64,000 nucleotides of DNA from contig OX419756.1 in assembly GCA_948567375.1 (NCBI GenBank), positions 56,930,333 through 56,994,332 of the forward strand, read 5' to 3'. A program made the position numbers and the translations under genes. The notes under the pieces are model-generated. The model was not told where the DNA came from, made no database searches, and saw nothing but the letters and a program-made list of their open reading frames with translations. How positions within the stretch are numbered: position 1 is the first letter of the stretch; every line of letters starts with the position of its first letter. This DNA comes from Lunularia cruciata (Eukaryota > Streptophyta > Marchantiopsida > Lunulariales > Lunulariaceae). Shown piece by piece: positions 1-64,000 of this stretch.

Positions 1-393
1 GCCTCACCCCCAAGTCTCTAGCTCTATACAGTAATCGAAGTCTATTCCCATACCGTCTTTCAATCTCTACTCCTCAAGGGTGAACCACTGAGGTTCGCAT
101 TCACATTCACATCGTGCACAGTCGGTTCTCTCTAAAAGTTAATTCTCTAATTGTTACTTTCTCTGTGTGTTGGAGATTCTGTACTCGCGTGTCGGGGATA
201 AAGGAAAATAGTTGAAAGAATATAAGTTATTGAGTATTTTATTTAGCAAATTAATTCTGTCCCCTGAAGGTTACATGCGAACGTTTTCAAAATATATCTT
301 CTAGAACTATAAAATAACCTTTTTTACTAGCACTGGAATCTTCATACTTTCTTTATTCGTGCTATCCTTTTCTAGAAATGGTGTTATCTTTTT

Positions 394-653
394 CCTCCAT
401 GGTTTGTACCACACTGACCTATACGTGCATAATACCAATACCAAGATCATGTGTTTCATGGTATAATAATTAGGTTGATATCAACCAATGAGAGTACAGC
501 CTTAGTCCACAAAACTCATTGAGCCTCCATGGTTTGTACCACACTGACCTATACGTGCATAATACCAATACCAAGATCATGTGTTTCATGGTATAATAAT
601 TAGGTTGATATCAACCAATGAGAGTACAGCCTTAGTCCACAAAACTCATTGAG
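394..653. repeat. Perfect tandem duplication, 2 x 130 bp
   Basis: The unit at 394-523 is repeated immediately at 524-653 with no difference that I can see. It has no recognisable coding content. The lack of divergence suggests a recent duplication, or an assembly artefact. Confidence 0.95.
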
Positions 654-890
654 CTGCAAAGTGAACTTCTTAAATAATGATCTTACTTCTAAGTGAATTG
701 AGTTGAGTAAAACTATCAAACAAAAACGTAAGAGTTTGACCATTGAATTGAGGAACATTATTTAGCCCTGACTTTAAAGTATGACTATTCACCTGAGATA
801 TATAGAGAAGGTATATATGACAGTTCACCTTAGATGTATTGAGAAGGTTTGAGGACATAATCTAACAAGAATAATTGAAGAGAAAAGTGA

Positions 891-940
891 ATTTCCCAGA
901 TAATACATGTACTTCCAATTACATGTATTATTTGGGAAGT
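891..940. repeat. Inverted repeat (hairpin), about 20-bp arms
   Basis: The arms 891-910 and 921-940 are reverse complements apart from two mismatches and enclose a 10-base loop. The core is ATAATACATGT paired with ACATGTATTAT. More ACATGTA-type palindromes follow to about 976. No function is assigned. Confidence 0.8.
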
Positions 941-3049
941 ACAATTTATACATGTATGTTCATGTACATGTACAATACTGTTCACTAGTTAAATTGAGGT
1001 AGGTTATTTGACTTTGATTTAAGGGTTTGATTATTTATTGGAGGTAGTATCGAGACCACGATCTGTAATCCTACTTATTACTACTAGGATCGAGCAAAAT
1101 TACTTTAGCCATGATTTGATATTATGATTATTCATTTGAGATGATATTGAGAAACTTTGGAAAAGTAATCACACGATACCAATCTACACTTCACGTAGAT
1201 TCAACTTCAGTTTCAAAAGGATATTCCCTTTCAATAACTTAACTATCAAAACAACGTAAATAGAGTACGTTGACTATTAAATGGCAAAAGTGAACAAATC
1301 TATAATTTATTTTTCAAAAAGTAGAGTTTAATAGTTTCTCTACTTTCAAGATAAATATTCTCTGTGCTTTCTTCAATTGTTGTTTATCCTTATTGTTGCC
1401 TTTTCAGTTACTCCCGATCACTAACAATTAGAGAGAGTCAGCTAGATCTAATACCTATATTCTATCCAATCTAAATGATTCAAAGCAATTCGCCCCACGT
1501 CTCGAACTTTGATCAGTGAAGTAGCGTATGCTGGGTTTGAAACTGATTCTGATTACCGACCACAGGGGAAAGGCGTTATCACTCGAGGAATTTACGTTTT
1601 GTTCTTCGAGTGTTCCCACATGAAAATTCCGGATCATAAAGGTAAGAACTGTCAGGGAATGACCTCCATGTCATCCGCTAAGAATATACAAACAATAACT
1701 GAAGGCATTTCCTTTAAAAGTTAGGACAGCGGAGTGGACTTCTCACTATCAGTTACGAGAGAAGAATATACAATGCCATAAAATGAACCGACGGAGTATC
1801 AAAGTAAACAAGGAGGATCTAGTTGACGATGTTTGCTTGTAGAATCAGCAGGCTTAAAGTCCATCAATCCATACAGTCACCTAGAAGAATATCACTGCAG
1901 CAAATATCTGTTTGGTCTCCCACTCATTTGTCATTCTTCTGTTCCAGGAATTTATAATCTTAGGTAAAGTGGTGAAGAAGGTTCAGCTTGTGATTTTCTA
2001 GGCATGACATCCGTGATCTCATCAGAACACTGTTCCCAGTTTTCCATCGGATTTCATTGCTGAAATTTAAAAGGAAGTGAGGTATGTGGGAGAGGTAACG
2101 CTTGATTCCTGGGGAGCCTCGATACTTTATGGAATTCGTTTAAAATTTCTCCTCTAAATTCTGATCGATAACAGTTGCAAAGTGCCTCGCCACCAGCTTC
2201 AAGACACCTATCAAACTGCTGGGACACTGGAAACAAAAAAGTAGCGTTGAACCAAATATGAAATTATGGCTCCCATGTCCTAATTCTTTGTAATTCATCA
2301 CTGGCTTTGACCATTCAGTGTCACCATGGCATTTTGACCATCGCGATCAGCTTTTGGTCGTCGTCTTGGGCTCACAGTAGTCACCAAGAAATAGAATTCC
2401 TCCAGAAGGCAAACGAGAGGAAAGAAGTAGTTTCACTGTTCGTAAATGATAGAAACCAGTTTAACTGATTGTACAATATGATCAGGTCCCAACTTTTGTT
2501 TCTATTCCGATTAGAACTACAAGAACCAGAGTTGTCAATTCTCGTATCCAGCCTTGACTTTAACGAGCAGAGTATAATGGGGAGTTTTAAAAGAAGTTGT
2601 TTCGTCCAAATGCACAATGCACATATATCTCTATATACTAGAGGTTTACCATGTCTTGGTTGATGTAAGAACTGAAAATAATTAAAGTGCAAATGGTTTA
2701 ATATCCATTTGCAGGCGCTGTATCAAGCGCTATATGATTCGTTATGATCAATGCATCTTACGTGGATAAATTTGTATCACATCATTGTGAGTATAATGGA
2801 GAAATCAATAGTTCTTTGTGCATCGGCAAGATCACAATGAACTTCATCAGATCACTTTTCTGGCACAAGTAAAAAGTTTATCAGAGACAATATCCACATG
2901 TCTGCAATTAATTAGGACCTTGAACTTTGGCCTAACATCCTCCCCGTAAGTATTTCAAAAGCCGATACAAAAGGTCGATTGTCCAGAGAAGTCATCCTGA
3001 TATAATATAAATGGAAGACCCTCGAGAGGTATTGCCTGCTTAGGGCAAC

Positions 3050-3079
3050 ATTTGGGGATGTTTTCTAACATCCCCAAAT
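3050..3079. repeat. Perfect 13-bp stem hairpin
   Basis: ATTTGGGGATGTT (3050-3062) and its exact reverse complement (3067-3079) are separated by a four-base TTCT loop. The T-tract and neighbouring genes that would support a terminator are missing, so it is listed only as a structure. Confidence 0.85.
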
Positions 3080-6000
3080 CCAACATCTATATTTTGTTGA
3101 TAGATAAGAGAATACGGATAAAAAACCACAGTGTAAATATCATGCCAAAGTTTGATATTTTGTAAAGCAACATATCACGGAGAAAGGAGTTGCCACTGAT
3201 TCGAGAATGACGATTAGATAAAACTTTTACGACAGTTGAGAGCAGGATAAAGTAAAAAGAAGCACGAGGGCATGTGTAAAGTTATTAATTTTTGCATGCG
3301 GTGCAATGAATTTTCAACAAGTGCAGATACAGTCCAAGACGAGTTGTGCAAGGATGGAGCCAGAGTTGTTACTCTATAGAATAGATATCCAGATTTACAT
3401 CTGGAGATATACGAGTGTGGAAAGAGAGATGTAGGTAAAATAAAAAGGGTCTAAGAGCAATAAGCGTTAGCCAAAACCTGGGATAAAGATTTGACCATTT
3501 ACAGTCATCGTATAGAGGTTGGGAAACATTGGGTGTGTATAAAACGTCTAAGGCTCAAAAGAGTTTGTCCACTTTTGAACTTGGGCCGGATTTTCCTATA
3601 AAACGATATTTTCCTACATTTTATACGAAAATACAAGAAATCGTGAGACGAAAAGGTACTCGACTTGAAGGGAAAAGCCACCCTTCATAACGCTTGGTCA
3701 CCTCATGCCTATTTCCGGACCTCCACTCCAACATCCGTGAATAAAAAGTTCTCAACTTAGAGGAAAACCCATCCTTCGTACACTTGATCACCTCAAGCTG
3801 ATTCCACACTCCATGCCTGGAACTTGTCGTTCTTCCTAAGTGGGTAAAGTTTTGCATAACACACCGTTGTTAGAAAATCCCAAGATAAAGGTGAGACATA
3901 TATCTCACAGATCAGCAAGAAGGCTATGCCTTTTGAGATAGTATTTTACCCCTGCCACAGGAGATTTAAGTTAAGAAGGGACTTTGCTTATCACTACCGT
4001 TAATTTCAACTTTACCGATACGTCCAAGTATGTGTGTTCGGAGTGGAAGATAGTTCATGTATTTTGAGGAGCGTGGAACGAAGTTATTCCTCTTGCACAA
4101 AATCAATCCCAGCTGTTAAATGCTCATCGTGTAAAGTTTGCTACAATATGCACAAGGTTTCCATCGAGGCTGGGAACTTTAGGATGGCCCTTCCTTGGAC
4201 CGAATATTTGTGAAACATATTTGCAACATCACTTCTAGATCTCCATTTTCTCAAGCACCGTCACGATTTTATTCAGGTGGTTAAGGGTTCCTGTAGATAT
4301 TTATTTTGCCCTTCAATCACATACGGGGACTCTCCACACAGCAACTTTAAAAGAAATCTTAGAATACTTTTTATTCACGCTCTAAAAGAAAGTATAAACA
4401 GATTTAAAAACTGGTCTTTATCTTCCTTCTCTATCCAAATAGGAATTAGATTATCATATTGGCTAAAGTACACTTAGTTGTTTCAATCCATGGATTGGTT
4501 AAATGCCCAAGTCTATTTGAGTCATACAGGTATTAAGATGAAATTAGGTTCACTCTCTTGAATAGCCCCTCCCTACCAAAGAGCTATGAATCTATATGGA
4601 TAATCAGATTTCCAGATATATCTTTCATCATCGAGACCTCAAACGTTTTTTGCACGTTTAGTCCTGTCAATGTCCTTGAAGAGAATTATGAACAACGAGA
4701 TCCATCTATCAATTGTAAAATGCCATTTTGGTGCTTTTGTTTTATTTGCAAAAAGTCTTCGAGGGTATTTTCTGCGCTTGGATCAAGTGAAAGTTGACTG
4801 GAAAGGTTGCGCAATGCCCACGATTGTTATCACTTCCATCAATGATCGAATTATTGTCAGAATTTCATGTGTCGAACCACTGTGACAATTTACTTTAATC
4901 GCACCCGTTATTGATCGGGCACAGTGAGAATCTTAAGCGTTGGGAACTACTTATCATAAGTTAGCTTAATCGCTCTCCAGACCCTCTCACTCATTGATTT
5001 CCTGTTGAGAGGCTCAAAATCCTGAGGCTTGAGTTCGATGGCTGCTGCGCAAATTTCAAGGTCATATCCGCAAACTTATCTCTAGGTGGAGACTGCCTTA
5101 GCACTACTTGCTAGGTATAGGATACTCAGAGGTCAGATGGCGCGGGATGAGACACATTCCAAGCAAATTAAGCTCTTTCACTATTCATATCAATATCTAG
5201 ATCGCAGAGCAGAAGCGACAAGAAAATGTGGTCTCTTGTGGAACACCATCGTGTTAAAAAATGAGAAAGGATTAATTCATTCTCCCGTTCAAGTGGTATA
5301 GTAAAGAAAGTAAATGAAACCGGTTGCGGAGATTTTCTGGAAGGAAGGAGATGAAAGTGGAATGGGGGAGAGCAATTTCTGTTTCTAAGAGGAGTCCGTC
5401 GATTGACTGCTGACACCGTAGGAGGTTGTATTGTCAGTGTAGAATCGAGATTGGAAAGGGAAATGCAAAAAGAAAAGAGGCGAGTCCAGGGACTAAGAAG
5501 GGAGAACTGCTGAAGGAAGAAGCAAGGAGAGACCGACAACCCGTAGAGACGAATCTCGTGTTAAAGCAACAGGAAAGATGTCCAGGCTTCAGAGCAGAGG
5601 GAGGAGAGCAGGATGTAAGGGGAACGGTATGGGGGCTATGAAAGTGGTTAGTAGAAAGCGAGACACTACGGATACATCAGAGGAGTATGTGTCTGGCGTA
5701 TTGTTGGTTGCTTCTAGAAAGTTAGACACCGAGGTGATAAGGTGGACGGACAGTAATACTACTGTATAAAGCTTCGGGGCAGCAGCGCATGCATTGGTAC
5801 TACTGTACCGTACGTACAAAGAGAGAGAGAAAGAGAGAGACTCCTGTTCTTCCAGTAAGTAGACCGTCTGAGAGATCAAAAGTAGTACTTGTGGGTGATA
5901 TCGACAGAAGAAGGAGAAGCAGAAGAAGCACAAATAACGAGACCGGGGCCTGGGAACAGTAAGTAGAAGTGGCAGAGAGGCACAGTAGCAGAAGGAGGTA

Positions 6001-9000
6001 ACATGTACAGTCCTCGATAAGGGAACTCAAGGGAACTTATAATCCCAAGAATCTTAGAAGTCGACAGACACGAGAGCTGCGCACAATTCTTTCGTACCTT
6101 CAGGAGATTTCGAAGAAGCAGCCGAGTGTTGGATGGATGATAGGGAGGGGAAGGAAGTCCATGCACACAATTCAACTTGGGAAAAAAGAATATTCAGCGT
6201 TTGAAAGCCGTCGACTTGAACCAACAAAGAAAACGTTGGGCTTCTCGCCATCTGGCTGTCTGGGACTCTGGACCTCCGAGGAAGACGTATACCGATGCGA
6301 GTATCAATCCAATTTTATGTTGTCCGAGCGCTAAATAGAGGGCAAGCAAATGAAGCAACTTGCCGCTGCATAGAGGGACGGGCCAGCTGACGCTCTTGTC
6401 CAAGTGCAACAGTAGACAAGAGTATGTAGTCTCTAGAGCACCAAGGACGAACAAGAGACTCGAACCGCCCCGACCCATGATACCCGTCATGAGCAAACCA
6501 AGTGTACCCGCACGCACAGGCACCACGAAACCCAGCGATGTCGGCGGAGAGAGAGCCACCCACTGCTGAAACATGGGTGCGGAGAAGGAGGACGAATGGC
6601 TGGAGGGACTAATCGCAAATGAACAACGACAAGCCTCGACTTGCCTGACCAAATCATTTGCCTGTGCTTCGACCAATATCTCAGACCAACCACCAAAGAA
6701 ATTGTAAGAAACAATATTTCCCTGCTCCTGCCTGTCCATCCTCGCGTCGTTCGTCGCAGAACGTGGTGTTTTCGCCAATCAATTCATGGACTTGCTCTTT
6801 GGACTCCGGCTCTACCTAAGCATGTCTGAAAAGCTTATGTTTCTTATTGATTATTCGATTATTTCTTATTGATTATGCACAGCTTCACAAACAGCTAGTG
6901 AGCACTCAACAGACGTTATTACCTAATTCCACTTCCCAAATGGCGACGGTTTACATATGCTGATCGTCACACGTACGTTGCAATAATCCCTATTTGGCTG
7001 AGCACTTGAGCAGCGTCAGTGCCCGCTTCTACGATTGTCCAACTTGTTGAACAAATTTCCTAGAATAGACGTTAGTTCTTCATTCTGCTTGGGTAAGCAG
7101 ATGGGTCAAGAGCACACTCAGATATTGCACTTATTAGTTTCAGATAATGGCTTTTGGCGAACGTAGTCATAAGTTGTTTTGATTGTGTGACGAGAACAGA
7201 CAGATGATGGATATCAAGGCTAGGTCTAGGGTACATTGCTCAAGAAACTCAGAGGGGGATGAACATTTACTAAGGTAGATGCTTTGTGACCCTCGAATTA
7301 AATGCTTCCAACAGGTACGGTAGTGGACACTATTTGTATACTGGTGGGAAACTCTAAGTTCTCCGATTCCCCCAAACACCCAAAAGACTTAGATCCGATC
7401 CTTCTATTTAGAAACTTGTTACTTGAATCACCAGATAAACCTCATAATCAGACGTGCTAACAGACATGTAGCTGCAAGTGGAAAATTCGCTGCTATTAGA
7501 GTCCCTGAACCGTTGATATCTCAAAATTTTAAGGACTGCAAAGGCAATTGTAGTGTAATCCGCCTTCGAAGGGTATAACTGTTTTCTTTGAGATAAACCT
7601 TTCCGCCATCTTCTTCTCATTGTTGCAACCGTGACTCCATTCTTCAGGTTGGTAACGATCATTTGGAGTTAGTATCTGCAGTGCAGTTCCTTCGAGCTCC
7701 CATTTCTGTCGCCGAGAGCTAGATTTCAGTTGAGTGAAAGTCGGCACATATATAGCACTTGTGAAAAGCGTTTCTGAGTACTTACCTGAAGGACTCTCAG
7801 ATAGGTACCCTCAGTCTCGCCCGAATCCAAAAATTCAAGCGAAAGTTAGATTTCAAGCAGAAACTTTGTCATGCCGCTTACTCCATTTACTATTATTAGG
7901 AGATCCTAAAGCGCAGTCAGAGCTTCGAAGGTACAGCTGCAAATGGGCCTTGGAATTCGATCTCGGATCCTGAGAAAGGATCTTGCTCTCACTGCCAGTC
8001 GAATACTGAGCGACATTCAGTGTCAAGTCGAGGATTCCTCAGAGCTTGAATCCTGAACCTTACAATAGTCTCAAAACATAGGCCGTACCTATGATCTAAT
8101 TTACGAGGCCAAAGACTTTCTAAAGAGAGGGTCCAACGTCACGTACGACGGTTCTGATTCATCCTTCCTTTGAATTCTGATCACGTCAAGTGTCACCTTT
8201 ACTAGACTTTACGAGTGTTCTTTTGTTGCGTTTCAGTCTCATCCTCTATTCCAAGTAGGTTCTTTTGATCATTTCCTGTCTGCAGTTGACATGACAATTT
8301 TCGTCAATTACCGTGTCGCTCCTTGACAATTTTTTGACGAAGTGCTTGAAAGATTTGGCTGTCTGTACGTAGCTCTTACTTTCAACTGTCTCATCCGTGT
8401 TTCTCGTTTCTCACCAACGTCAAGCAGCAGAGACTTGAATTTGTGGAATTGTTAGCGGACTATGAGTGTCTGTTTGTCCATTTACTAACATTCAGTTACG
8501 TGCGTTGGGCCGTTTTTAAGCTTTGCAGACAGTGATTTGCGCCGAGCTGAGTACGTAAGAATTAACTTCGATCACACGTCTATACCACGTCTTTTTCTGC
8601 ATGTGCATGCGTATTGCTACGGAGACTACTCAGGTGAGCATGCCTTGACAGCTGCAGTGCGTCCACTATAATTCTGTTATCCTAGGCCTTGAAGTGCTTA
8701 GATCGATGTTCACTGTGCTCAGCATCTTCTTGGTGTAACGTTCCAACTGCTCTTCTTACCCTGATAGCATAGGATGTTGGACGGAGAAACGCAATAACGA
8801 AATGCTCACATGCATGCCTCGCAATTCTGCTGGTTCGGCTCAGCTGCAGTTTGCTCATTGTTGGGATCTGTACTTTGCTCACTTGTGACGAGATTCGTTT
8901 GATCGACAACGAATTGCAACTGACTACCTCAGGGTAAGCCATGCAGTCGTGGAATCTATCGAACTGCAACGTCACTGACGATACTCATTGCAATGAGCCC

Positions 9001-11034
9001 CTCATCTCTGAAATTGGGCTCAAAGCTTTCATTGAACTCTTCGTGGCACGTTTTGCAGCAAGTCCATGAAGTTAATTTTGGACGTCGAGAATGTGATGTT
9101 TTAGTGTGCACAGATATGTCTTTATATGCTTGTGTTTATTGGCTGCCTTAAATCCATTGCTCCCAGTAAATGTCACTCATTGAATCCGGAACAACGCACC
9201 TGAAACGCATAGTGATTGAAGCAGGAGCTGCAGGGCCCAATTCCCAGGACTGACAGAACTTTCTGCGCGATTCCACACGCAGAGACATGTTTACTGAAGT
9301 CGCAAATGAGCCAAGTTACAGTATCCTTGCAAGATATATCTGCTTTGATGATCATTCAAGGAGCTTATATTAAAGAATTGGTCCATAAGTCGGCAGCTAA
9401 TAATGATCCACAAGCCGAAGTCTACATCACCTTCCCGTTAGATTCTACTGAAGTGCATGAAACATGAAATTCAGTACAAGGTGCGAAATTTGTACTGCTT
9501 CTGTTAAGTTGCAATGTCCTGATAGATTTCCAGCGCTGTATGTCCTTGTTTTACTGACTTCGAGTGACTGAAATGATGCCGATGATTAGCAGAAGTAGCG
9601 ATCACGTTTAATTCCCTCTCATCTTTTGCGGGGTAATCGTGGAAGCTGATTAAGAGCACTGTAGTACGAGATTATTCCATTCTGAATTCATGGAAATCAA
9701 TAGTGTACTCATGAACGAATAGAAAAAGCAGGAAAGTCACTACAAGAAATAAGTAGGTCTGATGTCATTATTTGGAAGTTGATGCTCTCATTAATCCAAT
9801 CCATCTGAGTACAGTTTTGAAGGAATTCGGTAATAAGCACTACTCCAATAACGATTTGCGATAAATTCAATAGTTTATCACAGATCATTATTATACCCTC
9901 CTTACAGATTGTGTGAATAAAACTTTTAAATTTCCGTTGTCCTAGACAGATGAAGATGAAGGACAAAGATCATTACATAAGCGATGGTACAATCAGCATA
10001 CTTATAAATAATCATTAAACTAATCTGTTTCTAAGTTTCAGTTTATCAATTTTTACCAAATAAAGGAGGGTTCTAGAAGTATTTCTAGAACCAACTAATC
10101 TAAGTAATGAGGTTTATCCCTTCAGATGAGCTTCCGGTTAAATTCTCTTCGACATACTGGAGAGCAGAATGTCAAATACCTGACAAAGATGGTTTTCTAC
10201 TTTAACAAATAAGAAGAACATGAACAACATGATATTCCACCTTCCGTCGCTACAGTCAAGTGCGTATATACATATTTCTTTCCTCATTCCACATTAAATA
10301 TGCGATATAGAGTCCCTGGAAGATAAATATTTCATTAGCTATATGTAACATTAGGTAATCAAACTTTGAGTACCTATTAATATAACTGTATGTACCTATT
10401 TGGGGCTGATTGTTTATCAACTGACGGGGCCAGGGTTATTAAGTACTATATACTTCGTTTATGTTCACTTTAATGGTGTTGGTTCAAGTTATTCCTAGCT
10501 AACATTAATGTATCTCATTAAAATAACTAGATCAATAAATTATGTTATATTTGACTATAAAACTTGTCTCTTTATTTACTAAACGAAATTTAATATCATA
10601 TCTTTTTATAGCTACTTTTTGAAGTAATTGCAAGCTAAGTACAAACAATACATTTAATAATTCTGTAGTTAGTATGCAACACATTGGACCTACCGCAAAG
10701 ACAACAATTTTGATTTGTAAGTTTCTTACTTGAATGAAGGACTGATATAATATCTATCAATTTGAACCTTTTGTGGAATACCGGTTTAAATTTATTCTGA
10801 AATGCTATTGGGGCTCGGGACACTTCCTTTACTTGCAAGAACATCATCCATTTTATTACTCGAACTTGGATTCATCTAACGAATGAGTTCCCTAGTCGTA
10901 CATTCACCACAGTATTCCAACTCGGCCATGAATTAGCTATTATCAGCATCCCCTTCTTGGACCTTCATGTCTCATTTCCCTTGTGTACAATGATCGCTTC
11001 TCTTCATATGTGTTATTTTCCCTTCCTTTCCTTC

Positions 11035-11640
11035 AGAAAAAGGTGACCGTGTGGAAAACATGGAAGACCCTATCAAGCCCGTACAAGAGGGAGACAAAAG
11101 AGGTAAAATAGGGCTAAGCCTCCATTGTATCTGCATGATAAATCTACCTTATTGTATCTAAGATATTCCCACTATGCAAGTCGTAAGGTCTACAAACTAC
11201 TGGAGGATCTGACAAAGTGTTATTGCTCTCCTATGAATTGCACCAGCCAGTGCTCTTTGTCAAGCAATGGATACACATTGTCTGAAATATGATACAAAGT
11301 ACGAGAGTAAGAATTGTGCCCCATGACATTTAATATGATATGCTCTTGTGCACTCCCTAACAAATGTGTCAAACACCGGATCCATCACTCCATATAACTC
11401 CACGGCTAGAGGAGCAAAAAGGTGACCTCACTACATACCCCTATACTTAGAGACCTTGCCTGCTGCTCTTCCACTTAACGCCCATCCAAAGGAATGAATA
11501 ATCACTCCCTCCCAAATTACATCACATGTAAGGTTTGTAATCACAACATCCTCTATTGTCACTTGGATCATTTCAGTCCAAGTATAAGTTTTCCCTCCCA
11601 CTTGTTATTTGCAAAGCATACTAATGTTCCCTCCAAGCAA
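11035..11640 (-). mobile_element. 5'-truncated copy (copy 4) of the R2-like non-LTR retrotransposon
   Basis: The segment is colinear with the 3' end of the full-length element at 39,017-42,748, in the same orientation. It starts at the conserved 3'-terminal block and stops where the similarity breaks off, around CTCCAAGCAA at 11640. About 0.6 kb remains: the 3' UTR and the end of the endonuclease domain. Heavy 5' truncation is usual for target-primed reverse transcription. A pyrimidine-rich flank occurs on both sides (11021-11030 and 11647-11657), but the match is imperfect and I cannot call a firm target-site duplication. Confidence 0.85.
11310..11640 (-). pseudogene. Fragment of restriction-like endonuclease C-terminus (retroelement)
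   Basis: Translation on the minus strand gives a decayed protein colinear with the last part of the ORF at 39,256-42,255. The best-conserved stretch, VSKYRGM, is followed by two stop codons and then by GHLFAPLAVELYG and FDTFVRECTRAYH. At the position where the full-length copy has a TAA (its codon 973), this copy has TAT. That shows the ancestral protein continued past that point. The fragment is not functional. Confidence 0.7.
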
Positions 11641-12536
11641 GAAGTACCTTTTCTTTCTACTTCACTACATATTTATCCTTTGTTAGTCTCTCCTTATCTA
11701 CTCTAGTCTCTCTCTATTTATGTGTTTGTCATTTTACAAAATTTTCCTTCTAGTTGTGCTGCACTTTAGGTTTCTGGTCTTGCACCCACTTGCTCCTAAA
11801 TTCTAAATCTTAACAAAGGCAAATCCTTCCTATAGTATTTACTTTGTTGTTACTAGCATGTAATTGTTAAAAAAGATGTACAAAAAAACTAGAAATGAGA
11901 GTTTCAAATTGGAAATATAATCATTTACATGTAGGCAATGACAATATTATTTATTTATACTTTAGTTTTACTTTCTTAAATTTAAAATTTGTAATTAAAA
12001 TTTTTAATCTGAGAGAATCAAGGAGTATAGCAATATCTCATAGTAAATTATCAACTACTACACAATCCTTTTAACCACTTCTTTTCCAATTTGATCACTT
12101 AGTGGTTTTCCAATTTTAACACCTAGATTTAATAATGCTCATTCATATGATCCATGAAATTCACAAAGTGAAACATAACGTATTTAAAGACAACATTCTT
12201 AGTATATAATACCAGTACATATACAAAGTTCTAGTTCCTATGCATAAGCTTATTCTTAAGGTTCTAAACAAGACAATGACTTGAGGAGAGTAGGGTCTTT
12301 ATATTCTAGGGATTTTGCACCCGCAAGGTCCAAGCATCCCACGGAGGGTTATTCAAGTTCCGATCTCCACTCCTTCATATCACAGTGTGACATTTGGAAC
12401 TTCAAGTGATTTTGTTTCGATTTCAACAAATAATAATAAGCAACAACATAATGCAACCGGAAAATAACATTTACCAAGTGCTAGGTAATAAGGAATCCAA
12501 CACTTGACCGTAGCTCCAATATTCTTGTAAATAATT

Positions 12537-12654
12537 TTGTTACCTTTTATTCTTATTAAGACAAGAATACATTCTTGCTACCAAATTTCTTGTTAAGACA
12601 AGCATTTTGGAGAATTTTGAATAAGTCTTGTCGTAACAAGAATAAAAGGTAAAA
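12537..12654. repeat. Fold-back inverted repeat of about 118 bp (MITE-like)
   Basis: The arms of about 27-30 bp at 12537-12565 and 12627-12654 share CCTTTTATTCTT and its reverse complement AAGAATAAAAGG, with a few mismatches. The sequence between them is AT-rich and non-coding. Size and structure resemble a short MITE or foldback element. No clear target-site duplication was found. Confidence 0.6.
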
Positions 12655-12659
12655 CAAAT

Positions 12660-14415
12660 AGGATTCTAATAAATTGGCTAAATTGGCTTTTTCACTGACT
12701 AGATGTTACATCATATACCATGCAAGAAGTTCAAAACAGCATCAAGGTTTGGAACAAAGCTTACCTTAGGTCAAGTTGTTGAGTTTAGCAATCAAGAAGC
12801 ACAGAGGAGAAAGAAGGAGGAAGACTAGCTTTCGGCCATTTGTTACAAGTTCTATAACTTAGATAAAAGTTTAATCGCAAATGGCTGATTGTTTGTCATG
12901 CAATTACCCATATTTACCCCGGTAGTCTTTGCAAAAAAATTGCTTACTTTGGACGACGCCAACACAAGAAAAGATATAGATAATAATGATTAGTCTTTTA
13001 TCTTGATCCATGGACCAAATTGCACTTCTTCCTCAAAAATGTGTCACAAAGGTCAGAATCCAGATGTATTTATAAAGCTCAAGTTTGCAGCAAGATAATT
13101 TTATCCTAGTGTAGACGAGATATGCTATATATTATAATAAAAATGAGAGTCTCCTTTAGAGTTCCTGTATTTATTGTAATTGACTATTGTTAGAGTTAGA
13201 GTATTGTTCAGAAATTATTTTCTACAAAGTCCGTCTTTCTCTAGTTTCTCTGAAGTTTTCACATGTACAATAAACTACCACATTTTTCACTTGACATATA
13301 CGGAAACATCCAAGCTATTTCCTTTTCTTTGAAAAAGTTGCAAACTATAATCTTTTTATACATCAAAAGAAGCAAATGGAAGAAAGAGCTAAGTTACCTA
13401 AGCTTCATAAAAAACTGTTGAAGGAGAGATAAATATTTAAGAATAATTATAGATGGGATAGATCAAGCAAAAATCTCCATTCTTTTTGTCCTTTCTCTAA
13501 CCAAGAAATTTAATAAGAATGTTCAAGTTTGAGTACACATTACTTGTACTTTATCTTTAATATCACTCTTCAAAGGCAAACATCATGTATAGAAGAATCA
13601 AAATTGATGCTAACTTGATAATTGCTGTATTCAACATACTATTTCAGGGACTGGATGGTATATTACGTGTTATATTTAAAACTAAAAACCAGAATCCACG
13701 AAAATAAGAATGTTATCCTTGGCTGTATGTTCCTCTTCATAAAAACATGAGTTTCAAGAGAAACATAATTTATTTGTTCTTAATTGAATTCACCCATAAT
13801 CAAATTGGTAACATCTTTAGTCAAACAAACAACGTAGATAAAAAAAAAAATTTACTTTTGTATCCTGAATACGTCATACAGCTTTGTATCACCACCGGCA
13901 AAACAATGGGACTTTAATTCTTATATAGTTTTTATTTTGTTTATATTAAAAGATACATTTAACCAAAAATTCAAATTTCCTAATGAAGGAAGGAGTGAGA
14001 ATCTCATATTTGGATTAAAATTTTTTCTTTCGGTTAGTCTTGGTTATGATAAGTGGTGCAAAGGAGCTAATTGAAAGACTTGAAAAGAAGAGAGACACTA
14101 ACAAGCTCCTTAATTGGTTTGTTTGTAGGCCTGTCCTTAAATCAAGCGCTCCAACAGATAGTGAAGACTGATAAACCTTCCAACATTTTAAGACAGATAT
14201 TTAAGAAATTATATATATGCGTGTTTCAGGTATCTGATTGTGAAAATAGTTAATGGTGGCATTTCTAATTTTTTTTTATCAAATATATATATATATTGGT
14301 GAAAAGAAAATATCTCGTTTTTTACTTTATTATTTCTTTCTCGTAAGAAGTGGGGCTTGAACACTATGAGCATGTTGATCGTGGTAGCAAGTCACTCTTG
14401 AATTTATTAAGGATC
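12660..14415. other. AT-rich, nothing recognised
   Basis: A strongly AT-rich stretch with no open frame over about 60 codons that resembles a protein. No tRNA or other RNA gene is apparent. Confidence 0.5.
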
Positions 14416-14510
14416 GTATTTGTGTTTAGTGAGAGAAAAGAGCAGTATTTTGGCATTTAGAACATCGTTTAGATGCAAATTTACAACTATCTGACTAATA
14501 TTGGCAATCT
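14416..14510 (+). repeat. Direct repeat, left copy (about 95 bp)
   Basis: It starts GTATTTGTGTTTAGTGAG and ends near TTGGCAATCT, and matches 19991-20085 with scattered substitutions and small indels. A second, shorter repeat (TTGAATTTATTAAGGAT) occurs on both sides of this copy, near 14398 and 14534. Confidence 0.75.
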
Positions 14511-14689
14511 AAGGATCTTGATAGCAAGACACTATTGAATTTATTAAGGATTATTGTGGTGCACACATTTTTGTGTTAGTTCCTTTTTTTAATTTCATCC
14601 TTATTTGTAAGGAGCAGATAGGTTACTGTAGATTTAAAGGGGAAAATTCCTTAATATAGCCTTTTTTTAAAATTTTAGTTCTGCCTACT

Positions 14690-17520
14690 TATCCAACAAC
14701 TTGAAGGAGAGATCAAAGCAAGAGGGTCGGCTAGACAAAGAGTGCCAAATCCTACTCCAAGCCAAAGAAGGCTCAAGGGAAAATGACTTGGATGGAGAAC
14801 AATGGCATTGAAAAGATGACCATATAGAAGGATCTTTGGCCTGGAAGCAGTTTGAGAGACCAAAACTCAGGCTAATGAGGTTGTGCTAGTCACCATTTGC
14901 TCCAAAGCCAATAGATGGTAGGAACCATACACCCATTTGAATGTGCTGCAATCTAGTTCAAGGATGACCATTTAAATTTCAAGAAGGGTGGTTCACTGTC
15001 CAAGGAAGATTGTTTGCATTTGGCTTGTTACTCACCTTGGTAAAGAAGTTCATTCAGGAGGATGTTTTGTATGTGTGTGAAGTACCACACATTAATTGCA
15101 TCATAGTGACTTGGAGGAGTGACCAACCACTTCTTGCTGAACAATGATTGAAGACTTTGCCTATAAAACAAAGTGAGGACTGATCAATTCCAATTTTTGT
15201 AACATCAATAATAATCAGTTTTGAAGCATAGCTCAAATATGCAACCAAGTCCTTGTTTTCTAAATTTTAATATCTTTTGGCCAAATCACATTCATCTTCA
15301 TTTCCTTTACAGTCAAGCAAAGATGGTGTTTATTCAAAAACCCATGAAAAAGGCTTCCTAAGCAATCTTTACAAGTCCAACAATGAATTAGTGTGCACTT
15401 TATTATAGGAGAGAAGTGATTTAGTGAAAGCATATGTGTTTCTTGCTTTGGGATTGGGATTTGACAGATTTCAAGATAATTTATGAGATGATGGTAAGGA
15501 AGGAGAAGAATAGTAGGGATTTGAGAGGAAATACCTATGCTTGGACCAAAAAATATTGGAAGAATGTTCTCGGCCTAGATGCAGGCCCATCAAGGACCAT
15601 GACCATTGATACAAAGTACTCCAACAAGGATCTTACACCATAGATCAAGTCTAGTTTTGGAGAACCATGCAACAAAAACAATCATTGTTGGATTCTCAAT
15701 TATGAGGATCTCACCTAAAGGGAGATAGTTGAGGTAGTTATGAATTTTTTCGGCACAAATGGACAACTTATCTAATGAATAGTCAAGCAATTTTCCACCA
15801 TAAGATATATGGAAGAACTTATGAATTGGGAGCTCACATGTTCTATCTATAGGCCCAAACTCTTTGCTGAGATTTCTTGGATGAAGGTGGTGCCACTTAC
15901 CTAGCCCCATTCATTTCTACACATGTCTTAATTTATTGAAGGAGTAAGAATGGAGGAGGTTTCTTATCCACTTCTCTCCCACACAATACTTTGCCTTCCA
16001 ACCCAAAGGGCAATCAATGACCAAGATGTATCAAGAAGCAGATAACTTTTTTGCTAGGATAGGCAAATTTGTGCTTATGGAGTAAGACATAACATCACCA
16101 AGACCCAATTAGAAGCACGCTTTTCCTTTTCAGACCACTACTCCAACAAAGAAGAGAGTGAAGAAGAACACTCTAGTTGTGGAAGAGACTTCAGACAAGG
16201 AGGGAGAAGCAACTTCCAAGGAAGACACCAAAGTGGAAGAAGAAGATTAGAAGGAGGGATCTTTTACTTTTTAGGGTACTATAAAAGAAGAAGAGCAGTA
16301 TAAGGATGCTCAATCTGCTCCCCATTTGGAACTCTCATTCAAATGAAGAAGGCAAAGATGAAGATGAAGGAGTACAGGAGGTAACAACCAGAACCTTACT
16401 CAAACTCCTTAGTGCTACTCCTCAACCCCCATCATTGGAGGAAGAGGTTGCACCCACAAAAGAAGGGTAGGACCTTTGGCCCAAAGATCAAGAAGGCATT
16501 TGGCTCAAAGACAAGGATAGAGCCAAAGACAAGAAGATTGATATCAAAGTACGGGATACTCTAGCATAAAAAAATGCACTAAAAGTCCTTGTTGAATAGG
16601 AGAAGGAAGAGGAAGTCAACTGATCCACTACCACCCAAGTTTTGGAGGGAGCTCACTTTTTCATTCATTTAGTGGGAGTGGTTTTGCAGCTGATGGATCT
16701 CATGCTATCAAAGTACCAACATGAGTGTCCAAAATTTTTTAGATTACACTATCTTGGTGCAAAGGATGCATAAGGAGATCTACAAAAAGAAAGAAAAGGA
16801 AGACAAGCTCTAGGAAGAAGTCTGAAGTTGAACTCCATTAAGAAGGTGCACTCCTTGATGGAGGAGGTATTTGAAGAGAAGAAGTTGAAGCCCTCTCTTG
16901 CTACCAAATGCCAAGACTAGAGAAGGAATTGGGGCAAGTACAACGCAAACTATGGGAATTATGAATGAAAAAGAAGGACATGCAAGTCAACTACAAAGAA
17001 CAGCTACAAGCTAGAGATGAGGAGGTGTTGATCCTATGCCAAGAGCTCAACAATACCATAGTTGTAGATGCCACTATAGACCTTCAAATGCTTGAAAACA
17101 AGAAGGAGATGGTAGTGCACTTAGAGGCCCAAGCAAAGGAATTAGCATTGGCAATGGAGAAGGAAGCCAAATGAAAGTGCCTAAACAGGACCTTGGATGA
17201 TGAATTTTGGGCAAGATGTTTATAGATTGAAGAGAAGAAGAAGGAAGGGCTAAAACAAGTGGAAGAAGTACAAACTCAATTTGTGGAGCTACTTCAAGAG
17301 GAAGCCAAAAGGAGAGCTACAAAATCCAAGATCCATGAATTGAAGTTCTATGTAGACAAGTTGGAAGGGAAGACATACAAGGAGAAGAGGATAGATTAGC
17401 TCACCCTTTACCTCCAAGGCCATCTCAATATGAAATTCAACAAACTTCATAATTCCTATCTATTGAAGATTGCTGATTAGAAGGAGCGCACCAAGGAAGT
17501 TCCATGACAACTGGAGGGTA
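14690..17520 (+). pseudogene. Decayed gag-like or transposon-associated protein with acidic/basic and coiled-coil region
   Basis: Readable plus-strand segments are broken by many stops and frame changes. Segments at about 15434-15900 read as a globular protein (GNTYAWTKKYW, DTKYSNKDLTP, EVVMNFFGTNGQL). At 16140-16320 the sequence is rich in Glu, Lys and Ser (KKRVKKNTLVVEE). At 16965-17400 it is a heptad-like Lys/Glu/Leu region, best seen in the 69-codon frame at 16965-17174, consistent with a coiled coil. I do not recognise the family. Length, decay and flanking repeats suggest a gag-like or accessory retroelement ORF. It is certainly non-functional. A decayed host gene cannot be excluded. 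Confidence 0.4.
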
Positions 17521-17907
17521 AAGGATGCTCTTCCCAACCGAGTATTGTGCCAAAGGAACTTGAGATATTGGAAAGAACCACTATGGTAGATTAGTTGGTA
17601 TTCTACCATGGGTTCTAGCAATTGTTCATAGGACATAGCGATAACTTAGAAAATTCCAACTATACTCTTAGAGGAGGAAATTCCTTCTAAAGTTGTAAAT
17701 TAGGACAAGATAAAAGGCTTTGGCCAAGTAGAACCTTTTTGGGGCAAATGGCATTTGTTCATGTACCACCTTCTTGCACAAGTACCCCTTTAGTGCAGCT
17801 GCCTAGTGTAATTTTCCAAGGACAAGAGAACTCCTAAGAGAAACACAGGAGAAGAAAAAAAAAGCTTTATGTAATACTCCGAGGACAAGAGAAGAGAGAA
17901 AACACAG

Positions 17908-19144
17908 ATTACACACTCAACATTCGGTGCCCCAAAGGAGCACCTTTTCTTTATTGTATAGACAAAGAGGGTCTCTTCCAAGGAAGCTCCACCATAGGAT
18001 TAGGCACACAGATAGGTGACATGTTAGCAAGCTCCACCCTTGGATTACTTACTTGGATGGGTGACATGTCGGTCTAGGTCCTATCTGGTTGGTGAAACAA
18101 GCTTTGACTAGAGGGAATCTTTTAGGGAATCTTCATGTAGGAGTCTCAGAATCACGTAAGGTACCGTTGGAAATCTCTCAACAAGACAAACCAGGGGGGA
18201 GGGAAGGCCAACCTTTCCTCTATTTGGGGGGGGGGGGGGGAGGAGGTGGTAGGATTTGCACATTTTTGAGGCCTAATTCATCCATTTAGGCCTTCAAAAT
18301 TACCTTCAAAGATTTCAGGTATATTTTGGTTCCTACTCTATTAGTAGAAGTCCCCTTTTGGTGATACCTCTTTCTGATCTGTTTTGTCCATCATGTGTAA
18401 CATCCTTCCAAATGTTACCAAACCAATTCTCACCTTTAAATCATATGTCTAGCTATTTGTTCTAAGGTTCTCAAGTCTATTTTGATTTATACTCTATTAG
18501 TAGAAGTACTCTTTTGGTGATACTTCTTTCTGATCTATTTTAACAATCATGTATAAAATCATTCAAGATGTTACCAAACCAAATTTCACATCTAGATCAT
18601 ATGGCTAGCTCTTGGTATTACACTTTGACACTCAATACTCCGATACTCCAAAGAAGCACCTTGTCTTTATTATATAGCAAAGACGATCCCCCAAAGGAAG
18701 CTCCACCCTTGGATCAGATACATGGATTGGTGACATGTCAGTGAGTTCCACCCTTAGATTAGTTGCATGGTTGAGTGACATTTTGTTCCTTGTCTTATCT
18801 GGTTGGTCAAACAAGTTTGACCAAAGGGAATCTTTAGAGAATCTTCTTTGTAAGAAGCTCAAAATAGCATGGGTGAGTTAGCATTAGAAAGCTCTCAATG
18901 GGACAAATAATGGAGGAGAAGGAAACTCTTAATCCCAAGGGGAAATTGAATTGTGCCATTTTTGAGGCCTAAGTCATCCATTTAGGCCTCTAACGTTTTT
19001 AGGGTGTTTTCAACTCCTTCACTATTAGTGGGAGTATTCTTTTGATGACACCTTTATTTGATCGACTTAGTCCATCATATATAACATCCTTCTAGATGTT
19101 ATCAAGCCAATTTCTAGTTGTAGATAATATGTCTAGCTAATGGT
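17908..19144 (+). repeat. Large imperfect tandem repeat (units 709 and 528 bp)
   Basis: The unit at 17908-18616 is repeated at 18617-19144. Shared landmarks are AGGAAGCTCCACC, GGTGACATGT and ATCTGGTTGGT, and a segment ending in TTTGAGGCCTAA. The first unit also contains an internal duplication of about 156 bp (18315-18470 and 18471-18616), which explains its extra length. A third unit start is seen at 19145. It could be the 3' non-coding part of the surrounding element. Confidence 0.8.
18226..18240 (+). repeat. Poly-G tract, 15 G
   Basis: An uninterrupted run of 15 G, followed by a G-rich purine stretch (AGGAGGTGGTAGG), lies inside the first unit of the tandem repeat. The second unit has no such run. 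Runs of this kind are rare in AT-rich plant DNA and prone to length error in sequencing. Confidence 0.9.
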
Positions 19145-19990
19145 ATTACACTTATGAAAAAAAATTATTACTTGCAACACATACTTAGGGGAATATCTTA
19201 CAACTCCTTCACACTTGATAAAATTTTATTAGATAGTTATGGTAAGATATACATTAAGGCCATAATTGTGGTGAAAAGTAATTAGGTCTAATAAAGAACC
19301 CACTTATCCATTCAAGAACCTTGGGAGCAAAGTTCAATAGTAGTAGGAAATTGTACATAAGGCTTGGACTCAACAACAAACAAGTCCACTTTTTCCATAC
19401 AAGTTTGTATACAATCCAAAGTCCAGTCTGATTAAGTCATATTCACCTATTTTTTGGCTTTGAATGAACTTACAAGAGTAGATATGTGAATCTTTCAGTA
19501 GGATTTCAGTTGATTGAATCTTAGGGAAGGGTTGGCAATAGGATTTTGAATGTGTAGAGTTGCTTAATGATGGATTTGATTGGTCCCAAGTGCCACAAGT
19601 AACAAAAAAATCAAAATTCTAGGGACATTTGTTTGCCAATTAAGTCCTATTGTTGGTGTGTCTTTGTGGAAGGTTAGAACATATAATTGAGGTTGACAAC
19701 TTCAAGGCAAAGTGCAGTTTGGGGCCAAGTGTATCATCACCTTAAGGGTAACTTTGGTTACAAGTAGATTTGAGAGTGATTTAGGACTTTTTGGTCTTTG
19801 TAGAGCACCATAGTGGATGCCTTTTCCCTAGTACCAAGAGTGGTTCTTGCCCAAGAGGTTAAACAACAATAAGTAAGTGAACTGCATTTTGTGACACTCT
19901 CTCTTCATTTCCAGCCATTTCCAATCCTTATGAGAAAGACTCATTCTTAACATTTTACTATCAATATGATGACATTGGGTTTTTACAATT

Positions 19991-20085
19991 GTATTTGTGT
20001 TTGGGGACAGATAAGAGCTGTATTTTGGCATTAGAACATAATTTAGATGCTAATTTACAAATTTATAAGATTTATATTGGCAATC
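19991..20085 (+). repeat. Direct repeat, right copy (about 95 bp)
   Basis: It starts GTATTTGTGTTTGGGGACAG and ends TTATATTGGCAATC. It is the partner of 14416-14510 and carries more A/T substitutions. Confidence 0.75.
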
Positions 20086-23000
20086 CACATTAGTAGTCCT
20101 TATATTTTGCTCTTTTTGCTAGAATTCAACCATAAAAAAGCCATTTTGGATTGCAAAGTTATTGGATTCAAAGGCATACTTGGAGAAATTAGGAAAGTTT
20201 ATTTTCAATAATTCTCAACAAGAATCAAAAGATATGTGTGTAAGATAAAATTTGTACAAAAATGGGAAAATGTACAAAGAAGTATTATTATAAGTTTAAT
20301 AATAAGGTCTTTGATATTTCCAAGTTTACATTAGTAGCCTTTGAATTTCTATTTATTGGATAAAAATAATTTATGACTTTTTCTAGGAAATTTATCCAAG
20401 ATAAGTTGTTGATTTATTGGAGAATTTGCAAAATGACTATTCAAATGATAGCTACAAGACATTGAGACTAGTTATTGTAACCTAAAACTCTTATTTTTTA
20501 GAGAAAAAGATCTAAAATTTAGAATAGATTGATAGATTGTCTATTTCTTGTACAATTTTTTTTGTTGAACTGACTTTAAAAAATAGAAATTACAGAAACC
20601 AATAGTATTATGGTTTTTGCATGCAAATAGCTCAATTGAATTAAGTGATAGATAAAAAATAATACATTTTTGTTGTTCTTTGATTTAAAATTTTTGAAGT
20701 AAATTTTTTTGAAGGTGTTAAGTGTCTAAACCCTAAACCCATGATCATTTTTTTGGAATATAAGAAATAAATGAAGCTTTAAATCATATAACTATGGTTA
20801 CTTTGTCTATTATTCTGAAATTTTTTGTTACCAAAGAAATAATAAACCAAATAAACAATTTGATCACTATATTGTACGAAAAATAGTGTTAAATATTTTT
20901 TATTATTATAAAATTTTGAAATTTAATATTATATATACTTAGTTGTAAAAGCAAACAAAGAAGAAAAGAAAACTAAAATTCACATCCTCCATATATATTT
21001 TGTAAAAAAAAAGATTTTGGGCTTTTTTCCAAAATTCTCATAAAATTCTCAGTCCTATATTTTATAGGAGAATGATATTTTTATATGGAAAACCTATCAA
21101 GTTGTATAATAATATGAAGTTCAATATCAATTATAAATCAACATCTATCTTAGAACTATTACACAGTACAAGCTTGCATATGCATCTTGTTTAATTACTT
21201 GGTGTTGAGTTTTGCTTTCCAGATTGCACAAATTGTGACAAAAGTCAGTTGTTGAGAAGAGTTCTTATTTGAGGTACTTTTTAGTATGTACAACATAGGC
21301 TATTAATTATTAAATAATTTTATTTCATACATTCTTGATTTTTTGTGCTTTTCTGTCATTAGTGTTGTCATATTCTACTTCAAGATACTTTTATGATATA
21401 CTATAATATTGTCCAATTGTTTTTGCATAACTTTCAAGGGATAGTATTTTGGAATAAGTTAAACCATAAAAATTGAAAATTAAATTTTTTAGCAAAGGGA
21501 ACTTGATAGTGAAGATAAGATATGAGGTCATACAAGAACCTATCTTAAGTGGTTTGCATTCATTACGGAGTTCTTTGGAATAATTAGTATCTCAAACCCA
21601 TTTTTGTATTCCTACTTTGTATTACTCAATATCTTCACACTAGTGGAGATACTTTCATTTAGAGAACTGATCAACAAGAAGAATAGTTTAAGTTTCACTT
21701 TTTGGTAAAGTATTCATTGTATATAAATTTTGATTTCCAAATATTGGAAGGTTTGTAACAATTTAAATATCAAGCCTCTTCAGTAAGATAATTTAACTAT
21801 AGATAGAGGATTAATACAACCACTTCTCAAAATTCTTTTAACCACAAGGTTTATTCAAATACATTTAACTTGAAGGATACAGGTACACATACACATGTTA
21901 GAGTCACCTAATTCTTCTAGAAGGTGAGAGATAATATGATGGGTGACAATCAACTAGTTTAGGAACGACTACTGATAAGTTGTTATGACCTTAAATGATA
22001 TTTAATTGAAAAATAATGCTTGTAAAGTAGTTCAAGAGTTACATTAAATATAAAAGAGTTAGCAATGCAATGCAACGATACGGACTACCAAGTTCTACCC
22101 ATAATAAATGGGCATTAGAAGCACTTTGAAGATAATATATACAAATTATTAGATGTAGGCTAAGTAGATTGGAGTACAATTACGCAAAGTAAAATGAAGA
22201 TGAGAATGTTTTTTTTTTTCAAACTGGTATTATATCATATAAATACCAGGGAGCAAAATTATTTGTCGTATTTTATGAAATGCATTGACATAAGAATCAA
22301 GTACATTTATTGATAGCTAATACTTTATTTTAATGGATAATTTCAATATTGAATATACACAAGAAAGAAAATAGTAAAATTTTTAAGATGATTAGTGTAA
22401 GATGTGCTTATAATTCTAATAGCAGTTGTGAATTTGGAGAACTGAGCCAATTTGCCTAATACTTTATTAGCAAGTATTGTAGTTAATTGGATAAGGAAGT
22501 TTGATAGGATGGTAAATTACACTATTTCTCCATAAAAGTAGAATTATTATAAAATGTTAGAGGTGCAAAAGATCTAAGAATAGTAAAAATGAATGCTGAC
22601 CAATATTCTAGGCATATAGATTATGCTAGGTAGATTCAAAATGATACAATTTATACTACTCCTCAAAACTCAAGATCACGTCGAAAATAGCAAGCAAAAT
22701 AATCTAACAAAGGTATTCTCCATAGTTCTCCATTACAATATTCACTCTATAAACACAAAATTTCCTATTTATTAAAATAAAGATTTTGCGCAAAAAGATT
22801 ATAACCATAAAATACTTACTAAACGTCCTGAAACTGGAAAGGGAGAAGTGATTAAATTTTTTCACTAGAGAAAATATCATATTATTAAGGAGTTTATCTT
22901 CTTTATTCAGGTGATTTGGATGAGATTTTATGAACTATGTGAAGAAGGAGGAACCAAGGCAAAAGAGTAAACTTATTCAACTCAAAGAATATGATTCTCA

Positions 23001-24286
23001 GTTTTTCTATGTCCAAATTGGTAGCTATTATGTTCGTGAGAGTGGTACATTTGAACTCCATTTTTGAGGCTATACTAGGGAATTTCGTTAAATCAACTGT
23101 CTCTACCTTTGCATTCCAAATTCCTCTTATATTGGTATTCAGTTGATAAATTTCCTTTTCGTTGGGATTTCCAAGTATCTCGCAGCAATTCCTAAATTCT
23201 ATTATTATGTATTTTCTCTTAAAATTGATTCATTCTATCAGACAATGTGATGAACAACATAAAAATATCTATATTGAAGGTGCTTTATAAATATGAAAAG
23301 AACATCAGCTAAGTAAGTTAGTTGGTTAGGCAAAGAAATCAGTAGCAGATCAACTAGGAGACTTTGCTCACTACCTCCACTAAATTCTCTAGCGCTCAAA
23401 TGAAAAATATAGAAGCTTGGGTAGTCAACAAAGTCTCCAACTTGCTCAGCAACCTTATTAATGCTGTACAGACATATCATAAATTACAAATTTACGCTGT
23501 TATATACATAAAGGTGATGAGATTACTTTCCATATAAATGTGACTCCCATTCTTATCACCTTTGATGGGCCTTCTATGATTTCTTATTGATTTTCTAACT
23601 TCTTTTCCCACCAGGTATTACATGTAAACCAGCATCTTCCCAAGCAATTAAACATTTCAAAATGCCTGTCGCTTTTTTCAACTATATTGAAGGTGCTGTC
23701 GTCTCACACCTGGTTTCTTGTGTCTCCTACACCTTTTACTCGCATGGTAGGTAATCTTACGGAATATCTAGGTGTAATATACACTCAGATGGAAGCTACG
23801 CTTAAAGATAATCTAATTAAAGAATTTCGAATGACCACTATCCGTCTCTTATATTCCAACTACCGGGGCTAAGACATGAATCTTCCATAAGACTTCATTC
23901 GTAACATAGTGATAAATCCCTTTAGAAAAGTTCCATCCAAAACTCTAGCTTTAAAATTAATATATAATGTTTAAATTGCTCCACCACTTTCCACTAATCC
24001 CGAGGAACAGGTCATATTATATGTTAAAATCAGTCGAAAAGATCTGAATCTAAACTGCTCTATTTTATGTTGAGTCCCATAGTACCCAACACATGTAAAA
24101 TTCACGCGGAAACAGCCAACACAGAACAAAGAGCTTTCGTAAGAACTATGTTGGTGATGATGGTTTTCTGCATCACGGTTCATTAGCAAGATCCATGATT
24201 TGGCTATGACAGATCTGTCGTGTCTACTGTAGCTCGTCAATTTTCAGTGTTTCACGTGTCAACCTAAGCCCTTTCTGAAAAAAAAG
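20086..24286. other. AT-rich, no gene recognised
   Basis: The sequence is strongly AT-rich with only short open frames, none resembling a known protein. One short run of two plant telomere-type CCCTAAA units occurs at about 20728, too short to mean anything. There is no evidence for RNA genes. Confidence 0.5.
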
Positions 24287-24395
24287 AAAAGGGCGACTGC
24301 GTAGAACACACGAAGGATAGGAAGACCCCATCAACCCGTACAGGAGTGAGACAATATAGATAAAATGGGGCTAAGCCCCTATAGAGTTGATAGAG
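24287..24395 (-). mobile_element. Short 3'-end copy of the R2-like retrotransposon
   Basis: About 105 bp match the 3'-terminal block of the full-length element, in minus orientation. Landmarks are AGGGCGACTGCGTAG, GGAAGACCCCATCAA and GGGGCTAAGCCCCTATAGAG. Similarity ends just beyond the GGGGCTAAGCCCC palindrome. An A-rich stretch precedes it on the plus strand. No convincing target-site duplication was found. Confidence 0.85.
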
Positions 24396-24399
24396 TTTT

Positions 24400-27300
24400 C
24401 ATACTTTATGGGAAAAGTAGTAAAATTCGGGACGTATGATAAATATCTGAGCTAACTCTAAAGATCCAACTCATGGCATTCCCTATGCAGTATCCAATTA
24501 CATTACGATACGCATATCTCTCTACAGTTGACGAAAGTGGCGCAACAATAATATCATAACATGCACACCTATTCCTCCATCCATCCTTCCAGAAGTTTGT
24601 GTCGTTCTCCACCGATTTCGGTTGGTAGAAGTCATGTTTAGGTCAACATTACTTCATCTCATTTAGATCTTCTTTTACATATTTCGCCACTCAACCCTCC
24701 TCAACGGCATAACCTCCTCCCCACACTACTTTCGTTGTCATTCCCTTTCCTATTCGTGCCTACCAGGTTGCTAGTTCTCGGCGTTAAGCTCATCTGTCAA
24801 GAGAAGGTATCAAATGTTGTCCCTCACTGGATTTTGCTGCATGCAAGACTAAGCACACTTAGTATAAACTTGAGTGATCTCCCACAACGGCTTTCAAGCT
24901 TAAGACCGAAGAGTTTGTGCTAGAAGATGAGAAAGTTACTCTAAAGCTAAACTCCAGAGTTAATATCCGGTGACAATATAACATCTCGAAGGTCTGAAAT
25001 TTTATTTCTGAATAAAGTCGTGCAGGAACTTCTGTTATGACCCTTACGACGAAGCGCAAATTTTGGTGATGGTCATGAGAAGATTTCACACAAGTACTAA
25101 GGAGAAAGCGGGAAGGGGAGCAAACAGGATTAGACACTCGGTAAGAGGGTTAATGTTCTCAGCTGGTAATCCTAACAAGAAGCAAGGAGAGGGTTGAAGT
25201 CAAGAGTCAGCGGGACGGGAGCACCTTGTGTCTCAAGTGAATGTGACCCTCATGACTGACTTTCCACACGCTAAAACCTGTCGTCCTGGTTGTGTGCATG
25301 GAACATGAGGTTTCAACGTTGCCAAGGTTGTTGGAGGAAAGCACGTACGTGGGTCCAGGACTACAAGTTCCTACGTGAAGTCATGACCATAATTACGGAA
25401 TAGACAAAACAGAAACACAAGAAATAAGGTTTGCACTATCAGATTTGGCTTGGCAAAGTTTGTTCCCAAACTTTGTCGGGCTATAGCACCTATTAGCTCA
25501 ATTCTGACTCTTTTTCTAAATGGTAGTCACAGCATCCCATTGGTCTAAGAGAAAGGTCTTCTCGACCCACAAATTGGAAGTGTCGGTGATGGGTCCCTTA
25601 AGTTCGGGGAAAAGAAGCTTTGATTTGTCACCTCTCCTTCTATTATTTTCTAGTGATCCTTACTTCCGCTGCAACCACCTACACCACAGGAGAGTTTGTG
25701 ATTTACCGTTTGGTATAAGCAGCGGGATATGTGAATCATTTGAAAAATTGTGGGAATAAATTGTTGCATGAACAGTGTAAAGTGGGATGAAAGAGAGAAA
25801 GAAGAAATGTATCATCGTGACCGCAGTATCATCAACAGTGTAAAAGCAGTCAAGCCAGCCAGAAAGTCAGCTAGCCAGCCAGCAGGCCCGTTCTGAAGAA
25901 GTCCCTCGTCTCGTAGTCAGTGAGTCTGGGATCTGCATCTTCGAGTTCCTGATACCCCTACCGTAGTACGTAGATGGATAGATAGATTTATGGGACAGTC
26001 GGGAGACAGCAGATACATGGCATCTTCGAGTTCGTGGTAGGATTACCAGTAAAGGATAGATAGGCGGATCGATAGCCTGTGACGTCCGTACCACTTGGCA
26101 ATTCCAAAGAGTCTGCAGGATAATGGAAAAGTCTTCTCCTCAGCCAATATTTAATTTTTGATATCGTGAGAGGTTAAAACAGATGAAGTTTTGTGTCCAT
26201 CTCAAAAGCTTCAATGAATGAATGCTCCATTTTGATCGGACGATCTGTCAAGCCGCTGCTATGCTAGCTCGGATCTCAACGAAACTTATCTCCTCACTTC
26301 ATTGCACGGCCTTTTCGCCCATCGGCTGGTACTGGTCATCTATCCTCTTTATAAAGACATATATGTATATTTTATGACACCAACCCTTCTCTCGCTTCCT
26401 CGTCCATACCATTTCCCTCCAATTCTGTTCTACGTGTCGTCTTGACTTAATGGGAAAATTATTAAATGGTCCCTTCTGGCTCCATTCAATATGCGCTCTT
26501 TTCCTCCTCCCACCTCTATCCAGTGAGTAAGTTGCTCTTTTCTCTCTCATTACTCGACACTAGAGTGATTGATTCGACCCATCTTCGTGCCTGCCCGTGG
26601 CTTATCGAAGTCTTCAAGGCTGCCTCACTAACCCAGCTTCGGGGGCAGTTAGAGGTGCCGTGAGTTTGGAACCCAATTAATTTAAATACTTATAACACAA
26701 AGCAGCGTTAAGTGCATGTTTGTGGCGACACGTATCGAACTTATAATTCTTGCAAGAGGACATTAACTGCTGATTGCCATAGTTTGGACTACGTTGTACT
26801 GTATAGTAGAGCAACTGTTGCCAATTCGCTTGGCATTGCGTTAAACGAAAGCACAAAAATAACAGCCCTTGATTAGTTACTTGGCATGCATCTATAGACG
26901 GCATCCACCTTGAAATCAACGTTGAAATACATTAGCTTGTGGTAAATTCTTATTAACTTTCATATAAAGATGAAATCTAGACGAAAATCAGATGCGATGT
27001 ATAGTTCACTGGTGCCTCCAGATGGTATACGGTCGCTGTCAACTCACATGCAGCGATCTCAGCGCATGTGGTTTCATTTGGTGTCTAAATTTGGGACTCT
27101 TGGATAGCACGCTTGCAGAGCCTGAGACAGACCATAACTTTCCTTGTTTCCTGTCTCTCCTGGTTATCGGGATGTTTAATCTCTCTAGGCGCGTTGTCCC
27201 ACAATTATGAAGCCAAACATGTCTTTCCCTCAGAAGATTAGAAACTCCTTGTGTTCGGATCACTGTTTGGAGCACAAGTTGCAGATAGTTTACGTAATGG

Positions 27301-30300
27301 AGATCTGTCTTTAGCGTATTAATATGACGTCTTTAACAGATAAGAAATACGAAGGAAATCCAAAATTGGAATGGTCAAGCTCCTCTACTCTCGTGTCAGA
27401 AAGGAGAACAGTGCCCACCTCCACAGTCCACTCTCATTGTCAGTGAGTCAGCTCTTCCTCTCTGATCTTTATCGGCCGTAAACTGGCAGGGGGAATTCGA
27501 AGCCTTGAACGTCACGCAGTCAGTCTGACGTGCGTGCTTGCTTCCCTTGATCCCAAAGTCAGTTCGCTGCTGCTGTATTCTGCGTGTCTAGACATGAGGA
27601 GATTGAACAATTGTCCCTCATTTCCTACTCAAGCAACTTGCTTGGTTGGTCTTACTCACCTAATAGTGAGTGAAGCTATCTCCAACTTAAGTCAAGAGCT
27701 TCGACGGAGACAGATTAGATTGTCAGCCCTTAGTCTACTCTGAATTGATAGAACAGGGACTGAATGACAAAATGGCTGATTGTGAGTGACTGCATATCTT
27801 ACAGATCCTGCATATCCTTCATTTTTCCTGTGAGTGACTGCATATCCTTCATTTTTCCTACGCGGTCGCCTTTTTCTTCATATCTTACAGGCTGAGGGAC
27901 AATATTTCGATTTTCTACCGGAGCCGTCAAGTAAACACTTCACGTCAAACATATACATCGAGCTAACTTATCCTCTCTAATTTCCCCGTAACAACATCCT
28001 CATCATAACGATCATGATCTCCTTCCTCTTCAGGCACAACCAAGTGCTCTGGACCTCCCATTGTGGTGTCTTACTCCGCGCTTCTCATTCGACCTTCAAT
28101 ATCGATTAAGATTTTCTCTTGTTCTGGTTCTTCTCCGAGCTTCTTCTTCTTTTTCGTCGCACTAACACCACTGCAACTGCAGTTGCTTGTTTCCGGTGAT
28201 CGAAATTTGCCACCGCTGGACTGTATGGGTACTCGGAGAATTTGACAAAGCAGCGCTAAGAATTGACTAACTGGGCGAGAGCAAATGCAAATTGTTGTAG
28301 TGTCAGCAAGGTCGTGAGCAACTTTTATTGGACGCCCTGAAAAGTGCGCGAGAATCGAGGCAAGAGCACCTTCCACGTGGTTACACGTGGTGCCATGATT
28401 TATCCACCGTATATTGGTGTGCAAGAAATTTAAATTGCAGTAGTGTATTTGTCGGTACAGTTGACACCCACGAATTATAAAGTCTCTTTATTAGTCTGAG
28501 AAGGATTGAGGCTATCGACGGTGTTTGTCATATCCACGCCATAATCTGGGGGTCTCTTCGAGGAGGCCGTTATGATCTGACGGCTGCAGCCGGTGATCCG
28601 GGAAACTAGACGGCCATGGTAAAGGTGGAGATCGGCTTAAGGGTCGATTAAGGCCAAGGCAGAAGTGAAGGGGGGACAAGAAGGACAGAGATTTCAGAAC
28701 AGGGCTCATAATGTTGTCGGCTGGCTGAAGAGATGAGATGAGCGGAGGTACTTCCTTGCAAGCAATCAAAGAGAAAGCAAAGAAAACAGATGTAAAGCAT
28801 TTGCTGGGTGTTGCTGGAATTGTTGGTCACCAGAACTGGAGAAATGGCAGCAACTTCGGTGCTCTGTGATTGTGTGCTGACTACGGATGATGGGAAAAAC
28901 TCCAAATCGTTCCAAGTGCACAAAAGAAAAAGTGAATGCTGGACCCGTCGCTTCCCTAGGACCGGTTCAGCTCAGCAGGGACAAGAGTCTTTTTTTGCTG
29001 TCTTATGTTCCAAGCCTCCAATCTCATGCAGTCCAGTACTGTAGGTTAGATTTCACTTCTGAGCACGCCAATGCATTGCAATGCCTTGCCTTAGGTTGCG
29101 TTGGGACTCGGTTGATCGACGAGGAACGCAAGTGAAGTTCGCACGGGTACCTGAGAACTACTATCGATGGTAATAAGGTGAATAGTACACGGAGTAACTG
29201 GCCGATCAGGGCCCGCAATATAGACATAGATGTACATGAACTCAAAGATTGAGGAGGAGACTTTAGCAAGTGTACATTCAACCCAAGTACAACAAATGAT
29301 TCATGCGAACTTAGGTCCACAATCCACCGCCTGATGAATGTGATACACGAGACCGACCGTAAGACTAAGGGAGGTCCGATCAGGAAATGAATTCAATGGG
29401 TAATCACTTTGGATTTAATATCTTATTGAAAGGGAAGAGATATTGCTTTGGACGAACTGGTGTTCTTAATTCTGCATGGATAAGGTGACCTACTCTTGCT
29501 TCGAGCCGATCGGTGACAGTGATTTATACTACGGTGGAAGATTTCAAAGGACCCAACGACAAGCAAAATCTTAGAAGCTCCTGCGTTGTTGGTGAAGAAA
29601 AGCTTTCGAGAGCACAAAGAGCAATATAAACTAGACAGAAAATTGTCGTATGACGGTACGATGGATGGATGCGTGGATTAGAACTTATGAAACAAGCTTC
29701 ACCTAATTTTAAGCTTCACCCAATATTGTCCGTAGAGCTGTAGACAGCCCAGGGCTCGGAAACTGTATCCGCTGAAGTCGGCAAGGAGGACACGAAACTG
29801 ACTCTTGCTTTTGCCTCCACATTGGAATGAAGTGCGGTCGGTGAGGAGGAGAATGGTGCCGAGAGATTTTGGTGAAAGGGAAACAAATCTTGAGGTCCTC
29901 AGAATGTTGGAGGGGATCAAGCTGAGGGAGGGGCACCTGTCTGGAATGAGTAAGTAGGCAAGTGAGTGGTGGGTGTCAGAAGCTTTAACGGGATGGACGC
30001 CAGCAGCTACGAGACCCACCAAAGGCGAAGCACCGGAAATGCTGATCAAATTTGTGGAGCCAGATTAGATTGATCATACGGTATACTGCCAACGTTAAGT
30101 CGACGACTCTACAGTAGTCCGTCCTATCACTATGGGTGGCTGGATGGGAACTAACCGGCGGTGACCCGGGAACAAATTCAAGTAAGAGTGGCCTGGAAGA
30201 TGAAGTGCAATGTTGAAAACCAAAGGTTTCAGCATCGGACGGGGCATAAATTGAACGATGATAATGTTGGCGAGAGTGAGCATTTATTGCAAGGTGCATG

Positions 30301-33281
30301 CATGGAGGAGATGAGAGTCGTTGGATTGCGGTTTGAGGGGGCGTGATGACATGCTTACGTCGTCAAGTCTGAGAATCGTCAGGAGAAAGGCGGCTCCACT
30401 ACTGGATCACCCTGTGTATTTACCTCGTCATACAATTTGTCTCCCATCCGAGATCTTCAACCGAGGAGCTCCAAGAGGACGCCAATCGGAGTGAGGATGA
30501 GAGAGGTGGGGAGGCAATGTGCGAAGAAAAGAAGAAGTGGAGAGGAGATTTTAGATAGAGAGAAGTCCTTGTAAGGTTTTGTATCAAGTGTGTGAAGTTT
30601 GCTCTATCTCGGAATCTGTGGTCTGTAAACCCCGTGGAAAGTTCCAGAGGCGCCCATGATTGGGATCCAGAGGTCCCTATAGCGTAAGGAGGGAGAGGTA
30701 GCTGCCTCCCTCGAAGCGAAGGAAGCTAAGGGTAGGGCAGGAACTACTCCTGTGCTACTCGAGTCGAGAGCTCCTCGTCCTGTACAGACCCGGTTCAAGA
30801 GTGCAGGATAGGGACAGTGGTCAGCAAGCTTGACCTGGCAGATCTCCAGAAGGTGGGCGTGTCTACTAGAAATCAACCTATCAAACATTGCTTGCAAAAG
30901 CAAAGAAAACTCAGCCGTCCTTCCCATCCCATCCTGCTGCCCGTGGCTTGGTTGTTGTTGATGCCCAACAATTCAGCTATCACCGAGTGGCCTGCTGGCT
31001 TTGCTTCAGGCGATGGTCAGAGTCTCCCGGGAGAAACTGTGCACGCGCAGTCTAGGCTCTTACCTTGCAATTTCTGTCGTCATGGGAAGCCTGTTGGGTG
31101 GGGTGGTACAATGTTCAATTTCCTCTGTTGAAACGCATAGAACTTAACATTCTGAGGGGGTCCTTCAACCTCAGCACTTTTCTGTGCTTACGCCCCAAAA
31201 TATTCGCTTTGTCCTACCATGGAATCATGATTACTTGTGGCATCTTTGAGCTTACATGGTAGGCAACCTTCGCTTTGTGCTCTCCTGTCGGCCTCCAAAA
31301 ACGTGACTTCTGTGCAATACTTGCGATAATTTCCCACGTACCCATCTCTTTTATGACCATAGACAGTTATACTTTGTTCTGGTGCTGGCTTCTGAAGTTC
31401 TGGTGAGTCCAAGTCAAAGATGCCTCACAATAACACTCATACCATCTTCTGTTCTGCTCCTTTTTGCAGGCCCCTCTGCGCGAACTTTTCTTCTGAAAAC
31501 CATGCAATTTGGCCAGTCAGAAGAAGACTATGATCTTTTAGAAATTCTAGCGACGACAATACCACCGCTTCTGAACTCCTCTAGAAGTTCAGATTCTATT
31601 TCTTCCTTCCTTGAGTATGCACTATCTGTGAAAATCGACAATAATTAACGAATGAACCAAGCTCTAGTGTATATCAGGCCAGCTCACAAATTGTCTGGTA
31701 CTGCTAATTGCAGTATTATGATTATTTCAGTCCTTCGAAGATTTACGGTCCCTTTCTTAGACTAGTCTGAGAGCTTTATTATTTCAGGTTATATTACAGC
31801 ACATACGAAAACGAACTGGCAATGTAGTAAAATCCACACATTTTTTGAGTTAACACTTTCCAGTCATTATAATGGGCTGGATAATGTAGTAAATCTTTTA
31901 TCGTTTCTCTTAAATTTCACCGAGGTTTTCTAAGCTACTGACAAAAAGATCTGCCAGTATGTTCAAAATTTGGCACACGGATTTTATTGCATATGTTGTT
32001 CAGATTGATTGAACACGCAGATACTATCAAAGATCACCCTCTGGTCATTTATATTCTGAGCCATACCACCATTGATAGAGCTCCTTTGGCCTTTTCTTCT
32101 TTGTGGGGTAAATCCATCCTGGGGCCTCGTGAAGCATGACGATCTTAGCCTTGCGACTTAGGAGAACGTTAAACGCTGCCTATACCTTGGATCCACCGAA
32201 ACTTTCCCCCTCAAACGCGCTGGCAAGAGAAAACTGACATAAACACAATCATGACGGGGCTTCTGCAGTAGGGCATTTTCAAGAGCGCTGCGGAGATCAT
32301 GGGCGAACAAGCATTCAGGTATGGTGAGCTCACTTGGCAGAATTCATCATACGACAATTCTCCATCCAACAGTTATTCCAAAGCCGGCTTTCATTTGAAA
32401 ATTTCCGGAGGACACCGTGTACCGAGTTGGATGTCCATTCAACTCTTAAGACTCTCAAGAAGACTTCAAGAATTCTACGATTTTGAAAGTACCAAGGATC
32501 TGCCAACAATTCTAAAGCGTCACGTAAACTTGATTAGGTCAAAGCCACATTCCAGCATCAAAATAAGCCTAATGAACGATTCTACCGTTTCTTTCTATCA
32601 GTCACTCGACTCATGACGCAAACCCATTCACCATCCAGTGATGCTTACGGAAACTGACTAAGCAAAGGTGAAATGTTTTTCAAGAGACTCCAGTCAATAT
32701 GCCCAGGGAATGCAATTTGTAGTAGAGATTTTATTCCATACATGAGTAAGAACAGACAGGACCGCTGAGAGCCGGGCATCTATCTCCTTGAGACCCGGTG
32801 GGGCGGCACAGTTCGCCGGCTGCACCACAAAAGGGGGCCACGCAGAAAACTACCTTTCTCTGCGTTCCACAGCAGCAGATTATCAGGCCGTCCCAAGATT
32901 CGTTAGCTTCTCATTTCGTACCGAGAAATTGCACTCCCTATCAGGGTTAGTGTTTAATCAAATGGGATTAAAGACTAACCACGTAGGAAATATTACTCAA
33001 GGGATTTCTGCTACGGAACTAATCTTGCTCTCTAATCTAGTTGACGAATTCTAATGTTTCTGTACACACAGGAAGATTACCTATAATTCGCGGTGAGCGA
33101 CCGTTCAAAGGATTGCCTCATCTAGACTATGTTCATGTAGAAATGCGCCGAGTCAAGAGATTTAGAGTAAGGAAGTGACAAGCGTATGTGGAAGCACTAC
33201 CATTAACTAAGGTCAAAAACTAAACTGCCAAATAGGCGCATTTCTCAACGTCGCTGTCGGAAATTCACAATCCCCAGAAAT
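24400..33281. other. Higher-GC intergenic sequence downstream of the MYB gene
   Basis: Base composition is more balanced than at 10-24 kb. Open frames are many but short (up to 117 codons), lie on both strands and match nothing I recognise. Examples are a 116-codon frame at 29699-30049 (-) and a 105-codon frame at 32299-32616 (+). A 17-bp tandem repeat beginning AAGCTTCACC lies at about 29695-29728. Only the tiny insertion at 27805-27878 can be assigned. Confidence 0.4.
27805..27878 (+). mobile_element. Tiny (74-bp) 3'-end insertion of the R2-like element with 12-bp target-site duplication
   Basis: The host sequence CATATCTTACAG occurs at 27793-27804 and again at 27879-27890. The insert ends with CCTACGCGGTCGCCTTT, the extreme 3' end of the retroelement family. 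Only about 35 bases of true element sequence are present. The rest is a second copy of CCTTCATTTTTCCT joined through a 17-base copy of nearby host sequence (27782-27798 repeated at 27830-27846), as expected if the reverse transcriptase switched template. Confidence 0.75.
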
Positions 33282-36133
33282 CTAGAAGTCCCACAACAAA
33301 ACTCGGCTCGGACCACCTCCTAGATCCATGTTAACATTGCTGCTTTCATTGTTCCGCAAGGTTGTTGGATCACCCAACCACAACTGATCTGTAGGCTTTG
33401 AAACGTGGTTTCCATAGACACCACCGGTGTGATGGCCATGGGGTCTAGGCATTGATGCACCTTGCTCCATGTGCGCTGCAATAAAGCGCTCGATGAGACG
33501 CGGAGATGCGGACGCTAAGTTCCCAAGGAGATCCTCAGAGATTCTCGCGTTCACCAGCGACTGCCCAATTCCTAGGTTGAAATTTGCACAGGGATGACCG
33601 GAATGTAACATTTGTAATCCCTGATTATGATTTATTGCCCGGATAAGCTCATGGCTGGCGATGCTCGAAGTAGTTCCATCTGGTCGAGCTGCGTTCTTAT
33701 TGAGGTGGAAGAAGTCTCCTTTGCTTTGCAATATGAAATCACCGGAAAGATCAGGGCCCTGATATCCTTCACCCTGATGCCCCGGTCTCCCAATGGCAAG
33801 GTTTCCAAGTACAGGTAGTGTCGGAGAGAGTCTGTTGCTGCTGTTGCTCGTCGACAGCGACCTGACAAGAGGATTTCCGTGCAGCATGGAACTTTGCTGG
33901 CATAAAGCCTGACTAGGCTGCTGATCGTGGGAGTGGGATGAGCCCTTCCCACCACCGCTTAGCCCCTTCTCCGAACCAATATTTTCGCCGTTGTCAATTT
34001 GCTGCACATGAGGACTAACAATTTCCGGGTTCACTATTTCTGGGTCGGTGAACCCGCCACTCATATCTGAAAAACTCGCACTCTCCGCGTACATTTCCTC
34101 CAAGGACATATCATCCATAGCTTTCGAGTGATACTCTCTAAGTTTTCTGCCTTCGGGATGCTGATCCTGCGAGTCAGTGTAGGGCTTGGCACACTGCCTC
34201 ACGGCCTTGCTCAGAAGACTGTCGCTGAAACACCTTCGTGCCGCTTGCTGATTTCCAGCAAGGTCCAACAAGATCTCTGAAATCGGTTTGTGAGTGACTG
34301 GATCAATGCCCATGTCACACAGTTTTTTCTTCAACCGAGTATTCCAGTGATTCTTGATGTCGTTGTCCGTTCGCCCCGGTAGCCTAGCCGCAATGAGTGA
34401 CCACCTGCAAAACAAAAGCACGTCAATGAGTAACAATGGCAACCAATTGCGCCTCCGTGAAAGTCGGACCTTGGAGAAATGAACGCCATCACTGACGTGA
34501 ACTTCACAGTGCTTCGCAGTCCCAGCCCAAGTTCGTCGTAACTAAAGCGAACAAACCTCAAGCAAGCGCTTGATAACCGGAGATTACAATCTAATTCGGT
34601 TTACTGGCCAATTCCTTGATGCTTGAAGATGACCTGCTTTGTGAGCCCGTGAAGTGCTGGCAAACAGACGAAAACCTGAGGTTTTCGTGGAGAAAGTACC
34701 TGCTTCCGAAAGACGCATGAAGATCCACTATGAGCTTCTCCTCCTCGGGGGAGAAGTTTCCGTGTTTGATATCGGGGCGAAGATAATTGGTCCATCTCAA
34801 TCGGCAGCTTTTACCGCATCTCTGCAGGCCTGTACCATGAAGACATTTCAATATCGTCAAGTTCAGAGCGGCCCCGGAGTGAAGACGTGAATTACGAACA
34901 AGACCGCATCAAGGTTCTAGAAAACTCAAGAGTCGCGAAAACTGTTGTCGAAGGTTGCAGTAGCTTAAATCAAGTGTAGCGTAGAGTTAGACCTAGAATC
35001 GGCTCCTTCTAGATAGCGACATGCTTCCAACCCCGTGATTCTTTGACACATTGTTAATAGAACGACACTAGCCTTGAGCAAAAATGTGGGATTATTATTC
35101 CACTGCCGTAGGTCAGGACCCACCGACCTACATATCACTTGAGCTCGCGAGATGAAACTTGTAAAGCTTCATAAGTTTCAGAATACGGTATCCACAGACG
35201 GTATCAGCTCGATCTACGCTGCTCTACTGTTCATGACCTGATCTCTACCTTGGTCAAATTGGTAATGTGATCACATCTCGTCAGACGATACATTGAGAGT
35301 TGGAATCTACATTAAGGTAAGCGGCCACCAACAGTGTGAACCATATTTCTAGGCCACCGTGACCTTTCCTAACAAGATCCTCACGGTCTCAAGGAAACTT
35401 TCGAAGGCCAAGGAGTGTGTGGGAACAAGCACCTGTCATTGATCTCATTAGTCTGAAGGTTAATGACTTAGGGCCCGAGCAGAAAGGTGGAGTCTGGACT
35501 TGAGAGGATACAGCATTAGGCCGACGAACGAGAACGTTCTGGTGGTGTGGGACAGGTTCCTGAACGACAAAATTGTTCAAAACGTCTGACAGTGGCAGGA
35601 GAATATCACATCATCCGGAAAAGAAACGAGGACGATAGACAATCGTTAGGCCTCGAAACTTTCCAGTTTAACTTTTGTCCTAATGTGCTTTTCACAACGC
35701 TGCAGCATGTGAAATACACCTTCGAACGGACTCCCAACTTTGAAGTAAAGAAGAGATACATGTAAACGTGATGAACCACGATGACTCATGAAGGTTTTTG
35801 ACGCGGGTCGACTATATTGGTTGGCGGACTAGGTCTTAAATGAGTCAAGGGAGCCGCCAACCGCAACTCAATATGCCCTTGTCGCCTGAGGCCAAATCTG
35901 CCTGGAAAGTCGTTGAAAACAGGTGTGTAGCGATGGCATCTTTCTTCCTTACTGCTACTTTCAATCGAAAAAATATCCACACGGGGCTCAAAAGCGAACG
36001 TACCTGCTTTGCGCCCCACGCTCCGCCAGTGACCTGTGCCATGAGCCTCTATATACTTTCTCAACTTCTCATCCTCTTCCGTAGTCCAGGCTCCCTTGCG
36101 AAGGTCTTCGCAATCTTTCACAGACCTGGTCAT
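33282..36133 (-). CDS. R2R3-MYB transcription factor, three exons, about 460 aa
   Basis: A nuclear DNA-binding regulator. Exon 1 is 36133-36004, exon 2 is 34829-34700 and exon 3 is 34404-33282; introns of 1,174 and 295 bp have GT...AG ends. Exons 1 and 2 are 130 nt each, the usual plant R2R3 layout. R2 has Trp16, Trp36 and Trp56. R3 has Phe69, Trp88 and Trp107, with [14 protein letters not shown] at 95-108. The bHLH-interaction motif seen in some MYBs is not met, because the expected basic residue at 83 is Ser. [19 protein letters not shown] follows R3 and resembles the MYB35/MYB80 (tapetum and pollen) lineage. The C-terminus is Ser/Asn/Gly/His-rich and ends SRVLLWDF. The start is supported by an in-frame TAG at 36176-36178. 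The N-terminus ([14 protein letters not shown]) lacks the common MGR..CC opening. R2R3 identity is secure; the subgroup and a sporogenous role are inference. Confidence 0.95.
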
Positions 36134-38329
36134 CCTGTTTGTCTGGGTTTGGAAGATGGTAAGGATTGCAATGCTCTAATCTGTGTACGTACTACTAGTC
36201 AACCCGATGAACTTTGAGCAAACGGTGATCTCTCCTAGGGTCGCTTTCAGGTGATGTGGGCTGTGTCTTGTATATGCATTACAAAATAGGGATTAGGAGT
36301 TCGGATAATTATCAGAAGGGCTAATAATGAAAGGAATTCTAAAGAAGAGGTAGAGCACAGCGCTAAGTAGAAGAGCGGATCTTGAGACTCGAATGTTAAA
36401 AAGGAAGGGAATGCGTCGAAGGGAAGACCAAAAGAACTCTGCACATGGGGGACTGCGTAAGCAATTGTCACGAGCTTTGACAAATTACGAAACTTGGACC
36501 TCTTATTCTCAAGAAGTGTCCCACTTGGCGCGAAGCCTATCGTTCAACTTCCACGGCAATCAGTCCAATACCCATTTTTGTCGGTGCTAACTTAACTGGT
36601 CGATGTCCAGCCTTCCTTCGGCTTCGGTGTAGGAAGTTTGGTTGCAAGAGAGGAGATATCCCGCTGCAAGTATATGCTGTCCACCGTTGATATCGTACGA
36701 GCTTCAAGCGGCATCAGAGGACGGTACAGGTAACTCTCTCGTTTCTCACCGAGAAAACTGCACAACTCACCGACACTCAATTTGAGCAAACGATATTCAC
36801 TCCAAGGGTAGAGTCCGAATGACCGGATGTTCCTGAGTCGCCCTTATGTTACAGTGGTCACACACCGGCTAACTGAGTCCAAGACAGATGATATGCCCAT
36901 TCCGGATGCAAGTGAAGCTTTGACAGTGTGAGCTGATAGGTGTCTGGCACGAAACTGTGTAACCAAGTGAGGTGATCCTAATGAGCAGTTCACTTGTTCC
37001 GATACTTTCAGAAGAGTGGTGGTAGCAGTAGAGGAGCAGTCAAGATCTGCTTCAATGCTCGAAACAAGGAAGCGTCGAACCAGGTTGTGGTTTCCCGGGT
37101 GTACACTGGGAACACAGCACGTGCACATGCATCAATGCCTGTTGGCACAAAATCTTTTGAAGTGCAACACCTCCTTGCTTCACGCACACAGTGACTGCAC
37201 TCGAACAATCCGCTCCTCGTCTCTCTTCGCTACAGGGCAGGCTCCTCCAACAGTGACAAGATCCGAAGAGGGCACCAGCTCATGATCAACAGCTACAGTA
37301 AAAGTACTATCGGGACGGAGTGCACAGAGATCAGATGAGTAAAGAGGCACCGCTGCAGTAGTAATAGTGGTGGGAAGAATGGAAGGAGCGAGGTGCAGCA
37401 GGTTAAATAAGATGGGACGGGATGGAATGAGATGGAATGGAACGGGAGTTGGATAGATAGGAGAAGAAGCCAAGGAAGCAGAAGGAAAGTATGGCTTCTC
37501 AGCGCGTTCGTTTTCTATGCCTTTGAATCCCTTCTCTCTCGCACCACCTGTCCTTGCTGTCTGTCTGTTGCTGCGCAGAGACTTGCCCAGGCCTTCCGAG
37601 CGATGATCCTTTCTCAGCAGTAGACGACGCAGAAACTCTTCCGATGCCCAATCCTTCTTCTCTGTGCTACTACGGTATCAGAGAGCATCCGCCTCCCCTC
37701 TGATCAATCTCTCCCTACCTCCCTGTCCTTCCACCGCCTCGCCCGCTGCCATCCTCTGCTGCGTGCACACACTCCCAGTCCCAGGCCTGCCTGCACACTC
37801 TCTACCTTTGCCTGCATACACCTGCTCCTATCCCGGAACGCTGCCTGTACTCCCTACAAAAGACGAAAAGACTCTCCTGGTACGCACCATCGCCTACCTT
37901 TGCTTTTTCTCCTCCTCTTCCTAAGCACAGCTCCCGATGCCCTTCCCACCACCGTATTCGTCTCTTTCTACTTCTCTCACAACCTGATATACGTATTAAC
38001 TGGAGACTCTATGTATATGTTGAATGTCTACAACCTCCAAATACCAATACGACGAAGGAAATTACAGTCCCGGGTATAGCGCAGGCGTATTCAGCGAATT
38101 CTGCATTCATAATTCGACAGAGTTGCGGTGCACATTCCGCATCGTCCGAGTTAAGGAAATGCGCGGAATACATCTGAGTGATATGGGCACCACGCAGGAC
38201 ATCCATGTAATCCAGATAATACGACGCCGTCGTTCTTCATACGGTAACTAATTAAAAGCAACACCATGGGAAAGCACGTTCAAAACTAATCGAAAGACGA
38301 GGATGAGTCCGGGCACACTCTAACGGTCC
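36134..38329. other. Upstream region of the MYB gene
   Basis: This is where the promoter and 5' UTR of the minus-strand MYB gene should lie. A TATA-like CATATACAAG (minus strand) sits near 36270-36280, about 140 bp before the start codon; this is weak evidence. At 37,180-37,940 the plus strand is pyrimidine-rich with short open frames that match nothing known. Confidence 0.35.
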
Positions 38330-38680
38330 AGAGTTGACGGGCGGTAAAAGCTGGAGAGAGCCCTCACCGGCAGGGAGAGAGAAAGAGAAACGGCGGCCGG
38401 TAAAGCCAAATGTGGAATTGAGAAGAGAGAGTGCAGGTCCACGGGCGGCGCCGTACTACAAACGGGTCAACCCAGTCAACCCTGCTCGGACCCGGGCGAG
38501 TAAGAGAGCAGAATCCGGGCGAGGGCGGGCGGCCCGGTCACTTGAAAGAAGAAGTACTGAATTGTTTGACCGTTGACCGGTGTGTGCATCATCATCTCCT
38601 CTCGATGAATGATATGCGCATCATGACGGGCACATCATCAGAAGACTCAGGGGCCCCCTGGGGACCCGCCATGGACGTCA
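38330..38680. other. GC-rich, CpG-rich block upstream of the MYB gene
   Basis: This is the most GC-rich stretch of the window, with GGGCGGTAAAAGC, CGGCGGCCGG and several CCGGGCGAG-type repeats (CCCGGGCGAG, TCCGGGCGAGGGCGGG). It lies about 2.2 kb upstream of the MYB start codon and carries few of the TG/CA changes seen in the transposons. It could be a promoter or first non-coding exon. No transcript signal proves this. Confidence 0.3.
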
Positions 38681-39005
38681 TAAGTGAATCTAGCGGATTG
38701 TTAAGTTAAAGAAAGCCTCCCCTGCCATTAGCCTGTCCAACGGCTCTGTTATTTTAGCGGGTGGGACCGCTCTCCGCTATTTCTTCCTCCTCCTTGCTTA
38801 CTTAGCTGCTTAATGCGCAGTCGCAATTAGAATCCCAGAGATGGACTTAACTTTGGCGCTTCGACTGAACGGCACCCCAAGTTGGCAGAAAGACTTAGCA
38901 GTACCCAAGGATCTGACGTGGGCTTAGCCAGTCCGCGCTGGCACTGGTATTCAGATTTTGCTAGATTTTCCTCTGGTAAATATTTCTTATCACGTAAAAG
39001 TAAGT

Positions 39006-39016
39006 TTAACTTAAAC
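39006..39016. repeat. Target-site duplication, left (11 bp)
   Basis: TTAACTTAAAC, identical to 42749-42759. The pair brackets the full-length non-LTR element exactly. Confidence 0.92.
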
Positions 39017-39125
39017 GGAAAATGGCAACCGCGTAGGAAAAACGAAGGAGGGGAAGACCCCATCAAGCCTCACAAGGGAGAGACAAAAATGGTAACAGGG
39101 GCCCAAGCCCCTATAGAGTCTACAT
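39017..39125 (-). other. Conserved 3'-terminal block of the R2-like family
   Basis: Versions of this block of about 100 nt recur at 11.04, 24.29, 27.85, 46.34, 47.07, 50.8 and 52.4 kb. It contains a GGGGC/GCCCC palindrome, GTCTCTCCCTTGT, TTGATGGGGTCTTCC, a T-rich run and CTACGCGGTYGCC at the end. It is the most conserved non-coding part of the family. By analogy with R2 3' UTRs it is probably what the reverse transcriptase recognises (inference). Confidence 0.8.
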
Positions 39126-39255
39126 GAGAAATCTGCCCCACCGCACCTAAGATATCCGAGCTATGCAAGTCGTACGGTCTACACTCAACTGGAGCATCCG
39201 AAGAAACATCACCTAATGTGATTGCTCTCCTATGGATTGCACCAGCCACAACCCT

Positions 39256-42255
39256 CTATAGAGCAATGGACACACATTGTCTAAAATATGATACAAAGTA
39301 TGAGAGTAAAAGTGGTAACTCCTGAAACTTAACATGTTAAGCTCTCGTGCACTCCTTGACAAATGTGTCAAATGCCGTGTCCATCGCTCCATATAACTCC
39401 AAGGCTAGAGGAACAAAGAGATGACCTCGCTGCATGCCCCTATACTTGGAGACCTTGCGACCTACTGATACACTCGCCACCCATCCAAAGGGATGGGAAA
39501 CTATATCTTGCGTAGGGTCCGTAACCACGACATCCGCTACTGTCACCTGATCATCTCGGACCAAGTATAAGTCTGCCCTGAAACATGTCGTCTGCAAGGC
39601 ATACAAATGCTCCCTCCAAGCCAAGTATCCACTCTCTCGTGCCATGGCAAACACTATGTCTCTAATGGCATCATGGGTAGCTATCCTCTATCCTCCAAAA
39701 GGACACCATGTCATGTGGACCGCTGCTGCATCTAGTGTAGAGCCACACTCACAATTGAGTAATGAAGAGGCAGATGGGTGGACCAAACCTAAGCGAAACC
39801 TCATCGTTGTAGAGAAAGTAGCTGGTGTGAGACGGAAAGCCCTAATGCACTGTCAAGCTAGGATCCAAGACCCTGCACCCTTGCTGGAGCAAGAGCGTAG
39901 ACGAGCTCTAGTAGCCTGAGGAATAGACGAGTTGACTAAGAGAGAATGTAGCGTATGCTCACACTATCACTCCATCAAGGAAGATTGTAAACCTCTAGTC
40001 CAATCTAACGATAATGAAGCAAACGGTGGAAAATCCTCTCGTGCTCGTGAGGATAGACTATCTCTTGTCTGCCGCAATAATGTCTGGAGAGAAAAGGATC
40101 CTCCCTCCACCTCTGTCACATAAGTCTCCAAAACCGGCCTATCAGCAACCACAAAATGAGAGGAAAGTAGGGGTATTGAGAGAGCACAACTACCCAAAAA
40201 CACTATAGGTGATGTCTCCTCCATAGAAAGCAAGCCAACCCCACCACATGAGATCGGCAGAGCCATTTGTCTACGTGCCAAATCCCCTATCACGCACTCA
40301 AAGGTCCTTGGTCCAATAATATCACCAAAGACTCCCATAATCCTCCTATCAAATGCTCTTAGATGTGATAGGAAGGATAGTGAGGGGGGAACTGTATTGA
40401 TGAGGTAGGATGGTTGACGAGAAATACTGGAAGAGAGTATACAAAATGCCCCCTACGGATCTCCTAATAATGGAAGTTCATCCACATGGAGAACATCCTC
40501 TGCAAGGGCAACGTCTAAGAAGTATGTGACAAAATACTCCGATCCTACTAGCACTCCAAGAACATGAAGTCCATCTGTGGATGTGATACATCCCTCTGGA
40601 AGCTCAAGGTGGGGAGGGATACCTAAAGGGGACCATGCCTTACACTTTGACACCTTGACTCTCAAGCCTACTAGATGTAGCTCGGTAGTCAAGTAGTCAA
40701 AGGCCTGCCTAATCTGATCTACAAGGCCTACGATGTGTGTATCATCTACCAAGGAGGGAAATACACAACTTGGCATGGCCAATGTAGTAGATAGGAGAGC
40801 TCTAAAGTGAGCCATGGCAAATAAGGGCCCTCCCAAAGGATCTCCCTAACGTGTACCAATAGCTGACTCCAAGACGGTGACTCCTTCTTGTGAACCACCA
40901 TGCTGGTAGTAAAGGGAAGCAAGAGAACCATAAAAAGACCGCACAAAAGGAATGAGACTCGCCAAGGATCCACCAACCTCCCTAAGCTCTCTTAAGATGG
41001 ATGCACGTGAGACGTTATTAAAAGCGTTCTCAACATCCACCTGTAGGACGACCCACTCCGGATGGATATCTATGAGTGCTCTAATGCCTAGAGATATAGT
41101 CTCACATCCTCCTGGTGTAGCTACTCCAAACTGATGTGGACTAAGGCGTTGTCAAAAGTGAGAACAATGCTGAAGGACAATAGTGCGACTGACCAAACGC
41201 AAAAAGATCTCTCCAATAGCAATCGGTCTAATGCCTCCCGTGTCCTTCTCCATCACGAGAAGTCGACTAGCACTTAACATCCGACTAACAAACATAAGAA
41301 TGTCTCCTCTCGCTACAGTTGCAACCACCTGAAACAACTCAATAAAACCACTAGAAGGATCATCTGCCTGGAAGCAATCTCTAAGGTGCTCATAAACCAT
41401 CCTTGACAAGCCTCTTGGGGAAAGGCGAGGGGCAGTGCACAATGCTTGTGCAAATAGCGAGCTATCAAGACATAAAGGCTGCTCAAGCTGATAATCTAAG
41501 ACCTCTAGTTGTAGTCCCTCTACTGCTATAGGATGCAGTGAGCGTAAGGAAGAGATGGTCTCATCAATAGGACTCGATATTGACAAAGGGTGTAGCACTC
41601 GTGCTGCTCTACTAAACTCTCTTGCCTGACCCAATGTCCTACATCATCGTCATCGAGTGGAATCTGTGGTATCCTATGGCAATGCCTATCTCCTAAATCG
41701 TGTAGCCCTAACAAACTCCTCTTGAAGGGCTGCCCAATCCCCCGCTCGGAATCGACAAAATCTAGCAGCCACCTCTCTATGCCTCGCACGTCCCCCTCTA
41801 GCATAACAAAGACACCATCAAGGGAGTAGGAGGAATAGGAACCATGCTAACTTGTCCAACGGATCACGTGCCAAACGATCTAGTGGTAGGCGAAAAGCCT
41901 ATCTAGTCTCATCATGGAGTGTGCGAGGTAGCCTATGGAATAGACATGGACATGGAAAACTAGTCTCAAATAACCCTAAAATGCAACCCGCTTGAGAAGC
42001 TAACCACTCCCATGACTCGATCGGTATCCTTGGAACGATCAACGAAGGTATAGAAGAAGCATGCGTAATCCCAAGTGTCATTACTGTCTATGTTGTCGCT
42101 CGTCTCACGTGGGCATCCCAAGTGATCCAATCATAGTCCTTGTGCATCCTTCCCACATGGGTCTTTACCCCTTGTGAGGTGAAGCGTCAGTGACACATCG
42201 TGCATGGTGTATCCCGACCCGCTCTCGACTACCCCATATGGGAAGGTGTAGCCAT
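39256..42255 (-). pseudogene. Retrotransposon ORF: C2H2 zinc finger - reverse transcriptase - Cys/His knuckle - restriction-like endonuclease
   Basis: One reading frame of 1,000 codons from ATG at 42255 to TAG at 39256 holds every domain without a net frameshift, but has 17 internal stops (for example codons 9, 23, 368, 470, 601, 801, 856, 973). C2H2 finger: Cys18, Cys21, His33, His38. Reverse transcriptase: RPIAIGE near 340, VDVENAFN with Asp407, GTR(stop)GDPLGGPLF at 467-479 and VDD at 503-505, followed by VKVSKCKAW and VLGVLVG. Knuckle: Cys835, Cys837, His847, Cys851. Endonuclease: HDAIRD at 861, then RAD at 893-895 and VADVVVT with Asp908, matching the PD...D core of RLE nucleases. The stop at 973 is TAT in two other copies. 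The TAG at codon 1000 is shared with copy 2 and is probably the true end. It would nick target DNA and reverse-transcribe its own RNA; it is now dead. Confidence 0.85.
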
Positions 42256-42748
42256 GGCTAGCACAAGAATAATGATAATAACACATGCTTCTCCTCTCCA
42301 TATGTCCCCATGTCTACAAAACCACAACCCCTCACATCACAACTCACATAAGAAAATAATCTCTCCAAACCCTAAAATCTATAAGTTTTCATAACTTTCA
42401 ATTTCCATCTACAAAATTTTCAAACTAAATTCCCATGGAACATAATCATGAAAACCAAGAGATTGGAAATGAAAATTCCAGACCCATCACTCTCAATGTA
42501 TAATGATCACTCTAAACCCTAAAAAATCTAAAAATTCCCATAACTTTCTACTCTATTTTCCATAATCTTCAATCTAAATCTAAATACCAATGGAATTGAA
42601 ATTGAAAAACAAAGAAAATCTACTATTCACTCTAATGCTACGAAGCTAGAGAGCCCTCAGAAATTATGGATGTTGTCTCACATCTCTCCCTATGCTCTCC
42701 TGTCTCCACACTCTCCCGGAGTTCCCTCTCTCGATTCGCTTTATCAGA
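42256..42748 (-). other. 5' UTR of the full-length R2-like element
   Basis: A non-coding leader, AT-rich with repeated CCCTAAA-like words. It is colinear with 61,080-61,573 in the old copy 3, which shows that it belongs to the element. Its first 30 bases (42,719-42,748) run to the target-site duplication. Confidence 0.7.
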
Positions 42749-42759
42749 TTAACTTAAAC
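42749..42759. repeat. Target-site duplication, right (11 bp)
   Basis: TTAACTTAAAC, identical to 39006-39016. Confidence 0.92.
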
Positions 42760-42770
42760 ATGCCAATTCC

Positions 42771-42818
42771 TTATCAATTTTCCTTAAATTGAGGGAGTTA
42801 TCAATTTTCCTTAAATTG
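42771..42818. repeat. Short tandem direct repeat (21 bp, period 27)
   Basis: TTATCAATTTTCCTTAAATT followed by G occurs at 42771-42791 and again at 42798-42818. It lies just outside the retroelement and is non-coding. Confidence 0.9.
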
Positions 42819-43191
42819 TCAAACAGAAACCCGGAATTCTAGAGAATTCACCATTGACTTACAGGGAGCTCACTCCAAAATTCCAGAGGGCTCGTTCCGA
42901 AATCCCGACATTTTCTCTCAAACATTCCCAAGGAGTGTATTCTGTTTTTTGTTTCGAATTCTCGCTCAGGAGCATGGGATTTGGAGAATTCACCCCCAAA
43001 AGGAGGAGGAAATGGAGCTTTTGGTGTGACGCCCGACGACTGCTTAGCCTGCATCACCGGAAGATGTCATTTTAGTCCCCTAGCCATGCGGCCGATTAGA
43101 CGATTTTACGTTCTCGAGCATTCGCTCGCTCGCTTGCTTTGGTATATGAACATTTTAAGGTGTGGAATTCAGAAGATGCAAAGTGCAGGGG

Positions 43192-43400
43192 GGTAATCGA
43201 GGTCGTTCACGAGGAAAATCGAGGCAAAGATGGGGAGGAAAGCAGACGGGGAATAGGCGAGTTTCAGTCCTGAGTTGGCTGAAACTGTGGGGATTGCGAG
43301 GACTGTACGGAGGTAATCGAGGATATTCAAGAGAAAAATCGAGACACAGAAAATGAGTGAAACAGACGGCCACTGGGCGAGTTTCAGCCTGAGTTGGCTG
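43192..43400. repeat. Imperfect tandem duplication, period 120 bp
   Basis: GGTAATCGAGG begins both units (43192 and 43312), and both contain GGCGAGTTTCAG and GAGTTGGCTG. The two units clearly differ, so the duplication is old. No protein function is seen. Confidence 0.85.
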
Positions 43401-46332
43401 GATCCGTCGAAGCTAGGAGATTATGTTGTGGGAACTCACCTCGAGGCGGAGGATTGCCCCAGATATCCGGGAAGTTCACCCCGACGTGATACCATTATTC
43501 TTCATCAGCGTAACAGGCACGAGAACATTACAGATATCACTTGACACGTCGGTTGCCAACTAGGACAATCAGCTACCACGCTGGACCACGTCAAGCACTG
43601 GGGTTCTGTTAAGTCATTCTGCCAACTTGGGGTGTCGTTAAGTCGAAGTGCCAAATCATCCAACGTATGTTAAGTCCATCTTTGTTAGAACTCCTACACG
43701 CGCACGTGTACAACATGACCTACATTTCATGTCGTCTTTTCTTGTCATTCCCCATATCCTGATTATAAATGTACGCAAACACACCATACCGAAAGGTCAT
43801 TGGTTGCTGGTCACAAAACTACACTGACGGACGGGCTTGACATCTCTCAGTAAACAGCTCTTTTGCTGAGACCGCACTCAAACTGCAAAAGACCAAACCC
43901 CGATGCATCACTGCTATAAGAGTATCCAGTCCCTCATTGGAGATTCTCTTGTTTATCACTTTTGGCTTGCATAATATTCTATTATATTCTTCTATTCTAT
44001 TTTATTATGCTAGTCTATCGGGCTAGAAAGACGGATAGCTTTTCTCAGCAGTAGAACTCCTCAAATAAACAAATGGACGATTGTAGGGGGGGAGGTGAAC
44101 CCGGTCCTTGACAAATTGGTACTCTATACAAGAACGAGAGGAGTCTAAAAGAGATGTTGTGAAAATAGTTAAATGGTCCTGCAGCGTAAGTGTACCACAA
44201 CAAAGTAGACTCTCGCGGGAAAAGTGAATAAGTGAACACATAAAATGTCTGGGATGCTGCAATAGCTATCTAGGGCTCGACGGTACGACATAAGTCATAT
44301 GGCTTTATGGTTCTTCATGACGATAACACATACCAAGTCTTATGCAAATGAAGCATCTAGGGATGTCGATAGCCGACATTGTATACCTTTGATTGTCATG
44401 AGAGGAAACGTTAAACAAGAATCGTTCCAAACTTTCCATAGGAATTACGATGAGTATTGCCATGATGTACTGCATTTATTCCATTCTCATATCTGGAACA
44501 ATCTGGGGAGATTGTGAACATTCCTATTTCTTGCTAGTCTATTGCTCAGTGCCCCGCGAATCTAAAGACAGTAGGGGTATTCAGTGGGGCATCTCCGGAT
44601 GCGGGAGCGATTCCGTAAAACAAGTTACGGGTGTCCGGAGGTGACACACACATATTCGTGATCCTATCCACTCGCGTGAAGAGTCTCTTTCTTATGTAAC
44701 CGAACTCTCTCCTGAATTTTCAGAAATTTTCGTACTCGGTTTAGGATCTCATTCAAGTGCAGTGCGTATGGTCATTACGCGTTGTCCCTTAAACTTCTAC
44801 GTAGTGCCTTAACTTCCGTAGCATTTCCGTAAAATCTGCACTTGAAACCCCCTTGTGTTCTAGTCGTCTTGTTAACTTTCATAAGGACACTAAATTCAAA
44901 TGTGGAATATTGACCGCTGATAGCTTCACTCATCATCTCAGGCTTGAGCTAGAGCAGTCGAAGCTTCATGGTAAAGTTAAAAGAAATGTTGTAATGCGAG
45001 AGTGTAGTAAGCACCCAGCTATTCCCATCACTATATCTTTTTGTCGAGAGAAAGGTTCATCATTTGTTGAGTCCTGAATTTAGTAGATCTTGACAAGAAT
45101 CAATGCAGCAGTCAACAATTCATGCTCAGGAAGTTAGAGGAAAAGTTGCATATGTCCAGAGTGCAGGCACTAAGCACCCAGCTATTCAATTACTGTACTC
45201 TTTGCCGAGAAAAAGCTTCACCACGTATTCATTCGTGAAATAGTAGCTCTTGATGACATTTCAACCGTTTATCGTTCTGTTCTGAGTAGGATGTATCACA
45301 CCGGTACCTCATCTTTATATGTCTACCCTAAACGAGATCTTCCTGCAAGTGTCACATGAGGTTAGAACACCTCACAGTAGAATCTTCATATGTGTGTGCG
45401 GTGCGACCTATCCGCAGATATCTGTATGAGGCAGACATATCAATATCTCAACGAGCGTGTCAACTTCAGAGTAGTTGAGGTGGAGAAACATACCAACAAC
45501 CAGCATGTCGATCATTGTAGCTCTCTCTCTCTCTCTCAAGATCGTGAGTTTATTACAGAATTTACATGTCCAGTTCAACTCAGGAACTGGGCTTGAAAGG
45601 GAGAGCGATGAAATGCATTTCCATCTGACCTATCGGCATCCTTGGACTTCTTTATTTTTTAATATTTAAGGTAAAAGGGGCTGAAGTAAACTTTCTATTT
45701 CTTCTTTTCCTGTCCTATTCGCAAATTTTATACATATATACATGCATGCATAACTGTTCTTACATCAGGAACTGGGCTTGAAAAGGAGAGCGATGAAACG
45801 CATTTCCATCTGACCTATCGGCATCCTTGGACTTCTTTATTTTTTAATATTTAAGGTAAAAGGGGCTGAAGTAAACTTTTTATTTCTTCCTTTTCCTGTC
45901 CTATTCGCAAATTTTATACATATATAGATGCATGACTAACTGTTCTTACATCTTTTATCAATATGTTTAAGCACATGAACATCCCCAGTTAGGTAATCAA
46001 TGTGTACATTATAACTTCTTATATCCACGTTCTCCTGAACAACCTTCTTAATCCTTTTACGTAAGTATTTTCCTGGGCAGGTACCTAAAGGAGACCTCAC
46101 AAACAGGTTCTATAGCCATCTAGACTCTAAACTTTCGTGGACCAGATTTAAGTGGACATACACTATATGAAACCTCGAGATTAAGTCCAAAGCCTTATAT
46201 CCAAGCAGTAGGCCAAAGTCACCTGGAGCACCATAAGGCGAACATTAAGACCTCTCCGTGTACCGCGTACCGTGATCCGTATTGCCGGGTAATAAATAAA
46301 CAACGTAGATAAATAAAAATATATAGCCCTTG
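43401..46332. other. Intergenic, no gene recognised
   Basis: Short open frames only. A diverged direct repeat with AGCACCCAGCTATTC occurs near 45010 and 45172, each followed by related sequence of about 90 bp. The 185-bp duplication is listed separately. There is a CT microsatellite at about 45522-45537. Confidence 0.4.
45581..45951. repeat. Tandem duplication, 2 x about 185 bp
   Basis: The units 45581-45765 and 45766-45951 both start CAGGAACTGGGCTTGAAA and end CTGTTCTTACAT. They differ at only a few positions, mainly near the end of the unit. No coding function is recognised. Confidence 0.92.
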
Positions 46333-46343
46333 CTTCAAGACAT

Positions 46344-46439
46344 GGGGATTAGCCCCATTTTACCTTTTTTGTCTCTCCCTTGTCCGGCTTGATGGGGTCT
46401 TCCCATCCTTCGTTTTTTCTAAGCGGTCGCCTTTCACTC
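46344..46439 (+). mobile_element. 96-bp 3'-end insertion of the R2-like element with perfect 11-bp target-site duplication
   Basis: CTTCAAGACAT occurs at 46333-46343 and again at 46440-46450. Between them is exactly the 3'-terminal block of the family in sense orientation, starting at GGGGATTAGCCCC and ending AAGCGGTCGCCTTTCACTC. This is direct evidence that a severely 5'-truncated copy integrated by target-primed reverse transcription. It defines the 3' end of the family independently of copy 1. Confidence 0.92.
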
Positions 46440-47070
46440 CTTCAAGACATAAGCTTCATTCATAGAGTTTTCTGCTCAAGGTCGTGCGCGATCTGAAGGT
46501 TGTAAGGCCAATGCAAGCAGAACACATAGCCACTATTAATATCCCGTATATACTTGTTTCAAGAGTAGTTTTGATTAGTCATTGCGATCAGATTTGGGAA
46601 CAAAAATCCGAAATTGCTCTTACATGTCGCAAGGCATATTCATCCCACTTCCCAGTTGTGATATTACCAATGCTGGTTGGCTGTTAGGGAGTCTTGTCGA
46701 TGTCCTGAAAAGAATTTCGTGTCACGAAATTCTTGGAATAACCGTCGTTTCACTTGACGAAGCTCTGCTATATTAAGAGGTTAGATTAAAAAATTTTATT
46801 AACCTTCCAACACCATCATATTAAGGCTTGCTGCTTCTCAAAATCTCGAAAATAGTGAATTTAAACGCCTCGGCGGGGGTTGCATCTGAGTTGTTCTGCT
46901 TGACTCGGATGGTGCACCCTGGATTTCTAAGCAGGACAGGCACGTCTGACCTTAGACACCCTAAACAAAAATGCATGAATGAAGAGGGGAATAATTGCGT
47001 CAACAGAGGCGTTCATGCATCGACATTGGCCTAATTTAAGGGTAACTCAGTTGTAAGATCTCTTATGTGA

Positions 47071-47172
47071 AAAGGGCGACCGCGTAGGATAAAAAGAAGG
47101 ATGGGAAGATCATCAAGCCGTACAAGAAAAAGACATATGAGGTAAAATGGGGCTAAGCCACAATTTCACTAA
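47071..47172 (-). mobile_element. Short 3'-end copy of the R2-like element, minus orientation
   Basis: It starts AAAGGGCGACCGCGTAGGAT and ends at GGGGCTAAGCCAC plus a few bases. Flanks TCTCTTATGTGA (47059-47070) and TCTGTTATGTCA (47173-47184) are a probable 12-bp target-site duplication with two mismatches. It is inverted with respect to the copy at 46344-46439, about 630 bp away. Confidence 0.8.
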
Positions 47173-47184
47173 TCTGTTATGTCA

Positions 47185-48507
47185 CTCATTGTGATTAAGT
47201 AATTGTCCGAGTTAAGCAGGATTGAGTGAACTGACAAGTTGGAAATGCGCGCTTATCATCACGGAATTGAGAGCGCGAGAGCAGAGTAGGGGGCGATGGA
47301 CGTGGTCCATAATTGAAGCAGAAATGTTGAACTACATGCGCATGTCCTCCTTTCTCCGCATATCTTGTAGCTACAGTCTTTACAGTGGGAGAAGCGAGGT
47401 GGACTTTTTAAATCATTCACTTTATGGTGGAGAAGGAGGAGGAGCAGTGCAAACTCTGTATGTTGACAAATTCATATGGTGAAACCTACCAATAAAGCGA
47501 GGGACCCAAACGTAAGGAAGAAGAGGAAGAGGTGGTGGACGAGAAGTTTGACTAAAAGCAAAGGAACTATGGAATGCACCAAGATGTAATCTAACACCTC
47601 TACCCAACAAAGAAGAATATCTAACCGTCCACTCAGTCTCTTAAGGTCCCCTTAAAGTGAAACAAATTACTTGAATCATGAACTTCCCTACTCACTGCGG
47701 AGTAGAAAAGAAGATCAACTTGTGGCAAATATCCTCCTCGCTACCTCAGAGGTCCTCACCGCTATATATTATACATTGTTAAGGTACCCCAAAAGTGAGA
47801 CCGGAACGACATGCATAGCATCGCCATGCTGCACCTGGAGGGCACATTGTCGCCCGTCCAGTTGGATAGTCCACTGTGCATATCAGAGGGCAATTAAAGG
47901 TTTCATGGTTATCACCTGGAGGAGGGTCCCAGTTCAATGATGCTCCCAATAAAACAAAACGATCATTTCCACCACGACCTACTCGTTGCTGCTGCCCTCC
48001 TATGTAGACACCTAAATGGATCTGTCTCATTCTTATGCGGTACTTCCTCATTCTAGACGATGGTAGGGTTCACGTTTTGATCTCAAAGAATGAACAAGGT
48101 TTGTTCCCACAATGTGATGATATTCAGGCGGATAAATGTAATGAACCCTTTGTGAATGTCTAAACCTTCATTCAAAATCGCCACAGCACGCACCTCTCAA
48201 CAACACAGTTCTCCTGTATGTTCGATGACAATTATTTGACGATGACAATTATAAACAATTATGCGCATCTAAGTTTAGGCCCGATTGTTTGTATGAGATT
48301 ACTACAATCAGGTGAGGTTTCGAAATCATCTCAAGTTGCAGAGAAGATAAAATTGTAGGGTTCTATGGATATGCATCCACCTATCCATGGTATGTCCTTC
48401 CCATTTCACAACGATAAAATGACGACCGGCATTCTTGTCGTATAGTCTTCTGGCCTTCTCCAATGGAACATAGAGTCATGCAACATTCTGCGTGAAACAT
48501 GATAGAG
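47185..48507. other. Intergenic, nothing recognised
   Basis: Mixed composition, with only short open frames on both strands that resemble no known family. Confidence 0.4.
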
Positions 48508-48645
48508 TTGTTAACTGAATTGTAGTCTGTTTGGCCCTCCATGGAGCTCTATCGTTGCCACACCGCATGGTTAAATCTTGTCAACCAAATTGCAGTCTGT
48601 TTGGCCACAATGGAGCTCTATCGTGGCCACACGCATAGTCAAATC
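48508..48645. repeat. Tandem duplication, units about 70 and 68 bp
   Basis: Both units contain GCAGTCTGTTTGGCC or GTAGTCTGTTTGGCC, and TGGAGCTCTATCGT. They lie just upstream of the 5'-truncated retroelement copy 2. Confidence 0.9.
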
Positions 48646-48679
48646 TTGTCACCCCAGCATAGATAAGTAGGCTACACCT

Positions 48680-50640
48680 TGTAGATTTGAGAATCAAGGT
48701 GTCAAAGTGCAGAGCATTGTCCCCTTCATGTATTCCTTCTCACCTTGAGCTTCCAAAGAGGTGTGTCACATCTATAGATGAACAACATGTTCTTGGAGTG
48801 TCAATAGAATCCAAAGATCTTTTCATATGCTTCTTAGGCACTGCACTTGTAGAGGATATTCTCCATGTGGATGACCTTACTCTATTAGGCAATCCACAGG
48901 TGGCATTTGGTATACTCTCCTCTAGTATTGCTTGTCGGCCAATTTACCTTCTCCGCACAATTCACACTTCCTTGACTTTCCTATCAAGTCTGAGAGCTTT
49001 TGATAAGAGGATTATGGGAGTCTTTGGTGATATCATTGGACCATGGACATTTGAGTGTGTGATGGGGGATTGGCATGTAGACAGATCTCTACCAATCTCG
49101 TGCGGAGAGGTAGACCTATTATCTATGGAGGATATGACACCTATAACAATTTTTTGAGTTGTTGTGCTTCCTTAGCACCCCTACTTTTCTCCCATTTTGT
49201 GGTTGTTGATAGGCCAATTTTGGAGACATATGTGACCAAGGTGGAGGAGGGATCCTTTTCTCTCCAAGTGTTATTGCGGGAAACAAGAGATGGTATATCT
49301 CCACAAGCACGGGAGGACCTTCCATCCTTTGCTTCCCTACCATCAGAGGTTGAGGTTTGCAATCTTCCTTGATAGAGCAATAGTGTCAACATATGCTACA
49401 TTCTTTCTTAGTTGACTTGTCCATTCCTCGAGCCACAAGAGCACGTCTTTGTTCTTGCTCTGACAAGGGTGCATGCTCTTGGATCCTAGCTCGACCATGC
49501 AGCAAGGGTTTCCGACTTGTACCAGCTACTTTCTCTACATTAATGAGGTTCCACTTGGGTTTGGTCCATCCGTCTACGTCTTTGATATTCACCTATAAGT
49601 GTGGTTCTTTACTAGATGCAACAATGGTCCATATGACACCGTGTTCTTACGGAGGACAAAGGATAGCTACCCATGATGCCATCAAGGATATAGTGTTTGC
49701 TATGGCATGAGAGAGTGGATACCTTGCTTGGAGGGAGCATTCATATTCTTTGAAGATGACACATGTCACACCATTTGTAATGTCACATCTAGATTGCTCA
49801 GACATTAGTGTTGCAATGATAGTAGTTAGAGGTATTTTAGCAGTTTCCCATAGACTACTTTCCGTCGGTCAGATTTTATGATTGGGGTACTGACTTCACA
49901 ATGGGGCCCACCGTCACTTTGCACCATTCGCACCATCGAGTGTGCTGCCAGCGGGACTGTTAGGGTTTCAGACCTAGCTCAAGTCAAGGGGTATACTTTC
50001 AAATTGTAGCTCTAAAGAGTTCATTTCTCTAATGTTGAGCCTTTGAGTTCTTGGTTATGGTGGACAGAGGCCAATGAGCGTCACCTGGATTCTCTTAGGT
50101 AGAGTGGGTGTGGCTTGATTGTAATCAGTGTCCAGTTGTTGGTAATTTATAGAGTGACAGATTTAGTACTGATCTGAGTTGAGTTGAGTTGATTCAAGAG
50201 TTGCAAACGATCTGATTGATTGTGACACTTTAGAGTCTATGTATGACTTATGTGTGAGTTGTGCTTTTATAGTGTATGATGTTGATAGCAATGTTTATAC
50301 GCACGACACACATGTTAGAGCAAACTTATACTAGGTCCGAGATGATCAGGTGATAGTGGTAGATGTTGTGGTTATACCCTACTGTATGATGCAATTTTGG
50401 AGGGAGTGATTACTCATCCTTTTGGATGTACAGCGAGCAGAGCAGCAACATGCAAGGTCTCCAAGTATAAGGGTATACAGCGAGGTCACCTCTTTGTTCC
50501 TCTAGCCTTGGAGTTATATGGAGCTATGGACATGACGTTTGACACATTTGTCAGGAGTGCACAAGAGCTTATCATATTATACACCAGGGGTTACCACTCT
50601 CACTCTTATACTTTATAGCATACTTTACCCAACATGTGTC
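48680..50640 (+). pseudogene. Copy 2 remnant of reverse transcriptase C-terminus and endonuclease
   Basis: Protein segments at 48687-49157 and 49393-49710 align with codons 541 onward of the full-length ORF. The copy keeps Gln codons where copy 1 has stops (GNPQVAFGILSS against codon 601; GGQRIATHD against codon 856) and an Arg codon at 801, and so shows the ancestral residues. Its own damage includes the first knuckle cysteine changed to Tyr (YKCGSLL), frame shifts and the insertion inside the endonuclease domain, which splits the RAD...VVDVVV core. A TAG at the position of codon 764 is shared with copy 1. Confidence 0.82.
49767..50315. mobile_element. 549-bp insertion in copy 2, possible solo LTR or non-autonomous element
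   Basis: This segment has no counterpart in copy 1 or copy 4 and is bounded by ACACATGT at 49759-49766 and 50308-50315. It includes a GC-richer patch (GGGGCCCACCGTCAC) and no protein. Size would fit a solo LTR (TGTCACACC occurs at its left edge), but the right edge does not give a clean ...CA end with a 5-bp duplication. The type is therefore open. Confidence 0.6.
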
Positions 50641-50893
50641 CATTGCTCTATAGAGTGCATTGGCTAGTCCAATCTATAGGAGAGCAATCACTCTAGGTGA
50701 TACTTCTTTGGATGCTCCACTATTTTGTAAAGTGTATGATTTGCATAGCTTAGATATTTGAGGTGCAGTAGTGCAGATTTCTCATATCTATACTATTGGG
50801 GCCTATCTCCATTTTACCTCTTTTGTCTCTCCCTTGTGCTTGTGCGGCCTGGTGGGGTCTTCCCCCTCCTTCTTGTGTTCTATGTGGTCACCT

Positions 50894-52366
50894 TTATCGG
50901 CGGAGAAACAAGTTAACAAGGTACTTTGTCTACTCTAGAGAAGATGACCTAAACTACTCATCAACGTGGAGCATATAATAGCAGATGCAACTGAAGTGTT
51001 CGACATACGGACATTCGCGCCTTGAAGACAACCTCTAAAAGATTATAAAATCCCATTCAGTGTATTGGAATGTCCACAACACTCAGAGAATACTTTTCAG
51101 AGAGAATAAACGAGACGGAAGATCGTTCGTTAAACAGCTAATTGCAGCAAGTATAGTAGTAATCTTTTTATTCACACGATCACGATGTAAAACTTAATAT
51201 TTCCGTCGTCTGCAGCTGGTACCTTCGTCTTCAGTAGGGCTTCCATCATTTGACTTGGAGGCCTTATGATTTCGGCAGTGGGCTCAATCTATCATAGATT
51301 CTAGTTCGAGAACACCGTCACGTTACCCATATCGCGTTCTTGCTATTCCGTTGGTCCTCGATAACTGTAATGGGTATTTTCGCCAGATTTTGGATCGTAC
51401 GCGTTCAGAAAACTGGACGTTGCATATGCCTATGTCGTATGTATGTCTATGTAGACTTGCTATCCATGTCTTGGGACCATTGACCCTCTCTTTCTCTTTC
51501 TGCAATTGTTGGTACATTGTACTTTGTACTCCTTTTCTTTCGGGGTATTATATCCTAGAATATGTTTACTTCTAGACTCTCCTATCCAGGTAGAGTCTAG
51601 TTATTTGATAGAGACCAACAATATGTTTTATATGTTTAATTTATTTTCAAATATGAAGTAAAGCATGTGCATATAATTTCTATGTAAATATCGAAAGAAA
51701 CATTGGCATAGTAAGTAAGAAACCTTCTGGCTACAAAGACGACCTCAAACGAAGTTCAAGGTGATACGTTTATTTGATGCAGATATAATCCTAAAACCTG
51801 ACCATACAATCAACGAATCGGAAAACTGGAAGTCCATCCTTTGGACCTTATAAGTGAATGCCCTTTGAACCAGCGTCGGAGCACTGGTATCAATTTCAGT
51901 TATATTGGAATATTTCAGTTATATTTCATATGGAATATTTCAGTTATATTGGAATTTCAGAATATTGGATCAATTTCAGTTATACCATCAAACCTTACCG
52001 GACCATCTTCTAGGTTCTCACGCCACGTTACTTAATATATGAAATATTCAGAACGTAAGATAACTAATACATAAAAGTGAACGAGGAATGAAAAGCCATC
52101 CTTCTGCTATAGTTAGGCATCGTGGAATTGATCCATGGAATATCGAAGTCAAAACTTAGAAGTCTACTATGACAAAATTAAACATGATTCATATTGCCTT
52201 GTAAATCCTGTATCGATCTACAGTAGGAGTAGAACATATATTTCCCGGGCATTCAAGGTCACGTTTCCAAAGCTACAGTACGTTCGACACCGTACTTAGA
52301 GCTTGTAAGACCAGTTCAATCAGGGATCCATGAAGAATCAAAGACCAAATCGGAAACATAGAAAAC
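50894..52366. other. Intergenic, no gene recognised
   Basis: Only short open frames. It contains the short repeat array at 51889-51985. Confidence 0.4.
51889..51985. repeat. Short imperfect tandem repeats around ATTTCAGTTATATTGGAAT
   Basis: Four or five variants of TTTCAGTTATATTGGAA occur within about 97 bp. This is simple local expansion without coding content. Confidence 0.85.
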
Positions 52367-52419
52367 TGAGAGAGGAAGGACGACCGTGTAGAAAAAATGA
52401 AGGATGGGAAGACCCCATC
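52367..52419 (-). mobile_element. Very short 3'-end fragment of the R2-like element
   Basis: GGACGACCGTGTAGAAAAAA and GGATGGGAAGACCCCATCA match the last 50 or so bases of the family in minus orientation. AGAAAAC occurs at 52360-52366 and 52420-52426, a possible but weak target-site duplication. Confidence 0.65.
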
Positions 52420-52510
52420 AGAAAACAAGAAACACCGAAAGACACATGAAACCGAACAAGGATAAAATCAAAGGAGGAAAATGTCTGGGAAGTATCCATG
52501 AAAGATACCT

Positions 52511-52610
52511 CCTCGACATTAAAAGTCACACCGAGGTTTGCGTAAGGGGACGGAAATGCTCCTCCACATTAAAAGACACACCGTGCTTTGCGTAAGGGGA
52601 CGAAAATGCT
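52511..52610. repeat. Tandem duplication, 2 x 50 bp
   Basis: The units 52511-52560 and 52561-52610 share CATTAAAAG, TTTGCGTAAGGGGACG and AAATGCT. A few substitutions separate them. Confidence 0.93.
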
Positions 52611-52619
52611 GAAACACAC

Positions 52620-53504
52620 CTACGAAGGGTATGAAGTGCTACTTTTGACGATTAAAAAGATCCCCATATCTTCTTGAACATTTATCCACTATTGAGCATC
52701 TATGCATGTCACTTTTTGGACTGTTGGATCGACAACAGTAGAAGTGTGTGAATTTGATCTTCTTTGTCTTTCCACTTTGCTTACCTCTGCCCGTCCTCGT
52801 CTTGTACTTTTGGCCACGTGAATATCACACATCATCAAAGCACCAAACCTAACGATCCGGCTCCAAAAGACTCTTCCTTAGTGTAGAGCAGAAGATTGTC
52901 CAATGGTGGGAGGAATTTCCTTGCACCACAGGTTAAAGCATGAAAGATCAGGAGGTATTATTCTATGTGACTCGGAAGGTGGGTAGGATTTCCTGGTCGT
53001 CAAATGCATAAACTTAAACAGTTTAATTCCGTATTTACTCCATTTCAATCATTAAATCAAATCTCGACTGCTCCCCATTATCCAAAATAGTGCCCTCCCA
53101 CCCTTTGTTTACTCGAATGGAATCGCCGATTCATTGCCCAAGGGAACGAACGAACTAGACCCACCGACGTCGGAGCACATACCCCCTACGCTACAGTGTT
53201 ACACAAGAGAATACAGAAGTACACTACAGACTCCTTTCTTGGCTCGACGTGGAATCCCTGACGATTTTCATACACGGATATTTCTCTTGCTAAGCGACAT
53301 AAAGGCGACACGTGCCTATCTTCGGAGACGTTTAGTCTCCTCATGTTCCGAGCATACATCTTGTACTCCTACGGAGGTAACTCTAATTGAGGATTCACAT
53401 TCTCAATATTCTTCAACTCGTGTAAAGCGGTTACGTGTGGCGTATAAAGACAAGATTACGTCATTGTATTGAATAAGGAAAAAGAATTAACACTCATTGG
53501 ATGA
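52620..53504. other. No gene recognised
   Basis: A 112-codon open frame at 53134-53472 (+) resembles nothing I know and has no supporting context. Otherwise unassigned sequence. Confidence 0.35.
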
Positions 53505-53781
53505 CAAGGAGGAAGGATAGACCCCAAGGGATCAAACCTAAGGGGCCAAATGGAAGTTGGGGTTAAGTCTCATTAGCATTAGATTTCCGCTCCATACGCT
53601 AATGCAACAGAAATCTTTACGTTTGCAACTAGAATGTCAAAGCTAATAAGACAAATGATGTGTACACTATTGGAGCGACGGAAGAAGCAACCAAGCGTCA
53701 ACCGGTGTAATTGTTTTCCCGTAAATTGCACTGGCTAATGCTCCTTGTAGAGTAAAGAACACACTGCTTTAAATAAATATC

Positions 53782-53929
53782 AATTAAGTCACAAAATGAT
53801 AAAGTGAAAGTGATATTTGTATCATCTGATACGTTATGTTCTCATGCAATCTTTAAATTAAGTTACAAAATAATAACGTGAAAGCAATATTTTTATTATT
53901 TGATACGTTATGTTCTCATGCAATCTTTG
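53782..53929. repeat. Tandem duplication of 74 bp inside copy 3
   Basis: The units 53782-53855 and 53856-53929 both end GATACGTTATGTTCTCATGC plus AATCTTT. The duplication is not present in copy 1, so it arose after insertion. Confidence 0.9.
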
Positions 53930-55822
53930 GCAAACACCATTTAGTTCCATATTATTTCATGGCTAGAGGAACAAAGATATAACCTTGCTCCGTACCCATA
54001 TACTTGGAGATTTTAGTTGTTTCCACATGCTCTATCACACACTTTGATACTTTAGCTAATGTGAGGTTCATAATCACACTATCCAATTCTATCATTTGAT
54101 TAGCTCAAATCATATAGAAGTCTGCCCTAACTCATGTCATCTGCAAAATATACCAACTTTTACTCCAAATAACTTATCCATTCTCCGATGCCATTAAAAC
54201 ACTATATCCTTGATTGCATTATGGGTAACTATCCTTTGTCCTCCAAAAGTACACCTAGTCATATACACTTCTATTACATCTAAGGTAGTACCACACTCAT
54301 AAGTGAGTAATGAAAATATAGATGGATAAACTAAACCTAAAACAAAACCTCATTGCTAAAGGAGAAACTAATTCATGCAAATTGAAATGACATGATGCAA
54401 GCGTGAGCTAGGATCCAAGATCTTACACCCTTACTAGTGCAAGAGAAAGCATTGCTCTTGCTCTAGTCCAATTCCAACTGCAAGATACTCCTACTGCAAG
54501 ATAAATACACAGGTCAACTAGAAGACATTTAAGGCTTATTGAACTTTTCAATACATAAAGGAATACAACACACCTCTAGTCCAATCAAAATGCAAAGACA
54601 CAAAGGATAGATACTCATCTTGTGCTTGAGGGCACATATCACCTCTCATTTTTTGAATAGTACATAAAGAGTAAAGGATTCCTCCTCCACACATATCTCC
54701 AGGGTAAGCCTCTCAATGGCAGAGATTACCCAACTACCCCAAAAATGTTACGTAGTGCCATCTCCTTCATAGATATTAGGCTTATACTTCCATAAAAATT
54801 GGTAGAGATTTTTGTCTTTGTGCCAAACCCCTAACACACACTCAAAGTTGCTTGATCCAATGATATTACCAAAGATTACAATGATCCTCTTATCAAAATC
54901 TTTTAAATAGAGTAAGAAGGTCGGAGAAGGAGCAACCATATAAATTATAGAGGCTCATTGACAAGCAATACTAAAGGAGAGTATGCTAAGTACCACCTAA
55001 GGATCCACTAGCAGAAGAAGTTCTATGTGAAAGATACCTCCTAATGTCTAAAAGTTATGTGATAAAATCCTCAAAACTATTGCCACTCTAAGAATACTTA
55101 AGCCATATGTAAATACAATATGCTGCTCTAGAAGTTGGAGATGAGTAAGATTACCTAAAGATGACTGCACCTACCATTTTGATACCTTGACTCTCAAGCC
55201 AACAAGATGAACCTCTATGGTCAAGTGGCCATAGGCTTATCAATCTGGTTTTACACATCAAACTATGTGCATATTGCTTGTTAAAGAGTGGAAGATAGAA
55301 CCTAACATGGCTAATATAGTACACAAGAGAGCTAAAAATGAGTCATGGCAAATAAAGGTTTGCTTAAAGGATCTCCTTTTTCTATGTACACAATTGATTG
55401 AAGAATAATATCACCCTCTTTTGAGAAGCTATGTTTGTAGAATCATAAAAGTACTACAAAATAGAAATGAGACTTATGAATGATCCACTAGACTCCTTAA
55501 GCTCTCAAAACATGGATATACCTAAGATGTTATTTCATGAATTCCTTAAAATTCACCTACAAGACAACTCAATTTATACAAGTATTTGGAAGTGCACTAA
55601 TGCTAAGAGATATAGATGCAAAACCTCTTGGTGTAGCAATTCCAAAATAATGACAACTAAGGTGTTGTTGTAAGTGAGAAAGATGCTAAAGTGTAGTGAT
55701 ATGGCTGAAAAGATTAAAAAGAAAACACCTCCCCAATAGAAATTGGTCTAATGCACTTTTTGTGGTTCATCATCATGAAAAGCAACTAGCATTTAGCACT
55801 TTACTAACTAATGTAGGAGTAT

Positions 55823-55827
55823 ACTCC
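55823..55827. repeat. Target-site duplication of the chromovirus, left
   Basis: ACTCC, paired with ATTCC at 60202-60206 (one C/T difference). Confidence 0.75.
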
Positions 55828-56253
55828 TGTAACAATATGGAGTTTACTTATGAAGTTAGTAGGGCTAATGAAGTAGCAAATAAGACAAATTAGCCTAGAA
55901 TATTCCATAAGTATCTAGAAAGCTTCTTGGGAAGCTTCTCGGCTAGTTTAGCTTGCACTCCAAATAGGTAACTTCTAGAAGGAAGCTTCTAAAAGCTTCC
56001 AATTAACTTAGCTTGCATGCTAATTAAGCAGCTCCTAGAAGGAAGCTTCTTGAGAAGCTTCCCAATTAATTTGGCTTGCACTCCAAGAAAGCAACTCAAG
56101 GAAGCTTCTTGAGAAGCTTTTCAAAAGCCTTGTATGATCCCTATAGATACAAGAGTCAAAGCTCATGCTAATCATTCAGAGTTTTCCTACATTCAAGTGT
56201 CCGAATATGAGTTCCCATTCTCGTATTTCTCTCCTTGATCTTGGTCTTTTACA
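55828..56253 (+). repeat. 5' LTR of the chromovirus
   Basis: It starts TGTAACAATATGG and ends GGTCTTTTACA. It contains five exact GAAGCTTC palindromes (55931, 55982, 56042, 56054, 56101), a mutated TATA site (CTATAGATACAAG at 56141) and a transcribed-looking 3' part. It differs from the 3' LTR mainly by transitions and small indels. Confidence 0.93.
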
Positions 56254-56254
56254 T

Positions 56255-56272
56255 TGGTATCAAAGTAGGAAT
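56255..56272 (+). promoter_or_regulatory. Primer-binding site (initiator tRNA-Met type)
   Basis: TGGTATCAAAGTAGGAATGG starts two bases after the LTR end. TGGTATCA followed by a purine-rich stretch is the usual plant gypsy site complementary to the 3' end of initiator tRNA-Met; one base in the first eleven differs from the common form. Confidence 0.85.
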
Positions 56273-56524
56273 GGGATGGATGGAGTTTATGGACCACCAA
56301 ATCCACTTCCACCAAACCATTGAGATTTTTGTGTCCAAGTACTACCCAAGCATCATTTCACACAATTCATCACCTCACGCTTTGGACAAGATTTTTTGCA
56401 TATGATCACCATATTTGAGGAACCCTTGGTGCTTCCGATTGTAACTTTTGGAGAATGGTGTATGTGTTGCTACTATATGTTAATAAATTAGATAGATTAG
56501 GGGCGGCGTGATAGAATAGCAACC

Positions 56525-57430
56525 ATGGCGGCAATGCCCAAGGTTATCCTTGCTATGCAACAACAAATCAAGCACCTAACTTGATTGTTGGATGAAAAAG
56601 AGCTTTGATGACCAGAGCACATACAGAGAGTACCAATTTGAGAAGGAGAAGACTGAATCCAATTCCCTAAACCAGAGGTATTTGAAGGCAAGAATCTCTC
56701 AAGTGAAATAGAGAATTTTTTGTTTGACCATGAACATTACTTTGAAGCTACCAATCTACAAGATCAGCAAAAATAGATTCTCTTGGCTTCTAGCCAATTG
56801 GATGGAGTTGCAAAGCTATGGTGGAGATTCCGAGTGGAGCAAGCTGAATGACAAAATGTTGCACCAATCTTGATCGAGGCAGAATTTAATAGTGCAATAA
56901 TTGGTCGGCTCCAAACTATAAATGCCACACAAGTTGCATGGGATAGGTTGGCATCATTGAAACAAATTGGCTCTATAAGTAGTTACATCACATAATTCTA
57001 AAAAAACATCATGTAAATTCCAAATATACTAGAAGGTGAAGCTCTAGATTGATTTATGAGGGGCTTGAAGTCAAGAACCAAATAAGAGGTAACTATGCAA
57101 GAGCTACAACACTTGGAGAAAGCTATGCGGTTGGCCAAACGTTTTGATTCCTTGGTTGCAACAACTTGGTCTCGACCGCCACAGAACCTATTGATAGACT
57201 ACACATGGGTGGAGTAGCCAGCACCAATAGAGATTGAATTCATTCAACAGAGACCACTTGGCACTACAAATAGAGAGAAACTACAACAAACTAGAGGTTG
57301 TTTTTATTATCACCAATTGGGACATCGCATTGTTGAATGTACACTCAAGAATGTGCAACCTCAACAAGTTGCCCAGATGGAGTTTGTGGAGCAGAACTAT
57401 CAAGGAAACAAAGAATCCCAATATGAGATT
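56525..57430 (+). pseudogene. Chromovirus gag remnant with zinc knuckle
   Basis: From ATG at 56525 the frame shows KPEVFEGKNLSSEIENF, then FDHEHYFEATNL and LASSQLDGVAKLWWRF, which are typical of plant retrotransposon gag, interrupted by stops. The zinc knuckle (57299-57340) reads C-F-Y-Y-H-Q-L-G-H-R-I-V-E-C. The second Cys of the CCHC pattern is now Tyr. It would have formed the RNA-packaging capsid. Confidence 0.82.
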
Positions 57431-57479
57431 TCAAGTACCTATTGGGAGCTTGATTAGTTCTAATGGGATTGAAGGGTTG

Positions 57480-57580
57480 ACCTATGCAAGTTTGCTTCAC
57501 TTGCAAGGTATGAAATCTAATCGGGGTAGTAGGATTTTGGTTGATTTTGGAAGTTTAAAGAATTGCATGTCTATATAAGA
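57480..57580 (+). pseudogene. Chromovirus aspartic protease remnant
   Basis: RILVDFGSLKNCMSI corresponds to the protease active-site region, in which D-S/T-G is expected. Here it reads DFG, and a stop follows. The rest of the protease is short and runs into the deletion that removed most of the reverse transcriptase. Confidence 0.7.
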
Positions 57581-57779
57581 AGCAAAGGAAGTGGGTATTC
57601 CTATCAAGCCAATAATTGGAAGTAGATTGATGATGTTGGATGATAGAAAGGATTTTTCATTTTGTACCTCACATCTGGTTACCATCAAGAAGTACAGGCA
57701 TTTAATGGATTGGCTAGTTTTACCGACAATTCATCCATTATTATGTTCATGTGGTTGCACCATTGACTGATCTCTAGGG

Positions 57780-58250
57780 GAAAAACTTGAGCTTCCAATG
57801 GACCACCAAGCATAAAGAAGCATTCCAAAAGCTGAAACATATGGTATCTTCAAGACCCATCCTTCAACCATATGATACTCAGCTACCTTGTGTGGTCAAT
57901 TTTGATGCTTCTAACTTTGCAATTGGAGCAATGTTGCCACAAGAATTCCTAGATGGACTACATCCCATTGCCTTCGTGTCTTGCCAACTAAATACAGCTG
58001 AAAGAAATTACTCTGCTTGAGATTGTGAACAACTTGCAATGGTATATGCCACTGAGGTATGGAGGCATTATCTCTTGGGGAAACAAGTGATCATGCAAAT
58101 TGATCATAAACCATTGTTGTAGACCTTACACTTGGAGCATATGAAGAGTCAACATTACCAATGGGAGAAGCAACTCTAATTTTTTGACATCAAACTTGAG
58201 TACAAACCACGTCGGTTCCATGTCATCCTTGATGCTCTATCATGATGACA
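57780..58250 (+). pseudogene. Chromovirus reverse transcriptase end and RNase H remnant
   Basis: FQWTTKHKEAFQKLKHM is the connection region after the reverse transcriptase. VVNFDASNFAIGAML holds the first RNase H aspartate, DCEQLAMVYATEVWRHYL the glutamate helix and QIDHKPLL the later motif. Several stops interrupt the frame, for example before DCEQL. The palm domain itself is absent. Confidence 0.88.
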
Positions 58251-58329
58251 TGATTTGAAGTCTCTTTCTCTCATCACGGCGGCAATTGCAACAGTGGCAA
58301 TTGACTCCAAGGTCCAAAATGAGTTTTGG

Positions 58330-59550
58330 TCAGCTTTACAACAAGATCCCTTCTTCCAAATGGTACATGGTCATCTTATAGCACGTGACAAGGAGTACAA
58401 CACCTTCTCCTTCAAGGAAGGCCTTTTATTCCATGAGGACCGGATCTATGTTCCAACCGAAGGTGATCTCCAACTTGTGGTCTTCAAGGAGCCCATGATT
58501 TACCAATAGTTTGTCATATGGGTGTGGACAAGACCTTGGGTACCCTCCAACGCTAATGGTGGTGGCCCAACATGACACAAGATGTTCAAGGGTTTGTCCG
58601 ATCATGTGGAAGCTTTCAACACAACAAGGCCAACAACCAAAAGCTGATTAGAGTCCTTCAACCACTCCCCATTCCATCCGCTCAATGGGAATATGTGAGC
58701 ATGGATCTCATCAAATCCTTGCCCAAGACAAAGCAAGGACATACAACAATCGTGGTATTTGTAGATAAGCTTAGTAAGTAAATCCACTTGGCACCAACCT
58801 TTGATACCGTGGATGCTCCAACCTTAGCGCAAATCTATTTCAACAATTTCTTCAAGCATCATGGGATGCCACATGTACTCATCTTTGATTGTGATTCTTG
58901 ATTCATTGGGAAGTTTTGACAAGCACTCTTCCAAATACTCTGCACCAAGCTTGCTTTTTCCATGGCCTACCATCCTCAAACTAATGGACAAACCAAACCT
59001 ACAAATTGTACCTTAGAGATATGTTGCGTGCCTTTGTCAATGTCCACCATACCAATTGTACTGAATGTCTTGTAGTTGCAAAATTTGCCTACAACAATTC
59101 CAAACAAGCAAGCATCGGATTTTCTCCTTTCTTTCTCAATTTTGGCCAAGATCTGTTTGTTCCAGATTCTCTTCTTGCTCCTCCCCAATCTCATGTCCCT
59201 CATACTTCAACCTTCTTGACCACCATCTCCCAATCTCTCCAACAAGCCAAATCTCATCTCCTTGTTGCCCATAATTATCAGAAACAATCGGCGGACCACC
59301 ATCATTGTGATCTCACCTTTGAAGTTGGTGATAAAGTCATGTTATCCTCTAGTAACCTAACCCTCACACTTGATACCCACGTTTGTAAACTCAACCCTAA
59401 TTGGATAGGACCCTTTGATGTCACCCAAATTTTCTCTCTTGTTGCTTATCGACTTGCATTGCCTTGTCATATGCGCATCCAACTTGTCTTTCATATTTCC
59501 AAGTTGAAACCCTTTGTTTCTAACCCCTATTCTTTTTCCTTTTGAGTCCA
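58330..59550 (+). pseudogene. Chromovirus integrase remnant
   Basis: A zinc-binding N-terminal part (FVRSCGSFQHNKANNQK) has a damaged final Cys position. WEYVSMDLIKSLPKTKQGHT gives the first catalytic Asp, and the second lies in IFDCDS. AYHPQTNGQTKPTN should carry the catalytic Glu after GQT, but that codon is AAA (Lys) at 58994-58996. A C-terminal part with VGDKVMLSSSNL and KLNPNWIGPFDV follows. It would insert the cDNA copy into the host genome; it is inactive. Confidence 0.88.
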
Positions 59551-59584
59551 ACCTCCGCCTCCTCCTATCCCTATCAATGATCAT

Positions 59585-59749
59585 GAGGAGTACAAAGTTG
59601 ATCGTATCCTTTCATGTCACCACATTCAACAAGGCCGTCAACAACATACAAAGTACAAGGTCTTTTGGAAAGGGCATCCCCTTCATAATGCCACATGGGA
59701 ACCTCTTTCTCATCTCCAGAATGCACAACTTGCCATCCAGGAGTTTGAA
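59585..59749 (+). pseudogene. Chromodomain at the integrase C-terminus
   Basis: EEYKVDRILSCHHIQQG, then TKYKVFWKGHP and NATWEP..LQNAQLAIQEF make a complete chromodomain pattern. It identifies the element as a chromovirus; such domains are thought to guide integration toward marked chromatin. Confidence 0.88.
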
Positions 59750-59778
59750 GCTTCACCAGCGATTAGGACGCCACCAAG

Positions 59779-59794
59779 TAGTGGCGGGGGAATA
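59779..59794 (+). promoter_or_regulatory. Polypurine tract
   Basis: TAGTGGCGGGGGAATA lies directly before the 3' LTR, where the plus-strand DNA primer is made. A G-rich run immediately before TG is usual for gypsy elements. Confidence 0.75.
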
Positions 59795-60201
59795 TGTAAA
59801 AATATGGAGTTTAGCAACAAAGTTAGTAGGGCTAATGAAGTAGCAAATAAGACAAATTAACCTAGAATATTCTATAAGTATCTAGGAAGCTTCCCGGCTA
59901 GCTTAGCTTGCACTCCAAGTAAGTAAGTTCTAGAAGGAAACTCCTAGAAGTTTCCAACTAACTTAGCTTGCATGCCAAGTAAGAAGCTCCTAAAAGGAAA
60001 CTTCTTGAGAAGCTTCCCAATTAACTTGGTTTGCACTCCAAGAAAACAGCTCAAGAAAACTTCTTGAGAAGCTTCTCAAGAGCCTTGTATGATCCCTATA
60101 AATACAAGAGCCGAAGCTCATGCTCGGAGTTTTCCCACATTCAAGTATCCCAATGTGAGTTCCCATTCTCCTATTTCTCTCCTCTATCTTGGTCTTTTAC
60201 A
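59795..60201 (+). repeat. 3' LTR of the chromovirus
   Basis: It starts TGTAAAAATATGG and ends GGTCTTTTACA. It has three exact GAAGCTTC palindromes (59886, 60009, 60068) and several one-base variants. Its TATA site is intact (TATAAATA at 60097-60104). Confidence 0.93.
60097..60104 (+). promoter_or_regulatory. TATA box of the 3' LTR
   Basis: CCCTATAAATACAAG is a good plant TATA context. The same position in the 5' LTR reads CTATAGATACAAG. Confidence 0.7.
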
Positions 60202-60206
60202 ATTCC
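60202..60206. repeat. Target-site duplication of the chromovirus, right
   Basis: ATTCC, paired with ACTCC at 55823-55827. Confidence 0.75.
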
Positions 60207-61573
60207 ATTGTTATTATTACAACCACTTGGAATAACTTTATAAAATCTTTAAAAGGATTATTTGCTTGGAAAATATCTCTATTTTGATCACAAACTATGA
60301 CAAGTTTTTCAAAGAAATTCATAGTGCTAAGCACAATACATAGGCAAAAAGTAATCTATCAAGACCTAATAACTCTTCAAGCTAAATACTCCAAGAGTTC
60401 TATAAGTATTCCTTCTCTTGTGGAAGATGTAATAAATGTAAGGAAGAGATAGTCTCACCAATGCAACTAGCTATAAATAAAGGTATAAGGCTTGTGCCAC
60501 TCTATTATACTCTCCATCCTAGCCCAAGATCATACGCTACTATAATTGAGTTGAATCCATAATATCTTTTCATTCAAATTGTATCCCAAGACATGTAGTA
60601 TAAACATACTACTCTTAAAGTAGCCCAATACCTAGCTTGTAATCTACAAAATCTAACAATCTCTTCTTTCTACTAAACACACCCTCCTTTAGTAAAACAA
60701 AGATACTATAGGAGTTAGAAAAATTAGAACCATGATAACTATTTTAAGGGATCCTATGCCAATCAAGTAAGTAAGCAAAAAGCTTGTCTAACCTCATCAT
60801 AGAATGCATGATGAAGCCTATTCAATAAGCATGGATATGGAAAACTAGTCTAAAATAACTCCAGAATAAAACCCACATCAGATGCTAACCATTCTTACAA
60901 CTTGATGAATCTACTAGGAACAATCAACATAGTGTTTATATTCTCAGGTTAGTAATGGTATCAAAGTGTTTGTCTAGTTCACATATCCATCTCAAGTAGT
61001 CTGATTGCAATCTTTGTTCAATTTTCCCATATCGGTCTTTGTACTTTGCAAAAGAGTCTATATACACCAAGCATAGTGTATTTTCCCATTGCTCTACATG
61101 ACCTCACATAAGAAGTGAAGCCATAGCTACCACATAAATATTGATAGTAACACATAATACTCCATCTCCTCACACCTTTAGAACCACAACACACTCACAT
61201 CCTACCTCACATGAGTAAATAATAACCCTCCAAATCCTAAAACTATTTGGCCTTGTAACTTTTATTTCATATCTCTATAGTTTGTAAACCAAGTCAATGG
61301 AACCAAGGTATGAAAACAAGAAGACTATGAACAAAAACTCCAATGCATCACTCTCATACTAAAAAGAAATAACTTGAAACCATAAAAGTCTTAATACACT
61401 CATATTTTCTTGTAGAGTTTTCTAAAGCCTTGGATTTGGATACCAATAGAACAAAAGATTGAAAACAAAGAGAATTACCTATTTAATTGTAGCTTATGAC
61501 CTACTATACAATTAAAAGAAGAAATTTCTCTCTTTCATTCATCTTAGTACTCCCTTTAGCCTTCTTTACCAAA
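60207..61573 (-). mobile_element. Old R2-like retrotransposon, copy 3, 5' part
   Basis: It continues copy 3 beyond the chromovirus. ACAACCACTTGGAATAA aligns with the codons upstream of the reverse transcriptase, and 61,080-61,573 aligns with the 5' UTR of copy 1 to within a few bases of its end. C-to-T and G-to-A changes have made it strongly AT-rich. With the insert removed, copy 3 is about 3.7 kb, the same as copy 1. No target-site duplication is recognisable. Confidence 0.8.
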
Positions 61574-64000
61574 TTAGTCATGCACGTCAAATAGTTTACA
61601 TGATAATGAAGTTATCATAAGTTTGTAGCACTATCTAACTTGTACTATAAGTTTCCATTACTATCCAATAGAGCAAAAAGCTATTATCTTTTATGTTGTC
61701 TCTTGTATGGTATTCTTTTACTAAAAATGATTAAATAAATTCCTTTAAATATTTATCAAATAATGTGAATGTAGTGTAGTTGATCACCTTCCAAAGATAA
61801 GGAAAGATATTCACCAAACAAACTCCTATATACCTGGCTTTAGGATTTATCTTGACCTGTCTCAAAAAATTTGAATTTATATAAATATCTCAATCATTGC
61901 CTCTCTTGATGTGGTGATTTTAGTTCACAAGACTTTCTCTAAAACATTAAGAATGAACCAACACATAATCAAATTCATTCTCTTATTTCTTACACACTAG
62001 ATGAGGTAGTGAGATATATTTTAACCCAAACCATGGATTTCTATATCTAACAATATTCAATCAATCAAGAATAGCTATCAAATTCTAATTCTACAAACAC
62101 TTAGCTAAAATGGCATCTATTATAACAAAATTTATTCCTAAGTTACAATAGCATGTACATAAACAAGCTATATAGTTATTGATCTAGAATTATAAAGATG
62201 CTTTATCTGCTTATCAGATCCATTTAAACAAAGAGAAATAAATAAATTTTCCATCATGGTAGTGCATTAGAAAACTAAATCAAGGACAGTTAAGGAAATC
62301 TCAAAAGATGGACTTAATAACACTAAATTATATAAACTTTCATGAGAGAAGGAAAAAAGAGAAGAGATATGTTCAATTAGTTAAAATCTAGAGAAGTAGC
62401 AATGACTATCAAGATTGATTCAATCAAGTAGAGAGGGGAGATGTTTATATCATGTTCGCATCTCTTATAAGAAAATCCATGAACTTTTGCATTTTCTTTC
62501 AAGGGATTTCTGTCTTATAATCTATATAAGCTCATAGGTTTATACCCAATAAGAGATATTATCCAAATGATAAAAAGGCGATCCAAGTCTTGTAACAAAT
62601 TATTAAATATCAATAACATCAAAATCAAAAACATTTATTTTATGTTTATGTGATTTCAAAATATAACCCTCAACTGTTGAGATTTGCTTTATTAGCATGT
62701 CTATTTTAATTGGTTAATAAAAAGTCAAGTATTATCAAATGAAAGAAGTGTAAAATGTTGCTTGAAAACAAAATCCCCATGCATGAACAAATGTTGTATA
62801 AGCTCTTCATTTGAGTCTTTTAGTTGCTCTTCTTGCTCCACAATTAAATATTTGCTATTGATCAATTTTTCCCTTACAAACCAAATAGTTAGAAATAACA
62901 TTAATTTTCTCAGACCAACTTTACATATTTTTGGTACTAAAGACTTGCTTATATTTGAATTTTTATACTAGAATTCAATCAAACAATAAAATCACATAAG
63001 CAAGCAAGAAAATAACAAGTCTTCTTTCTCATAATTATAGTCTATATGACTTAGTTTTCAGAGGAAATTTTACTCTTTTATCTTTAATTTTCAAATTGTT
63101 CCATCTTCTTGTAGATCTTATATCATTCTTACTAAAACCCAAAGGTACTTAGTTCTTTTTCCAAATTTTTAATATAACAACTCATAAAAATAACCGTAAT
63201 CTGTCTTTGTAGTTGATATAAACTTTATGCCCCTCAGTCAAAGCCTTCCCTTACCCCATCATGATACTCAAGTAATTAAACTTGTTTTGAATTAGATTGA
63301 CCCGTATAATCTATTTTCAAAGTTGTGACTTTTATCCTTTATCAACCTGATCTTCTTCATCATATGTGTATTCATCTTATCTTGCAAAATTCTAGATTCA
63401 AACCTTTCTCTTCCATCTTCTTTTCTTCACCAATGTTTCTCTGCTTGCAATCACAAGTGAAGTTCATGAGAATTATAAAGTTTATCAAAGCCTTGCAAAG
63501 CATATGGCTACTTGTGGCTGTGACTAGGAATGCGAGTACAATTTTGGTGGAAATTTTTCCACTTTATGACATCATATAAGCACCCTTGAATCATTTTCAT
63601 AGTACTTGAGATACTATTTTGAAGTAAAGAAGACCACTTTGTGCATCTATCATCTTATACCAACTTATGGAGGAATAGACTCAAACAACAAAAATAATTA
63701 TGTGATCATATTGTGGTATGTATATAGTTATAGATTGATAAGGAATTTCCTTTGAGATACAAGTTGTTGAAGGAAACTTTGATTAGCATTAGCCAATCAT
63801 GATTAAAGTTAGTTATAACTAGCCAAAGTTAGTAATTGTTACAACTAGGAACTAACTAGACTAGAAAAAAAGAATATGCTAGGAGGTGAGAAGTTAATTC
63901 TGTATGGTAGTAGAGATCCAAAATCTCTCACCAAATTATTATACTTTGGCCAATTTAGATATATGACTAGGTAGACAAATGATATGATTAATGTAAGGTC
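61574..64000. other. AT-rich, no gene recognised
   Basis: Short open frames only (up to 84 codons, at 63325-63579), none similar to a known protein. No RNA gene or intact repeat was seen. Confidence 0.45.

What the first reader, a model, noticed from the sequence alone, without database searches (positions are those of the whole stretch)
39017..42748. A full-length R2-superfamily-type non-LTR retrotransposon in a plant genome
The order C2H2 finger, reverse transcriptase, Cys/His knuckle and restriction-like endonuclease is that of the R2 superfamily. Well-characterised plant non-LTR elements belong to the L1 and RTE clades with an APE endonuclease at the N-terminus. This one has perfect 11-bp flanking duplications, no poly-A tail and no rDNA at its flanks, so it appears to have lost, or never had, strict rDNA targeting. 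It could be an undescribed plant lineage.
Basis: partly seen in the sequence, partly recalled or inferred. Interest (0 to 1): 0.88.

Follow-up and report, generated by a model that had tools for sequence, protein, structure and literature searches.

The report
Plant retrotransposon with restriction-like endonuclease
A land-plant genome carries a large, recently expanded family of LINE retrotransposons that carry a restriction-enzyme-like nuclease, a type that a recent review does not list for land plants, whose LINEs are given there as L1 and RTE only.

The parts
39006..39016 (.). target-site duplication TTAACTTAAAC, copy at the element's 3' side
   Evidence: exact match
42749..42759 (.). target-site duplication TTAACTTAAAC, copy at the element's 5' side
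   Evidence: exact match
39017..42748 (-). copy A: full-length, decayed RLE-type non-LTR retrotransposon (3732 bp)
   Evidence: about 91.5% nt identity to the young copies
42256..42748 (-). 5' UTR; in most full-length young copies it begins with GGAGCTGCGG-like repeat units
   Evidence: young copies
39103..42255 (-). degenerate ORF (1055 codons in young copies); in-frame stops; own stop TAG reads TGG here
42142..42204 (-). N-terminal C2H2 finger, CTMCH*RFTSQGVKTHVGRMH (one stop inside)
   Evidence: intact in other copies
40552..41304 (-). reverse transcriptase core (motif A NAFN; motif C VDD here, ADD in young copies)
   Evidence: RVT_1; R2 alignment; motif table
39703..39753 (-). CCHC knuckle C-X1-C-X9-H-X3-C
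39454..39675 (-). RLE core: HD-X19-E-X10-RAD-X12-D ... K
   Evidence: structure
39017..39102 (-). 3' UTR, conserved tail ending GCC + T run, no poly-A
11037..11638 (-). copy C, 5'-truncated
   Evidence: 76.6% nt
24287..24387 (-). 3'-end-only copy; no clear flanking repeat
27844..27875 (+). 32-bp perfect match to the last bases of the young element
46343..46434 (+). 3'-end-only copy (about 92 bp); CTTCAAGACAT in both flanks by reading, the 5' one touching the element's first bases
   Evidence: the script, with an earlier boundary, counted 9 of 10
47070..47164 (-). 3'-end-only copy, 10/11 bp flanking repeat ACATAA[C/G]AGAT
48671..49768 (+). copy B, 5' part, split from its 3' part by about 540 bp of other sequence
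50308..50895 (+). copy B, 3' part
52376..52420 (-). 3'-end fragment
53943..55811 (-). copy D, a divergent lineage (mostly 34-38% aa to A), 3' part
60209..61483 (-). copy D, 5' part, split from the 3' part by an LTR-like insertion

Best explanation
A decayed full-length copy of a LINE family whose single protein carries an N-terminal C2H2 finger, a reverse transcriptase and a C-terminal CCHC-plus-restriction-like endonuclease. [quoted passage not shown] It has no rDNA or other fixed target and inserts at dispersed sites. It is an RLE-type LINE (R2 superfamily in the broad sense) but lies in a clade of its own beside R2, together with Closterium elements. Shown: domains, predicted folds, copies, flanking repeats in 12 of 30 loci, 5' truncation, recent amplification, unrelated sites. 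Inferred: TPRT chemistry, RNA recognition by the tail, second-strand cut, present activity.
Confidence: 0.93

Rival explanations
1. The family belongs to the CRE clade (SLACS/CRE/CZAR of trypanosomatids, MoTeR/FoTeR of fungi) rather than to a new clade: a non-site-specific plant and algal branch of CRE.
For: 38 of 41 relatives tabulated and both plant rows have motif A 'NAFN', against KAFD in 3 of 3 R2 chains and in the host's APE LINE. The RLE reads C-X1-C-X9-H-X3-C-X8-THD-X19-E-X10-RAD-X12-D, close to the published CRE/MoTeR REL consensus with RAD.X12 (PMC12857005 section 16). The tree rooted on group II introns puts the NAFN clade outside R2 plus APE (98.6/100 and 95.5/98). Several FoTeR proteins also have a C2H2 finger, and FoTeRs have 5' tandem repeats.
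Against: No named CRE sequence could be obtained, so no tree includes one; that CRE has NAFN is recalled. The NAFN clade as sister of R2 is not rejected (AU p=0.31). CRE elements described are site-specific and trypanosomatid ones have a poly-A tail (PMC12278014); this family has neither.
Confidence: 0.5
2. [quoted passage not shown]
For: Best solved relatives are R2; same domain order.
Against: AU test rejects an exclusive R2 plus plant clade (p=0.0011); motif A differs; no other RLE clade has a solved structure among the hits, so the ranking has no RLE competitor.
Confidence: 0.05
3. An ordinary plant L1 or RTE LINE, misread.
For: VIA on the whole model gives L1 and R2 similar Z.
Against: RLE fold, no APE domain, no poly-A, AU p=0.013 against grouping with the host's own APE LINE.
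Confidence: 0.01
4. The sequence is contamination or a recent horizontal arrival that is not a resident plant element.
For: Named relatives are algal; most are unnamed; patchy distribution is possible.
Against: The 44 copies lie on all eight large contigs, and this window alone holds old, nested fragments of 66-92% identity to the young element. Old copies argue for long residence; an older horizontal origin is not excluded.
Confidence: 0.04

Closest known systems
R2 (R2Bm, R2Tg, R2 of Platysternon; PDB 8gh6, 9dou, 9nl3, 9nl2)
   Same: domain order ZF-RT-CCHC-RLE, RLE fold, 5' truncation, no poly-A (R2 traits partly recalled)
   Different: no rDNA target, motif A NAFN instead of KAFD, RT outside the R2 clade, one finger and no Myb domain above Pfam cut-off, TSD about 9-16 bp
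CRE clade (SLACS, CRE1/2, CZAR; fungal MoTeR1, FoTeR)
   Same: RLE consensus with RAD/RPD.X12-14, C2H2 finger (several FoTeRs), 5' tandem repeats, probably motif NAFN (recalled)
   Different: dispersed insertion instead of spliced-leader or telomere targets, no poly-A; clade membership untested
Closterium proteins P0015 (CLOP_g14003), P0021, P0033
   Same: 28-34% identity; P0015 is in the plant element's ten-member RT clade (92.1/93), P0021 in the wider NAFN clade; P0033 has motif NAFN but was dropped from the tree
   Different: long low-complexity N-termini; [quoted passage not shown]
HERO and BLAG elements
   Same: RLE-type and not (or not always) site-specific
   Different: described in animals (PMC4640811, PMC7650587, passages); not compared by sequence here
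Plant L1 and RTE LINEs
   Same: resident plant LINEs moved by target-primed reverse transcription
   Different: another endonuclease (APE, recalled), (A)n or (GTT)n tails (PMC9033089, passages)

Membership tests
non-LTR retrotransposon (LINE) | reverse transcriptase of the LINE type | tested here: met
   RVT_1 E 6.9e-11 and 6.6e-15 in an intact copy; R2 and L1 top structural hits
non-LTR retrotransposon (LINE) | target-site duplications and 5' truncation | tested here: met
   11-bp TSD of copy A; flank match of 9 bp or more in 12 of 30 against 8 of 870 controls, none in the other 18; 5 of 30 loci truncated, 3'-end-only copies in the window
RLE-bearing LINE (R2 superfamily, broad sense) | C-terminal PD-(D/E)XK endonuclease after a CCHC knuckle | tested here: met
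   (predicted fold, no enzyme assay)
RLE-bearing LINE (R2 superfamily, broad sense) | no N-terminal APE endonuclease | tested here: met
   Pfam scan of an intact 1055-aa protein gives RVT_1 only above cut-off
R2 clade | RT groups with R2 | tested here: not met
   AU p=0.0011; trees
R2 clade | insertion in 28S rDNA | tested here: not met
   no Rfam hit in the window or 20 loci; flanks unrelated
CRE clade | RT groups with SLACS/CRE/CZAR/MoTeR | not testable with these tools
   no named reference sequence could be fetched
CRE clade | REL consensus C[X1-3]C[X7-8]H[X3-4]C[X9-10]RHD/N.X19-33.E.X9-21.R/KPD.X12-14.D/E | tested here: inconclusive
   fits with small departures (X9, X8, THD, RAD); such a consensus is general to RLE elements (recalled)
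CRE clade | site-specific insertion (spliced-leader or telomere) | tested here: not met
   44 dispersed places, unrelated flanks in 30 loci
L1 or RTE | RT groups with APE LINEs | tested here: not met
   AU p=0.013 with the one APE LINE of the same genome
R4, NeSL/Utopia, HERO, Dualen | RT groups with that clade | not testable with these tools
   no reference sequences at hand

The most novel reading that the evidence does not exclude
RLE-type LINEs without target specificity are an old, resident LINE class of streptophytes that was missed because plant surveys looked for L1 and RTE. In this plant they are the dispersed, still-moving LINEs of the chromosome arms, while the host's APE LINE is held to one zone per chromosome (probably the centromere), so that two endonuclease types divide the genome between them.
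Probability: 0.4. Interest if true: 0.75.

Novelty: new member of a known kind. Interest (0 to 1): 0.62.

Why it matters
A 2022 review of land-plant transposable elements gives only L1 and RTE as plant LINEs (PMC9033089, passages). An abundant, recently expanded RLE LINE in a land plant, with kin in Closterium, would add a third LINE superfamily to plants. It would also give a non-site-specific RLE whose target choice can be compared with R2, which is being studied as an insertion tool (PMC12222951, search listing), and lets one ask how often RLE LINEs lose target specificity.

Tried and rejected
Placement with R2 alone and with the APE LINE: rejected by AU tests (the constrained trees were searched in fast mode, so their likelihoods may be slightly low). 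The whole NAFN clade as sister of R2: not rejected (p=0.31).

A conserved RNA fold of the 3' tail: RNAalifold gave no covariation support, so not claimed. In the young copy looked at, the stop codon TAG lies in the loop of GGGGCTTAGCCCC (by eye).

A target motif: none seen over 30 junctions beyond a T-rich bias. Viral contigs: no match to six peptide patterns of P0003. Plasmid records: 10 records, E 0.003-0.6, those annotated being group II intron or other RT genes.

Naming the host: not achieved. The LEAFY SAM domain, one place in the genome, matches GinLFY 4ude (Ginkgo by recall); AUX/IAA counts did not complete. Copy number: a pattern count did not complete; 44 scored places is a lower bound, and 26,340 first-look candidates is not a count.

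Literature: 10 searches answered. No title or abstract start listed was about RLE LINEs in land plants; several lists were capped (30 of 159, 20 of 53, 12 of 2,239). The library holds open-licence PMC papers only; Repbase, Dfam and Repbase Reports were not searchable. Papers: passages by find in PMC4640811, PMC5348765, PMC7650587, PMC12278014, PMC9033089, PMC5718144; passages and section 16 of PMC12857005 (it gives CRE1/2 as Drosophila and CZAR as Tetrahymena elements, against PMC12278014, which treats the CRE clade as trypanosomatid); all others search listing only. PMC2829327 was not held.

Rows dropped: P0022, P0024, P0025, P0027, P0028, P0029, P0037 and P0051 of the 49 proteins P0003-P0051; before the trees also P0020, P0033, P0044 and P0048 (defective or divergent RT), leaving 37. 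The 26 rows and 22 were chosen by me. Rfam was run on 20 of the 29 other full-length loci and on none of L031-L060.

Full report
The thing itself. Copy A occupies 39017-42748 on the minus strand, between two perfect copies of TTAACTTAAAC (39006-39016, 42749-42759). One frame carries nearly the whole protein with 16 stops in 1038 codons and no frame loss. In order: a C2H2 finger, RT (RVT_1 E 6.9e-11), CCHC, RLE. The length, 3732 bp, equals the commonest span of the other full-length copies. It is a full-length but dead copy, about 91.5% identical to the young ones.

The family. The window holds eight further copies or fragments: 11037-11638, 24287-24387, 27844-27875, 46343-46434, 47070-47164, 48671-50895 (interrupted), 52376-52420, and a divergent lineage at 53943-61483 split by an LTR-like insertion. 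Several are 3'-end-only pieces of about 100 bp ending alike in G(G/A)TCGCC or GGTCACC plus a T run. Genome-wide, 44 of 44 scored places match at E=0 (a lower bound that includes copy A). Of the 30 loci fetched (the best-scoring ones, copy A among them), 21 carry an uninterrupted ORF starting MATPSHV, 20 of 1055 aa and one of 1101. Median DNA identity of each young copy to the others is 98.5-99.5%; mean ORF difference among the 20 is 0.54%. Five of 30 are clearly 5'-truncated.

Insertion. The two flanks share 9 bp or more in 12 of 30 loci against 8 of 870 mismatched flank pairs, and 11 bp or more in 8 of 30 against 0 of 870. Eighteen of 30 have none that long. Flanks are unrelated by eye, no Rfam family reaches its gathering score in the 20 loci tested, and only a T-rich bias is seen. 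So insertion is dispersed and not rDNA-bound.

Host and relatives. The window holds a Myb exon of plant R2R3 type (33282-34541); the genome has one LEAFY place, found in none of the 14 control genomes, whose SAM domain matches GinLFY. The host is a plant, species unknown. Relatives with an organism in their name are Closterium, Symbiodinium (P0048, 14% coverage) and a metagenome bin labelled Pseudomonadota (P0036); the others carry none. No named land-plant protein appeared, which may reflect the database, since only the roughly 8,000 candidates sharing most words were scored in each search.

What is known. The 2022 review PMC9033089 (passages) states that plant LINEs belong to L1 and RTE, two of five known superfamilies. 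PMC4640811 (passages) names the RLE clades CRE, R2, R4, NeSL and HERO, with Dualen apart; no land-plant member is mentioned in the passages seen. None of the papers listed by ten searches was about RLE LINEs in land plants. I therefore rate this a new member of a known kind, new at family level and perhaps at clade level, in a host group from which I found no report.

Noticed in passing
host genome: C1 46.28-46.50 Mb, C2 33.19-34.29, C6 25.25-25.64, C7 46.54-46.88, C8 39.42-39.66, C10 20.29-20.76, C11 25.99-26.45, C12 25.25-25.61: Most of the 146 Exo_endo_phos matches, many with 1077-aa open frames, cluster in one narrow zone per large contig or on small contigs: probable centromeric APE-LINE arrays, eight chromosomes. 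One fetched stretch (L064) is an APE-RT protein.
   Followed up: partly
window 55812-60217: An LTR-like insertion with 85.7% identical direct repeats (55828-56253, 59795-60201) splits copy D; a script found no target repeat of 5 bp or more at its edges.
   Followed up: partly
window 49769-50307: About 540 bp of unrelated sequence interrupts copy B; no other copy in the window.
   Followed up: partly
window 394-654: Perfect tandem duplication of about 130 bp.
   Followed up: no
window 33282-34541: Long open exon of a Myb gene of plant R2R3 type on the minus strand.
   Followed up: partly
L001-L030, 5' end: Copies carry a variable number (0-7; 0 in the truncated ones and a few others) of GGAGCTGCGG-like units at the 5' end, recalling the 5' tandem repeats of FoTeR elements.
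   Followed up: partly
host genome C2 2.65-3.34 Mb: Seven of the 40 listed 3'-tail hits lie here in two score groups, successive members about 210-240 kb apart, suggesting segmental repeats.
   Followed up: no
L065 1267-1420: The open frame of the LEAFY-like exon starts with a run of MDPR-like repeats.
   Followed up: no
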